Shown: in pieces, positions 1 through 42,613 of the stretch | Numbering within the stretch: the stretch's first letter is position 1 | Layout: every line of letters begins with the position of its first letter | Virus record (IMG/VR): IMGVR_UViG_3300033145_001808 | Location: 1 to 42,613 of that record | Length of the DNA: 42,613 nucleotides | From: a virus | Reading direction: 5' to 3' (one strand) | The notes under the pieces: model-generated | What the model was told of the DNA's origin: nothing | Seen by the model: the letters and a program-made list of their open reading frames with translations, nothing else | Database searches by the model: none | Made by a program: the position numbers and the translations under genes

Positions 1-146
1 TCATTCTTTTGGTGATTCTGACATTTTTTACATAATAAGTTTTTTTCGTTATCATAAGGAAATTCAGGTTGTTTTGCTCCTTTATCGTTACGATAAAACT
101 CTAGAATTGAAATAAGAGAATTGGTTATTTCAAATATTGAGTCCAA
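1..146 (-). CDS. Partial small CxxC protein running off the left edge
   Basis: A minus-strand frame is open from a TTG at 146 to the window edge, giving 48 residues without a stop. The C-terminal part contains LLCKKCQNHQ, a CxxC pair as in small zinc-binding phage proteins. The nearest upstream stop is a TAA just before the TTG. I see no clear ribosome binding site, and the region upstream of the start is a direct repeat, so the start is uncertain. The protein is not recognised. It is the last minus-strand gene visible and may belong to another transcription unit, since about 300 bases without genes separate it from the lysis genes. Confidence 0.4.
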   Translation of the reverse strand, partial: MDSIFEITNSLISILEFYRNDKGAKQPEFPYDNEKNLLCKKCQNHQKN

Positions 147-189
147 TTGTAGTTAATATTGAGTCCAATGGTATACACTAGTATACACT
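133..189. repeat. Two pairs of short direct repeats
   Basis: AATATTGAGTCCAAT occurs at 133-147 and 155-169, spaced by 22 bp (about two helical turns). GTATACACT occurs at 171-179 and 181-189, spaced by 10 bp (one turn). On the minus strand these lie directly upstream of, and overlap, the start of the partial gene at 1-146. Helical-turn spacing suggests a protein-binding site, but a recent tandem duplication would look the same. Confidence 0.6.
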
Positions 190-339
190 TATTGAATACT
201 ATTAGAATCGTTATTTGCGATTTCTCAAAGAACCCTGGAGGGGGTCAAATTAAGTTAATAAAATATTAAAGTTCTATGGTAACTTTTCTAAAATAAGATT
301 ATTACCAAACATGTTATAACTGTAACAAAATTGTTTTAT

Positions 340-436
340 AGCCCATCCCGCCAGCTACCGTCTGGGAGAGTGTTGTCAGTACACTGGAGGGCATCACCAG
401 TCCGCCGTCGCAAAACCCAGCCTCACAACTGCGGGG
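340..436. other. GC-rich hairpin cluster in the left non-coding region
   Basis: The gene-free stretch 190-449 is AT-rich except for this sharply bounded GC-rich block. Three small hairpins follow one another: CCAG 351-354 with CTGG 362-365, AGTGT 369-373 with ACACT 381-385 (7-base loop), and CTGG 384-387 with CCAG 397-400 (sharing two bases with the previous stem). A further weak outer pairing is possible between CCCGCCAG near 347 and CTGCGGG near 429. It could be a structured RNA or a packaging or regulatory site. I cannot assign it to a known family. The rest of 147-449 shows no gene. Confidence 0.4.
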
Positions 437-449
437 GTCTCTGGTTTCT

Positions 450-689
450 TTAATTATCCCTGCTACAGGATGAGCTATTTCTCTTTTTGTAAGTTATAGG
501 CTGTTTTAACCAAGGATATCTTTTCTTAATTTTATTTATAGCTTGAGTTTTGCGATTGAATCTCTCAACATCTGGAAGAATAACTTCTTCTTCTATGAAT
601 TGCAGTATGTCCCTTAAAGCATTCACTATTTCTATGTTTACCATTTTTATAAGTTCCTGAAGTTCAACGCCTGCACCATCATTACTCAC
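450..689 (-). CDS. Small hypothetical protein after the endolysin
   Basis: A 79-residue product is expected from a GTG start at 689, which overlaps the endolysin stop and has AGGA six bases upstream. A TTG 30 bases earlier leaves the frame open further but has no ribosome binding site. The protein is predicted mostly helical in its first half (ELQELIKMVNIEIVN, LRDILQFIEEEV) and lysine-rich later (INKIKKRYPWLKQP). It has no membrane segment and no recognised family. Its position after the lysis enzyme suggests an accessory lysis role or the start of another module; this is inference only. Confidence 0.6.
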   Translation of the reverse strand: MSNDGAGVELQELIKMVNIEIVNALRDILQFIEEEVILPDVERFNRKTQAINKIKKRYPWLKQPITYKKRNSSSCSRDN

Positions 690-1143
690 TTTTAGTCCTA
701 TAAAATTTGTGATTGCCAATTTGCTTTATAAATTCCATACTTTTAGCCCAATGGGGTTCAATATCTGCCCTACAATAGTGAGTTGCACCATTAGTGGGAT
801 CTTCAGCATCATTATTTAATACCAACTTTGCTGCCTCAAAACACTCTTGCCATCTGTTAAAACTATCCCAGAGGAGAGGATTCCTCATTTTATTGCGATT
901 AGCATCACCAGCATTAAAAGCTGAGAATTGTTTATATTTAAGAATAACTTCTCGGTAGTTATTTCCATACCACTTGGCTCTGTTGACCCGATTTTGGATT
1001 ACCCAACCTATAGCTAGTTTTCCCAAAAATGGCTCTCCCCGGCCCTCTCCCCATATGCAAGTAGCTACAAGTAGGATTACTGGCCACTTGAAAAAGAGAA
1101 ATGGAACAGCCACGGGAGTGGGGATATATATAATCTTATCCAT
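682..1143 (-). CDS. SleB-type cell wall hydrolase (endolysin)
   Basis: The 153-residue protein matches the Hydrolase_2 (SleB/CwlJ) family, which cleaves peptidoglycan. Residues 30-55 carry the family motif IWGEGRGEP...AIGWVIQNRV with the probable catalytic Glu33. The family's C-terminal signature is present as DPTNGATHY, then PHWAKSMEF and IGNHKFYR. A hydrophobic stretch at residues 8-30 (VAVPFLFFKWPVILLVATCI) could be a signal anchor or a signal-arrest-release helix, so export without a classical holin is possible. It follows a holin candidate and is the probable lysis enzyme. A usable AAAGG motif precedes the ATG. Confidence 0.88.
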   Translation of the reverse strand: MDKIIYIPTPVAVPFLFFKWPVILLVATCIWGEGRGEPFLGKLAIGWVIQNRVNRAKWYGNNYREVILKYKQFSAFNAGDANRNKMRNPLLWDSFNRWQECFEAAKLVLNNDAEDPTNGATHYCRADIEPHWAKSMEFIKQIGNHKFYRTKSE

Positions 1144-1167
1144 TCAATTATACCTTTTTGGATGATA

Positions 1168-1229
1168 GCGGGGCAGGGAGGAGAGCAGGGCGAAAGGAGG
1201 AGTCAAAAGACCCTGCAAGGCTGCCCCGC
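1168..1229. other. Two-tier GC-rich hairpin between lysis genes
   Basis: GCGGGGCAG (1168-1176) pairs perfectly with CTGCCCCGC (1221-1229), and inside it GCAGGG (1185-1190) pairs with CCCTGC (1211-1216). The element fills the gap between the stop of the 1238-1651 gene and the ribosome binding site of the endolysin. No U-tract follows on the minus strand, so it is not a standard terminator there. A TTTT follows on the plus strand, giving a weak plus-strand terminator at best. It could tune endolysin translation or be an RNA-processing site. Confidence 0.6.
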
Positions 1230-1237
1230 CAGTTTTG

Positions 1238-1651
1238 CTATTTCAAAAGCCCAGTCACCTCATTTATCGCATCAACCACTTCCGCCGCTTCCTCGTTGGT
1301 GAAAACTCCATCCTCAATCATCTTGGCTATCGCAGCGAAAAGAGCTACTTTGTCCGATTGATTCCATTCGAAATTCTCTACCTCGCCCAAAGCTGCCACA
1401 ATCAGAGCAACCACAATGTCATCAACTCTCCCCGGGATATGTTTCTTGACTTCCTGCAGGAAAACGATTATCTCGGCCTTCTTGATTTTGGCATCCTCGA
1501 TAATACTTGCACCAGTTTTCCAGAGCGGATGGTTTTTTCCTAGCTCGATCCTGAAGTAGATGTACCCTTTTCTCAATAGCCATGCCAGAATTCCCAGAGC
1601 AACATCCCATCCGAACTTTACTCCGATTGAAACTAAAAAACTTTTTAACAT
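1238..1651 (-). CDS. Membrane-associated protein, holin candidate
   Basis: The 137-residue protein begins with a hydrophobic segment at about residues 4-33 (WDVALGILAWLLRKGYIYF). A second apolar stretch lies at about 75-90 (VDDIVVALIVAALG). The C-terminal third is an acidic helical tail. Size, N-terminal membrane segment and position just before the endolysin fit a holin, but no family signature is visible. GGAGGG precedes the ATG, and the start overlaps the stop of the previous gene by seven bases, so translation is probably coupled. Confidence 0.6.
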   Translation of the reverse strand: MLKSFLVSIGVKFGWDVALGILAWLLRKGYIYFRIELGKNHPLWKTGASIIEDAKIKKAEIIVFLQEVKKHIPGRVDDIVVALIVAALGEVENFEWNQSDKVALFAAIAKMIEDGVFTNEEAAEVVDAINEVTGLLK

Positions 1652-2418
1652 TTTATTCCCTCCATCTTATATTTATTTGCTTGCTTCCACTCTTCCTTTC
1701 TCATATTAACCCCGGTTCCTCCATCGTCTTTCCAGGGGTAAACGATATATCCATAACTTTTATCCACCCAGAACTTAACCTGTTCCATAATATCCGGCTC
1801 AAATAAATATCCCGCTGCGGGTGTTCTCCAGTGAGCCTGAATTATGGGAAGGATGGGAACGGTTATATTCTCACGAAAATACTGTTCAAACCATGCCATA
1901 TATTCCAATGGCGTATCACAACTAGGCCATTTGTGGTTCTCCCTATATGGATATGTGCTAGGCATTATAAGGTCTAGCTGATTAAGTGCATCAATCCATT
2001 TCTGTTTTTCCTCAGCGGGTAAATATTTACAGCCAAAGTCACAACAAATGATTGTGCCCACTGGCTTGTCAGTATTCTGTTTCATTCGCTTATATGCATC
2101 TAGTAATTCCTGTGGCGTCCATCCCCTGCAATCAGGTTCGTCGCATATACTGTATGCAGTAACTTTGCTTTCATCACCCCAGACAGTTTTTGTATTGGGA
2201 ATGACGAATCCATCCCAGTCTCCAACAAATCCAGCGAAGGGCAGGATTAAATTGAATCCCAGATCAACGGCCTCTTCTTTGGACGGCTTGGGATTCAGGG
2301 TTAAGAGTCCCCTTACCCATTTGTAGGGATTCTCTGGCTCTTTCGGTTTCTTGCGAAAGAATATCAGAGCCAGGAATGCCAGAATTGCCAAGATGGCTCC
2401 TGCTATCAGTTTAAACAT
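1645..2418 (-). CDS. Membrane-anchored TIM-barrel-like protein
   Basis: The start is ATG 2418, eight bases after GGAGGG; an upstream GTG lies inside that site. Residues 1-24 form one transmembrane segment (LIAGAILAILAFLALIFF) followed by a basic RKKPKE stop-transfer. The remaining 230 residues alternate strands and helices like a glycoside-hydrolase barrel: LGFNLILPF, VTAYSICDEPDC, VGTIICCDFG, LIMPSTYPYRE, VPILPIIQAHW and YGYIVYPWKDDG. The acidic residues at strand ends (Glu/Asp in CDEPD) are typical catalytic positions of such barrels. It may act on cell-surface glycans during lysis or exclusion. The exact family is not recognised. Confidence 0.6.
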   Translation of the reverse strand: MFKLIAGAILAILAFLALIFFRKKPKEPENPYKWVRGLLTLNPKPSKEEAVDLGFNLILPFAGFVGDWDGFVIPNTKTVWGDESKVTAYSICDEPDCRGWTPQELLDAYKRMKQNTDKPVGTIICCDFGCKYLPAEEKQKWIDALNQLDLIMPSTYPYRENHKWPSCDTPLEYMAWFEQYFRENITVPILPIIQAHWRTPAAGYLFEPDIMEQVKFWVDKSYGYIVYPWKDDGGTGVNMRKEEWKQANKYKMEGIKC

Positions 2419-2423
2419 CTCTT

Positions 2424-2918
2424 TCACCCTCCTTTTAGGCTTTTTAGATAGTGTCTCGATAGCTCAAAAGCCGGGGGAGAGAATTTCTCCATTTCTTTTA
2501 GCTTCTGAGCCAGCCTTTTGATGATGTTTATTGACTCTGTCAATGAAAGAGTCCCTCTGACCACGTTGTCGATGGATATCACTGTGCTAGTAATATCGGG
2601 ACGCTTGCCGTAAACTTTATTCCAGTTAAAGGCTAGGAGTCCAAACTCTATTCCCAGATCCTTCAGTATGGGTTTCATCGGCTGATTGATAGTAATAGAT
2701 AAAAGCATATTCAGAGCTTCTTTGACAGTAGACTTCTCTTTTCCTGTTGCCTCTTTATCGAACTTTTCTGAAGTTAATTGTTTTTTCATTAACTCAAAAG
2801 CACATTTTATTACATTTTGTCCATCTTTCGATAGAATCGTGTTAAGGTCTTGGTGTCCTAAGATATACTCCAATTTCTTTGTGTTCCTCTCAAAAGCCTT
2901 TTTATCTTCTTCTTTCAT
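2424..2918 (-). CDS. Hypothetical helical protein after the radical SAM genes
   Basis: 164 residues, soluble and helical by eye, with no recognised domain. The charged N-terminus (KKAFERNTKKLEYILGHQD) and the segment TESINIIKRLAQKLKEMEKF suggest coiled-coil or partner binding. The ATG overlaps the stop of the SPASM-type radical SAM gene (ATGA) and has GGAG upstream, so the two are translationally coupled. It may be a partner of the radical SAM module or of the following membrane protein. Confidence 0.7.
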   Translation of the reverse strand: MKEEDKKAFERNTKKLEYILGHQDLNTILSKDGQNVIKCAFELMKKQLTSEKFDKEATGKEKSTVKEALNMLLSITINQPMKPILKDLGIEFGLLAFNWNKVYGKRPDITSTVISIDNVVRGTLSLTESINIIKRLAQKLKEMEKFSPPAFELSRHYLKSLKGG

Positions 2919-4234
2919 TTCAACTCCTTCTCTACAAGTCTTAAAGAGGCTTGTTTATTTGGATTAAGTCTGTCAAAAATTGTCTCATAAACCCCTAACT
3001 TTTTATATACTTTTATCATTGATGCTATTTTAGCGTGTTCTAATTTACACACTGTAGGTATGGGACTAAATAAATCCCCCGTAATCTCATACATACTTCC
3101 CAGGCATTGTCCCTGACAAAGATACTTAATCATACAAACCTCACATTGAGGCTGAGTCTTAAAATCAAAGGCTATCTCTCCAATAGCTAATTCAGGATTT
3201 TTTGCCTCTATACCTACAATCTTATCATCTTTAACTACAAATTTTCCTAAAATAAACTGGCTGTAAGATTGCCTATGGCAAGGGACAATTGCTAGATCAC
3301 CTAATCTTACATAAAGACAGGATTGGAGAGAGCAGCCCAAACCCCTGCCGATTGAAGTTAGGCAGTTACTAAGAATATTGTAACCTCTACGCCTGAACAA
3401 AAAATCAAGATAATTACCAACGACTCCTTTACACGGGACTTCGAAAGTCCACTTAATGAGAAACTTTATAAAGTCCATATAATCTCGTATTTGCTTATCT
3501 GTCCACTCCACATTGCGGACTTCAAGAAGATAAATATTGCTAAATGGTATATCAAACTCTGTGAATTTACTCTGAAACCACAAAAAGTTATCAGTCCACT
3601 TTTCGATAAGATCGGAATATACCATCGGATGAAAGCCAAAGCGGTACCTTCTGTTGAATCTAAAGCACTTATCATAGTATTTATCGTCCCTTCTTTCCTT
3701 GGCTTTCTTGAAAGGTCTATTCGCCTCGCAGAATTTACCATCAAAGGAAGCTGAGAGTAAAATGGGGATACCTACATTTCTCGAGTCCCTCAAGAGTTGC
3801 TCTACTTTTTCCGTCAGCCTGTCGCTGAGAATGAACGTGTAGTTAGTCGGAATGAGAATATTCTTAGGCTTCCTCTCGGTATTAGAGAACTTGTCTAATA
3901 TCAGTTTCAAGGCATCAAAACCCACTTTTTGAGAGAAAGGCTCACCAGAGAAGAAGTCTATATCTGGTGCATATCCCTTTACAATAAGCCAGTCCAAAAG
4001 CATCTCCAAATTATGGAGAATATCTTTGGGCCTGCTTATTTTTCTCGAATAGAGTTCCTCGCCAAACCTAGCTATATAACAGTATTTACAATTGAGATTG
4101 CAACGTGAATTGAGAATGAATTCTATCCTTCTGAAATTCTCATAACGTTTATCATCTTTGTTTGTCCAACCCTTGAAAAAAGTGTGTTCTAAAAAAGAAT
4201 TAAACAAAGCATTATTTTCTTGTTGATGATTCAT
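2915..4234 (-). CDS. Radical SAM protein with SPASM-like C-terminal cysteine cluster
   Basis: The start is ATG 4234, with GGAGAG upstream; longer readings lack a site and overlap the previous gene. In the 439-residue product Cys45, Cys49 and Cys52 (CNLNCKYC) form the CxxxCxxC motif that binds the radical SAM 4Fe-4S cluster. FFSGEP follows as the usual GGEP-like SAM-binding motif, then LSASFDGKF. The C-terminus is cysteine-rich: CSLQSC, a single Cys before HRQ, then CEVCMIKYLCQGQC, as in SPASM auxiliary-cluster domains of peptide-modifying enzymes (anSME, PqqE, sactisynthases). It overlaps a second radical SAM gene and lies two genes after tetrapeptide-repeat proteins, which are its probable substrates. 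Confidence 0.9.
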   Translation of the reverse strand: MNHQQENNALFNSFLEHTFFKGWTNKDDKRYENFRRIEFILNSRCNLNCKYCYIARFGEELYSRKISRPKDILHNLEMLLDWLIVKGYAPDIDFFSGEPFSQKVGFDALKLILDKFSNTERKPKNILIPTNYTFILSDRLTEKVEQLLRDSRNVGIPILLSASFDGKFCEANRPFKKAKERRDDKYYDKCFRFNRRYRFGFHPMVYSDLIEKWTDNFLWFQSKFTEFDIPFSNIYLLEVRNVEWTDKQIRDYMDFIKFLIKWTFEVPCKGVVGNYLDFLFRRRGYNILSNCLTSIGRGLGCSLQSCLYVRLGDLAIVPCHRQSYSQFILGKFVVKDDKIVGIEAKNPELAIGEIAFDFKTQPQCEVCMIKYLCQGQCLGSMYEITGDLFSPIPTVCKLEHAKIASMIKVYKKLGVYETIFDRLNPNKQASLRLVEKELK

Positions 4235-5546
4235 CTTCTCTCCGCCGCAAAAGTTCTTCAAAAGCACCATTGCTGAATAATCGTAGAAGTGACACTGGTG
4301 TAAAGTGAATACATCCAATATTAAGTAAATTTTCTGCGGGACAAGAGAGAGCAGTATTAACGAATACCGCAAATAGAGTTGCCAGTTTCTCATCCAGATA
4401 GCACTTAGAAGCCTGTCCTGCTAAGACCAACTCTTTAAGCATTGCCACAACATAGCTTATTTTTAATCGCCAGAAGTCGTGGTAATTTCGCATTACATAA
4501 AAGAATCTTGTCTTCTCTTTTTCATCAGAAGTATCCACGATGAATCTATCTTTAATAAAATTAATTCTATCTCTTTGAAACAAGGAGACATCCCAGTTAT
4601 CTATGCCTTCCTGGGACAAGATGCTCTCGATATATTCAGGGTGATTGAAAAAGAAAGAGCGGTGGCAAATATGTATATCGCCTTTAATCCCAGCTCCTAA
4701 GTTGCTGTCTCCTCCTGAGCAGGTGAACATTGAAGACTTAGAAGATAAATCATTCTGATACTTAAACAGTCTGTCTAACCTAAACGAATAAGTATTAGGA
4801 TATTTCATTTCTCTTAGCTTCTTAAAAAACCCAGTAAGTTCTTTCCCGTCTTCGCTAGAGTATTTTCCTGGCACGCATAGGCTCGGAGCACAGGAATTAA
4901 CAAATTTTATTTTTTTATTTTTATTTAGACGCTTGAATTCTTCTTCTATATCATCGAAATAATCAAAATATTCTTTTATCCTTTTAGGCTCAAAATTAAG
5001 AAGTCTGATATTACTCATTGTTAGTGTGGATTTCATACGAAATTCTATCTCTACACAATCCAGTTCTAATTTATTTAAGCTCTTTATAATGTCGAAAAAG
5101 TTAGTGGGTATCCTCTTTGCTGCACCTTTTACCCTATTTACATCAGTAATGAAAGCTGGCCCATCTAGGGAGATTTGAGGCTTGAACTTAATTTTTCTAT
5201 TCCCTAACAGCGTCTCCAACCTTGCTACGAACTCAACAATTATTCGGGGGTTAGTCATCAAATTCGTAGAGAAAGAGATCTCCTTCAATTTTGGGAATCT
5301 GCCCAGCAAGTCAAAGAGCGGAATTTTATCTAAAGTTAATATAGGTTCAGTTCCCCAAAGCCCAAAGTATTCCAAATTCTTGCCATAAATCTTTTCCAAA
5401 TCATCAAGCCAGAATTTATTTTCTAACTTCTTTACAATTTCTTTCTGCAGGAATTTCATCAAAGAGGTCTTAGGAATGTAACAATATTTACATTTCAGAT
5501 TGCAACTCGCCGATGAAAATTGTTCCGCTGCTGTTAATCTATTCAT
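4212..5546 (-). CDS. Radical SAM protein (first of a tandem pair)
   Basis: 444 residues. The cluster motif CNLKCKYC lies almost at the N-terminus (Cys15, Cys19, Cys22). GLWGTEP at 62-68 takes the place of the GGEP motif, and ISLDGP at 125-130 is another typical radical SAM strand. Further cysteines occur in CAPSLC and in a CSGGDSN...HICHRSFF segment near residues 290-315, which could hold an auxiliary cluster. It is too diverged from its neighbour to be a recent duplicate. The ATG lies in a threefold AATAGATG/T tandem repeat with no clear ribosome binding site, 12 bases after the repeat-protein stop, so translational coupling is likely. Confidence 0.88.
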   Translation of the reverse strand: MNRLTAAEQFSSASCNLKCKYCYIPKTSLMKFLQKEIVKKLENKFWLDDLEKIYGKNLEYFGLWGTEPILTLDKIPLFDLLGRFPKLKEISFSTNLMTNPRIIVEFVARLETLLGNRKIKFKPQISLDGPAFITDVNRVKGAAKRIPTNFFDIIKSLNKLELDCVEIEFRMKSTLTMSNIRLLNFEPKRIKEYFDYFDDIEEEFKRLNKNKKIKFVNSCAPSLCVPGKYSSEDGKELTGFFKKLREMKYPNTYSFRLDRLFKYQNDLSSKSSMFTCSGGDSNLGAGIKGDIHICHRSFFFNHPEYIESILSQEGIDNWDVSLFQRDRINFIKDRFIVDTSDEKEKTRFFYVMRNYHDFWRLKISYVVAMLKELVLAGQASKCYLDEKLATLFAVFVNTALSCPAENLLNIGCIHFTPVSLLRLFSNGAFEELLRRREDESSTRK

Positions 5547-5557
5547 CTATTCATCTA

Positions 5558-5920
5558 TTAAACTGGAGCTTTGGCATCAGCATAGTGTGTGTATAAGACC
5601 CCACTATTATGGTTAGTGTTATCATCAAGATAATAAACCGAATTGACCCCTTCATCATGATCCGTGCGATCTGTTGACTTATAGCCAGTATCTACTCCTG
5701 TATTAACATCATTATTATAGGATGAATGCTGGTCATTATAGTGGGTTGCATTATATCCATCATCAACAACGGTATTCTGAGCAGCATTGTAAGAAACTTT
5801 GTCAGCTCCGCAGGCTTCATCATCTTTGATAGAATCGAGATTGCTTCTTATTTCTTCTATTACTGCTTTCGTAATAAATGCTGCTCCTTTCTGTATATCC
5901 TCTGTCCATTCAAACGACAT
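5558..5920 (-). CDS. Tetrapeptide-repeat protein A, candidate radical SAM substrate
   Basis: 120 residues. Residues 1-34 form a leader-like module starting MSFEWT and containing IEEIRSNLDSI. From residue 42 to 117 the sequence reads in 19 consecutive tetrads, for example TGVD, TGYK, STDR, TDHD. Positions 1-2 are mostly small or polar, position 3 is Y (5), V (5) or H (4), and position 4 is N (8), D (3) or K/R (3). A YTHY tetrad lies near the end. It shares both leader and repeat pattern with the next gene and sits directly before two radical SAM genes. I infer a modified fibre-like or RiPP-like substrate. GGGAG precedes the ATG. Confidence 0.8.
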   Translation of the reverse strand: MSFEWTEDIQKGAAFITKAVIEEIRSNLDSIKDDEACGADKVSYNAAQNTVVDDGYNATHYNDQHSSYNNDVNTGVDTGYKSTDRTDHDEGVNSVYYLDDNTNHNSGVLYTHYADAKAPV

Positions 5921-5937
5921 TTTCGCTCCCTATTTCA

Positions 5938-6405
5938 CTAATTTCCCACATAGTGAGTGTACCAGTAAGTTCCATAATAATCATTTTGAACACCTGTATT
6001 GACTGGCCCACAAGCCGAACCCTTATGAGCTGAATCCACACTAGAATTATGTGTTGATTTCACATCTGAATCATAATTGCTATCTACTCCAGCCTTATAG
6101 CCTGAATCATAGCCTGTATTTTGTCCTGTATAAACAGATGCATCTGCATCAGCATTATCTGCTCCGTCATGGTCCGTGTTGTGAGAGTGGCAGTAGTTCA
6201 TGTCGTCTGCATAATCAATCTTAGTCCTTATATCCTGATAGTCTGCAGTTTCTTCAAGGTCTTCTACATTGACTGGAAGTTCCGTCCAAGAGGGAGGATC
6301 CAATGCAAGATCAGAATATACAGTTTCGACATTGGTCTGAATCTCATCTATGATGTCATCAAGCGTTATATCTCCGACTATAATGGATGTCCAACTAAAA
6401 CCCAT
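5938..6405 (-). CDS. Tetrapeptide-repeat protein B, paralogue of A
   Basis: 155 residues. Two successive WT-type modules (MGFSWT...IIDEIQTNVETV, then SWTELP...YQDIRTKIDY) resemble the N-terminal module of protein A and short modules seen in phage fibre proteins. Residues 77-152 are 19 tetrads such as TGYD, SGYK, AGVD, SNYD, ending YTHY then VGN. Position 3 is Y (5), V (6) or H (4); position 4 is D (6), N (4) or K (3). One tetrad carries a Cys (GSAC) and one a Trp (GTYW). It lies between the fibre gene and protein A with an AGGTGA site, so it is probably made with the tail genes. Confidence 0.8.
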   Translation of the reverse strand: MGFSWTSIIVGDITLDDIIDEIQTNVETVYSDLALDPPSWTELPVNVEDLEETADYQDIRTKIDYADDMNYCHSHNTDHDGADNADADASVYTGQNTGYDSGYKAGVDSNYDSDVKSTHNSSVDSAHKGSACGPVNTGVQNDYYGTYWYTHYVGN

Positions 6406-6411
6406 ATTTTC

Positions 6412-7497
6412 TCACCTAATCGTAATAAGAGCTTCAATCCTCTTTTTTTCGCCTGGCAAAAGATTCTCAAAAGCCTTGGCTACAGTCGCCTCCAAAGGAT
6501 TACCTCTCATCGCTGTCCCTTTAAAATTGCTCGTCATCATCAAATCACCTACTGAAACTGGCCCCACAGCTTTGACTTTCACCCTGCCCGCAATTGCCAC
6601 GGGGGTAAAGCCTGCCTCAATGGCTTCCTCAATAGATTTATAGTTATCTCCTCCTAGACAGAATCCAAAAGTATCCGAGTGAACTCCTATTACTCTCTTA
6701 TCGTTTGCAAATGAGGATCTCTTCACCTTCCCTTCATCCCAAATTAGTACATCTCCAGGCTGCGTTTTTTCCGAGCAAGGCGTAAGTTCGGCAAGGTCAT
6801 TATAGACTGCTCTCCAGACCTTAGCATTGTCATCAATAATCGTGTAAGTATTGTCATCGGCAGCTATCTTCTTGACTAGCTTGCCCTTGGCCGTCTGGAT
6901 TTCCCCCGAGAGAACTGGAGCATCTGTGTGGCCTTCGGCTATTGCGGTAAAGTTAGCCTGGTTGGCATTCATTTTCTCGGAGGTCAAAAGTGAATTCTCA
7001 GCGTAACTCAGGGCAGTCCAGGTTGCCCTCACGAACTTAGGGCCCAATTCCTTAGCCAGAGCAAGATAACAATTCGGACAAACGACAGGCATAGTTCCTG
7101 CTCCCAGAGTCGAGAGTGAGGGCAAGTTAATCCAGCCAGGATAACCGACCCCGAATATTTTTTCTTTTTGGGAAACTCCACATCGGGTGCATCTAACTAC
7201 TCTGGGCTCCTTCACGGTAATTTTTTTGCCGATTCTAGTTAAACATTTGGGACAAACTTCAGGAGCTTTTCCTTGAAGATCAAAAGCCAGAGGCAAAATG
7301 GCCCAGCCAAAGAAGGCTACCCCTGAGGACTCCTCGACTTTATGCTTCCCGCAAAATGCACAGTCCACAGATCTTTTGGGCTTAATATATTTGCCTTTCT
7401 CTTTCACCAAGTTCCAGACTGGCTTGCCGCCCTTAAGGCAAAACTTAACTCCTCTTTCCTCCCATTTCTCTACAATTAATCTCTCAATTACAGTCAT
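6412..7497 (-). CDS. Tail fibre protein with zinc ribbons and G2-type C-terminal domain
   Basis: 361 residues. The N-terminal half has four CxxC pairs (CAFC, CPKC, CTRC, CPNC), forming two probable zinc ribbons at about residues 46-90 and 105-150. WTALSYAENSLLTSEKMNANQ at about 178-198 is a short module common in phage fibre proteins. The C-terminus (GDVLIWDEG, RVIGVHSDTFG, VAIAGRVKVKAVG, VGDLMMTSNFKGTAMRG) resembles the peptidase G2-like or intramolecular-chaperone domain at the end of fibres and spikes. It probably contributes to host recognition. A strong TTAGGAG site precedes ATG 7497. Zinc ribbons in a fibre are unusual. Confidence 0.7.
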   Translation of the reverse strand: MTVIERLIVEKWEERGVKFCLKGGKPVWNLVKEKGKYIKPKRSVDCAFCGKHKVEESSGVAFFGWAILPLAFDLQGKAPEVCPKCLTRIGKKITVKEPRVVRCTRCGVSQKEKIFGVGYPGWINLPSLSTLGAGTMPVVCPNCYLALAKELGPKFVRATWTALSYAENSLLTSEKMNANQANFTAIAEGHTDAPVLSGEIQTAKGKLVKKIAADDNTYTIIDDNAKVWRAVYNDLAELTPCSEKTQPGDVLIWDEGKVKRSSFANDKRVIGVHSDTFGFCLGGDNYKSIEEAIEAGFTPVAIAGRVKVKAVGPVSVGDLMMTSNFKGTAMRGNPLEATVAKAFENLLPGEKKRIEALITIR

Positions 7498-7508
7498 TTA
7501 ATCATCTC

Positions 7509-7724
7509 CTAAGCAGCTAGGTTTGCCATAGCCTGCCAAGTGCCTGGTTCCCCTGCTACCACGCACACCCATCCGGGAGGCCCGCCTGCTGAAGGCTCTA
7601 TATTCCAAACCACGTCACCCCTCGCCCACGTCCCGGTAACAGGGGCAGCAGTGCCGTAAGCAGTGGGGAATTTCTTATGGTGAACGTTGGGATCTTTTAC
7701 ATGTGATTCTCCGTCAAATGGCAT
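7509..7724 (-). CDS. Small tail fibre-associated module
   Basis: 71 residues. The C-terminal part (TGTWARGDVVWN, then SAGGPPGWVCVVAGEPGTW) has the beta-rich, glycine- and tryptophan-rich look of modules at the ends of phage fibres or of small virion proteins beside them. It lies between the baseplate protein and the fibre protein with its own AGGAG site. It is probably a minor virion component; specific function unknown. Confidence 0.65.
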   Translation of the reverse strand: MPFDGESHVKDPNVHHKKFPTAYGTAAPVTGTWARGDVVWNIEPSAGGPPGWVCVVAGEPGTWQAMANLAA

Positions 7725-7734
7725 TTTTCAGCTC

Positions 7735-10107
7735 CTACAAAATTGGATTATAATCTTGGTCTAAAATTCCCCAATAAGGGTCATCCAAAACAAACGCCGC
7801 AATCTGCTCGTCGCTAATATCCCTGCAAACAAAGCAAACCAAACCCTGGGCTATATCAATATTCTGAATATCTATAATCCTGGCATAGACAGCCCCCCAA
7901 TCCTTCAAAGCCTCCTCGACTAGAATCGTGTCTCCTAAACTCAGGAAAATACCACATAAAGTTGAGGTTATGGTCAATAGAGTTAGGGGTTGCTTGTTTT
8001 TGTCGACTGTCCTGTCGGCATACTCCGTCGCACTGTCAAGGTCTGCGTGCCAAACGGTTTTGTCCTCCTCTACGTCGGAAAAGGTCCCGAAGTCCGTTTT
8101 ACTGGCTTCATCCTCCGCCAGATAACTACCCGCCCATTCATCAATATCAGGATTATATCCGTATCTACATCGAAAATGGTTAATCAGATTTTCCTTGGTT
8201 ATTGAGGCGTCTATCTCCAGACAATTGCTTCTGTTATACCTCGGCAAAATGCCAGGGGTGAAGGGAGGAATAGGTCTTTTAAACTTAAATTTCCCCTCTC
8301 CCCCAATCCAGATGTAGCTGTTCGTTAGATTAGCAATCATCAAAAGAGCGTTAGTAATATAGTGACCAGTGAATCTTGCCTGCAGGGAATATTTCAATGT
8401 ATCGCAATCAGTCTTATAGCTATTCCAGCTTGTATAATCAATGTCTGTGTTATCTGTGCTTGCCGTATCATCCAGCCCGCCGTGAGTCGTGAGGAGATCC
8501 CAGGCCAGGTCTGCGGGATTCTGCGGCGTTAAATACTCAACAGGATTCTCACCATTGCCGAGCTTTTTCTTCAGGGTGCTTACCATTTTATCTCGGACTT
8601 TTAGGATAGCTTCTGCCTCGGCATAGGAGACATCTTCAACTTTGCCTGTGAATAGTGCTTTTTCGTTGCTAACACCGTGCTCAGCAGCAAGCTTTATTCC
8701 AATTTGAGAGATATTGCCAATCTCCGTTCTGTCAGCCAAAAATAGATTCCAAATCTGGCTGATGTTAGAAAGAGTGGCAGTACCCGCTCCTGAGGTTAAA
8801 TCAGCCGACCTTGTTATAGTAGACACATCATTTAAGTAGCTGGTATAATCTACGCCTTTATATTTCAGCCAGATAGTAGCTTTCACAAGCTGTTTGGAAA
8901 GCCTTGCCTCGAATGAAGCATCATCGAGGAGCATATCAGTCACATCTTCCAATAGCCCCAAGGATTCCTCTAAAGTCAAAGCTCTATCAAGGGTAGGGAG
9001 GGACTCTAATAAGCCTAAAGACTCAGTAAGAAGAGCGCTAATAGCGACTGTCTCATCTTCTTTTAAGGCTAGGCTTTCCTCTAAGACTAAGCCTCTATCT
9101 AGGCTAGGCAGGCTTTCCAGTAGGGCTAAATTTTCTTCTAAAGGTTCTAGGGCTCTAGTTAAACTAGGCAGACTTTCCAGCAAGCCTAGAGATTCTGTCA
9201 AAGCTACAGCAGAATCGGCAAACATATTGTCTATATAAAAGGTATTATCACTGTCGGCATTGACGATAGTGACAATAATCCTATCAATTGCGTCCTTATT
9301 AGTAGTAGCTATTCCTGATAGCTCTACTACCTGCCAAGCATTTGCCGATGTGATGTTAGGAGTGACTTCCGATGTCACCCCGCCTGAATCCCTGAAACCG
9401 ATTTTGATATTACTCCCTGTTCGGGAAGCTCTTATGTAAAATCTAATAAAAGGTTGCCCTGTTAAATCTATAGTCGGTGAGACTGTGCGAGTGAGGGTGT
9501 CGTTGAGGGAATCAGTTGCTTTGGCAAACCCTTTTAGGGAATAAGAGCCTTGTTGTTTGATAGTGGATTCGGAGTAGCATTGAAGGTTAATTTCCATCAT
9601 CTCCATTTCAGTAATAACAACCTTTTGTGCAGTGTCATCAGGAGTGGAGTGCGTTACATATATTCTATAGTAACGATAAGCCGTAGAGTTTGAAAATGTA
9701 AAAGATTTTATTTCATCATTAGGACTCCAAGAAATACCCGATTGTGTATCTAAAACATCCCAATCGATATCATTATTTGAGCCCTCAAAAGTCCAAGCAG
9801 TAGGGTGATGGGTTGCTACATCTATGGCAGATTGAAACCTATATTTTGATACAATTTTCTCATTTCCGGCCCCTAAGTCATATTTCAGCCAGATAGGATT
9901 ATTGCCTGCCCATTCTCCCCGCCATCTATCATTTGGATTAACAGTATCCCAAACATCGTCGAAAGCCCCTGAAGCTGGCTCATTTTCCTGATTCGCTGAA
10001 GCTGTTCCGCCCGTGCATATATCACTTCCATAATCATCACTATTCACATAAGCCGCCTGAGCATCGGCATCCGTTGAATATTCACAGTAATCAAGTTCTA
10101 CTGGCAT
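7735..10107 (-). CDS. Baseplate/tail protein with carbohydrate-binding domains and a Leu-Glu repeat linker
   Basis: 790 residues in four parts. Residues about 50-180 look like a discoidin/CBM32-type sandwich (IWLKYDLGAG, WTFEGSNNDIDWDVLD, YRYYRIYV). Residues about 180-300 look like a second carbohydrate-binding sandwich (FIRFYIRAS, WQVVELSG, FYIDNMF). Residues about 305-395 are repeats of the type ESLGLLESLPSL. The remaining 390 residues resemble a tail hub or baseplate protein (ATIWLKYKGVDYTSYL, LFTGKVEDVSY, AEYADRTV-like segments). It would join tail tip to host glycans. The order, binding domains before hub domain, is uncommon. A clear AAGGAG site precedes ATG 10107. Confidence 0.75.
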   Translation of the reverse strand: MPVELDYCEYSTDADAQAAYVNSDDYGSDICTGGTASANQENEPASGAFDDVWDTVNPNDRWRGEWAGNNPIWLKYDLGAGNEKIVSKYRFQSAIDVATHHPTAWTFEGSNNDIDWDVLDTQSGISWSPNDEIKSFTFSNSTAYRYYRIYVTHSTPDDTAQKVVITEMEMMEINLQCYSESTIKQQGSYSLKGFAKATDSLNDTLTRTVSPTIDLTGQPFIRFYIRASRTGSNIKIGFRDSGGVTSEVTPNITSANAWQVVELSGIATTNKDAIDRIIVTIVNADSDNTFYIDNMFADSAVALTESLGLLESLPSLTRALEPLEENLALLESLPSLDRGLVLEESLALKEDETVAISALLTESLGLLESLPTLDRALTLEESLGLLEDVTDMLLDDASFEARLSKQLVKATIWLKYKGVDYTSYLNDVSTITRSADLTSGAGTATLSNISQIWNLFLADRTEIGNISQIGIKLAAEHGVSNEKALFTGKVEDVSYAEAEAILKVRDKMVSTLKKKLGNGENPVEYLTPQNPADLAWDLLTTHGGLDDTASTDNTDIDYTSWNSYKTDCDTLKYSLQARFTGHYITNALLMIANLTNSYIWIGGEGKFKFKRPIPPFTPGILPRYNRSNCLEIDASITKENLINHFRCRYGYNPDIDEWAGSYLAEDEASKTDFGTFSDVEEDKTVWHADLDSATEYADRTVDKNKQPLTLLTITSTLCGIFLSLGDTILVEEALKDWGAVYARIIDIQNIDIAQGLVCFVCRDISDEQIAAFVLDDPYWGILDQDYNPIL
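8940..9212 (-). repeat. In-frame repeats encoding ESLGLLESLPSL units
   Basis: Within the baseplate gene, near-identical DNA units of roughly 20 codons recur. They encode variants of ESLGLLESLPSL followed by a basic residue and RAL or RGL, then LEE. At least three full copies and two shorter ones are visible. The units would form an amphipathic helical linker between the glycan-binding domains and the hub. Copy number could change by recombination, altering linker length. Confidence 0.75.
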
Positions 10108-10128
10108 CTTTTCTCCTTAAAACCCGCT

Positions 10129-10959
10129 CTAGCTTCCCTGCATGCACGTGATTTTAACAGTGAAAGTCAAAGTCTCCCCAGTCCCCAGCGTGATGGCGTC
10201 GTAGGTAAACCTGCACAGGCACTTACTGGCGTGGGCCGCTGCCGACTGGCAGATTACTAGCTCCTTGTAGATGTGGTCTGTCAGGTCTCCGTAAGAGAAA
10301 GTATTTACCCACACAGTCTTATAGCTGGCCTCATAAGTTGGGGTTACATCGTCGTAGTGAACGTTTCCCCATATCCACGATTGAGTCCCTTTTGGCTGAG
10401 TAGTAATACTGGTATAAGCAGAAACCCTTGCTCTAATCCAGTAAGCATTAATTGCTTCTATTGTGGTTTTTGCCCAGTTGCTAGGAAGAGTGAAAGTCAC
10501 CTCGTGGTCGCCTGCTGTGGCTCTAAAATGAGTTGTTCCATCTGTAACGCCACTCAACGCTGTCCATGCGCTCCCATTCCAATATTCCCACGTAATTGTC
10601 CATACTCCAGCTCCTGCTGTCCCAATCTTTAGTTTTAACTTACTAAACATCTCGGTAGCGTGTCCAAAATAATAAGCATCACCTACCGCTGGGACTGCGG
10701 GTAAAAGCGTCATATCGTTTATCGTGGCATCATTAGCTGCCGTAGTCTCGTCGGTTTGGACTCCTCCATCATCTGCTACTGCTCCCCCCATTGCTACGTA
10801 GCTACCCCCCAGAAGGTCGTGCTGGGTGGCGGCTGCCGCCGTGTCGCTGTTGCCTGCTCCCATCCCCTTGTAATTAGCTACTGTGGGGGAGACATCCCCT
10901 AGTAGTCGAGCTACATTTTGAAGAGCATCATTGAGGATTTTACTTGAAATTTTAGCCAA
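10129..10959 (-). CDS. Virion tail-tip or fibre protein
   Basis: 276 residues. The middle section (AYYFGHATEMFSKLKLKIG, WTITWEYWNGSAWTALSG, YWIRARVSAY) is a beta domain typical of baseplate and fibre proteins in many phages. The N-terminus (MAKISSKILNDALQNVARLLG) is helical. The C-terminal 90 residues are a second beta domain. The start is TTG 10959 behind an AGGAGG site; no ATG alternative fits as well. It sits between the tail-tip genes and the glycan-binding baseplate protein. Confidence 0.65.
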   Translation of the reverse strand: MAKISSKILNDALQNVARLLGDVSPTVANYKGMGAGNSDTAAAATQHDLLGGSYVAMGGAVADDGGVQTDETTAANDATINDMTLLPAVPAVGDAYYFGHATEMFSKLKLKIGTAGAGVWTITWEYWNGSAWTALSGVTDGTTHFRATAGDHEVTFTLPSNWAKTTIEAINAYWIRARVSAYTSITTQPKGTQSWIWGNVHYDDVTPTYEASYKTVWVNTFSYGDLTDHIYKELVICQSAAAHASKCLCRFTYDAITLGTGETLTFTVKITCMQGS

Positions 10960-10997
10960 TTTCCTCTACCTCCTTAATTTTTATTTTAAAAGCAGAG

Positions 10998-11255
10998 TTA
11001 TTCCTTCTTCCAATTATATTTATCTTTTATTTTTCCGTTACCAGTGCTTTTAAATCGTTGAATACTCAAGATTTCTCCCTTTGCATTTTTTTTTACAGCC
11101 TCAAATTCCATTTCCCCAATTCCCATTTTGCTTTGAAGGTCTTTTTTGAGAGATTGCTTTTTAAGTAACATCTCCCCTATTTTCTTAATCCTTAAATAAG
11201 CCTCAGCCCAAAGCTTAAACAGAATCATAAATTCATCGTCAGTAAAATCAGGCAT
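10998..11255 (-). CDS. Small hypothetical tail-region protein
   Basis: 85 residues, charged and probably helical, with the segment LWAEAYLRIKKIGEMLLKK. No recognised domain. GGGAGA precedes ATG 11255, one base after the distal-tail-like gene. Its place in the tail operon suggests an assembly or minor structural role. Confidence 0.7.
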   Translation of the reverse strand: MPDFTDDEFMILFKLWAEAYLRIKKIGEMLLKKQSLKKDLQSKMGIGEMEFEAVKKNAKGEILSIQRFKSTGNGKIKDKYNWKKE

Positions 11256-11256
11256 C

Positions 11257-11619
11257 CTATTTCTCCCTCAAAATTAGTGTGCCGTAGTATTTATCCTGCC
11301 ATTCCATTGTCATCATCTGGAGGGGTTGAGTTTCGTTAATTATAACTACGGTAACGTAGCTGCTGGGATTATTTTCGTAATCGTAATAGTATTTAAGTTC
11401 CGTCATGTCCTGCCACCACTCATTAAACTGGTCGGCGTCGGTCTTTTCAATAGCTATAACAGGCACTTCATCCCGCCTTTTATTACCCCATTCATACACA
11501 TATAAAGAGCCATCGAGGGTTTTATGAGTAGTCCGCCTTCGGCTCTCTGGGACTTCGTATCCTTCTATGGGGTCGAAATCAACATCTGTCACCCCGTCAC
11601 TTAGCCGCATTTTAGCCAT
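11257..11619 (-). CDS. Small distal tail component
   Basis: 120 residues, beta-rich: MRLSDGVTDVDFDP, SLYVYEWGNKRRDEVPVIAIE, YYYDYENNPSSYVTVVIINE and a C-terminal YYGTLILREK. The position directly after the tape measure gene and the pattern of a tail-tube-related fold suggest a distal tail or tail-tip adaptor. The ATG overlaps the tape measure stop (TAATG), so translation is coupled. Confidence 0.65.
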   Translation of the reverse strand: MAKMRLSDGVTDVDFDPIEGYEVPESRRRTTHKTLDGSLYVYEWGNKRRDEVPVIAIEKTDADQFNEWWQDMTELKYYYDYENNPSSYVTVVIINETQPLQMMTMEWQDKYYGTLILREK

Positions 11620-14600
11620 TATTTCGCCTTCCTAACTCCCACAAGATCCCTGGAGAATATACCCATTCGCACTGATTCCTTGATGGCTGGGACAAATTTC
11701 TTCTGGAAGACCCTCTCTATTTTCTCTTGCGTTAGGGTTTCAAGGTCAACATTGGGGAATTCTGCTGTGATATTTATAGGACCAACATTCTGTTCTATTT
11801 TTGCCCCGCTTTCTCCTCGTCCCGCTCTCCATTCCCTCGCCTGAGAAGCAGTAAGAATTGCTTCTTTGGGGTGGACGATGACGGGCATGGTCCGGGGGAT
11901 GTAGGGGATGCCGATTTGGGCACGGGGGATGCTACCCTCTGTTCCATAACGTCCGATAATGTTAAAATAGCGGTTGCCTATGTCAGGGATGTTGGGCATA
12001 TGCAGGTTGCCGATTACGTCGAAGTCAACACGGCGAGGAATGTCCTCTATCGCTCTCTTGAGCGTATAGACTTCTGCTGTGAGATTCTCTGTTGCAGTTG
12101 ATGCTTGATTTGCCCACCAAAGCCAATCCCAAGGCCATTTCCACCCGCCTCCTAATTCATCTTTAACTTTCTTTACCGATTCATAGAACTCCTTGAAAGC
12201 TGGAATTATTTTTTCTGTTATTAATTCCCAAAGTCGCTTCATTGATTCCCAAGCTGCTAAGAAGGCAGCAATCAACAAGGCAATTTTGCCGAGGAGAACC
12301 ACTAGGGAAGTAGTTAAGCCTGCCACTGCTTTTGTAAGACTCTGAACAAATGTTATGATACCCGTGGCAATCCAAGCTAAAGTAGCTACTACAGCTTCCC
12401 AGATTTTGGCTATCAATTTTATTAGGGCAGGAATACCTTGTTCCCAGATTGCCTTTGCGAAACCTATAACCCATTCCGAGAGCTTCTGGGCTATAAGGTT
12501 GGCGATCGCAGCGGTGACGCTTTCGTTGATTACCCGGCCTAGCTCCTGGAATGCTTCTTTGGCGGTAATCGTCTTCTGGAGCCAGTCCTCGACCACTGAG
12601 GCAAAGCTGGATTTGAGAGACGAACAGAAGTCTTTCCAAGCAGTCTCTAATCTCTCAACTGCGTTTTCTCCAGCCTTTGCTAAACCTTCTAACTCTTCGA
12701 TAATAGCTTCAATTTGCTCTATAGTCAGATTTCCCCAGTCAATTGTTTGTTTTTTGTAGTCTTCATAGTATTTTTTTTGATCTTTTGTAAGAGAATCTAG
12801 GAGCTTCTTTCTTATTTTTTCCTCTTCGATAGCTGCCTTTTTATAATAGAGTACCTTAGCCGCTGCAATTCTTTTTGTGCTTGCTTTCTCTTCCTTTAAT
12901 AGAGCTTCTTGTTGTTTCCAACCTCTATCCAGTATTTGCTGTTTTGTATGGGTAGCATTGAACTCTATATCTTCTATCTCATTTTTGATTTTTTGTGTTA
13001 GCTTCTTTTCTTTATCCAAGGTCGCTTTAATAATTTCAAGCTCTTCTTTTTTCTTTTTCTTTCTATATGCAGTTTCCCAATCGGCAATTTGCTTGTTACT
13101 CCAGCCCGCTTTTTTATATGCTTTTTTCCTTGCCTCTATTTCTATCTCTAATAACTTAGTCTCATTTCCAAAAAGCGATGCCATTTCTTTCTGGTAATCA
13201 ACTTGAGCTTTTCCGATTTTATCATAGTAATCTTTGTAGAGATTGAATTTGGCTTTTGTAAGTATCTCAGTGAGATTTATTTCCTCACCAGCGAGCTTAG
13301 CCGTTGCTTCTATCCTAACTTTCTCGGCTTCCCAACGTTTATCCAGCTGCTCCTTCTCAGTATGAGTCAGCCTAAAGTACTCATTCTCGATTTTTTTAAT
13401 AGCCTCTTTGCTAGCTTCTACAACTCCCTCCCAGTATTCCTTGTATGCCTTTTTTAATTTCTCAACTTCTTCTTTAGTAAATTTTGTAAAATCTACAATT
13501 TGGCCTTCACGCTCTTCGTACCATTTTTTCTCTGCCTCTGTAAGTTCAAGATACGCACGTTTAGCAGGCTTAGTATCTACAGGAGGTATAATGGGAGGTA
13601 TGGGAGGTGGCTCAATCGGAGCTATGACCGGTGGCGGTATAACTGTCTCTGCCGCAGCAACTCCTATTGCCGTGAGCTTTTTCTCCAGAATTCCTTTGGC
13701 CTCATCCAGATTAACTCCTATAAGTTTTGGAATTTCTGTAACCGTGGCCTCAAATCCCTCAAGAAGGGGAGTCCAATCAGGAGCCTCAATCTCCTTCAGC
13801 CAGTTCTTGGGATTCAATTTCTTCCCAATATAAATAGCCCATTTCCCAATATTTCCCCCTAGGTTCTTGAGAATTCTACCAGCGGCACTAGCGACATCCC
13901 TAAAAACATTAGGAAACTCAACGCTGAACCAGCCGAGGAAGTTGCCAATATTCGCCCCAACCGCCTTAAAGACTCCTGCGACAACTTTTCCGAAGAACTC
14001 AAGATAAGCACCAGTTTTCTGAACACCCTTTCGGAATGTTTCGTTTTTTTTGTAGAAATATACGAACGCCACCGTAGCAGCTGCAATTGCTCCTGTAATC
14101 AGTCCAATGGGGCCTAACATAATATGAAAAGCTGCTCCTACTGCAGGCGCTATAGCAACTAAACCAGGTAAAATCATTAACAAACCACCCAGAGCTATCA
14201 AAAGGGGCCCAAGAACTGCCGCAAATTTGATTAATATTGAAGTGAGCTTGGGGTGCTCTTTTGACCACTCTGACATTGCCTTCACAATATCAGTAACTTT
14301 TTTAATCAGGGGAACTATCATTGGTAAAAGTCTATCGCCTATTTCCTGAGCTAAAACTTCTATTTGTATTTTTGCCTGTTGGAAAGCAAATCCAGCTTTA
14401 TTTATTCCTTCTGTTTGCTCCTTAAATGCTACATCAGTAAGACCTATTGAATCTCTCATTTTAGCAAGTTTTTCGGTATATACATCAGACTGTGCTCCAG
14501 TTAAAGCTAATGCTAATGTTTGACCTTCTATTTGGGAGATATATTTTTGTAATGGTATTCCTGATTTTTCAGCTGCTTCAGTAACAATCTTAAGTGCTCC

Positions 14601-15419
14601 GCTTAATCCCTTTTCTTTAAGCATAGCCTCTCCGCTCTTATACCCCATATCTGCTATAAGTTCAGCCATATCCTTAGTCGGGGCCATCAAAGATTGGAAT
14701 ATTCCTCTTAACTGTGTTGATACTTCAGCTGCTTTACCAGTAACTCCTGTCGCTGTTGCCATTACAGCAAATAATTCTTCCTCTTCCACTCCCAATTTGG
14801 CAGCTAATGGAATTGCTTTCCCAATACTTGCAGCGAGTTCGGGGAATGCAGTCTGTCCTAATGTAACTGTCTGAAAAGCGAGATCGCTGGCCTTTTTAAC
14901 AGCTTCTTTAGATGTATCACCGTATCCCTTTGTAACAGCAGATAAAAGGTTAATTGCCTCTGTGGTAGTTGCCACACCTGCTGTAGCTGCCTTAGCTGAC
15001 ATTTTAAGAATATCAACTGTGTCGGCAGTATCACCAAAAGCGGATATAACTTGATATGCGCCTTGGGCCAAGTCCGCCGTGTCCTTTCCAACCTCCACAG
15101 CCATCGTCCTGATTGCTCCTTTGAGCTCGTTTACCCGCTCGGTGCTACGTGGGATCAGGGTAGCTATATTGGCTATTTCCTTGTTAAAATCAATTGATGA
15201 CTTTATCGCTAGGCCCAATGCTGCCGTGATAGCTCCGCCAGCAGCAGCCATGCCTATACCTACTTTTCTGAAAGTGGGAGCTAAAGCCTGGAATTTAGCC
15301 TGCATCTTATTAACAGACTTTTCAGTTAGCACTCTAGCTGACTTCAATTCAGACTCGAACTTGGCCATTTTGGCATGAAGTTCAACATAGGCTTCGCCAA
15401 TTTTACTTCCCACTGCCAT
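11619..15419 (-). CDS. Tail tape measure protein (TP901 type)
   Basis: 1266 residues. The first 350 residues match the TP901 tape-measure core: SSIDFNKEIANIATLIPRST, TMAVEVGKDTADLAQGAYQV, AAKAATAGVATTTEAINLL and GVTGKAAEVSTQLRGIFQSL. Hydrophobic segments follow at about 395-455 (FAAVLGPLLIALGGLLMILP and further). A long lysine/glutamate-rich coiled coil lies at about 640-900, more hydrophobic segments at about 960-1060, and a small C-terminal domain ends the protein. By the usual rule of about 0.15 nm per residue the tail would be near 190 nm. A good GGAGAG site precedes ATG 15419. Confidence 0.95.
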   Translation of the reverse strand: MAVGSKIGEAYVELHAKMAKFESELKSARVLTEKSVNKMQAKFQALAPTFRKVGIGMAAAGGAITAALGLAIKSSIDFNKEIANIATLIPRSTERVNELKGAIRTMAVEVGKDTADLAQGAYQVISAFGDTADTVDILKMSAKAATAGVATTTEAINLLSAVTKGYGDTSKEAVKKASDLAFQTVTLGQTAFPELAASIGKAIPLAAKLGVEEEELFAVMATATGVTGKAAEVSTQLRGIFQSLMAPTKDMAELIADMGYKSGEAMLKEKGLSGALKIVTEAAEKSGIPLQKYISQIEGQTLALALTGAQSDVYTEKLAKMRDSIGLTDVAFKEQTEGINKAGFAFQQAKIQIEVLAQEIGDRLLPMIVPLIKKVTDIVKAMSEWSKEHPKLTSILIKFAAVLGPLLIALGGLLMILPGLVAIAPAVGAAFHIMLGPIGLITGAIAAATVAFVYFYKKNETFRKGVQKTGAYLEFFGKVVAGVFKAVGANIGNFLGWFSVEFPNVFRDVASAAGRILKNLGGNIGKWAIYIGKKLNPKNWLKEIEAPDWTPLLEGFEATVTEIPKLIGVNLDEAKGILEKKLTAIGVAAAETVIPPPVIAPIEPPPIPPIIPPVDTKPAKRAYLELTEAEKKWYEEREGQIVDFTKFTKEEVEKLKKAYKEYWEGVVEASKEAIKKIENEYFRLTHTEKEQLDKRWEAEKVRIEATAKLAGEEINLTEILTKAKFNLYKDYYDKIGKAQVDYQKEMASLFGNETKLLEIEIEARKKAYKKAGWSNKQIADWETAYRKKKKKEELEIIKATLDKEKKLTQKIKNEIEDIEFNATHTKQQILDRGWKQQEALLKEEKASTKRIAAAKVLYYKKAAIEEEKIRKKLLDSLTKDQKKYYEDYKKQTIDWGNLTIEQIEAIIEELEGLAKAGENAVERLETAWKDFCSSLKSSFASVVEDWLQKTITAKEAFQELGRVINESVTAAIANLIAQKLSEWVIGFAKAIWEQGIPALIKLIAKIWEAVVATLAWIATGIITFVQSLTKAVAGLTTSLVVLLGKIALLIAAFLAAWESMKRLWELITEKIIPAFKEFYESVKKVKDELGGGWKWPWDWLWWANQASTATENLTAEVYTLKRAIEDIPRRVDFDVIGNLHMPNIPDIGNRYFNIIGRYGTEGSIPRAQIGIPYIPRTMPVIVHPKEAILTASQAREWRAGRGESGAKIEQNVGPINITAEFPNVDLETLTQEKIERVFQKKFVPAIKESVRMGIFSRDLVGVRKAK

Positions 15420-15473
15420 TATAAATCTCTCCTATGACCTCGAATTCCTAATTCAAAAAACACTTTAGCTCTT

Positions 15474-16201
15474 TCATTTCCCCTCTCTGGCTAACTTAAC
15501 TTTTCTTCGCCTCGCCATTTCTCTCAATCTTCTTATTTTTTCCTCTTGTGTTTCTGTTATTAACTCTTTTTCTCCGCCTTCCATTTTCGCCAGTTTCTCT
15601 CCATCCTCTAATAACTGAAAGACCTTATGTAATGTCATCTTCCTAAATTCCTCATCCGAACATCGATAAAATCTCTTTAGTTGAGCAAAGACAAAGTCCC
15701 AGTCCAAACACCAGAGCCACTGATAATAATCTACCCTTTTGTCTTTGCCCTCGGAACGTTTTTTGGTTTTTCTTCCTTTATCCCACCCATGACATAGGCA
15801 ATGAGTTCTTCCATCCCACCCGGGTTGCTCGCCACAATATCGTTAGCTTTCTCCAGTGTCAGGTCAGAGTGCTCTTTTCTTAGTCCTATATACAGAATAT
15901 AGGACATCGCCTCATTAGACGACATCAGTGGTTTGATTTTCTCATCATAATATTTGGCTATTTCCGCCTGACTATCGCCTCTAACTCCCCATTCCTCGAA
16001 TTGCAGCTTCCTGATTTCGGTTATTATCTTGTCCTCTTTCACCCCCGCCATCCTCATCGACTTGCCCACTTCACCTATATAAAGGGTCTTGAGGTAGCGA
16101 ACAATCTCGCCGTAATCCTGAGTAGTTATTTGACGGATTTTATATTTTGCTCCCTCGAATTCAACCGTCACGGGAGCATCCACAGTCCTATCTATACTCA
16201 T
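15474..16201 (-). CDS. Tail assembly chaperone G-T fusion made by -1 frameshift
   Basis: The 0-frame protein ends at 15731, but a -1 shift on A_AAA_AAC at 15758-15764 enters a frame that stays open to 15474. It adds 94 residues including VDYYQWLWCLDWDFVFAQLK and a basic C-terminus (LREMARRRKVKLAREGK). The fusion would be 242 residues. This is the classical G/GT arrangement directly upstream of the tape measure gene. The extension recruits the tape measure and tail tube in known phages. The second frame has no convincing start of its own: a TTG at 15707 lies inside the WCLDWDF segment and lacks a ribosome binding site. Confidence 0.85.
15731..16201 (-). CDS. Tail assembly chaperone G (unshifted form)
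   Basis: 156 residues, opening with a beta segment (VTVEFEGAKYKIRQITTQDYGEIV) as in phage tail assembly chaperones. A helical middle (AMSYILYIGLRKEH) and an Asn-Pro-Gly-Gly-containing segment near residue 128 follow. Position between tail tube and tape measure fits gpG. AAGGAG precedes ATG 16201. The last ten codons contain the slippery site. Confidence 0.8.
   Translation of the reverse strand: MSIDRTVDAPVTVEFEGAKYKIRQITTQDYGEIVRYLKTLYIGEVGKSMRMAGVKEDKIITEIRKLQFEEWGVRGDSQAEIAKYYDEKIKPLMSSNEAMSYILYIGLRKEHSDLTLEKANDIVASNPGGMEELIAYVMGGIKEEKPKNVPRAKTKG
15758..15764 (-). promoter_or_regulatory. A_AAA_AAC ribosomal frameshift site
   Basis: On the minus strand the heptamer AAAAAAC lies in the X_XXY_YYZ phase of the tail chaperone G gene: its first A ends codon 146 (CCA), and AAA and AAC are codons 147-148. 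The -1 frame is open from here for 95 codons including the stop, while the 0 frame ends nine codons later. A_AAA_AAC is among the most efficient bacterial -1 slippery sequences. Confidence 0.85.
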
Positions 16202-16217
16202 ATCATCACTCCTTAAT

Positions 16218-16316
16218 TTATGTCATAATTAGCTTATCTATGATATTTCTTAGCTCCTCTTTAGGGCTCAAAGGACTCAGAGGAGTTATCAGTCCATTAG
16301 CCCTTTTAAGTGTCAT
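16218..16316 (-). CDS. Small hypothetical protein between tail tube and chaperone genes
   Basis: A 32-residue frame starts at an ATG overlapping the tail tube stop (TAATG) and ends 17 bases before the chaperone start. Its product is MTLKRANGLITPLSPLSPKE followed by a short helix (LRNIIDKLIMT). No ribosome binding site is seen, so it would rely on reinitiation. It fills the only gap here exactly, which supports expression. Confidence 0.45.
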   Translation of the reverse strand: MTLKRANGLITPLSPLSPKEELRNIIDKLIMT

Positions 16317-16732
16317 TACGCACTTGCTATTGCCACAGACACTTTACCAGTGGACACAAAATCAAAACTGACAGCCACTGCTCCATCATGTGGTTGGTCA
16401 ATAGCTTCTCCTGTAATCAGTGCCCAACAGGAGTAAGTCCAGCCAGATTTGGTTTGGAGTTGTAGATATACTGTGGTTCCGCCAGTTATGGCATCCTCTA
16501 AGACCTTCTGGCCATCAGTATCTCCCATATACCAGCTTCCATCAAATGAACCGCTGAAATCTTTCTTTCCAGGAATCCTAGTCCTATCCTTCTGAAACTT
16601 AGGAGTTTCAATTGCATCTAGTGCTATCGTTCCAGCCCAGTGCCCTATTTCCGCAACCTCATTCAATACAGAACTAACTGTTCCTACGTTGACTTTTCCA
16701 GTATCTCCTGCAATTGCTTTCGTCTCGGCCAT
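16316..16732 (-). CDS. Major tail tube protein
   Basis: 138 residues with the beta-rich layout of small tail-tube proteins: GKVNVGTVSSVLNEVAEIGHW, DFSGSFDGSWYMGDTDGQ, TTVYLQLQTKSGWTYSCWAL and AVAVSFDFVSTGKVS. The order tube, then chaperones, then tape measure is the standard siphovirus order. GGAGGTGAAC precedes ATG 16732. A strong terminator lies upstream, so a promoter or read-through must supply transcription. Confidence 0.8.
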   Translation of the reverse strand: MAETKAIAGDTGKVNVGTVSSVLNEVAEIGHWAGTIALDAIETPKFQKDRTRIPGKKDFSGSFDGSWYMGDTDGQKVLEDAITGGTTVYLQLQTKSGWTYSCWALITGEAIDQPHDGAVAVSFDFVSTGKVSVAIASA

Positions 16733-16754
16733 TATTGTTCACCTCCATATATTT

Positions 16755-16799
16755 AATAAAAAAGCTCCCCAACCGCTCCGTGGCCACGGCTGGAGAGCT
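16755..16799 (-). terminator. Rho-independent terminator before the tail tube gene
   Basis: On the minus strand AGCTCTCC (16792-16799) pairs with GGGGAGCT (16763-16770), with one G-U pair. The loop holds a perfect inner CCGTGG/CCACGG stem. A T-run at 16763-16758 follows. It would separate neck genes from the abundantly needed tail tube gene. Confidence 0.75.
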
Positions 16800-16802
16800 A
16801 TT

Positions 16803-16919
16803 CTCGGTTAGCTAGACCGAGTTTTACTGAAAATGGTTATTTTATCAAAGAGTAAAACTATGTTTCATTAAAACAATTGCTTTCAACAATCGGTGAAACC
16901 ATATCAAAAAGTGAAACTA
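16803..16919. promoter_or_regulatory. Intergenic region with hairpin and imperfect repeats, probable regulatory region
   Basis: CTCGGT/ACCGAG (16803-16808 with 16816-16821) is a hairpin followed on the plus strand by TTTT. Further right, ATCAAAGAGTAAAACTA (about 16838-16854) and ATCAAAAAGTGAAACTA (about 16903-16919) are imperfect direct repeats. GTTTCA and TGAAAC between them form an inverted repeat. The region lies upstream of the terminator and tail tube gene, so a promoter with attenuation is possible. No consensus promoter stands out. Confidence 0.45.
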
Positions 16920-17342
16920 CTTAGATTTTTCTAACTTTATTCGATATTCAAGAACAAGATGCCAGACTTTATTGTCGTCCTCATAAAGCGTTCTGGGCGG
17001 TCCTTGTCTCTGGCAGAAATACACGCTATACCCTGTGGCAGTTATCTCCGCATTATCCATTACCGTGCAAATTTCCTTCGATATATTCCCTGCCTCTTTA
17101 AGGGAATTGGAGTCGCTGAATATGTCTATTTGAACTAGAACTTCATCCTTCCATTCGGTAAAGCTTTGCTCATTGCTCCCCGTGACTACCCAGTAGCAAA
17201 CATGAGGGAAAGCAGAGTCTTGCGGCACTTTAAAATGACCTAGGGCTGGATCACCGCTCGGTGTTTCTCCTAGAAGATCTGTTATAGCTGCCACGTTTAA
17301 TTTTGCATATATGCCAATATTAAGCGCATTCACGTCCAGCAA
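16917..17342 (-). CDS. Tail terminator (DUF3168-like) protein
   Basis: 141 residues with the features of small tail-completion proteins: YAKLNVAAITDLLGETPS, FPHVCYWVVTGS, VLVQIDIFSDSNSLKEAGNI and a C-terminal WHLVLEYRIKLE. Such proteins cap the tail tube and join it to the head. The start is TTG 17342 behind GGGAGAG. It lies just before the tail tube gene in transcription order, as expected. Confidence 0.75.
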   Translation of the reverse strand: MLDVNALNIGIYAKLNVAAITDLLGETPSGDPALGHFKVPQDSAFPHVCYWVVTGSNEQSFTEWKDEVLVQIDIFSDSNSLKEAGNISKEICTVMDNAEITATGYSVYFCQRQGPPRTLYEDDNKVWHLVLEYRIKLEKSK

Positions 17343-17355
17343 AGTTATCTCTCCC

Positions 17356-17469
17356 TTAGTTTAGTGAAGTTTTAATATGTCTACTTAAAAAGAATCTCCA
17401 AAATTCCTGAAAGTGAGACCGTTCTATTTGCACGTGATGCCTTCTACACAACACAATGAGATTTTCTTT
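17356..17469 (-). pseudogene. C-terminal remnant of an HNH endonuclease
   Basis: The minus strand here encodes KENLIVLCRRHHVQIE and a basic tail to a TAA at 17356. This is the end of an HNH domain: NLIVLC, a short spacer, then the HH pair, as in the intact enzymes of this window. The frame begins right after a TGA and has no start codon or CxxC part. I read it as the 3' end left after loss of an inserted homing gene, between the glycosyltransferase and tail terminator genes. Confidence 0.7.
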
Positions 17470-17488
17470 TCATTGTTTACTCGCTCTG

Positions 17489-18868
17489 TTATCCCTTCTG
17501 AAAAACTATCATTCCCGGAAATTTAGGAAAATCTATCCTATCCATTCCTAAGTAGTCAGAAAGCTCCTCCACCATTCGGCTAACTCCTGGATGACTCCTA
17601 TGATTAGTATCATGGAAAACAATCAATCCTTTGTTCTTAACATAGGGATAAAAATTGTTAAAATCATCCTTTACCGAAGGGTAATTATGATCTCCATCGA
17701 TAAAAAGAATATCAATTTTTTCTTTCCAGTCCTTAGCTAAATCCTGGGATTTTTTCTGGATAAATTCTAATTGGGGATGGATAAAATCTTGCCATCTCTT
17801 TAGGGGATCACAGCTTATCAATCTCCCCCTCGTTTTTTCTAGCCCATATAGAAACGCCTTACTGGAATTAAGCAGACCAGTTCCTATTTCCAGAACCAAT
17901 TGTGCATCTTGGGCGATGACAAGCCCTGCCAGCAAAGCCACGAACGGCTGCATGTCAGTAAAATTCATGTCGAATCTGCCGTCGCCAATCAAGATGTCCA
18001 TGTCTATTGGGGTCATTCTTCCCTTGTGAGCCTCCATTACTCTTTTCCGATAATTTATATTAGCCGGACATTTCCCCCAACCTTTCGCGTAGTATTCATC
18101 AATCAAAGAGAACTCTTCCTCATGATAATCCAACTTGTCGAAAAAGAGGGTGGAGACGCAATACATCTGCCATTTATTATCTAGTAAATTTACCCAGCCA
18201 CCTCGCATCCATCTTTTTCCCGTCGTGGGCATCTTATCGAGTAACTCCCTAAGGCAGTTCAAATTAAAACCGGCCAGGGCAGTGCTGTGCTTTATGAACA
18301 TCGGAAGGTCTTGACTAGTCCCTCTTATTATTCCGACCCTCGGATCATACGTGAACTCTTTTGCCATAATCAGGTTCCAGTCCTTGGGATAAAGAACATC
18401 ATTTTCGCAATTAAACACAAGCTCGGTCTCGGCCAGCGAGGCAAACCGCATAAGTGATTTCTTTGCGTTCCCGAATTGTTCCCTGATAATTAATTTCTTA
18501 GGATTCTCGTAATTATCCAGAATCATTCTGGTCTCATCATCTGAATTGTCATCCATCACGAACAGTTTCCTCACTAGTCCCCAATCGGTGTTAATCTCAA
18601 GCGAATCTAAAGATTTCTTAGTCCATTCAGGCCTATTCCACACCTGAAAGCAGATATCATGTTTGGGAATTTGTCTCAGCCTTACTTGCCTGTCTATCCA
18701 TCTTGAGCACTGGATGGAGTTCCAATTCAAGGGGAAACATGTCAATAGAAATTCTGCTGTTTCCCTGTCTACTTTCCATTGTGATTTTTTTCTGGTATCA
18801 ATTCCAAAGCCGAAATAATATTCCAGCTCCGGGGTGGGATAAAAGCTGACTTCAATTTGTCTTGGCAA
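17489..18868 (-). CDS. Glycosyltransferase-methyltransferase fusion
   Basis: 459 residues. Residues about 1-46 are a small module (YYFGFGIDTRKK, ETAEFLL) also present at the C-terminus of the neighbouring glycosyltransferase. Residues about 65-300 look like a family 2 glycosyltransferase (ICFQVWNRPEWTKKSLDSL, LFVMDDNSDDET). Residues about 310-459 are a SAM-dependent methyltransferase of the Methyltransf_24 type (LVLEIGTGLLNSSKAFLYGL, DILFIDGDHNY, GLIVFHDTNHR). It may decorate virion proteins or host surface glycans. The start is TTG 18868 behind GGAGG. The pair interrupts the conserved neck-tail gene order. Confidence 0.8.
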   Translation of the reverse strand: MPRQIEVSFYPTPELEYYFGFGIDTRKKSQWKVDRETAEFLLTCFPLNWNSIQCSRWIDRQVRLRQIPKHDICFQVWNRPEWTKKSLDSLEINTDWGLVRKLFVMDDNSDDETRMILDNYENPKKLIIREQFGNAKKSLMRFASLAETELVFNCENDVLYPKDWNLIMAKEFTYDPRVGIIRGTSQDLPMFIKHSTALAGFNLNCLRELLDKMPTTGKRWMRGGWVNLLDNKWQMYCVSTLFFDKLDYHEEEFSLIDEYYAKGWGKCPANINYRKRVMEAHKGRMTPIDMDILIGDGRFDMNFTDMQPFVALLAGLVIAQDAQLVLEIGTGLLNSSKAFLYGLEKTRGRLISCDPLKRWQDFIHPQLEFIQKKSQDLAKDWKEKIDILFIDGDHNYPSVKDDFNNFYPYVKNKGLIVFHDTNHRSHPGVSRMVEELSDYLGMDRIDFPKFPGMIVFQKG

Positions 18869-18880
18869 ATTTTCCTCCTT

Positions 18881-19741
18881 TCATCTGAAATACCATCCCC
18901 ACCAGTAGATCGGGAATGCCGATAATAAAAACTCAGCCGTTTCTTTTGGCACTATCCAGTGAAGTTTCTTCCTAGTGTCAATCCCGAAGCCGAAGTAGAA
19001 ATAAAGCTCATTGCTAGGAACAAAGCGAAGTGAAACTTTATCTGGCAATTCCAGCTTTTTTGGCATCATACTTGGCATTATGTCAGGAAAGTTCAAAAAT
19101 TGTCTCATAATAAACAGCTTTCTCCCGGAGTCTTTTGTCGTAAGCCCCTCCTGACCTATCTTATCTCTTTCCCCGACTTTACCAGGTCGGTTGTGTGTTA
19201 TTTTTGCCTTTTCGCTGTGGGCATATTTACCCCATCTCTTGCTCCTCGTGGTTAGCTCACAGTCGCACCAGTAGTGGATATATCCTGGGAAGAAGATATT
19301 ATCATTAAGATATCTGTTCACATATTCCCTAGATATCAAACCGTGAGCGGCGAGGTGATCACCAAATTCGTCCCGAAAACTCACTAATCCCATCCCGTCA
19401 GGGAACGATTCATTGAAGGTTGACACCGCCTCGGTCAGCCAGTTGCGACTGACCTCTACGTCATCAGCGAGGAAGACTATCAGGGGGGAATCGGTCTTGT
19501 GATAGCCCTTATTGATTTTGCCGACATACATCTCTCGTTTTTCCTTAACCAGAATCTTTACATTCTCGTCCTTAATAAAAGGTAGCTTTTTAACAACCTC
19601 GACAGATTTAGGGTCATCCCTATCAGTAATCACAATTACATCAAAATTAGTGTAAACCGTATTTTCAAAGAGCTTAGTTAAGCATTTCGCCAACTTTTTA
19701 TAGCGCTGGCGAGTGGGAATAAGCACACTTACTTTTTCCAT
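18881..19741 (-). CDS. Family 2 glycosyltransferase
   Basis: 286 residues. The N-terminus has the GT2 nucleotide-sugar fold: VSVLIPTRQRYKKLAKCLTK, FDVIVITDRDDP and LIVFLADDVEVSRNWL with a DDV metal-binding motif. The C-terminal 50 residues repeat the module at the start of the next gene (YFGFGIDTRKK...ETAEFLLSAFP). The two genes are 12 bases apart, which suggests they arose by duplication or splitting of a larger ancestor. The ATG overlaps the gp10-like stop (TAATG). Confidence 0.85.
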   Translation of the reverse strand: MEKVSVLIPTRQRYKKLAKCLTKLFENTVYTNFDVIVITDRDDPKSVEVVKKLPFIKDENVKILVKEKREMYVGKINKGYHKTDSPLIVFLADDVEVSRNWLTEAVSTFNESFPDGMGLVSFRDEFGDHLAAHGLISREYVNRYLNDNIFFPGYIHYWCDCELTTRSKRWGKYAHSEKAKITHNRPGKVGERDKIGQEGLTTKDSGRKLFIMRQFLNFPDIMPSMMPKKLELPDKVSLRFVPSNELYFYFGFGIDTRKKLHWIVPKETAEFLLSAFPIYWWGWYFR

Positions 19742-20064
19742 TATTTTCCGCCTAATAACTGCTTGATTTTTCTTTTGTTCTTTTCAAGTGCAGGTCTAAG
19801 ATATGGATGCCCACTCATTTTTGACGTTCCGTATTCCTGATAGACAGCGTATTCTACGTTGCTTCCAACCCTTCCTGTTACTTCATCTTTGCTTTTTTCT
19901 ACTTCGTGTGTAATTGAAGCCCTTAATCTTCCAGTATCAACTCTTACCATCCTCTTAGCATCCCCCTCGACAAGAAGGCAAGCCTTCTCCATGTTCTGAA
20001 AGCATTTAAGCCCTACTTCCTTGATAAGTTTGTCTCCATACCATTTTACTTTAGCTTTAGCCAT
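19741..20064 (-). CDS. HK97 gp10-like neck protein
   Basis: 107 residues matching the HK97 gp10/minor-tail joining family: AKRMVRVDTGRLRASITHEV, VGSNVEYAVYQEYGTSKM and HPYLRPALEKN. Such proteins sit at the head-tail junction. The ATG follows the head-closure gene stop directly, with GGAAGTGA upstream. Confidence 0.88.
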   Translation of the reverse strand: MAKAKVKWYGDKLIKEVGLKCFQNMEKACLLVEGDAKRMVRVDTGRLRASITHEVEKSKDEVTGRVGSNVEYAVYQEYGTSKMSGHPYLRPALEKNKRKIKQLLGGK

Positions 20065-20385
20065 TTACGTCACTTCCAAAAGTTCAATCTCCAAAGTTCT
20101 GTGCTGCTCGGCAGGATCTGCCACAGCCTGTATATCAAAAGTCCTAGCCCCCAGAACAAATTTATCTTTTTCTTCTATAGAAATTCCTATAGGATATTTC
20201 ACTACGAATTTGTGCGTCCGAAATACCTCGGTTTTTCCCGTCACGAACCGCTCCCTGCCAGAAAGGGATAAGAGGACTCCCTTCATTTTGCGTTTGGACT
20301 GCCAGGTCTCTAAGAATCCCCCCATATTATCCGAAACCAGAGTATATTTTTGGAGCGTCAATTCTGTCTTTGGGCCTGGAACCAT
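20065..20385 (-). CDS. Head closure / head-tail adaptor protein
   Basis: 106 residues, a single small beta barrel: LTLQKYTLVSDNMGGFLETW, VLLSLSGRERFVTG, FVVKYPIGISIEEKDKFVLG and FDIQAVADPAEQHRTLEI. This pattern is typical of phage head-tail adaptors (SPP1 gp16 type), which close the portal channel. GAGGTTTGAT precedes ATG 20385, and the gene lies between connector and gp10-like genes as expected. Confidence 0.85.
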   Translation of the reverse strand: MVPGPKTELTLQKYTLVSDNMGGFLETWQSKRKMKGVLLSLSGRERFVTGKTEVFRTHKFVVKYPIGISIEEKDKFVLGARTFDIQAVADPAEQHRTLEIELLEVT

Positions 20386-20386
20386 A

Positions 20387-21562
20387 TCAAACCTCTATCT
20401 TTTTATATCGTGATAAAATTTCCCTTGCCTCACTTGGCATCTCTTTTTCTAGTGTAGTCTTAATACTTCCCAAGCTATATCCGCTAACTCCAAATATTTC
20501 CTGGTCCCTTCTGTCATAGATCACCTTCACTAGCATCTTAACCGCCAGCTTCAAATCCTCAGGCATGTCCGAGCTGGAATAGCCCGCAACATAACTAACG
20601 ACAATATTCCTCTCCCCCTCACTAAACCCACTTGCGTAATAAAGCTCTCCTCTTTTCTTATAAACTCTAAACTCATTAACAGGATCACCCGCCATTGCCA
20701 GATACTCCCAAGCCGCCGTTGTATCAGCCCTTGCCCCGCAGTATTTAGCATAACATTCCAGAAGCTCGGTCGACTTCAAATCTCCGTAGTCGGCATCCAT
20801 CAACTCAGCAGTCCAGCCCTTTCCTATACTATTTATTTGATTAACCACCTTGGCCATAGTATCATAGGTGGCAAAATCTATTGTGGAGCTATCTTCATTA
20901 GTGCCTCCGCTCACCACCAAGTCCACCCCGTCGCTATCAACTGAGACGTGGGCAGTGGTTGCGTCACTGGAAGTATTTTTAATCTTGATAACGTCATCCC
21001 TGTCAACTGCCAACCTACTAATTGAGATTACAGGATAGTTATCCAACAATAAGGAGGTCTCGCCATTGCCATCGTAAAGTTCATTGGTATAGGTAGTTTT
21101 CTCGAAGTCCCTCTGACAATAACTTTTAATCCATTCATCTACACCGTTCAGTATGCTCTGGACTATACTGGTAGGATCTTCAGCAGCTGCCTGGTCAGAA
21201 GTAATGCTTTGAGCCGCAGTTGGGTCTGAAGTAAAACCAAAAGCGAGAGCGGCATCCGATTTGCTCACATCAATTGTTATTGTATGTTCACTTCCTGAAT
21301 CTATAGTAAATTTGTAGGTTGTTGAATTATAGCTGACAGCAAAAGTGATAACCCCTCCAGTAAGAGTATCGTTAGCATTCATTGCCGTCTGGAGGGCTGT
21401 TGCTAAATCGTCTCCCTCATAAGTGCCATCTGGCACATCAATGTTAACCGGGCCGCCCTGGTCGGATGTCATATTAAGAACGTCATTCTCAGCCGTTATC
21501 TCAAAGTAGCCTGTTCCGACATCGAGAAAGTCCAGAGATTCCTGCAAGCTGATTATCGACAT
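20387..21562 (-). CDS. Head-tail connector with two inserted domains
   Basis: 391 residues, far longer than usual gp6-like connectors (about 100). The connector starts as SIISLQESLDFL and resumes with PTSIVQSILNGVDEWIKSYC; its helical end (LKLAVKMLVKVIYDRRDQEI) is at the C-terminus. Residues about 14-125 insert a virion-type beta domain (YEGDDLATALQTAMNAN, FAVSYNSTTYKFTI). Residues about 195-265 insert a second one (AHVSVDSDGVDLVVSGG, WTAELMD). The insertions would project from the neck. AAGGTGAAAG precedes ATG 21562. Confidence 0.75.
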   Translation of the reverse strand: MSIISLQESLDFLDVGTGYFEITAENDVLNMTSDQGGPVNIDVPDGTYEGDDLATALQTAMNANDTLTGGVITFAVSYNSTTYKFTIDSGSEHTITIDVSKSDAALAFGFTSDPTAAQSITSDQAAAEDPTSIVQSILNGVDEWIKSYCQRDFEKTTYTNELYDGNGETSLLLDNYPVISISRLAVDRDDVIKIKNTSSDATTAHVSVDSDGVDLVVSGGTNEDSSTIDFATYDTMAKVVNQINSIGKGWTAELMDADYGDLKSTELLECYAKYCGARADTTAAWEYLAMAGDPVNEFRVYKKRGELYYASGFSEGERNIVVSYVAGYSSSDMPEDLKLAVKMLVKVIYDRRDQEIFGVSGYSLGSIKTTLEKEMPSEAREILSRYKKIEV

Positions 21563-21745
21563 TTAACTTTCACCTTTTCCTTTCTCCCAATTCCAAGATT
21601 CTACCTCAGCCATAAATTTATCCGTGAACGGGATAGGAGCGTGATGTTCCACGTCATAGTCCTCTTTATACTTAATTCTGTCTATCACTACCCCTACAAC
21701 TATTCCTATTGAAAAAGATAATACAACTATCAATAATATGTCCAT
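21563..21745 (-). CDS. Small single-span membrane protein
   Basis: 60 residues with one N-terminal hydrophobic helix (LLIVVLSFSIGIVVGVVI) and a charged soluble tail (YKEDYDVEHHAPIPF). A membrane protein is unexpected amid head genes. It could be a lysis accessory, an exclusion protein or a virion component. AAGGAGA precedes the ATG. Confidence 0.65.
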   Translation of the reverse strand: MDILLIVVLSFSIGIVVGVVIDRIKYKEDYDVEHHAPIPFTDKFMAEVESWNWEKGKGES

Positions 21746-21754
21746 TTTTTCTCC

Positions 21755-21898
21755 TTAATTCATCCCATAAATAGCTTGAACAAAACCCCCAGAGAATCTA
21801 TAAGTAAACATCCAATAAGGCTTATCCAATTTCTTCCCTGAATAATCCCTCGGGGGAGTCCACCAAGGCAAATTAACTTTTACTATCAATAGACTCAT
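21755..21898 (-). CDS. Small hypothetical protein
   Basis: 47 residues from an ATG overlapping the stop of the upstream gene (TAATG) to a TAA at 21755. The product has many aromatics: NLPWWTPPRDYSGKKLDKPY and WMFTYRFSGGFVQAIYGM. It fills the gap between two membrane-protein genes exactly. Unknown function. Confidence 0.6.
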   Translation of the reverse strand: MSLLIVKVNLPWWTPPRDYSGKKLDKPYWMFTYRFSGGFVQAIYGMN

Positions 21899-22125
21899 TA
21901 TTTCCCCAATAGCTGTGCCAAGGTCAGCCCTACCACGAGATTAGACAAAATAATCATAATAACTGTAGTAATCCAACTCGGCCTTTTCCCCAGTTTTTCC
22001 ACATTTTTTTCCAGATGGGCAAAATCGTTATCCCTGAAATCCTTGAAAATGTCTATGAAGTTGTCCAGTCTTTCCCTGGTCACTTTTCCATAAGGACAAC
22101 CATTTTTAGAGTTTTCTCCAGCCAT
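21898..22125 (-). CDS. XhlA-like small membrane protein, possible second holin
   Basis: 75 residues: a charged amphipathic helix (RERLDNFIDIFKDFRDNDFA, then LEKNVEKLGKR) followed by one C-terminal transmembrane helix (ITTVIMIILSNLVVGLTLA). This resembles XhlA/hemolysin-type proteins that cooperate with holins, though they are usually beside the endolysin. A Cys-Pro-Tyr at residue 10 is not explained. AGGAGC precedes the ATG. Confidence 0.55.
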   Translation of the reverse strand: MAGENSKNGCPYGKVTRERLDNFIDIFKDFRDNDFAHLEKNVEKLGKRPSWITTVIMIILSNLVVGLTLAQLLGK

Positions 22126-22138
22126 TTTCTATCAGCTC

Positions 22139-22534
22139 CTACCGTATGTAAAGTATTACCTGTCCACCTTTTGCATTCCCGGCATTAGAAACCTTCAGCT
22201 CCAATAAGTCATCAACCACCATCTTGGACACACTTGTAGTCGCACCGTCCTTGAAAGGAACTCCTGGTGTAACATTGGTCGTGCTGGCATTGGATAAATT
22301 AGCTCCCTGTCCCGCCAAAACATCCATTCCACTGTCATCCTCAAGAGTTACATCATACAGGTCTGTCGGTTGTGTCCCTCCTGAGTCGGGGATAAATACT
22401 ACTCTCAATATTTCACCGCTCAAGTGTTTGGTATGAGTTCCACTAACATTACCAGATGCATCAGAGAGCCAATCAAAAGTTACTTTCTTAACTGTCCGAG
22501 TCTCTGAGTATGATAAACTTAAAGTTCCTGCCAT
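22139..22534 (-). CDS. Virion structural protein, small beta-rich
   Basis: 131 residues with strands and Gly/Asp turns: VKKVTFDWLSDASGNVSGTH, ILRVVFIPDSGG, DLYDVTLEDDSG and GGQVILYIR. This pattern recurs in small virion proteins between capsid and connector genes of metagenomic siphoviruses. A head decoration or neck role is likely but unproven. GGAGGAA precedes the ATG. Confidence 0.65.
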   Translation of the reverse strand: MAGTLSLSYSETRTVKKVTFDWLSDASGNVSGTHTKHLSGEILRVVFIPDSGGTQPTDLYDVTLEDDSGMDVLAGQGANLSNASTTNVTPGVPFKDGATTSVSKMVVDDLLELKVSNAGNAKGGQVILYIR

Positions 22535-22537
22535 AAT

Positions 22538-22912
22538 TTATTCCTCCTTGATAAGCCTACCGAGTTTCAAAATATCTGTGCCCTTTATTTTCGCCTCGTC
22601 CAATTGCTCAATGGTTATCGGCTCATATTTGATTTCAATCTTCTGCTCGGCCAGCTCGGCATATTCCTTGTTAAACGCCTCCATACTCTTCATTACGTAG
22701 GTATTGCCTTTGACTATCAATTTGCCCTTTTTGTCCCTTTTTGCGTGCTTCTCGACCAGTTTTTGCCTAGCCTTCTCGAAAGGCTCAAACTCAGAGCCAA
22801 TCTGCTTAAAAGCCCTCGCCAGCCAGTATGCCGTCTTGACTGGTATCTCCTTGTCGAGCACGGCGGGCAGAGCCTCCATTATTGGCCTTAGTTCTCCCAG
22901 TTTTAGCTTCAC
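22538..22912 (-). CDS. DUF1617-like helical phage protein
   Basis: 124 residues, helical: LGELRPIMEALPAVLDKEIP, AYWLARAFKQIGSEF and FEKARQKLVEKHAK. It then has MKSMEAFNKEYAEL and a C-terminal KYEPITIEQLDEAKI. This matches the layout of small phage proteins of the DUF1617 type encoded near head or tail genes. Function unknown. The start is GTG 22912 behind AGGAGAAG. Confidence 0.6.
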   Translation of the reverse strand: MKLKLGELRPIMEALPAVLDKEIPVKTAYWLARAFKQIGSEFEPFEKARQKLVEKHAKRDKKGKLIVKGNTYVMKSMEAFNKEYAELAEQKIEIKYEPITIEQLDEAKIKGTDILKLGRLIKEE

Positions 22913-22970
22913 TTACTTCTCCTTTTTCCTTTGTGGGGCTGTTTAAGGCCAGCCCCATAGCCTATAATTC

Positions 22971-23882
22971 TTATGCCCAAGTTTCCGCTGCAAGTATATA
23001 CAATTGTGGGGTTACCCCCTCAACCTTAACAGGAATCTTGACATATTCATTAGCTTGAGTTACTACTCCATCCCCGCTTGTCCAACCATCAGATACAGTC
23101 CCTATAAAGTTAAACGCTTGGCTAACTGTCCCGTTCAAGTCCATCTGAATAGCATTGGTTGCCGTAGCTGCGCTCTGATTGTGTATATTCAGAATCGCAT
23201 CGGTAGTTACAACTGTCCCTCTATTGGCTATGTAAGCAACAAAACAGTCCCCCGTTACGGTTCCAGCCGTTCCTGACCCCGTTATCATAGCCTGAAGAGC
23301 ACAAACTCTATCCGCTGTTCTAGCTCCAGTTCCCAGAGTAACTAAGCCAGATATTGATATTAGCTCACTGGAAGTTTTAGTTCCAGAGATAGTCATATGC
23401 GATTGGACTCCATAGGCTGAGTCAAGATTCATATCAACTGTCACCCGAGGAGCAATTGCTACAAGCTGTGCGTCAGCTACTTCGGTCGAACCATCTGTTT
23501 CTACTTTGAAATATCCACCCAATAAAGAATTAGAAGCATTCTTTGTTAATTTTAACCAAGTTCCGATACCAAGAACATTATCTGCAAAGGTTGCAATCTC
23601 TATTGAAGATGCACTTGTTCCAATCCCTATATATGGACTTGCTAAACCTTCGGCAGCCAATACTCCCGTCATCTCAATTGAGGATTTAACAAACTCTAAC
23701 TGGTCTTCACTCTCATCCCAAAGCACGTAAGCTCCAGAAGTTGCTCCGAAGAACTTAACATCTACACCAAGGTCATCCTCTCCAATTACAAGCCCACCGG
23801 TTGACTTTTTTATCGTCAATATATCCTGAGTTCCATCGTAGAAAATCAGGTTTCCTGAACTCCATTTACTGTGTAATGCCAT
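22971..23882 (-). CDS. Head fibre or appendage protein
   Basis: 303 residues from ATG 23882 behind AGGAGGTG; an upstream GTG lies inside that site. The first 75 residues (GNLIFYDGTQDILTI, GLVIGEDDLGVDVKFFG, GAYVLWDESEDQLEF) form the repeated-strand module seen in phage head fibres and appendages. The rest is a long beta region (GGYFKVETDGSTEVADAQLV, TVDMNLDSAYGVQSHMTI). It lies two genes after the capsid protein. A surface appendage is likely. Confidence 0.7.
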   Translation of the reverse strand: MALHSKWSSGNLIFYDGTQDILTIKKSTGGLVIGEDDLGVDVKFFGATSGAYVLWDESEDQLEFVKSSIEMTGVLAAEGLASPYIGIGTSASSIEIATFADNVLGIGTWLKLTKNASNSLLGGYFKVETDGSTEVADAQLVAIAPRVTVDMNLDSAYGVQSHMTISGTKTSSELISISGLVTLGTGARTADRVCALQAMITGSGTAGTVTGDCFVAYIANRGTVVTTDAILNIHNQSAATATNAIQMDLNGTVSQAFNFIGTVSDGWTSGDGVVTQANEYVKIPVKVEGVTPQLYILAAETWA

Positions 23883-23937
23883 TTTTTTCACCTCCTATCT
23901 GCCTTTTCAGGCGCTACCAAATTTTGGTAGCAGATAG

Positions 23938-24126
23938 TTATTTGTCCCTATCGGCCTTTGTTATCATTTTGTCCATCGGCGGCGAATTGATATTCCTCAT
24001 ATAATCGCCCTTCCTAGCCCTTATCGCCCTGTGGGTAACAATAAGCTCAAGGCCTTCCTCGTTAGGGACTTCTATTACGCTTCCCACACGGTAATTCTTG
24101 TATTCCCTCAGCAATCGGATATGCAT
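23938..24126 (-). CDS. Small head-region protein
   Basis: 62 residues from ATG 24126: MHIRLLREYKNYRVGSVIEV then NEEGLELIVTHRAIRA, a small beta domain common next to capsid genes. A longer reading to 24156 lacks a good site. The A-rich AAGAAAAG is the only upstream element, so the start is uncertain. Function unknown. Confidence 0.6.
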   Translation of the reverse strand: MHIRLLREYKNYRVGSVIEVPNEEGLELIVTHRAIRARKGDYMRNINSPPMDKMITKADRDK

Positions 24127-24173
24127 TATCTTTTCTTGGGGGCCGCCTTGCCTCAAGACAGCCCCTTAAATTC

Positions 24174-24650
24174 CTATGTTATCACAGTGCCTAATTTCTC
24201 ATAGGCGTGTCTTGGCTGTGATAGTATCGCTACTATGCAAGCAGTTTGAGGATCATCCGTATCCTCGGTCACTACCAGCCTGATATACTTATATCCGGCC
24301 TCTCCTGCTTCAATATCCGCAGCATCAACCTCTACAATATAGTAGCTATTTGCCTTGCTGGCAGTCATAGCAAATCCAGAGGAAGTTGCGGCTGTTAAGT
24401 CTCCATAAGTATCCCCCGAAGTAATGGCCCGATATTTGAAAGCGATAGCCGTAGTGTTAGTAGGAGTTGTATCATCGCAGGCTTCCACCGTTACCACACC
24501 ATCGGCACTTGAGCTTGCTCCAGTCATAATGAGAAAAGTAATATGTTTATACTTACTCATATTTATGACATCACTTTCACCCTTAGTAGCGAACCTATCA
24601 GCCTTTGGCTCCAGCGCGTTAACTATTTTGTTGTATTGACTGAAAATCAT
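24174..24650 (-). CDS. Virion protein following the capsid gene
   Basis: 158 residues. The sequence KYKHITFLIMTGASSSADGV, then VTVEACDDTTPTNTTAIAFK and YKYIRLVVTEDTDD, is a beta sandwich typical of head decoration or structural proteins coded just after the major capsid protein. GAGGTGATAAC precedes ATG 24650. Confidence 0.7.
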   Translation of the reverse strand: MIFSQYNKIVNALEPKADRFATKGESDVINMSKYKHITFLIMTGASSSADGVVTVEACDDTTPTNTTAIAFKYRAITSGDTYGDLTAATSSGFAMTASKANSYYIVEVDAADIEAGEAGYKYIRLVVTEDTDDPQTACIVAILSQPRHAYEKLGTVIT

Positions 24651-24708
24651 TTGTTATCACCTCGCTGTTGCTTTTTTTGAAGGGGGCACAAGGCCCCCTA
24701 AATTATTC

Positions 24709-25941
24709 TTACGAACGAGTTGCCAGAACGACAAACGGGCTTCTGGTAGTTGAACCCTTATATGCCGTCAAAGTGCTATTCCAGAGCGGTTGTCCATCAA
24801 CTCTGTAAACAAACCTGTAGGTCGTCTCATCGTTGATAAACCTCACGTGGATTGACTGAGCCGCCTCCATCGGGCCCTTCTCGATCAGGAGATATTCTTG
24901 CAAGTTAGCGAAGATTATATCTCCCTTTGTTCCCAATGCCTGAGCTTGCTCAATAGGCACAACAGGCCTTCCTTTGAGCGTTCCTGCTGGTGCTTTTGAC
25001 CCGATGTCCTTGGGAGGAACGAAAGCGGCTATTGCCGCAGTCCCGACCTTGTAGGCCATCTTGGGGAATTCCGACTCTACGTCCTGGTTGATATACCACT
25101 TGGCCTTTACCCGGAGTTTAGCAGGCATTCTGTTCCACATCTTGTCGATGTTCTCTGCTACCAGAGTAGCAGCATCCTGTCCAGTCTCTTTGGCCTGAGT
25201 AACAAGAGCCCCGGAATTCATCAATCCGAGAGGTTGTCCAGTCCCAGTCCCGTTGATGATGGCATCATCAATCTTAAATCCAAACTCTTCAGCAAATCCC
25301 TGCTTGATTACAGTTTCCAGAGCCTTTGCGTCCTGAAGCAACTCATCGGTTGCATAACAAAGCCCGATGAGTTTTTCCAGCTTCAGACTAATCTGCCTGA
25401 AAGCAGGCTTGGACTTGTTCTTGGTTCCAGCCTCATTTACCCAGTAGGCAAGGATTCCACCCCACCTTGAGCCGTTAGCCCGGGAAGTTTCTGCCAAAGC
25501 GTTCAGTATGAGCTGGTTTCTAGTGACCGGTATAACACGGCAATCCTTCATCAGGATACCAGTGTCATGGGCTAATTTAATCAGCTCCTGCACGTATTCG
25601 GGCTGCACCAAGAATCCACCCTCAGCGTCAACTCCTTCGCTCAGTCCAGTAGCCTTCGCCCTGATAAGCCTAGGATCGACATCGTGCTCTATCTCAGCTT
25701 TCGCTATCGCCTGAAGCTGTTCACCAAAAGATTTCCACTTCTTACCATCCCCATCTCCAGCAGACACATTTTTCTTGTCCACCGTCTTGGTGAGCTCTTC
25801 TAGCTTCTTGTCGACTAGCTTCTCGAGCTCCTCTACCCGATTGCCAATCAGCTCGGCTACCTTTGCCTCATCAACCGTGGCGCCGGATTTCTTCAGCTCG
25901 TCCATTACCAATTCAATTAATTCGTCTTTTGTTAATTTCAT
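24709..25941 (-). CDS. HK97-fold major capsid protein
   Basis: 410 residues. The first 100 are charged and helical (LEKLVDKKLEELTKTVDKKN), like the HK97 delta domain that acts as scaffold and is removed by the protease. The mature part begins near GLSEGVDAEGGFLVQPEYVQ. It continues with SLKLEKLIGLCYATDELLQD, FAEEFGFKIDDAIINGTGTG and a C-terminal YRFVYRVDGQPLWNSTL, all typical of the family. The prohead protease is encoded just upstream in transcription order. GGAGGTGAAC lies ten bases before ATG 25941. Confidence 0.95.
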   Translation of the reverse strand: MKLTKDELIELVMDELKKSGATVDEAKVAELIGNRVEELEKLVDKKLEELTKTVDKKNVSAGDGDGKKWKSFGEQLQAIAKAEIEHDVDPRLIRAKATGLSEGVDAEGGFLVQPEYVQELIKLAHDTGILMKDCRVIPVTRNQLILNALAETSRANGSRWGGILAYWVNEAGTKNKSKPAFRQISLKLEKLIGLCYATDELLQDAKALETVIKQGFAEEFGFKIDDAIINGTGTGQPLGLMNSGALVTQAKETGQDAATLVAENIDKMWNRMPAKLRVKAKWYINQDVESEFPKMAYKVGTAAIAAFVPPKDIGSKAPAGTLKGRPVVPIEQAQALGTKGDIIFANLQEYLLIEKGPMEAAQSIHVRFINDETTYRFVYRVDGQPLWNSTLTAYKGSTTRSPFVVLATRS

Positions 25942-26054
25942 TCATAGTTCACCTCCGTAAACTTACTCGGAAGCAAACTATCACTACTCTCTGGTATCTC
26001 CGATAATGTTTTCGCCACCTGATCTGTCGATCTCCAGTAACTACTTTGCATCAT
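25938..26054 (-). CDS. Small hypothetical protein upstream of the capsid gene
   Basis: A 38-residue frame with a strong GGAGG site begins at a double ATG at 26054 and ends in an ATGA overlap with the capsid gene. The product MMQSSYWRSTDQVAKTLSEI continues with a serine-rich tail. Its main role may be translational coupling into the capsid gene. No family recognised. Confidence 0.5.
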   Translation of the reverse strand: MMQSSYWRSTDQVAKTLSEIPESSDSLLPSKFTEVNYE

Positions 26055-26099
26055 CTGATACCTCCGATTTTGAGAATAGTTGTTTCCTGTATAAAAATA

Positions 26100-26579
26100 T
26101 TATTCAACTTTACCTCTAAGTTTGTTTATTTTTGCCGTAATCAAGTTTTCTATGTTACTTCTCAAAACAGACTCTATTTTATCGGTCAAAGCATTTGTTT
26201 CTATCTCTATCTTGTCGTTAGCCGTGGTGCTATCTGGTCGAGCTTTTTTATCACCTGCGGTCTTCTCTAAGTTAATATCTATGTCAATCTCCTCCCTCTT
26301 GGGCGGCTCGGTTGCCTCGTATAACTGTAACAGCATATCGGCGCACTGCTTGACAAGCTTGCGGTTCTTCTCGCTGAGGACGCGGCCTTCCTTGAGGGCT
26401 GCAATCTCCTGCCGCAGAGCCTGATATTGTTCCTCTACTGCATCGGAGATGGTTCGAATATTTCCTTTATCATCTACACCTACGGGGTCGTCTAATCCAT
26501 AAGACTTTGCGATTATCTCCGCTTTTAAATTACCTTCTTTTTTTAATAACTCAGTAGTTGAAAGTTCTTTTAATTCCAC
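26100..26579 (-). CDS. Helical protein between protease and capsid, scaffold-like candidate
   Basis: 159 residues, highly charged and helical: LKELSTTELLKKEGNLKAEI, VEEQYQALRQEIAALKEGRV and LTDKIESVLRSNIENLITAK. Position between protease and capsid genes suits a scaffolding or capsid-morphogenesis factor, although the capsid already has a delta-like domain. The start is GTG 26579 with GGGTGG upstream. The HNH insertion lies immediately before it. Confidence 0.55.
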   Translation of the reverse strand: MELKELSTTELLKKEGNLKAEIIAKSYGLDDPVGVDDKGNIRTISDAVEEQYQALRQEIAALKEGRVLSEKNRKLVKQCADMLLQLYEATEPPKREEIDIDINLEKTAGDKKARPDSTTANDKIEIETNALTDKIESVLRSNIENLITAKINKLRGKVE

Positions 26580-26592
26580 TTATTCCACCCCC

Positions 26593-26621
26593 TTGACAAA
26601 TTGTTAATAGTGTGCTATCAT
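26593..26621 (+). promoter_or_regulatory. Sigma70-type promoter for the plus-strand HNH gene
   Basis: TTGACA at 26593-26598 and TATCAT at 26616-26621 are separated by 17 bases; a perfect TATAAT follows at 26622-26627. Initiation would fall about at 26628, and the HNH ATG is at 26632, so the mRNA would be almost leaderless. This is the only clear promoter on the plus strand. Confidence 0.7.
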
Positions 26622-26631
26622 TATAATCACT

Positions 26632-27264
26632 ATGCCAATACAATTTAAATGTAAATTTTGCGGTAAAATATTTACAGATAGTCCTTCCAGTAAACGAAAA
26701 TATTGCTCTTATAAATGTTATAATTCTGACCACCCCAAAGGAGATAAAGCTGGCAACTGGAGGGGAGGTCAAAAAACTTTTATTTGTATTGTTTGTAGTA
26801 AACAATTCCAAAAACCTGCCTCTCGAAATGCCAAATTCTGTTCTCGTAAATGCTTTCATAAATATTTGGCTAATCGTCTTAAACAAAGAACGGGTTCTCG
26901 AAATCCACACTGGAAAGAAAGACCTATCCAAATTTGCGAATATTGCGGGGAACCTTTTGAAGCATTTTATAATAGAAAAACACAACGATTTTGCTCCTTC
27001 TCCTGTATGGGCAAAGCTCGACAAGGAAAAAACAATGCTCACTGGCGAGGTGGTTCTCCAGCCAGAGGTACATATGCTTATCAATATAGGCAATGGCGTA
27101 ATGCTGTTCTGAAACGTGATAATTACACTTGCCAAGCTTGTGGCTCTCATAATGACCTCCACGCTCATCATATTAAACTTTGGGCTAGTTATCCTAAATT
27201 ACGTTTCAAGGTCTCCAATGGACTTACCTTGTGCCGTCTCTGTCACTATGCCACGCCTCACTAA
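26632..27264 (+). CDS. Zinc-finger HNH homing endonuclease, plus strand
   Basis: 210 residues. Three CxxC...CxxxC zinc fingers at about residues 7-30, 50-75 and 100-128 (FKCKFCGKIF...YCSYKC; FICIVCSKQF...FCSRKC; ICEYCGEPF...FCSFSC) bind DNA. The HNH nuclease is at about 160-210 (LKRDNYTCQACG, LHAHHIKLWA, GLTLCRLCH). It is the only plus-strand gene and has its own promoter. Its 3' end overlaps the protease gene antisense by 66 bases. This is a typical free-standing homing gene inserted in a late operon. Confidence 0.9.
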   Translation: MPIQFKCKFCGKIFTDSPSSKRKYCSYKCYNSDHPKGDKAGNWRGGQKTFICIVCSKQFQKPASRNAKFCSRKCFHKYLANRLKQRTGSRNPHWKERPIQICEYCGEPFEAFYNRKTQRFCSFSCMGKARQGKNNAHWRGGSPARGTYAYQYRQWRNAVLKRDNYTCQACGSHNDLHAHHIKLWASYPKLRFKVSNGLTLCRLCHYATPH

Positions 27265-28608
27265 TTCCTCTCTAATATTTTTCAATTCCTCAAATAATCT
27301 AAATTCAGGAGGAGTTTTATCGAACTGGACATAATGGCGTTTTAAATGTGAATAGATGCCTTTCCTGTCCTCTGAAGGGACATTTACTCCACCTCTTCCT
27401 CCAAGCAAAGCTACCATAGCAGCAGCAACACCTCTCCAGACCACCGCGTGCCCTTTTGCCCTATGGTGAGGCAATTTATATGAAGATTTAATGTCGGGAT
27501 TTTCAGAGTCGAACCAGCAGCACATGACCTTGAGGTCAGATACCTCTGCTTCCCTTACCTCCCTCGGCCCGTCCCACTTCTCGCCTTCGGGGGCTTTGGG
27601 GGTCTCGGAGAAAGGTATAACTCCTTTTTCATCTACTGAATCATCAACCTTATCATCTTCCAACTCAATCACCTCCCCATCAACGGATTCCTGGCCAGGG
27701 CCAGGACGAGAAACACGGCGCATAGTTCCCCCACATTTCTCGCATTTATAAGTATTACAATGCTTCTCTGATGTATGCTTCCAGCCGCACGAAATACACT
27801 CACATTCATACTGCGTTTTCTCATCTTCTGATTTACCGCTATCGTGCTCTTTTACCCATTTCTTCGCTTTCTCCATGGTCCATCCAAATTTCTTTTCCTT
27901 GCTGAAAAGATAGGTATGATTCTTCTTTTCCCTCCCGCAGTAAAGAGCTTTTATCCCCTTCTCTTTTGATATGTCAATAGTGGCTGTTATTGCACATTTC
28001 CTCACGGGAATCCTTATATAGTTCTCGGTTTCCTCGGGCTTAGTGATAATTCCCTTCAAATCATCTTCTATCTCAATAAGCTTTATTACCTTCCCTATTT
28101 CTTCTCCAAGAGTCTTAGTTTTTATTTTGCCGTCATTATAGGCTTCAATAAGTGCACTTGGACAAGATGGGATACTAACACAAGATATTTCTAAAAGCTC
28201 TACATCGGTATAAATTCTTTTGAGATTCTTACCATTTCCCTTTTCCTTTTCTCCTTCGGGTTCTTCCCACTTCTTGGGAATAAATCCTACAGAAAAAGCT
28301 CTCATTATATCATCTCTGTAAAGCTGAAAGACCTCATCTGCTACTTGTGTTTTGGCAAATTGAGCTTTGAATTTCAAACCTTCCTCAGATTTTTTCGTCC
28401 AAAGAACCTTTCCAACTGGAGGCTGCCTGTAATCGTGGGATAGCATTAACACAGGATTTTTGCGGAATGCTTTTACGTCCCACGCTTCTCCTTTTATCAG
28501 CTCTTTATCCCTATCTACTACTGCCCTTGAACCCCAAGCTACAATACTTCTCTCTTCCTCGTTGATTTCCTTCTTGTCTAAAACTGTGAACATTTTATTC
28601 ATAGACAT
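27199..28608 (-). CDS. HK97-type prohead protease with a long C-terminal extension
   Basis: 469 residues. Residues 1-150 are the prohead protease: LMLSHDYRQPPVGKV with His58, AFSVGFIPKKW, and the active-site serine in LLEISCVSIPSCP (Ser142 or Ser145). This part digests the capsid delta domain. The family is usually 180-220 residues. Here a 300-residue extension follows. It has a zinc ribbon (YECECISCGW...YKCEKCGG) at about 275-305 and a common phage domain (LPHHRAKGHAVVWRGVAAAM, IYSHLKRHY) near 395-450. GAGGTGAAG precedes ATG 28608. The last 66 bases are antisense to the HNH gene. Confidence 0.85.
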   Translation of the reverse strand: MSMNKMFTVLDKKEINEEERSIVAWGSRAVVDRDKELIKGEAWDVKAFRKNPVLMLSHDYRQPPVGKVLWTKKSEEGLKFKAQFAKTQVADEVFQLYRDDIMRAFSVGFIPKKWEEPEGEKEKGNGKNLKRIYTDVELLEISCVSIPSCPSALIEAYNDGKIKTKTLGEEIGKVIKLIEIEDDLKGIITKPEETENYIRIPVRKCAITATIDISKEKGIKALYCGREKKNHTYLFSKEKKFGWTMEKAKKWVKEHDSGKSEDEKTQYECECISCGWKHTSEKHCNTYKCEKCGGTMRRVSRPGPGQESVDGEVIELEDDKVDDSVDEKGVIPFSETPKAPEGEKWDGPREVREAEVSDLKVMCCWFDSENPDIKSSYKLPHHRAKGHAVVWRGVAAAMVALLGGRGGVNVPSEDRKGIYSHLKRHYVQFDKTPPEFRLFEELKNIREELVRRGIVTETAQGKSIGDLET

Positions 28609-29324
28609 ACAACTTCACCTCGTTTGTTGCTTTTATTTTGAAAATATTGTTTCCAGTAATCTCGCTTGTAATTAGTTTTTGTATGGCAATATGGGCATAG
28701 AGTTATTAAATTATCAGGACTAGAATTCTTTTTGTCATAATCTATATGATGGACAGGAAGCGCTCTTTGAAACTCTTCCTGTGGTGCTCCACATAGTTGG
28801 CACTTCCAATTATCTCTTGCTCTTATTTGCTCCTTTCGTCTATCAAAATATTGGTCATAAGGATAATTAGAAATTCCATCTCTCCAATTTGGATTATTTG
28901 CTCCTTTCATTTTCAAAGAGTGCCATTTATTTGCACAATTTCTTGAACAGCATAATCCATAATTACGCTGGCTAGCATAAAAATTAAATTTTTTACCGCA
29001 TATCCTACATTTTCTTATTTCAGGGGCTTTACCTGCATGGGGAGCTCGGCTGCCTCTCAATCTGTTTCCATTGGCTTGCCCTAAACATATACGAGAACAA
29101 TAGCTTCTTCCTCTTCTTACCTTATTCGGTTGAGCATAGAATTCCTTATTACAGACAGGACATTTTAAAATTTTACCTTTTTTGGGTTTTTTCATTTTTA
29201 TTAATCCTTGTTTTCTGGCTTCTATAAAGCAATCTGTGCTACAATATTGTCCTGTTCCGTATTTAAGTTTACTAGGATATATCTTAAATTTCTTACCACA
29301 GATTTCACAAATTCGGTCTATCAT
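28599..29324 (-). CDS. Zinc-finger HNH homing endonuclease
   Basis: 241 residues. Three CxxC...CxxxC fingers (RICEICGKKF...YCSTDC; LKCPVCNKEF...YCSRIC; RKCRICGKKF...CCSRNC) precede an HNH domain: ARDNWKCQLCG, ALPVHHIDYDKKN, NLITLCPYCH. It resembles the plus-strand HNH gene in design but is co-directional. It sits between portal and protease genes, with its stop overlapping the protease start by ten bases. It is probably a mobile intruder. Confidence 0.9.
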   Translation of the reverse strand: MIDRICEICGKKFKIYPSKLKYGTGQYCSTDCFIEARKQGLIKMKKPKKGKILKCPVCNKEFYAQPNKVRRGRSYCSRICLGQANGNRLRGSRAPHAGKAPEIRKCRICGKKFNFYASQRNYGLCCSRNCANKWHSLKMKGANNPNWRDGISNYPYDQYFDRRKEQIRARDNWKCQLCGAPQEEFQRALPVHHIDYDKKNSSPDNLITLCPYCHTKTNYKRDYWKQYFQNKSNKRGEVVCL

Positions 29325-29342
29325 TTTCCAAATCCTCTATTG

Positions 29343-31496
29343 CTATTCAATTAAAATTGGTACAAGAGTGCATCTGCAAAAAACGTGGAGTGGCGGGTAA
29401 GGCATTTCACCTTCAGTATAATCCAAATCAACATCCAACCCCCCCGTGCTAAAAGATTTGCCGAGGCCTGCCTTTTTACCATTCATTTCTTCACATTCAG
29501 GACAAGTTCTTTCATCAATGGCCGTCAACCATTCTTTCCCTTCCACTACTCCTGATTGACGATAAGCCTCCTCGGTTGAAAAGTTCGAGGCCCGGATTGT
29601 CTCAGTTCTTGCAATTTTTATTGTCCTTTGCCTATCGGCAAAATCAAAGACTTTACTTACTCGCTTCCTGAGCTCAGGAATACTCTCGCCTGCACTTATT
29701 CCTTCTTGTAGAGTTTTTTTAAGAGCATCCACAGTAGCCTTATTTACTTCCTTGGAATATTTCTCAATGAATTTTTTCTGAAAGCGAATAACTACTGGAG
29801 AAGAAATATCGAAGTCTATGCCAACTGCCAAATCTCCCAAAGTCGATTGCCCCACTGACTCTAAAACTCCCCCTATAAAAGGTCTTCCTTCCTTGCCAAA
29901 CCGCTCAATCCACAGCTTCTCATTGAATAGCCAGTCCTCCTCCCAGCCCTTCTTGACGGATTTGGGAGAGCGTTTCATATTAGCTAAAACTTCCTTTTCT
30001 TGCTCGCTAAACAGCTCCTTGAGTTTATCCTTGAATTTTCTCTCATAAGGAGTTTGCCTTTTGATAAAGAGCTGCCATTTCCGCTCTCGGAATTTTTCGT
30101 CGTTGGTTGGACTATCTCCAATCTTCTCGGCTATTTCTCTAGCGACATCGCTGACTAGCTCCTCAAATTCCTCCTTCTCCTTGACTGCGCCGGAAGCTCC
30201 CTTTGCGGGCTGGCCTAGCGGCATGAGATTCATAGGCACGAGGATGTCATCGCCCCAGGGCACTTTCTCTAGGCCATCTATCTGCCTCTCTTGGTTTATA
30301 TTGGAGTAAAAGCTCTTCAAATGAGACTCAACCTCTTTTAATCTGAATTCCTTATCCTCAGGAACGGGCGAGTCAAAAGCGCAAAACAGACGCTCGTCAT
30401 ACATCGGTAAGAGCTTCTCGTTCAGCTTCTCCTCAAATCTCCTACAGCGAGGAAGCATTGCATTCTTGGCGTGCTGGTAATTGCCCGCACGCGCGTTGGC
30501 GAGGTTGACTGCCTCAGTGGTAAGCATGGACATTGGAATCCCAAATGCATTCGCTATCATCTCCTTGACTTTCTTCCTACCTCCAAGGTAGCTCATCTCT
30601 TTGGGAGCAAATCCAAAATCCTTTATCTCTAAATCTCCCTGCAGGAAAGCAACCTTCCCTGCTTTCTTCGGCCCGCCATAAGCACTCTTCCACAACTTCT
30701 TCAATCTTTCTCTCTGGGACTCATCTTTCAGCCCTTGTTTAGACAATATAGCAATATCAGGTCTTCCCATATTTTCAAACATTGCCTTCTCGTAGTCAGT
30801 CATATCCTTCTCTAGGTTGTAGGCATTAGCCGCCCCCATCAGCGGGCCCATGCCGTAGAACTCACTCGAAGGTGAGGGATATTTGAAATGGACAATCTCG
30901 GACTCGTCAAACTTGATTTTTTTCATCCCCCTCTCTAGGACGTATCCCTTTATAAGCTTCTTCGGGTCGGGAATTATCCTCATCCATTGAGAGTAAAGCA
31001 CCCATATCTCGGAGGGAATCCCCAGTCCATTCCTGGGTAGATACCAATAAGCATTCCCCGTAAGCTCAAGGAATATAGTCGTTAATTCCTTCAAATCAAA
31101 CTGGTTATTGAACCCGTTGACGTTCCTCATCAAGTCAAAGAACGGATGGTCGATTACCTCCTCCACATCCACCGCCTTCCTGAGATACGGCTGCAAGGAG
31201 GCTTCGGAGAATAAGTAATCTTTCTGCTGCTTACTTACCGGCTTCGTCTCGGTCAACTTGAATGTTTTACTTTTGCTTCCCTTGGCCACATATAATCTCA
31301 AAGGCACCCCAGCCATAGCGGTGGCGTTGATGTTGACACAGCTAAAGACTGTATCCCGATAAGCATTCACCTGTTTCTGAAAGTCCGTCGGCTGGATCTT
31401 GGACTCGCCCAGCCCCCAGGTGGAATAGTCCACCCAGCCCATGTTAGGGGATTTGCGGGTGTAGAAAAACGCTCCTATTTTATTTAAGATTCCCAA
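29343..31496 (-). CDS. Portal protein fused to a MuF-like minor head domain
   Basis: 717 residues. The first 430 are an HK97-type portal (VFSCVNINATAMAGVPLRLY, VIDHPFFDLMRNVN, FLELTGNAYWYLPRNG, IANAFGIPMSMLTT, NYQHAKNAMLPRCRRFEEKL). Residues about 560-717 are an SPP1 gp7/MuF-type domain (ARTETIRASNFSTEEAYRQS, WLTAIDERTCPECEEMNGK, YPPLHVFCRCTLVP). The two are usually separate genes. The fusion would give one MuF domain per portal subunit, twelve per virion. The start is TTG 31496 with GAGGTGAG upstream. Confidence 0.9.
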   Translation of the reverse strand: MGILNKIGAFFYTRKSPNMGWVDYSTWGLGESKIQPTDFQKQVNAYRDTVFSCVNINATAMAGVPLRLYVAKGSKSKTFKLTETKPVSKQQKDYLFSEASLQPYLRKAVDVEEVIDHPFFDLMRNVNGFNNQFDLKELTTIFLELTGNAYWYLPRNGLGIPSEIWVLYSQWMRIIPDPKKLIKGYVLERGMKKIKFDESEIVHFKYPSPSSEFYGMGPLMGAANAYNLEKDMTDYEKAMFENMGRPDIAILSKQGLKDESQRERLKKLWKSAYGGPKKAGKVAFLQGDLEIKDFGFAPKEMSYLGGRKKVKEMIANAFGIPMSMLTTEAVNLANARAGNYQHAKNAMLPRCRRFEEKLNEKLLPMYDERLFCAFDSPVPEDKEFRLKEVESHLKSFYSNINQERQIDGLEKVPWGDDILVPMNLMPLGQPAKGASGAVKEKEEFEELVSDVAREIAEKIGDSPTNDEKFRERKWQLFIKRQTPYERKFKDKLKELFSEQEKEVLANMKRSPKSVKKGWEEDWLFNEKLWIERFGKEGRPFIGGVLESVGQSTLGDLAVGIDFDISSPVVIRFQKKFIEKYSKEVNKATVDALKKTLQEGISAGESIPELRKRVSKVFDFADRQRTIKIARTETIRASNFSTEEAYRQSGVVEGKEWLTAIDERTCPECEEMNGKKAGLGKSFSTGGLDVDLDYTEGEMPYPPLHVFCRCTLVPILIE

Positions 31497-31503
31497 TCAA
31501 TTC

Positions 31504-31749
31504 TCACCTCTTCTGCGGTCTCGGTTTAGGTTTGGGTCTAGGGCTATCGGGCTTTTCACCGTGTCCGGCGACCCTGCTTGTCCTATATTCAGGTAAACAA
31601 GCTTTTTCTTCCTCATAACCTTTCTGCACTTCCACCATCATTTCTCTAAGTGCTTGATAAATTGCGGCTGCTGCTTTATTTCCAAAATGCTCAACTGAAG
31701 CAATAGCACGCCCTTGTCTCCTTAATTCCTCCTTTAACTTCTTATCCAT
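31504..31749 (-). CDS. Small hypothetical protein between terminase and portal
   Basis: 81 residues. A helical N-terminal half (LKEELRRQGRAIASVEHFGN, ALREMMVEVQKGYEEE) is followed by a proline/arginine/lysine-rich tail (SPRPKPKPRPQKR) that could bind nucleic acid or the portal. AAAGGAGG precedes the ATG. Not recognised. Confidence 0.7.
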   Translation of the reverse strand: MDKKLKEELRRQGRAIASVEHFGNKAAAAIYQALREMMVEVQKGYEEEKACLPEYRTSRVAGHGEKPDSPRPKPKPRPQKR

Positions 31750-31805
31750 TATTTCCTCCTTTATTGCTTGTTGTATTCCTTTTTATTAAACATATTGTCC
31801 TCTTC

Positions 31806-32999
31806 CTAGCCAATCACGAATATATCAGGCTCAACCGCTCCCTTCATATTAACAATTGCGTATCTCGAAGCATCCAGAGCGTGGCAAGGCCCCTCGGGCT
31901 TCTCCTTGTCCTCTGGGACGTGATAGGTCTCAACCTCGTCCAGCCAGTTAGGACACCTCTTGGACACAAAGAACGCCTCGTTTTTTATCAAATTCGTCAT
32001 CGCCCCGATTCCCTCATTGACCGACTTGACCTCGTTGGCCCTGGCATCGAGGCCCTTGTCCCTAAACAGCTGGATATTTCCCGGCTCATCCTGCCCGCAC
32101 CAGAAGGTTTCTACCTTATATTCCTTTTGTATAACCACAGCGTCTTTGACCAGTTCGTCGGGAGTCTTTCGCAAATGATAATATTCAAAGAACACCCATA
32201 TCCTCCCCTGGTTATCCTCGCCGTGCAGGATTATTGCCGCCGGGTCGGGATAGAAGCCCCAGTCCACTCCGCCGATAACCCGCTTGAACTTGATGCCTTC
32301 CGGCTCTTTTACATTGCGGTTGGTAAACTCCACGTAAACCAACCCGGCCATCTTGCGGAATAGACCCATGTAGCGCATCTCAAAGATGCGAGTATCTAAA
32401 GTGCCTCTAGCTCGCTCGAATTCAGCTTCAGGATAATAAGGGTTATCAATAGATGAAAACTGAATCACATCATAATCCGGATCTCCTTTTTTCCAGCGGT
32501 CATAGAATTCTGTTTTTAGCCAGTTCAAGGAATAGGGAGTTGTCGTTAAAAGACAGCGCCCCATCTTAACGCCGAGCCTCGCCTGAATTACCACCCATAC
32601 CTGAAACTTCATCTGACCTGCTTCGTCAATCCAAATAGCATCATATTGGCCTGATTCCAGAGTTTCAGGTCGGTCAGCCGAGCCGAACCAGATGATTCCC
32701 CCAGTAGGAAGGATATATTGCCCCTTTGTCTCTTTATGCTCACCCTCTAGGGTTGTCCCTCGATAGCAGTCAATAAGCATCGGGATTGTTGTCCTTGTGA
32801 GCATCTTATAAGTTGGGGCTATGACAAAGAACTGACCATCAGGATGTTTAGCTATCTCTTTTGAGAGCCAAACAGGACCAAAAAAAGTCTTACCTCCACC
32901 CGTACCAGCTATGACGGCAATAAATCTTTTATTACTTCCTAGTGCCGCTATCTGATACTGATGTAGGTTTACCTCTTTGAAGAGTTTTTCTGTTTTCAT
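31806..32999 (-). CDS. terL: Terminase large subunit
   Basis: 397 residues. The ATPase has a Walker A motif AGTGGGKT (31-38) and Walker B AIWIDEA with Asp125-Glu126, followed by CLLTTTPYSLNW (motif III). The nuclease domain shows VIGGVDWGFYPDPAAII and further acidic residues (CGQDEPG, HALDASRYA). It packages DNA into the prohead using the portal. The protein is slightly short for the family. The start lies inside the small-subunit gene (68-base overlap), without a clear ribosome binding site, so coupling is likely. Confidence 0.93.
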   Translation of the reverse strand: MKTEKLFKEVNLHQYQIAALGSNKRFIAVIAGTGGGKTFFGPVWLSKEIAKHPDGQFFVIAPTYKMLTRTTIPMLIDCYRGTTLEGEHKETKGQYILPTGGIIWFGSADRPETLESGQYDAIWIDEAGQMKFQVWVVIQARLGVKMGRCLLTTTPYSLNWLKTEFYDRWKKGDPDYDVIQFSSIDNPYYPEAEFERARGTLDTRIFEMRYMGLFRKMAGLVYVEFTNRNVKEPEGIKFKRVIGGVDWGFYPDPAAIILHGEDNQGRIWVFFEYYHLRKTPDELVKDAVVIQKEYKVETFWCGQDEPGNIQLFRDKGLDARANEVKSVNEGIGAMTNLIKNEAFFVSKRCPNWLDEVETYHVPEDKEKPEGPCHALDASRYAIVNMKGAVEPDIFVIG

Positions 33000-33279
33000 T
33001 AAGTCTATTTATAACAAGAATTTTCTTAACTTCACCACTTAAATCAATATCAGTCTGAGTCTTATCTGCTATGAGCTTTCTAATTAAAGCAACTAACACG
33101 CTATCGTTCTTATAACCTCGCTTGACAAAGTGCTTAAATAATCCTTTTCCTTCTTCCTTCTCAACCTCTCTAATAGCCTTTATTAATTCTTGGCTTAATT
33201 TATCTTTAGAACCTTTAGGTCTGCCCTTGCCAAAATTATGACCTTTAACAAATTGTCCTTTCTCATTCCTACCTTCCAT
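32932..33279 (-). CDS. Terminase small subunit-like DNA-binding protein
   Basis: 115 residues. The N-terminus KGQFVKGHNFGKGRPKGSKD is the basic motif found in many small-terminase-like phage proteins. It is followed by helices (LSQELIKAIREVEKEEGKGL, VLVALIRKLIADKTQ). Position directly before terL supports DNA recognition for packaging. GGTGA precedes ATG 33279. Confidence 0.7.
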   Translation of the reverse strand: MEGRNEKGQFVKGHNFGKGRPKGSKDKLSQELIKAIREVEKEEGKGLFKHFVKRGYKNDSVLVALIRKLIADKTQTDIDLSGEVKKILVINRLNENRKTLQRGKPTSVSDSGTRK

Positions 33280-33293
33280 TTTTTCACCATTTC

Positions 33294-33473
33294 TTAATGG
33301 ACATCTTTTATCGTAATCTGCACTGTCTCATCTGCTCTCATAAGCTCATTAAGTCTGTTTGCTATCTCTATATCCTCAGCATTAAAATCTATTATTAATC
33401 GTCCTGCTTTATCAAGCGAAACTAAAGACTTAATCTCTATTTTCTTAATGAGAGCTTGGAATGTTATCTGCAT
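33294..33473 (-). CDS. Small hypothetical phage protein
   Basis: 59 residues from ATG 33473: MQITFQALIKKIEIKSLVSL, then LIIDFNAEDIEIANRLNELM and a final strand. This small beta-alpha protein is common near terminases of siphoviruses, function unknown. A longer reading to 33533 would overlap the upstream gene; the chosen start lies three bases after that gene's stop. Confidence 0.65.
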   Translation of the reverse strand: MQITFQALIKKIEIKSLVSLDKAGRLIIDFNAEDIEIANRLNELMRADETVQITIKDVH

Positions 33474-33475
33474 TC

Positions 33476-33679
33476 CTACACCACCGACTCGTCGGGCGTC
33501 TCGGCGCTCAGGGCCACGATGTATTCCAAACACAAACCTGCCACTACCTCATCGGATAGCCTGTTTTCAAGGTCAATGTTGGCCAGGATTTTTATCCTGT
33601 CTATCTCGTCCTCCAAGCGTCGCATCGCTTCCAGAGGGAGTTTAGCCTTGAACTCGCACCACTGGCTAGTCTCCATCAT
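33476..33679 (-). CDS. Small hypothetical phage protein
   Basis: 67 residues, acidic and helical: FKAKLPLEAMRRLEDEIDRI, then LSDEVVAGLCLEYIVALSAE. GAGAGG precedes a double ATG. It fits exactly between its neighbours, which supports expression. No family recognised. Confidence 0.6.
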   Translation of the reverse strand: MMETSQWCEFKAKLPLEAMRRLEDEIDRIKILANIDLENRLSDEVVAGLCLEYIVALSAETPDESVV

Positions 33680-33695
33680 GTCCTCTCTTTGTGAG

Positions 33696-33869
33696 CTAAT
33701 CCCAATTCACGCCTCGGAATAAACCTGCAACCATCGCCTGAACTATTCTAATCGCTTCAGATCGTCTAAAACCAAACTTCCTTAACTGAACAAAAAACTT
33801 TTTTGCACTTCTCGCTATGTCAAAACCAGCCTCTTCAAACTTTCTCCAATCTTCTGGCTTCATTCCCAT
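33696..33869 (-). CDS. Small helical phage protein
   Basis: 57 residues from an ATG behind AGGGGG: MGMKPEDWRKFEEAGFDIAR, then SAKKFFVQLRKFGFRRSEAI and RIVQAMVAGLFRGVNWD. The helix-rich, basic sequence and size suggest a DNA-binding or packaging accessory. Good start signal and tight packing between neighbours support it. Confidence 0.7.
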   Translation of the reverse strand: MGMKPEDWRKFEEAGFDIARSAKKFFVQLRKFGFRRSEAIRIVQAMVAGLFRGVNWD

Positions 33870-33883
33870 ATTTTCCCCCTTTC

Positions 33884-34177
33884 CTAATCTTTCTTAACTT
33901 GCTCCTGCATAACCTCGATATCCAGCCCCTTGATCCTCCAGAGTTCCTCCTTATAAAGATAGGGTCGCCTCCTGAAGTGCGCCCGCTCGTGGCAGTTTCT
34001 GTCCATCGAAATCATATTATCTTCCTCACATTTCCCGCCCTGGGAGCGTGCTACGATCTCGTGAACTTCCCAGGCCCTCTTACCACAAACCTGACAGAAC
34101 CTATGCTTCAGATAGTATTTAAGCTGGGCTTCCCTATCTCTCCTTCTTCTCTCCAAGGTTCTTTCGGATACTCTCAT
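33884..34177 (-). CDS. Small HNH nuclease next to the terminase
   Basis: 97 residues. The core reads FCQVCGKRAWEVHEIVARSQGG followed by CEEDNMISMDRNCHERAH: CxxC, the HE catalytic pair, Asn and a CHERAH end, as in HNH proteins of the HK97 gp74 type. Such small HNH proteins beside terminases assist cohesive-end DNA cleavage and packaging. That would fit a cos-type phage. AAAGG lies close to ATG 34177. Confidence 0.8.
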   Translation of the reverse strand: MRVSERTLERRRRDREAQLKYYLKHRFCQVCGKRAWEVHEIVARSQGGKCEEDNMISMDRNCHERAHFRRRPYLYKEELWRIKGLDIEVMQEQVKKD

Positions 34178-34364
34178 TTTCCTTTTTGAAACAGCAGTTT
34201 TTATATTTCAGTCCCGAGCCACAGGGACACTTGCCGAAAAAACATCTTCTTCTGGCCTTCCTGTTTATAGCCGGGGCGAGTTTTATCACCTTCGGCTCCG
34301 GCGTTTTAACTTCCTCTGGACATTTACCCTTTTTGCTCTTATTTCCCACAAGCCCCTCGGACAA
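34134..34364 (-). CDS. SEC-C motif protein
   Basis: At most 76 residues. The C-terminal part CFFGKCPCGSGLKYKNCC is a SEC-C zinc-binding motif, found in SecA and many small proteins. The front is basic (NRKARRR). The start is uncertain: a TTG at 34364 lacks a site, and a GTG at 34349 has GAGGGG very near. It overlaps the HNH gene by 44 bases. Role unknown. Confidence 0.6.
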   Translation of the reverse strand: MSEGLVGNKSKKGKCPEEVKTPEPKVIKLAPAINRKARRRCFFGKCPCGSGLKYKNCCFKKENESIRKNLGEKKER

Positions 34365-34426
34365 CCTTAAGAATTAACACTTGCCCTGCGTGCCTTCCCC
34401 GCTCAGTTGACAATTCCTCCTGATGA

Positions 34427-34618
34427 CTATAATATAAAAATGGGATCGCCGGGAGTTACAAAACTCCTCAAAGACAAGGTGTCGCCGTGGCTGGCTACTT
34501 TGTTGGGCGGTCCCTTCTTATTTTCAATGACCTGCCCGGCTAGTCTTGGCCCTGGTGAAGATAAAGATCTGCCAGCTTTATGAGATTGCAACAGTTCCCA
34601 GAAACCAAGACGGCCCAC
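34427..34618 (-). CDS. Doubtful 63-residue reading frame
   Basis: A frame starts at a GTG (34618) without a convincing ribosome binding site: MGRLGFWELLQSHKAG, then RPLAGQ-like and KKGPPNKVASHGD segments. It covers most of the gap between the SEC-C gene and the terminator. The same DNA holds a plus-strand foldable element, so it may be non-coding. Confidence 0.25.
   Translation of the reverse strand: MGRLGFWELLQSHKAGRSLSSPGPRLAGQVIENKKGPPNKVASHGDTLSLRSFVTPGDPIFIL
34442..34514 (+). other. 73-base branched inverted-repeat element
   Basis: GGGATCGCC (34442-34450) pairs with GGCGGTCCC (34506-34514) over nine bases with one G-U pair in plus-strand RNA; in minus-strand RNA that pair would be C-A. 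Inside, GGAGTT/AACTCC and GACA/TGTC form further hairpins. TTCTTATTTTC follows. It lies between the left and right blocks and may be a plus-strand structured RNA or a weak terminator. Confidence 0.35.
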
Positions 34619-34655
34619 CTGGGGCTCTTCACTAGGCAGGAACCTTTACAATAAT

Positions 34656-34706
34656 AAAAAAATAGACGACAAACAAGCCTCCTTTCCTTTGGCCTGAATG
34701 TCGTCT
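34656..34706 (-). terminator. Rho-independent terminator closing the right-hand block
   Basis: On the minus strand AGACGACA pairs with TGTCGTCT (34699-34706 with 34664-34671). After a short internal mismatch, CAGGCC pairs with GGCTTG. A run of seven T follows the stem after one A. This separates the early block on the right from the packaging genes. Confidence 0.82.
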
Positions 34707-34768
34707 TATTGTTTTCGTATGTTCGTGTTAATCGAATATAACTATATCAAATTCCCCGTAAATGTCAA

Positions 34769-34952
34769 GTGGCTCTGACAGGGATTTGCACCCTGCATAC
34801 CTAGTTGAATTGTTACCCACCCGCATCTAACAGGAAAGTAATTTCTTCCCTGCCGTTAATCCCCGAATCGAACGGGGGTCACTAGCCTGTGGTGCGGCCC
34901 TCTTTACGGTCCTCCCAGACCGAAGCGTCTACCTATTCCGCCACAGAGCCAC
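34769..34952 (-). ncRNA. tRNA-like structured element 1
   Basis: GTGGCTCTG (minus, 34952-34944) pairs perfectly with CAGAGCCAC (34777-34769). Inside the 5' arm, UG is followed by GCGGAATAGGTAGACGC, almost the D-arm of a bacterial leucine tRNA. Next to the 3' arm lies CAGGG-TGCAAAT-CCCTG, a T-arm-like hairpin. A second T-arm-like hairpin CCCCG-TTCGATT-CGGGG is at 34861-34877, and an eight-pair stem is at 34831-34852. At 184 bases it is too long for a tRNA, and the expected anticodon arm is malformed (six-base loop). It fills most of a gap without a gene (34708-34997). Confidence 0.6.
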
Positions 34953-34997
34953 AATAAATATACAAAATAAATCTGAAAAGTCAAGCGATCTTTTCTA

Positions 34998-35249
34998 TTA
35001 TTCTGGTTGAAGCTCACTCTCCAGAAATCCTGTCAAATCTTTCAGCCATTCTATTGACACTTTCATTTTATCCTGTGGGCTTATATGAGTTCCCTTATGC
35101 CAGACAAGCCAGTTCATCGCAATGTGCCCTTCGATTATCACAGCAAATCCTCTGCCATAAATCCCCTTTGAAGCATCTAGGATATAGTCCCGTTTATAAT
35201 TTGTAACCTGCCGAGAACTTGTCTCATTTTGAGCATTCTCTTTTTTCAT
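34998..35249 (-). CDS. Small hypothetical protein
   Basis: 83 residues: polar N-terminus, then DYILDASKGIYGRGFAVIIE, then MNWLVWHKGTHISPQDKMKV and a final helix. No family recognised. AGAGGGGAA precedes the ATG, starting right after tRNA-like element 2. Confidence 0.65.
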   Translation of the reverse strand: MKKENAQNETSSRQVTNYKRDYILDASKGIYGRGFAVIIEGHIAMNWLVWHKGTHISPQDKMKVSIEWLKDLTGFLESELQPE

Positions 35250-35269
35250 TTTATTCCCCTCTTCTAATT

Positions 35270-35427
35270 GTGGCTCTGCCAGGAATCACACCTGGTTGGC
35301 ATCGGGGCACATGCCTTACGCTCGGTAGCATCTCTGCCCTAACGAGTCGCCCAACTTGGCAATCAAGGGACCTGTCACCAAACCCACAGCCCTTTCGTTT
35401 AGCGTTTCTCAAACGCCACAGAGCCAC
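35270..35427 (-). ncRNA. tRNA-like structured element 2
   Basis: Same outer stem as element 1: GTGGCTCTG (35427-35419) with CAGAGCCAC (35278-35270). UG and a GCG...CGC hairpin (35402-35416) follow the 5' arm as a D-arm would. CCAGG-TGTGATT-CCTGG (35295-35279) abuts the 3' arm as a T-arm would. The middle holds AAGGGCTGT pairing with ACAG and CCCTT. It begins five bases after the stop of the upstream gene and ends just before the next ribosome binding site. Confidence 0.6.
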
Positions 35428-35431
35428 TGGT

Positions 35432-35662
35432 TTATCTATCTAAGAGTCCGAACGCACGTCTTAGCCTATTAAAAGTAAAGATAAAGAAAGTCACGAGCCT
35501 CCCATTTTTCTTAACCCAAACCTTACGGAGATTTTGAGGATGCACTATATTCCTAAACAGATACCTGATAGTGATACTTTGATTTTTGTCTATGCTAATC
35601 CCGGGAAACTCGGCCCGGACAGTACCGCTCTTAAGACGCTGAATTTTCGCCTTGTGCCACAT
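35432..35662 (-). CDS. Small basic hypothetical protein
   Basis: 76 residues, strongly basic: MWHKAKIQRLKSGTVRAEFP, ITIRYLFRNIVHPQNLRKVW and a C-terminal FNRLRRAFGLL. Possibly nucleic-acid binding. GAGGTAAAAA precedes ATG 35662. Confidence 0.65.
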   Translation of the reverse strand: MWHKAKIQRLKSGTVRAEFPGISIDKNQSITIRYLFRNIVHPQNLRKVWVKKNGRLVTFFIFTFNRLRRAFGLLDR

Positions 35663-35702
35663 TTTTTACCTCTATTAATGATAGCAGAATGAAATTGAAA
35701 AG

Positions 35703-35990
35703 TCAAATCTCCTCCACAATCTCTTTTATCATATCAAATTTCCTGGCTTTGTCCAGTTTTACTTCATCTAATTTACCCAGTTTCTCAATCGCCCGCAGTT
35801 CCTTCCTTACCTTGATCCAATCCCCACCATCGCCAGAATCCTCCCACTCAACCTCATGCATAATATTACCTAGACATTTGAGGTATTCAGAAATTCTCCG
35901 CCTGATAGCAGGATGGTCATTATTACCCTTTACCCTACTCGCCACGTCCTCCAACTTGAAACAGAGATATTCATAAGCTCCACCGCTCAT
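35703..35990 (-). CDS. Conserved small phage protein (MSGGAY type)
   Basis: 95 residues. The opening MSGGAYEYLCFKLEDVASRV and the middle MHEVEWEDSGDGGDWIKV match a small protein family frequent in phages (MSGG-Y-Y start, WxDSGD motif). Function unknown. AAAGGAGG precedes the ATG. Confidence 0.75.
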   Translation of the reverse strand: MSGGAYEYLCFKLEDVASRVKGNNDHPAIRRRISEYLKCLGNIMHEVEWEDSGDGGDWIKVRKELRAIEKLGKLDEVKLDKARKFDMIKEIVEEI

Positions 35991-36018
35991 TTTGGCCTCC
36001 TTTTTTTTGCTAAAATTA

Positions 36019-36339
36019 CTAAATCAACCCCGCCTTCCTCAACAGCTCCAAAAAGAACTCCCTCCGCATGCTGACAACCCCCGTATGCTTAAAATGTGGG
36101 TGTGTGTAAATGAGGGCTATGTCCTTGCCGTCCTTGGAAAAATATCTTTTTTCAACCTTCTCGATCTGGTTCACCACAGCCGCACTCTTCCGCCTCTTCG
36201 CGTCGCAAACTAGCCGCCTGCCGTCTTTCAACTCCTTAACAACGTCAGGCTGCGAGTCGCCATAGTGCGCTTTAGAGATTCTTTTACCGTTCAACAAAGA
36301 AGCTAAATCATATTCTAAGCGTTTGTAAGGTTTCATCAT
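36019..36339 (-). CDS. Putative PD-(D/E)XK nuclease
   Basis: 106 residues. Pro31-Asp32 (SQPDVV) and Asp46-Ala-Lys48 (RLVCDAKRRK) have the spacing and strand pattern of the PD-(D/E)XK nuclease core, as in phage resolvases and small endonucleases. The C-terminal DIALIYTHPHFKH and FFLELLRKAG complete an alpha-beta fold. A role in resolving replication or recombination intermediates is possible. GAGGG precedes a double ATG. Confidence 0.6.
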   Translation of the reverse strand: MMKPYKRLEYDLASLLNGKRISKAHYGDSQPDVVKELKDGRRLVCDAKRRKSAAVVNQIEKVEKRYFSKDGKDIALIYTHPHFKHTGVVSMRREFFLELLRKAGLI

Positions 36340-36345
36340 ATTCCC

Positions 36346-36750
36346 TCAATCATACCCCACTGGGTTCAGACAATATTCTCCCCGCCTTCCGTATGCCCTC
36401 TCAACTTTCGCCGCCCAAGCGATCTCGCCCTGCTTGGTGAGTCTGCCCTCCTCCATCAAAAGGCCGGGCCCAAGGAGGTCCCAACTCGTAGCCCTACTGT
36501 AATTCCTCTTGATGTTTCTCCTGAACTTCTCCTTACTGTTCCCAGCCCGTTTGAACTTTGAGGGCTTGCGCTGGTAGTTAATACCGTACATCTTGATATA
36601 TTTGGAGATGGTCGTCTGGGAGCGGCCTATCCTTTTAGTTATCTCGGCCTGGTTGAGCCCCTCGTCCACTAGGGCCTGCAGGGTTGCCCTGTCGATGAGG
36701 GGGGCGTTGTATCTCTTGGGGATGCTGTTTCTAACGTAGAGGAGTGGCAT
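36346..36750 (-). CDS. Helix-turn-helix DNA-binding protein
   Basis: 134 residues. The segment LIDRATLQALVDEGLNQAEI followed by TKRIGRSQTTISKYIKMYGI is a clear HTH (residues about 18-56). A basic stretch and a C-terminal domain (SWDLLGPGLLMEEGRLTKQG) follow. It may regulate transcription or act with the adjacent nuclease. AAAGGAG precedes ATG 36750. Confidence 0.75.
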   Translation of the reverse strand: MPLLYVRNSIPKRYNAPLIDRATLQALVDEGLNQAEITKRIGRSQTTISKYIKMYGINYQRKPSKFKRAGNSKEKFRRNIKRNYSRATSWDLLGPGLLMEEGRLTKQGEIAWAAKVERAYGRRGEYCLNPVGYD

Positions 36751-36815
36751 TGTTTACTCCTTTTTCCAATATTATATATGTTGTCTTATCTCAAGATAGC
36801 TTCATTCTGGGGTGG

Positions 36816-38078
36816 TTATGGAGGAGATCTTTCCTTTTTTATCCCCATTTTCTCTGCGAGTTTCTTCTTTATCTGCTCTACCCGCTTTTTTCCTTCTTTA
36901 TTGGTAACAGCTACCTTTTCATACTTATCTAGTTTTTTGAGTTCTTCTTTTGTCCTTTGTCTCTCAACTTTTTTTCTAAGATCATCTTTTTCTTTTTGGG
37001 CGTTCACCCTTTCTTGTCGGCTCTTTAATACTTTCTTGATGTAGTTGGGATGTGGCGCTATATTATCCACCGTGATTTGAAGAGCAGTTTTGAACTCGTT
37101 TGGCTCAATCTGTTGGCGATAAATATTATACAACTCTTCTAATATTCGTTTATGCCTTAAGTCGGTGATCTTCTTTGTTTTATTCTCTGCCTTCACCAGC
37201 TCAATGTACTCACTTATTAACTCTCTTACATCCTGGGGAAACTGGGAAATTAAATATTCGATTTGGGACAATATCTTATTCTTTTGTACTGTCTTATTAT
37301 GTAATGTAATGTTATGTAATCTAGAAGGTTTTTTGTTAAAGTTTCTCTTGATATTCTCTTGATATTCTCTTGATTTTATTTGGAGAGTTTCGGATATTTT
37401 TGAAGGAGTTATCTGTGAATTAAATACGTTATTATATTTTACTAATAATGAGGGATTGTTTAATAAATCATCTAATGCTTCCATTCTCTGATAATCTCTA
37501 GGAATTGGAAAAGGGAAATCAATATCTTGGGGAAGTTGTGTCCCTTTAGTTTTATTACAATTTTCACATGCTAAAACTAAGTTATTATATTTATCTTTTC
37601 CTCCTTTTATCTTAGGAATAATATGGTCAATATGTAAATCAGTGCTATTTTTTATTTCTTTATGACAATACTGACAGATAAAATTATCCCTGATAGCTAT
37701 AATCTGCCGTGTGTCTATACTTGTACTTTCTTTTTTAGTTAGTTGTTTTTTTGTATATTCATCCGCCATTTCAAGGATTTTAGGTATCCTGATTTTTAAA
37801 CAAGTTATTCCATCTTCTTTAGAATTTTCTACCAGGATTTTTCCATTTTTTTCTAAAAAGTTGAGCATTTTCTCCAGTTTTTTGGCGGAAATTCCACAGA
37901 TTTCTCGCCATTTTTTCAGAGAATACTCGGCAAAATCCCGGGGTTTGTCATGAACTTGTTCGGCAATTATCTCAACTATAAGCCACCAAGCTCCGTACCC
38001 TTCAGTGCCAAATCTATCTCGTAAACCGCTTAATACTTCATCCCGACTCGCATCGGAATAATGCTGGATCCACTTGAT
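36816..38078 (-). CDS. Replication-initiator-like protein with HNH domain and ATC start
   Basis: 420 residues if started at ATC 38078, seven bases after a perfect AGGAGG. The first 75 residues (KWIQHYSDASRDEVLSGLRD, RFGTEGYGAWWLIVEIIAEQ) match the N-terminal DUF4373/Lin1244-type domain of phage replication proteins, which normally begins Met-Lys-Trp. An upstream in-frame TGA lies at 38096. The first ATG (37868) would delete this domain. Residues about 125-180 form an HNH domain (NFICQYCHKE, LHIDHIIPKI, LVLACENCNKTKG). The rest is basic and helical. It may open the origin or recruit the host helicase; the HNH part is unusual. Confidence 0.7.
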   Translation of the reverse strand: MKWIQHYSDASRDEVLSGLRDRFGTEGYGAWWLIVEIIAEQVHDKPRDFAEYSLKKWREICGISAKKLEKMLNFLEKNGKILVENSKEDGITCLKIRIPKILEMADEYTKKQLTKKESTSIDTRQIIAIRDNFICQYCHKEIKNSTDLHIDHIIPKIKGGKDKYNNLVLACENCNKTKGTQLPQDIDFPFPIPRDYQRMEALDDLLNNPSLLVKYNNVFNSQITPSKISETLQIKSREYQENIKRNFNKKPSRLHNITLHNKTVQKNKILSQIEYLISQFPQDVRELISEYIELVKAENKTKKITDLRHKRILEELYNIYRQQIEPNEFKTALQITVDNIAPHPNYIKKVLKSRQERVNAQKEKDDLRKKVERQRTKEELKKLDKYEKVAVTNKEGKKRVEQIKKKLAEKMGIKKERSPP

Positions 38079-38181
38079 TTTGGTACCTCCTGTTCATAAT
38101 TACCATCTAATAATCTTCCGCAGTAATAACATCTCTCATTTGAAGTTAATATTATTTACTACAAAATATTCTCACTTGCAT
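38030..38181 (-). pseudogene. Frameshifted small zinc protein
   Basis: A strong AGGAAGGAGG site leads to ATG 38181, but the frame MQVRIFCSK stops after nine codons. The -1 frame then continues through NERCYYCGRLLDGNYEQEVP, a CxxCG zinc knuckle, to 38030. Together they look like one small zinc protein broken by a single-base indel, or read through by frameshifting. The end overlaps the replication gene in another frame. Confidence 0.35.
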
Positions 38182-38213
38182 GCTACCTCCTTCCTCCACC
38201 CTCCCTTCCGCCC

Positions 38214-38270
38214 CTATGTTATTCGCTTAACTTCTGGAACTGTTTGTTCATTCGGATTTCCAAAAGACAT
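38214..38270 (-). CDS. Possible 18-residue peptide
   Basis: MSFGNPNEQTVPEVKRIT is encoded behind an AAGGAGGTGATG site that overlaps the end of the upstream gene. The start signal is strong but the product is tiny; it may only serve translation coupling. Confidence 0.3.
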   Translation of the reverse strand: MSFGNPNEQTVPEVKRIT

Positions 38271-38276
38271 TGAACA

Positions 38277-38456
38277 TCACCTCCTTTCCCCTGACAGGAC
38301 ATCTTTTTCAGCTTCAAAGTCTCGTCTCACATCTGTAGCTTCTCGGTCAATTACAACAGGAGGATATTTAATCTCCTTGCCTTTATCATCTACAGTAATA
38401 ATCCTGATTATCTGTCCACAACGAGGGCAGGTAAATTCATTGGGTTGCAATTTCAT
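38277..38456 (-). CDS. Small CxxC zinc protein
   Basis: 59 residues: MKLQPNEFTCPRCGQIIRII, then VDDKGKEIKYPP and a charged helix (REATDVRRDFEAEKDVL). One CPRC pair suggests half a zinc site, so it may dimerise. GGAGGTTGGAGA precedes the ATG, which overlaps the previous stop (ATGA). Confidence 0.7.
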   Translation of the reverse strand: MKLQPNEFTCPRCGQIIRIITVDDKGKEIKYPPVVIDREATDVRRDFEAEKDVLSGERR

Positions 38457-38824
38457 TCTCCAACCTCCCTGTTAGTTACGGTTTTTTGGTCATCAACCTC
38501 TCCTTCCATATAGAAAAATATCCACTGCCATCGTCTGGTGTTGAGAAAAGCAGCCACCAATTTAATACTTTCTTCTTTATCAGAACAAGCTAGAGCGAAA
38601 AGTTCTGTAACGGATTTACCTTTGTGGAGCCAAGCCTGTGATAGGAAGCACATCCTAATATCTTCACCATTTTCAACCTCTTCGAGATATACAATGATAA
38701 TATCCTGTAGCCAGATACTACGAACATAGGGAAATTTTTGTATAGAAGCTTTGGCAAAAGGTGTAGATAGAAGAAGTGTTGAGATGGCTACCAACAAAAC
38801 TTTAAGTTTTTGAGTCATCATCAA
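38453..38824 (-). CDS. Hypothetical protein with N-terminal hydrophobic segment
   Basis: 123 residues. Residues 6-27 (KLKVLLVAISTLLLSTPFAK) look like a signal peptide with an AKA-S cleavage site. The rest (WLQDIIIVYLEEVENGEDIR, FLSQAWLHKGKSVTELFALA) could also be a cytoplasmic alpha-beta domain. If exported, it would be an envelope-directed phage protein. It overlaps its upstream neighbour by 23 bases. Confidence 0.6.
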   Translation of the reverse strand: MMMTQKLKVLLVAISTLLLSTPFAKASIQKFPYVRSIWLQDIIIVYLEEVENGEDIRMCFLSQAWLHKGKSVTELFALACSDKEESIKLVAAFLNTRRWQWIFFYMEGEVDDQKTVTNREVGE

Positions 38825-38996
38825 GTCCTTTAATTATATTTTCAATTATGTCCGCAATTTCTCCAAAGTCAGCTTCTCCATACGCCATTGAATCACCTAG
38901 AACTTGTCTCTGCATGTTCTCTGCGTGCATACCTATTGCATAAATTAGCTGTATAGAGATTTTACCAAACATTATTATAGTTTCTTCTTTATTCAT
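38802..38996 (-). CDS. Small hypothetical protein
   Basis: 64 residues: IIMFGKISIQLIYAIGMHAE, then YGEADFGEIADIIENIIKGL. Helical and acidic at the C-terminus; no family recognised. AGGAGGAGAAGG precedes the ATG. Confidence 0.65.
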   Translation of the reverse strand: MNKEETIIMFGKISIQLIYAIGMHAENMQRQVLGDSMAYGEADFGEIADIIENIIKGLDDDSKT

Positions 38997-39103
38997 CCTT
39001 CTCCTCCTATCTTCCCGCTCCCATCACACTCAGTGCAGGGGTCGCTGGTCTCGTAGAGTTCTACCGTCAAAATCAGACCAATCTCCTCTCCATCCACTGC
39101 CAT
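38993..39103 (-). CDS. Tiny CxxCxGSGK zinc-knuckle protein
   Basis: 36 residues ending TSDPCTECDGSGKIGGEG. The CxxCxGxGK motif is the half-repeat of DnaJ-type zinc fingers and is common in tiny phage proteins. The ATGA overlap with the next gene supports expression. It overlaps a different small frame (39030-39152), and its own start signal is weak. Confidence 0.45.
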   Translation of the reverse strand: MAVDGEEIGLILTVELYETSDPCTECDGSGKIGGEG

Positions 39104-39152
39104 AGGCTGTCATTTCTCTCAAAACAATCTCTAAAACTTTTTCTGCTTTCAT
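39030..39152 (-). CDS. Small hypothetical protein, 40 residues
   Basis: MKAEKVLEIVLREMTAYGSG, then WRGDWSDFDGRTLRDQ and a short tail. AAAGGGGGAGAAG gives it a good start signal, immediately after tRNA-like element 3. It shares DNA with the CxxCxGSGK frame, and one of the two may be an earlier full gene cut short by an indel. Confidence 0.5.
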   Translation of the reverse strand: MKAEKVLEIVLREMTAYGSGWRGDWSDFDGRTLRDQRPLH

Positions 39153-39177
39153 CTTCTCCCCCTTTTATTACTACCTC

Positions 39178-39309
39178 GCCTCCCCGGCAGGATTCACACC
39201 TGCAAGACTCATTATCAAGAGCAGTCAATCGCTTGCTGGCCTTTATGTCTTTAGCCTGCAATAGCTGCTTAACATTGTAACCACGAGGCTACCATGCCAC
39301 GGAGGAGGC
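39178..39309 (-). ncRNA. tRNA-like structured element 3
   Basis: GCCTCCTCCG (39309-39300) pairs with CGGGGAGGC (39186-39178), with one G-U pair and one bulge. UG and a GGC-ATGGTA-GCC hairpin follow the 5' arm. GCAGG-TGTGAAT-CCTGC (39103-end side, 39187-39203) abuts the 3' arm. The outer and T-like stems differ in sequence from elements 1 and 2 but keep pairing. The 3' arm could also encode CRCESCRGGE in a TTG-started frame (39261-39073), which I consider less likely. Confidence 0.55.
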
Positions 39310-39320
39310 GGATTATTTTG

Positions 39321-39587
39321 TTACATTGGAGAAGCAGCAATATTATAGCCTGCCATTTTATGTTCTTTAGTTAATTCTCCATCCACAATATCTTGGAAAT
39401 GAGCAGCAATATTCCAGATTTTGTAAGCGGGAAATATAAACTGTCTTAAAAGTTTCCCATTTTTTCTAACTTCTATAAGCGCATCACCTTTTGAATCTTC
39501 TGTATCCACAAGATACCACGCCTTCACATTGAAGCCCCTATCGTTTTTATTAAATTCAGGCTTCTCTTTCTCTTTTTCTCTATCCAT
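39321..39587 (-). CDS. Small hypothetical phage protein
   Basis: 88 residues: a charged N-terminus, then GFNVKAWYLVDTEDSKGDAL, IEVRKNGKLLRQFIFPAYKI and WNIAAHFQDIVDGEL. A small beta-alpha protein with no named family. AAAAGGAG precedes the ATG. Confidence 0.7.
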   Translation of the reverse strand: MDREKEKEKPEFNKNDRGFNVKAWYLVDTEDSKGDALIEVRKNGKLLRQFIFPAYKIWNIAAHFQDIVDGELTKEHKMAGYNIAASPM

Positions 39588-39669
39588 CTTTTTCTCCTTT
39601 TATTATTGTCTCCCCCGTCCCGCCAGCTCCGCATAAATTGCACTCATCCCACCCGAATAATCGGTGCAT
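39580..39669 (-). CDS. Tiny CxxCxGxG zinc-knuckle peptide
   Basis: 29 residues: MHRLFGWDECNLCGAGGTGE followed by a short charged tail, ending in an overlap with the next gene. The CNLCGAGGTG motif parallels the CTECDGSGK protein downstream. A weak AAGGG lies upstream. It is nested within tRNA-like element 4, so peptide and RNA readings compete. Confidence 0.4.
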   Translation of the reverse strand: MHRLFGWDECNLCGAGGTGETIIKGEKDG

Positions 39670-39715
39670 ACTGTTACCCTTCCCCTTAGCGTTTCTCGAA
39701 CGCCACGGAGGAGGC
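39608..39715 (-). ncRNA. tRNA-like structured element 4
   Basis: The 5' arm and its flank are identical to element 3 over 23 bases (39297-39319 and 39703-39725). GCCTCCTCCG pairs with CGGGGGAGAC in nine of ten positions. The D-like hairpin GCGTTCGAGAAACGC (39689-39703) is nearly that of element 2. No T-arm-like hairpin is present at the 3' side, so this is a partial or decayed member. Confidence 0.45.
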
Positions 39716-39723
39716 GGATTATT

Positions 39724-39876
39724 TCAGTGGCCATATTGTTTGTATATAAAATCTACGTAATTCTTGGATAGATCGTTAACTTTCTTAATTACTTCATTCA
39801 ATTTCTCAGCAACCTCTGTAACCGAGCTACTAATAGGCCATTCAGATGTATCTATTTCCTCAATTTCTTTAGTCAT
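39724..39876 (-). CDS. Small hypothetical protein, 50 residues
   Basis: MTKEIEEIDTSEWPISSSVT, then EVAEKLNEVIKKVNDLSKNY and VDFIYKQYGH: an acidic start followed by one long amphipathic helix, as in small coiled-coil or anti-type proteins. A perfect AAGGAGGG lies before the ATG. Not recognised. Confidence 0.7.
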   Translation of the reverse strand: MTKEIEEIDTSEWPISSSVTEVAEKLNEVIKKVNDLSKNYVDFIYKQYGH

Positions 39877-39900
39877 TTATCCCTCCTTCAAAATTATTCC

Positions 39901-40045
39901 TCCCGCCCTGCCCCGAAACTAGGACTTAGTTGGCGTGCCTAGCGCTTTCGCTTTTTCTTCAAGGGTCCATGCATCCTCTAGAACATCTAGACGCCACATC
40001 TAGAGACTATACGGATAACACATTGGGTTTTGCCCCAGGGCGGAA
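39901..40045 (-). ncRNA. Structured intergenic element 5
   Basis: TTCCGCCCTG (40045-40036) pairs over ten positions with CAGGGCGGGA (39910-39901); one pair is G-U in minus-strand RNA and would be a C-A mismatch on the other strand. Inside are GGG-CAAAA-CCC, TCTAGA-TGTGGCG-TCTAGA and AACTA-AGTCC-TAGTT hairpins. It lies between genes 40141-40377 and 39724-39876 and contains no good frame. Confidence 0.5.
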
Positions 40046-40056
40046 GATTATTGCGT

Positions 40057-40126
40057 CCCGTCCTACCGTTAGACTCGTTGCTTCAGAGCTCTTGGAGGTC
40101 AAGTCTAGTTTCACCAGTAGGACGGG
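40057..40126 (-). ncRNA. Long hairpin element 6
   Basis: CCCGTCCTACTG (40126-40115) pairs with CGGTAGGACGGG (40068-40057) over 12 positions. TAGACTTG pairs with CGAGTCTA inside. Each stem has one G-U pair that exists only in minus-strand RNA. It is followed by element 5 without a U-tract, so it is not a simple terminator. Confidence 0.55.
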
Positions 40127-40140
40127 GCTCCCCACCTTTT

Positions 40141-40377
40141 TCATATATCCACCCAGTATCCTAACATCTTGATAAGGCTTTTCTCTTTTTTCTTATTTTT
40201 CTTAGGTAAAACTTTCGCTTCTGGGGTAGTTTGTTTGGGCACTAAGTCGGCTCTTTCTCTGGCGCTAACTTGCCAGCCTCTTTTTCTATAATAGCCGAGC
40301 TTCTTCTTAGCCTTGAGGTCGCCAGGCTCAACTACTAAGGTGCTGGTGTAGCCGTTTTTTCTAAGTTTATAAATCAA
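40141..40377 (-). CDS. Small basic hypothetical protein
   Basis: 78 residues: YKLRKNGYTSTLVVEPGDLK, KLGYYRKRGWQVSARERADL and a lysine-rich C-terminus (KKNKKKEKSLIK). The start is TTG 40377, overlapping the previous stop, with GGGAGA upstream. Unknown; probably nucleic-acid or protein binding. Confidence 0.65.
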   Translation of the reverse strand: MIYKLRKNGYTSTLVVEPGDLKAKKKLGYYRKRGWQVSARERADLVPKQTTPEAKVLPKKNKKKEKSLIKMLGYWVDI

Positions 40378-40604
40378 TTACTATCTCCCAGAATAATAAC
40401 CCCTTCGTCAAACAATCCTGGCTGCTTATTAACTTTGAAGATTTCCTCGTCATTCTCCATCTCAATCTGCTCCAAGTCCACAAATAGATGGGTCGGCTTG
40501 CCTAGTGGAATTTGGATGATCCTCTTATCTCTGCCCAGAAGTGACTTAAAACGGCAACTCTCTAGCTCATGTCCCTTCTTTTTCTCCTGATGTATAAATA
40601 CCAT
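40374..40604 (-). CDS. Small hypothetical protein
   Basis: 76 residues: MVFIHQEKKKGHELESCRFK, then IIQIPLGKPTHLFVDLEQIE and LFDEGVIILGDSN. Beta-rich and acidic at the end. GAGGAGA precedes ATG 40604. No family recognised. Confidence 0.65.
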   Translation of the reverse strand: MVFIHQEKKKGHELESCRFKSLLGRDKRIIQIPLGKPTHLFVDLEQIEMENDEEIFKVNKQPGLFDEGVIILGDSN

Positions 40605-40605
40605 C

Positions 40606-40839
40606 TTATTTCTCCTCTCTCATAATCTCTTTCTCCGTAACCTCTCCCATAATCTCTTTCTCCATAACCTCTCTCAAGTATAGCTTTCGTATTAACTTCT
40701 GAAATTCCTCTTTGGTTGGATTTCCATCGCTAAAATTTACTCCATGAAAGACAGCGCGGAAAATCCTATCCCCTCGCTTCGATAATGACAGAGCATACTG
40801 TAGTTCATTCAGCCAATTTAACTCTTTAGCTACTAACAT
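40606..40839 (-). CDS. Small hypothetical protein
   Basis: 77 residues: LVAKELNWLNELQYALSLSK, then FRAVFHGVNFSDGNPTKEEF. The acidic tail repeats the phrase EKEIMGEVTEKEIMREEK, from a short DNA duplication near 40620-40665. GGAGGCTGAAG precedes the ATG. Confidence 0.65.
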   Translation of the reverse strand: MLVAKELNWLNELQYALSLSKRGDRIFRAVFHGVNFSDGNPTKEEFQKLIRKLYLREVMEKEIMGEVTEKEIMREEK

Positions 40840-40841
40840 CT

Positions 40842-41702
40842 TCAGCCTCCTTTTTGTTTGGCTATTTCCATATTAAGCCATTCAGCCATAATCTTTATCC
40901 CTTTCTCCATCTCCTCGTTGGTAAGGTAGGTTGAACTCGGCACTTCGAACTCTTTATCCAGCCAGTTTCTATAATCGTTTTCGACCTCCTCACCGCCTAT
41001 TATATCCTTATCGTTCCAGTAGCCTATCTTAACTAGCTGGCTCCTGAGACCGTGGAAGGTCTTTCTGAGAGCGGCTCGCTGTGGGGATTCCTCTGGCAAT
41101 TCTGCCTGGGAAATCTCATTAGATTCCTCGCTCTTCAGCTCCTGATCTTTTTTCTTTATTTCAATCTCAGCCATAATCCAAGCGAACCAGCTATCGGCTT
41201 CCTTCTGAGTCATCTTATTCCATTTCCTGCCACTCTCAATCAATGACTTAGCCAAGGCGGATTTGGTAATGATTTTCTGCTCTTTGTCTTTCCGATGATC
41301 CCAATATTGTCGTTCATCTTCTTTAGGACTAGACTCGCCCATTCCACCTTGAGATGGTTTTTCAGTATCTAAAAGCTTTACTTTCCCCCGACTTAGTTTC
41401 CTCTGGGTCTCATTGTTCTTATCTTGATATACTGTTCCTTTAGCTCCCTCAACCATAACTTGCCTGCCTTTTGCCGAAGTGGGGATAGTCTCGTCTTCAG
41501 AGCCAGCCGTGAAGTCCAAGCCGATCTTTCCGGTAGTGTCTTTGATTACGATAAACTGCGACCAGAAAGTTCCCTTCTGTCCTTTGACTTCCCGGGGTTT
41601 GAGAATAAAGTCAATGGTAGCTTCCAGATGTTCAATTACTTGGCCCACAAACCATTTCTGATCGAGATTTAACAGTTCCTTAATGGTTATTTTCTCAGCC
41701 AT
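40842..41702 (-). CDS. OB-fold DNA-binding protein
   Basis: 286 residues from ATG 41702 behind AAAGGAGG. Residues about 15-115 (WFVGQVIEHLEATIDFILKP, GTFWSQFIVIKDTTGKIGLD, RQVMVEGAKGTVYQDKNNET) form a probable OB-fold with a charged linker. The C-terminal part (LRKTFHGLRSQLVKIGYWND, YLTNEEMEKGIKIMAEWLN) is helical. It follows a RecB/Cas4-like nuclease, so a single-strand DNA-binding or recombination role is likely. Confidence 0.65.
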   Translation of the reverse strand: MAEKITIKELLNLDQKWFVGQVIEHLEATIDFILKPREVKGQKGTFWSQFIVIKDTTGKIGLDFTAGSEDETIPTSAKGRQVMVEGAKGTVYQDKNNETQRKLSRGKVKLLDTEKPSQGGMGESSPKEDERQYWDHRKDKEQKIITKSALAKSLIESGRKWNKMTQKEADSWFAWIMAEIEIKKKDQELKSEESNEISQAELPEESPQRAALRKTFHGLRSQLVKIGYWNDKDIIGGEEVENDYRNWLDKEFEVPSSTYLTNEEMEKGIKIMAEWLNMEIAKQKGG

Positions 41703-41716
41703 AATATTTCCTCCTT

Positions 41717-42376
41717 TTAGCAAGCTTTCATCTTTCTTCTAAGCTTATAAATAGATAAACAGTGAAGAAATACACTCTTTTCATATTCTAGATCTCCGGC
41801 GAGTTTATCGAAAAACTCCTCATCCTCACTCCTACCAATATTGAGTATTCTTGCCTCATCTACTTTGTATTTATTTTCTTCCAAAAGTAGTTTATATGCG
41901 GCAAGTTGGAACATATAGTCGTCATATATAGCCTTTCCGGTTTTATAGTCTACTAAAAGGTTTCTTCCGTTTAGCTTCGCTAAACAGTCAATTGTCCCCC
42001 CGAATCCGTATCGTTCACTTATTAATGGGTGCTCTACCAGGATAGGTTTGAGGGGGTGGTCTTTTTCCCAGTTGAAATAGCTCAGGACGCAGTTCTCCGC
42101 TTGGTCTATCTGTTGTTTTGAATACTCTTCCGTTTCCGGTTCCTCGCCTTTCAAGTAGGCCATGATCATTGTGTGCGCTAAACTGCCGATGTCCGCTTTG
42201 TCGTCCCGATACTTCCTATAATCAATGTTCCGCCTGCCAAGATCCCAGGCCCAATGTATCAAGGCGGGCTTTGCCAGTACCGAGCCGATAATGGTGGTCA
42301 CGCCAGGGACTAGCGTACCATCCTGGAGTCTGTACTGGATGTGGGCTCTTGTTTTACTAGCTCCCTTCACTGGCAT
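41717..42376 (-). CDS. RecB/Cas4-like PD-(D/E)XK exonuclease
   Basis: 219 residues. The order of motifs is that of the PDDEXK_1/Cas4-RecB group: His68 in GSLAHTMI, Glu115 in LVEHP, Asp130 in GGTIDCLAK, Asp143-Tyr-Lys145 in LVDYKTGK and Gln157-x3-Tyr161 (QLAAY). There is no cluster of four cysteines, so it lacks the Cas4 iron-sulfur cluster. It probably processes DNA ends for recombination with the OB-fold protein. AAAGGAGG precedes the ATG. Confidence 0.85.
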   Translation of the reverse strand: MPVKGASKTRAHIQYRLQDGTLVPGVTTIIGSVLAKPALIHWAWDLGRRNIDYRKYRDDKADIGSLAHTMIMAYLKGEEPETEEYSKQQIDQAENCVLSYFNWEKDHPLKPILVEHPLISERYGFGGTIDCLAKLNGRNLLVDYKTGKAIYDDYMFQLAAYKLLLEENKYKVDEARILNIGRSEDEEFFDKLAGDLEYEKSVFLHCLSIYKLRRKMKAC

Positions 42377-42613
42377 GGTTTCCTCCTTTTGAAAATTTTC
42401 CTAAACTGAGATTTCTGATATGTACAGGATTTCCATTCAGTTTCATTAAGGCACTCAAAAACGTCTTTCTTCCGTCCTATTAGGTCACAAAACTGCACAT
42501 TTATTATATTGCCACTAGGATCAGTATGGCGGAAAAAGATATAGTCTTGGTCTCCACCGAGATCTCTATAATTAACAGCCTCATTAAATCTTCTGTCAAT
42601 TTTAGATGGATCA
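42367..42613 (-). CDS. Partial small phage protein at the right edge
   Basis: The last 81 codons of a minus-strand gene whose start lies outside the window: DYIFFRHTDPSGNIINVQFC, then LIGRKKDVFECLNETEWKSC and a basic end. The FxxRDPxGNxxxVQFC-like sequence and lone cysteines are seen in small phage proteins beside recombination nucleases. It overlaps the nuclease start by ten bases. Confidence 0.65.
   Translation of the reverse strand, partial: DPSKIDRRFNEAVNYRDLGGDQDYIFFRHTDPSGNIINVQFCDLIGRKKDVFECLNETEWKSCTYQKSQFRKIFKRRKPCQ

Follow-up and report, generated by a model that had tools for sequence, protein, structure and literature searches.

A conserved phage cassette of two radical SAM enzymes and tetrapeptide-repeat proteins, proposed to mature fibre components

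The nearest named counterpart of the locus described here is the CXXX-repeat system, a predicted bacterial system in which a radical SAM/SPASM maturase (TIGR04115) adjoins a secreted protein of tandem four-residue repeats (TIGR04114 for the repeat, TIGR04117 for the target). The His-Xaa-Ser system (HxsA/B/C/D), also bacterial and without a link to fibres, brings together two radical SAM enzymes, a repeat protein and a small extra gene. At the level of the enzymes, the best-scoring named relatives are the PapB ranthipeptide maturase, whose precursor is of the Cys-X3-Asp type, and the GrrM/YhhB cyclophane maturases. In phages, radical SAM genes have so far been read as metabolic helpers, as was the case for the 11 radical SAM proteins of Campylobacter CP220 (PMC2853527) and the six radical SAM genes of Pseudomonas pPa_SNUABM_DT01 (PMC8541153). 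Literature searches returned no description of a phage system joining such enzymes to tetrad fibres in the manner reported below.

The cassette lies in a 42,613 nt stretch of viral DNA, referred to as the window (IMG/VR virus record IMGVR_UViG_3300033145_001808, positions 1 to 42,613). It comprises five genes on the minus strand: REP2 (5938..6405, 155 aa), REP1 (5558..5920, 120 aa), rSAM-A (4212..5546, 444 aa), rSAM-B (2915..4234, 439 aa) and ACC (2424..2918, 164 aa). The first four had been delimited in an initial annotation of this DNA and their coordinates were verified in the sequence; ACC, the fifth conserved member, had been overlooked. REP2 and REP1 are separated by 17 bp and REP1 and rSAM-A by 11 bp, while rSAM-A overlaps rSAM-B by 23 bp and rSAM-B overlaps ACC by 4 bp. 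The start of rSAM-B at 4234 agrees with the lengths of its homologues; the longest ORF extends to 4393.

The assignment of two radical SAM genes, one of them SPASM-like, was borne out by profile searches against radical SAM and SPASM families, with all matches falling below the curated cut-offs. Both proteins carry the CxxxCxxC motif and match Pfam Radical_SAM at 26.4 and 25.5 bits (E 9e-6 and 2e-5; cut-off 29.5). In rSAM-A, C15/C19/C22 are accompanied by the auxiliary cysteines C276, C294 and C402 (C276-x17-C294 with GX4C), and all six are invariant in 42/42 homologues; CX2CX5CX3C is missing from this enzyme, whose three auxiliary cysteines are arranged in a twitch-like manner. rSAM-B, the radical SAM/SPASM enzyme, combines C45/C49/C52, present in about 98% of 47 homologues, with C301, C319, C364-x2-C367-x5-C373-x3-C377 and C396, a full seven-cysteine SPASM motif that is invariant across the 47 homologues and shares its layout with PapB and the GrrM/YhhB maturases. 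Against the SPASM model TIGR04085 it reaches 26.0 bits, one below the cut-off of 27. The PapB model is matched by 11/11 members of each enzyme alignment, never above its cut-off (NF047865; 40.6 and 46.7 bits for the window enzymes, cut-off 340). The two enzymes co-diverge (Mantel r=0.86, 0/5000 permutations) and are probably diverged sisters, a claim that forms part of the explanation favoured below and shares its likelihood. ACC, with the motifs NWN and W-PPAFELSxHYL, is predicted to be all helix (pLDDT 88.7) and is proposed to be a partner or adaptor of the radical SAM enzymes. A search against solved folds gave no match with E below 0.001, and an all-helical prediction without a significant fold match does not fit an RRE/PqqD-like winged-helix partner.

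REP2 and REP1, the proposed substrates, begin with WT modules (W-T...E-I-R-x-N-x-D; two copies in REP2, one in REP1) and continue with about 20 tetrads each. Their paralogy, put forward in the initial annotation, rests on the N-terminal module, whose shared profile relates both proteins; plain BLAST is unconvincing (E 2e-5, repeat tail only). The repeat period is 4 residues with super-periods of 8 and 16 (autocorrelation z of 19, 37 and 34 at lags 4, 8 and 16). At position 3, residues in adjacent tetrads are anti-correlated (z -7.1); at a distance of 16 residues the correlation is positive (z 10.5), and a super-period of this length is suggestive of a regular coil. The window tetrads use Y/V/H/D then D/N/Y where CXXX repeats use cysteine, and contain few cysteines. 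Unlike most cross-linked RiPPs, the non-cysteine tetrads have no strictly conserved residue, and Y/H/F/W/C occupy positions 3-4 in only 56% of them. In the predicted structure of REP2 the WT modules are helical, with pLDDT mostly 61-81; the AlphaFold pLDDT of the tetrads is about 30, so no fold is claimed for the repeats.

Profile searches from the enzyme sequences alone gathered 47 viral or virus-like contigs, among them phages with reassigned stop codons. All 47 contain rSAM-B, 44 contain rSAM-A, 44 ACC and 40 tetrad-repeat proteins, with two or more REPs in 33; 0/281 distant ORFs reached the repeat score. These counts show that enzymes and repeat proteins form a conserved unit in phages, and run against the outcome that the initial annotation had named as refuting its proposal, namely that the enzymes never co-occur with the repeats. 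No scored REP was found in 7/47 contigs, some of which are truncated, although truncation is not evident for L020, L034, L063 and L068. In L034, A and B lie inside a prophage-like region from which the repeats are absent; the three contigs without rSAM-A appear cut short. The reverse search, from the REP2 modules, yielded three further contigs: one stops just past its REPs, in another a truncated SPASM-type ORF adjoins them, and the third contains divergent A and B. The REPs as a whole diverge too much for one profile to serve in scanning the collection; a closer subset gave results. A bacterial origin was considered and rejected, the genome scan having given ten matches of which two were the same contigs as IMG/VR viruses and one was prophage-like. 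Other carriers were also discarded: the Campylobacter CP220 and human-gut matches of rSAM-B in the phage collection are distant radical SAM proteins with no tetrads, no tetrads were found in pPa_SNUABM_DT01, and Vibrio QD01 has a single radical SAM gene and no tetrads.

Judged by sequence models, the system lies outside the CXXX-repeat/radical SAM families. The window repeats do not match TIGR04114, the Cys-Xaa-Xaa-Xaa pattern of the targets being absent from them and present in the phage CR5 discussed below. rSAM-A scores 16.2 bits against TIGR04115 (E 0.0057; cut-off 350), this model is absent from the best 25 matches of rSAM-B, and weak matches to it occur in 3/11 members of each enzyme alignment. 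The window differs further in having two enzymes and ACC, and in its placement at a tail-fibre locus. It is also unlike the PapB system, since its tetrads are mostly cysteine-free and the proposed substrate is fibre-like. The His-Xaa-Ser system, invoked for comparison in the initial annotation, resembles the cassette in gene composition, but membership is excluded by a repeat period of 4 instead of 3 and by the model scores: rSAM-B reaches 18.9 bits against HxsB (TIGR03978; cut-off 370), and HxsC (TIGR03977) is not among the matches listed for the enzymes.

A cysteine version of the arrangement is found in cultured jumbo phages of Salmonella, Cronobacter and Erwinia (SPN3US, Cronobacter CR5, Erwinia Machina and Wellington). 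As in the window, a helix-like N-terminal leader precedes tandem tetrads, two radical SAM genes are adjacent, and the cassette sits directly downstream of fibre/baseplate genes; their CXXX tetrads carry cysteine, whereas those of the window mostly do not. The CR5 repeats match TIGR04114 at 32.4 bits (cut-off 20), and the best model for SPN3US 0163 is TIGR04115 (125.6 bits). In SPN3US, unlike in the window, neither the WT module nor ACC was detected, and 0163/0164 show only distant similarity to the window enzymes (6e-12 and 1e-8 with the A-model). Just upstream of its cassette lie gp168-170, virion proteins named as tail-fibre/baseplate candidates (PMC5694885, PMC10052503). The three CXXX repeat ORFs of SPN3US are unannotated, so that published virion searches probably could not detect them.

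The link to fibres, which had been drawn from the N-terminal modules and the gene neighbourhood, is strengthened by the relatives of the window REPs. Laminin_G_3 lies within REP2 of two contigs (L014 and L078), Gly_rich_2 is found at the terminus of one REP of L095, and a REP of L007 ends in an S74-like SDIRLKKDIVYI, with the rest of the Peptidase_S74 chaperone encoded by a separate ORF. In those contigs with inspected neighbourhoods, tail-fibre-like genes adjoin the cassette. REP1 and REP2 of the window carry no fibre-type domains themselves, such domains being on their relatives. Support for a virion-fibre role comes from these fibre parts, whether joined to a REP or encoded apart from it, and from the tail-fibre neighbours, and we infer that REPs are present in virions.

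It is rather probable, in our assessment, that the cassette directs a phage-borne, RiPP-like maturation of fibre repeats by two radical SAM enzymes and ACC for the adsorption apparatus. A, with one auxiliary-cluster site, and B, with a full SPASM domain, would recognise the N-terminal WT modules with the aid of ACC and modify the four-residue repeats of the two fibre-like proteins, which would then join the adsorption apparatus as a tail fibre or baseplate appendage. The REPs would be the substrates of A and B, the WT modules would serve as a leader or anchor the proteins in the virion, and modified repeats would be part of the particle. The recurrence of the gene set beside tail-fibre genes suggests that phages alter some of their own fibre material chemically, apparently a novelty for any virus. 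Of the original suggestion of radical SAM modification of fibres, the enzyme-repeat unit (40/47 contigs) and the fibre link stand, and the His-Xaa-Ser parallel does not extend to membership.

The REPs might instead be precursors of a secreted or intracellular RiPP (a toxin, a signal or a superinfection-exclusion factor) that never enters the virion, the neighbourhood of tail genes being incidental. The small size of most REPs, their leader-like N-terminal module and the peptide-maturase-like enzymes are compatible with this; it is nonetheless unlikely, given that the neighbourhoods read contain no exporter, protease or immunity-like gene, that the REPs have no obvious signal peptide, that REPs of relatives are fused to fibre domains, and that tail-fibre-like genes flank the cassette where the neighbours were inspected. 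A different objection is that the repeats are no more than common fibre or adhesin repeats that carry no modification and the enzyme pair is unrelated to them, acting in host metabolism, in nucleotide/tRNA modification or as auxiliary metabolic genes, as in other phages where radical SAM genes lie outside fibre loci and published readings are metabolic (PMC2853527, PMC8541153). This is improbable when the association of A and B with tetrads in both search directions is considered; moreover, the closest models of the enzymes are peptide maturases, and the pattern recurs with CXXX tetrads matching a repeat model of NCBIfam whose name refers to radical SAM targets. As for the possibility that low-complexity sequence and a chance order of genes produced the pattern as an artefact, such repeats are indeed open to over-reading, but we regard this as already refuted: with the window and its two closest relatives withheld from the training of the tetrad model, 0/1000 shuffles of either window REP matched the real score, 0/5000 matched the real period-4 autocorrelation, and the arrangement spans the 47 contigs with their reassigned-stop-codon phages.

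Within the favoured reading of fibre-repeat maturation, a covalent link at tetrad positions 3/4 is our first guess for the reaction, with about an even chance of being correct. Since the side chains found there are conserved only loosely, iterative epimerisation of alpha-carbons to D-residues (PoyD-like), giving a rigid repeat helix, was considered next. A loose side-chain requirement, the regular spacing and the coil suggested by the super-period would suit it; on the other hand, no named epimerase is among the NCBIfam matches listed, many PoyD-like epimerases have no SPASM domain, and cross-linking maturases commonly possess a SPASM or twitch domain, which leaves epimerisation a doubtful, if serious, candidate. 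More broadly, and somewhat short of what we would expect to be true, many phage lineages, including those with reassigned stop codons, may possess an adsorption apparatus with radical-SAM-modified tetrads, a new post-translational fibre fold (a 16-residue coil of four tetrads) made by sister enzymes and a partner, with cysteine and non-cysteine tetrads as two chemistries of one solution.

The two-enzyme unit travels with fibre-like repeats in most of the 47 contigs, and its cysteine counterpart is available in cultured phages. Should the repeats prove to be modified, phages would use RiPP-type chemistry in building their own particles, which would open a new way of stabilising fibres or binding receptors. 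A testable, culturable model would then also exist for the CXXX-repeat radical SAM targets, at present an orphan class. A virion component matured in this way by radical SAM enzymes would be, to our knowledge, without precedent. The cassette would also supply new peptide-maturase families with their proposed natural substrates.

Directly upstream of REP2 lies a fibre-like gene (6412..7497, minus strand, 361 aa) with two zinc-ribbon-like CxxC pairs and no Pfam match of its own. By eye, it contains a WT-like stretch, TWTALSYAENSLLTSEKMNANQANF, the gene not being recovered by the WT profile search, and a C-terminal VYNDLAE...SDTFGFCLGG domain resembling the Peptidase_G2 type of tail fibres. A 353-aa homologue occupies the same position in L004, and the equivalent gene of L012 matches Peptidase_G2 (2.8e-7). 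As context, the lysis side of the tail-to-lysis interval is marked in the window by a cell-wall hydrolase gene (endolysin) at 682..1143 on the minus strand (Hydrolase_2 E 8.9e-22; PHROG endolysin).

The 42.6-kb IMG/VR virus carries a tape-measure-like ORF (11619-15419), ORFs resembling terminase and portal genes, and a gene for a cell-wall hydrolase, and a run of minus-strand genes sits between its tail genes and lysis. This run comprises a fibre-like gene (6412-7497), the two tetrad-repeat proteins REP2 (5938-6405) and REP1 (5558-5920), the two radical SAM enzymes rSAM-A (4212-5546) and rSAM-B (2915-4234), and ACC (2424-2918), a conserved predicted-helical protein. From the fibre-like gene to ACC, intergenic gaps are of 6-17 bp and the remaining junctions overlap by 4-23 bp, a spacing as in a translationally coupled operon. 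The initial annotation had located the repeat and enzyme genes correctly, with the right coordinates for all four, and had overlooked ACC. A gene at 1645-2427 overlaps ACC by 4 bp; its 260-aa product has a membrane segment at the N terminus, gave no significant family match and, judged by eye, possibly contains a glycosidase-like barrel. Elsewhere in the window, two glycosyltransferase family 2 genes (17489-18868 and 18881-19741), one of them fused to a methyltransferase domain, lie within the head-tail structural region, and HNH-type, zinc-finger-rich ORFs between structural genes (26632-27264, plus strand; 28599-29324, minus strand) look like homing endonucleases.

The association of these genes recurs in 47 contigs gathered from enzyme sequences only, by scanning IMG/VR and GTDB genomes and removing duplicates. 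rSAM-B is present in 47/47, rSAM-A and ACC in 44/47 each, at least one REP in 40 and at least two in 33; the three contigs devoid of rSAM-A look truncated. None of 281 distant ORFs passed the repeat score. The reverse search, from REP2 modules, yielded three additional contigs: one stops right after the REPs, one has an adjoining truncated SPASM-type ORF, and one carries divergent A and B. Because four contigs are ordered A-ACC-REP-REP-B-ACC, A and B may each be served by a separate ACC; the copy adjoining A in L018 was too diverged for the first ACC model. Pantoate-ligase/cytidylyltransferase-like genes recur next to the cassette in this group (L008 3252-4127, match 4.5e-7; L007 9841-10758, weak match; L017 7048-7959, no match). 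The cassette is also present in several phages using TAG or TGA as a sense codon (L033, L052, L054, L063, L084 and L056, L068, L081), whose genes are broken under table 11 and whole under TAG=Q or TGA=W. In a Peptococcaceae MAG (L034 4734-9066), a prophage-like region encodes diverged versions of rSAM-A and rSAM-B, adjoining copper-amine-oxidase-N-like secreted proteins; neither repeats nor ACC were detected there.

Both enzymes are intact and contain CxxxCxxC. In 42 full-length homologues rSAM-A keeps C15, C19 and C22 and, as auxiliary cysteines, C276, C294 and C402; C276 and C294 form a C-x17-C with GX4C, the layout of twitch/SPASM domains. In 47 homologues rSAM-B keeps a seven-cysteine SPASM set (C301, C319, C364, C367, C373, C377, C396; numbering shifted by -53, as the conservation analysis had used the window's longest ORF). 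Profile comparison relates A to B over the radical SAM core and a C..CHR motif (probability 96.6), which shows them, at the sequence level, as diverged sisters over these regions, and A distances correlate with B distances (0.86). Since the NCBIfam models nearest to them mostly describe peptide maturases (PapB, GrrM/OscB, YhhB, SCIFF), all scoring far under cut-off, A and B look like unnamed subfamilies of the peptide-modifying type.

In the REPs, an N-terminal module (WT module) with consensus FTWTEDISVGDIIEAADINEIRNNIDTIYDNL, present twice in REP2 and once in REP1, is followed by runs of tetrads with S/T/G/A at position 1, T/S/G at 2, Y/D/V/H at 3 and D/N/Y at 4. Across 69 repeat tails, autocorrelation peaks at each multiple of four up to 40 residues, and the repeat score of the window REPs, under a model trained without the window, was reached by 0/1000 shuffles. 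Position-3 residues tend to differ from those of neighbouring tetrads (z -7.1) and recur at 8 (z 6.4) and, most strongly, 16 residues (z 10.5), a pattern that suggests a coil of four tetrads. Between the window and L004 the modules are 61-72% identical and the tails 30-33%, with period and residue classes retained despite this divergence; tails of the closer L069 are 51% identical. AlphaFold predicts helices in the modules and no confident structure in the tetrads, which is consistent with, and no proof of, a need for tetrad modification.

Several homologues point to fibres. In two phages a lectin-type domain, Laminin_G_3, lies within REP2 (E 8e-15 and 3e-16); the L007 REP ends in SDIRLKKDIVYI, similar to the start of the Peptidase_S74 chaperone, the remainder of which is a separate ORF after it (1e-7); an L095 REP terminates in Gly_rich_2 (3e-15); and the upstream genes examined resemble tail-fibre genes. 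The window's own REPs lack fibre domains of these three types, and their putative fibre link therefore rests on homology and position. In the mechanism that we infer as most likely, A and B, with ACC, would bind the WT modules and modify the tetrads of the REPs, their presumed substrates, which would afterwards join the adsorption apparatus of the virion. The reaction could be cross-linking or epimerisation, since the loose side-chain pattern of the tetrads is compatible with both.

This logic is the same as that of the CXXX systems, a bacterial class of cysteine-tetrad repeats and radical SAM enzymes that is a named prediction in NCBIfam; the window cassette, however, falls outside the CXXX models, employs a pair of enzymes, includes a new partner and lies in a viral fibre setting. 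Published accounts of phage radical SAM genes give them metabolic or Fe-S-related roles (PMC2853527, PMC8541153, PMC5332604), and no paper tying such enzymes to phage fibres was found in the open-access literature. A cultured parallel is provided by the Salmonella jumbo phage SPN3US (L099), in which two radical SAM genes, 0163 and 0164, adjoin; the best model for 0163 is the CXXX maturase TIGR04115 (125.6 vs 350 cut-off). Upstream, three short ORFs with a helix-like leader (9088-9480, 9491-9895, 9911-10117), absent from the annotation, carry a cysteine every four residues, in long runs in two and a short run in the third; the annotated 0166 (9564-9899 in locus coordinates) uses a different frame. 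These ORFs were probably missing from the published proteomics search databases, and cysteine carbamidomethylation was set as a fixed modification (PMC10052503). Mass spectrometry has identified the products of the genes directly upstream, 168-170, in virions, and they are named as baseplate/tail-fibre candidates (PMC5694885, PMC10052503). The same layout is found in Cronobacter CR5, Erwinia Machina and Erwinia Wellington, and the CR5 repeat exceeds the cut-off of the CXXX repeat model TIGR04114 (32.4 vs 20).

Follow-up and report, generated by a model that had tools for sequence, protein, structure and literature searches.

The stretch of DNA analysed here, which we call the window, comprises the 42,613 nucleotides of the IMG/VR virus record IMGVR_UViG_3300033145_001808. 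It is a fragment of a tailed virus with genes for a terminase, a portal, a major head protein, a tape measure and a cell wall hydrolase, and from this gene set the host is probably a bacterium. Tightly packed between the tail and lysis genes lies a cassette that encodes, in order, two proteins built largely from four-residue units (array proteins B and A, the units being tetrads), two radical SAM enzymes (rSAM1 and rSAM2) and a helical protein. The features of the locus are as follows.

682..1143, minus strand: endolysin with a cell wall hydrolase domain (PF07486); lysis module, likely bacterial host
2424..2918, minus strand: conserved protein of about 165 aa, apparently helical, found after rSAM2 in most cassettes
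2915..4234, minus strand: rSAM2, with CX3CX2C and SPASM-type Cys; start set by homology, overlapping the end of rSAM1
4212..5546, minus strand: rSAM1, 444 aa, with CX3CX2C and three extra invariant Cys
5558..5920, minus strand: array protein A, 120 aa; N-terminal domain and tetrad array (residues 37-120)
5561..5812, minus strand: tetrad array of A, 21 tetrads, zero phase slips
5938..6405, minus strand: array protein B, 155 aa; N-terminal domain and tetrad array (residues 64-155)
5941..6216, minus strand: tetrad array of B, 23 tetrads, zero phase slips
6412..7497, minus strand: 361-aa protein directly upstream of B, with two zinc-ribbon-like CxxC pairs in its N-terminal part
7735..10107, minus strand: tail protein with an F5/8 type C domain, which places the cassette in the tail module
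11619..15419, minus strand: tail tape-measure protein, given for context

The 361-aa protein has a relative in a like arrangement in two other viral loci, L001 (3939-4997) and L002. Judged by eye, its C-terminal part resembles the proteins that precede the arrays in L032, L034 and L036, with no family match. We regard it as a tail-appendage-like neighbour whose association with the cassette is putative. Farther away, the genes that separate the head and tail genes include one with a weak match to a glycosyltransferase (phrog_3692; 18884-19741) and one with a partial match to a DNA methyltransferase (17492-18868).

Each array protein begins with a short domain. In B it is a duplicated domain of the W..GD.I..EI..N type (about residues 1-63), and in A there is one W..EIR.N.D..C domain. 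The preliminary description of this locus had counted 38 tetrads in residues 42-117 of A and 77-152 of B, with Tyr, Val or His at position 3 in 29 of them, Asn, Asp, Lys or Arg at position 4 in 27, and TDHD and YTHY in both proteins; our recount agrees in every figure. Tetrads do fill those residues, but the arrays are longer, running from about residue 37 of A and residue 64 of B to the C-termini.

The periodicity of the two arrays is strong. The autocorrelation of residue classes peaks at lag 4 (z = +8.9 for B and +4.0 for A) and its multiple 8, with negative z at lags 3, 5, 7 and 9. We also trained a four-position profile on homologues, leaving out the window's own clade. With a single phase imposed on the whole array, B scores +64.0 bits and A scores +55.9 bits. 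No other phase exceeds −114 bits, and the top score among 2000 shuffles is −55 bits for B and −30 bits for A. No convincing family for either protein was found in Pfam, PHROGs or NCBIfam, a search of solved structures with the B sequence returned a chance match only, and conservation was too low for alignment searches with array proteins as queries.

Our results also show that the frame is a property of the whole family. We fitted a phase model with five states (four cyclic and one background) to 37 array proteins from 23 viral loci. Over 5,779 array residues the frame is kept with 35 phase slips; 20 of the 37 arrays, including both in the window, have none, and arrays without a break extend to some 65 tetrads or more. 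To keep the test from being circular, we masked one residue type at a time and then called the phase. Even so, Ser and Thr fall on positions 1-2 in 1179 of 1196 cases and Gly in 454 of 467, while His falls on positions 3-4 in 260 of 274 and Cys on position 4 in 60 of 64. Ser, Thr and Gly are thus near-invariant features of positions 1-2 and all but missing from positions 3-4. The family consensus is [S/T/G/A]-[G/T/S]-[Y/H/D/V/E]-[D/N/Y], so that the rule is small-small-large-large and not aromatic plus amide.

Where does the frame reside? A DNA tandem repeat would be the simplest source of the period, and we rejected it: Tandem Repeats Finder reports no 12-bp array in either gene and synonymous codons are mixed. 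Since, in addition, 932 of the 1392 tetrads in the family are distinct (the commonest being SGYN, SGYD and SGVD), the frame must be held at the protein level. A strict four-residue phase would be hard to defend if homologues did not share it or if indels ignored it. Neither is the case, since homologues keep the phase by autocorrelation, phase model and masked-letter test alike, and indels in close relatives are in frame. In the better-aligned pairs (window/L018, window/L001, L001/L002 and L026/L049) array indels measure 4, 4, 4, 4, 12, 12, 16, 16, 28 and 36 residues. Divergent pairs are noisier, and when all array gaps are pooled 20 of 46 are divisible by four, with 15, 5 and 6 leaving remainders of 1, 2 and 3. 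We also considered an eight-residue superperiod in which aromatic and non-aromatic tetrads alternate. A first estimate gave z = −7, but with whole tetrads permuted and near-duplicates removed the effect is at most weak (553 alternations against 514 ± 15 expected).

The two enzymes carry an intact radical SAM motif, C15/C19/C22 in rSAM1 and C98/C102/C105 in rSAM2, which is invariant in 22 of 22 members of each family (rSAM2 residues are numbered on the 492-aa open frame, which extends to 4393). The CX3CX2C motif lies in a radical SAM domain in both, and we therefore assign both to the radical SAM superfamily, although the Pfam Radical_SAM model scores them at 26.4 and 25.2 bits (9e-6 and 2e-5), just below the gathering threshold of 29.5. 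In rSAM2 the Cys residues of the SPASM pattern are all present and invariant (C354, C372, C417-X2-C420-X5-C426-X3-C430 and C449). The SPASM model TIGR04085 matches 18 of 22 rSAM2 members and gives the window enzyme 25.7 bits against a cut-off of 27. rSAM1 lacks the seven-Cys SPASM pattern; only C276, C294 and C402 are extra and invariant.

All members of both families match peptide-maturase models weakly, with the PapB ranthipeptide maturase (NF047865) on top, yet for none of the maturase models listed do the window enzymes come near the curated cut-off: for PapB, rSAM2 reaches 46.2 and rSAM1 40.6 bits against 340. The HxsB model, which 13 of 22 rSAM2 members match weakly, gives the window rSAM2 18.6 bits against 370. 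We found no curated family for rSAM1. The nearest solved sequences to both enzymes are 5wgg, which we take to be the SCIFF maturase CteB, and other radical SAM proteins. No model of an RRE appeared among the listed matches; the N-terminal domain of the array proteins is conserved and is nearly absent in the second array protein of locus L023.

The helical protein, for which Pfam, PHROGs and NCBIfam likewise gave no convincing family, completes a cassette that recurs across viruses. With B as the query we found seven viral contigs, six of them readable past the array genes, and in all six radical SAM genes adjoin the arrays. In five of the six, B is followed by an A-like array gene, rSAM1, rSAM2 and the helical protein, about 165 aa long, whose gene is truncated by the contig end in L002. 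In the sixth, L006, the arrays adjoin a different radical SAM lineage, and the seventh contig, L005, stops after A. A search with rSAM2 yielded 65 loci, and hidden Markov models of both enzymes place the pair in 29 non-redundant viral loci, the window included. The two genes adjoin in nearly all of these and lie apart in L029. Tetrad arrays were called in 20 of the 29 and recognized by reading in L041; in L034 and L036 the array is weak or absent nearby. A divergent radical SAM lineage (L051-L053) is likewise accompanied by tetrad arrays. On a single contig in L053 (2818-10237), four tetrad-array proteins flank two radical SAM genes of a different lineage.

These numbers have to be read with the way the loci were collected. 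Most were retrieved through radical SAM homology, the exceptions being the search with B and a DNA pattern, and arrays without radical SAM genes were little sampled. Scans for a DNA pattern of YDSG tetrads gave one chance match and otherwise none. All viral contigs are metagenomic. Among 50,697 annotated phage records four further queries gave no match to the cassette, and the rSAM2 query found only distant radical SAM genes, in Campylobacter phages and in one gut-phage record. The Campylobacter phage genes are related in their radical SAM domain, but arrays do not adjoin them and we rejected them as relatives of the cassette.

In the cassettes the repeat period changes together with the enzymes. 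The period is five in L039 and L040 and weakly three in L046, while L042 and L050 have Phe-rich segments, the latter a three-residue F-G-N/D run. In the rSAM2 tree a branch with support 100/99 parts the period-4 cassettes from those with period five, period three or Phe-rich arrays; L045 groups with the non-period-4 cassettes, and L034 and L036 with the period-4 ones. The divergences of rSAM1 and rSAM2 are closely correlated (mirror-tree r = 0.91). Array period thus appears to follow the radical SAM clade, though only a few independent changes underlie the link. The statement that four is an unusual period was only partly right. Our sister cassettes have periods of five or three, and the TVGG repeats of a cellular system, the tetrapeptides of a mycobacteriophage protein and the targets of a 'CXXX-repeat' family (all discussed below) also come in fours.

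A and B had been proposed as candidate substrates of the two enzymes. This proposal gains from the conserved pair in most of the 29 loci, from the adjacency in six of six loci found with B, from the joint divergence of the enzymes and from the match between period and clade. We think that the co-encoded pair repeatedly modifies the arrays of tail-associated fibres, and we put the probability of this at about 60%. The account is strongest in the conserved adjacency, the period-clade match and the extreme register of the arrays. It is weakest in that the modification is predicted from sequence and that there is no one reactive residue in every unit.

How might such a system work? B and A would be two low-complexity fibre proteins, each with an N-terminal anchoring domain and a strictly framed small-small-large-large array. 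rSAM1, with its three extra Cys, and rSAM2, of the SPASM type, would modify the arrays, perhaps with help from the conserved helical protein. Moving along an array or visiting it repeatedly, the enzymes would change the large residues that occupy positions 3-4 (Tyr, His, Val, Asp, Asn); owing to the fixed frame, each unit would meet them in register. The virion tail would then bear a fibre that is stiffened or chemically distinct, and the sequence of this fibre could vary freely within the frame. As is usual for RiPP precursors, the gene of a possible modifying enzyme adjoins that of the putative substrate. A place on the virion tail is suggested by gene position and by locus L023, where 67 tetrads are fused to a tail-fibre-like region of SESL-type repeats. 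The second array protein of L023 has almost no N-terminal domain and starts nearly with the array, and its locus keeps the adjacent enzyme pair. From this fusion and the near-leaderless array we infer that the product is probably carried by the virion and that an essential leader is doubtful.

One could also argue that the arrays are unmodified structural repeats, that the frame serves the fold (a narrow beta-helical or extended fibre) and that the enzymes act elsewhere, for example on the Cys-bearing conserved N-terminal domain or on a host target. This is the alternative that survives best, and we consider it unlikely. The rule of the arrays concerns residue size and not one reactive residue, and the N-terminal domain offers near-invariant W, E, R, D and C. 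Mycobacteriophage Tweety gp54 shows that phages can carry such proteins without reported radical SAM genes: it has dozens of four-residue units whose copy number varies between relatives (PMC2884959). Those units are nearly constant, have two invariant Ala and are encoded by a 12-bp DNA repeat, and radical SAM genes are not described for them (PMC2884959). The arrays of the cassette, in contrast, are not a DNA repeat and adjoin an enzyme pair. If the arrays were unmodified, it would be surprising that both period and residue alphabet change with the radical SAM clade and that a second, divergent enzyme lineage is also accompanied by tetrad arrays. An action on the N-terminal domain sits badly with the second array protein of L023, which has almost none of this domain while its locus keeps the adjacent pair.

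Suppose instead that the arrays are modified as the preliminary description imagined, with the aromatic residue, His or Val at position 3 cross-linked at every step to its neighbour or to another residue of the same or next tetrad. Many SPASM radical SAM enzymes form cyclophanes or thioethers, and this general background speaks for such a link. A weak coupling does so as well: when position 3 is aromatic, Ser is more frequent two residues later (41% against 31%) and Asn at the following residue (24% against 18%). Among homologous tetrads, however, Tyr, Val or His occupies position 3 in 54% and Asn, Asp, Lys or Arg position 4 in 59%. The preliminary description paired an aromatic, beta-branched or imidazole residue with an amide, acid or amine in each successive tetrad, and this does not extend to the family, where both classes occur together in only 32% of tetrads, against 50% in the window. 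An aromatic or imidazole residue is found at position 3 in 43% of tetrads (His alone in 16%) and anywhere in positions 3-4 in only 59%. These frequencies and so weak a coupling between positions do not imply a single type of cross-link repeated in each tetrad, and we think it rather improbable, even though TvgB is known to act on the Val of repeats (PMC9062424).

A chemistry without cross-links seems to us improbable to the same degree. The enzymes might introduce D-residues, add methyl or hydroxyl groups or oxidize Ser and Thr, and so impose an unusual backbone geometry. Radical SAM epimerases and other non-cross-linking peptide radical SAM enzymes exist, and Ser or Thr at positions 1-2 is the most constant feature of the arrays. 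The best-matched models, however, are cross-link-forming maturases (PapB, SCIFF, YhhB), albeit far below their cut-offs. Both chemistries are special cases of the arrays as substrates, and hence the probabilities that we attach to the readings partly overlap. Finally, although small precursor-like genes beside radical SAM genes are the usual layout of a RiPP, it is very unlikely that the array proteins are viral cargo from which secreted bioactive peptides are released, given arrays of up to about 65 tetrads, the tail-fibre-like fusion in L023, the place of the window cassette between tail and lysis genes, and no protease, exporter or immunity genes seen in the cassette (nor proteases or exporters beside the arrays in the other cassettes read).

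For repeated modification of the arrays by the pair, the closest functional precedent is TvgB. In the TVG system of Halomonas anticariensis, TvgB makes cyclopropylglycine from the Val of each TVGG of TvgA, each conversion removing 2 Da (PMC9062424). As in the cassette, a repeated four-residue unit lies beside a radical SAM enzyme, which here modifies TVGG again and again. The TVG units are near-identical, however, and the system is cellular, with one radical SAM enzyme, a dioxygenase and transporters, whereas the cassette has variable residues in a fixed frame, two radical SAM enzymes and a place in a viral tail module. A repeated TVGG precursor is not what we see among the commonest tetrads, and TvgB was compared by description only.

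The other known systems each share some traits with the cassette. The His-Xaa-Ser (Hxs) system also has two radical SAM genes (HxsB and HxsC) beside a Ser-carrying short-repeat protein, whereas the cassette has no array of His-Xaa-Ser tripeptides, has an extra helical protein and is viral. The PapB-type ranthipeptide and SCIFF maturases (CteB, 5wgg) provide the best-scoring models and structures for rSAM2 and have the SPASM Cys in common with it, but they depend on Cys for their chemistry, and the arrays of the cassette contain little of it; the 46 bits reached are also far from 340. The CXXX-repeat target radical SAM family (TIGR04115) has, by its name, a target period of four, and 10 of 22 rSAM1 members match it weakly; the window rSAM1 is below the cut-off, and the anchor residue of the arrays is not Cys.

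If the arrays are modified, these viruses carry proteins finished by radical chemistry. Substrates of such length, locked in one frame and offering dozens of equivalent sites, would be useful for the study of processive radical SAM enzymes and for making stiff protein fibres. They would also point to a viral route for varying a surface protein while its scaffold stays the same. Taken further, the cassette could define a new class of viral tail fibres, with a fixed four-residue frame and units covalently remodelled by a viral radical SAM pair, in viruses of bacteria and archaea; we hold this wider claim only tentatively, at somewhat less than even odds. If it is true, the units are perhaps remodelled one after another, and the sequence could diversify at no cost to backbone register and rigidity. 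We found no described family that covers the system, in a literature search that was thin on subscription journals, so that a prior description is possible. The cassette is widespread in uncultured viruses, yet was not found in the 50,697 annotated phage records, and hence there has been little chance to study it.

Strong cellular matches, among those listed, were few and come from metagenome-assembled genomes of Nanohalarchaeota, Thermoplasmata, Clostridium and Peptococcaceae. The Thermoplasmata genome (L085) has three cassettes, and it is the only one of 292 genomes of its phylum that matches. In the Nanohalarchaeota genome (L084, contig JALIDQ010000018.1), the open reading frames next to the cassette read as archaeal rpsL (S12) and RNA polymerase A'', which suggests a provirus integrated in an archaeon. 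The Clostridium genome (G003:C329; L086, L130) carries three copies of rSAM2 on one contig of 174,861 bp, one of them in a cassette with a Phe-rich array (NFSGHNTTNFSGHN).

Some of the viruses among the 29 loci with the enzyme pair seem to use altered genetic codes. In-frame stops within otherwise intact rSAM2 genes suggest that TAG is read as a residue in L032, L045, L046, L047 and L050, and TGA in L038.

Further viral radical SAM loci contain Cys-rich short-repeat proteins, with sequences such as CTCNCNYACTCN and CTGTCTGSC (L063, 2638-3857; L055, 4552-4971; L066, 6224-7273; L077, 3971-4588; L068, 1649-1939). Possibly, these are a parallel, Cys-based form of the same array idea.
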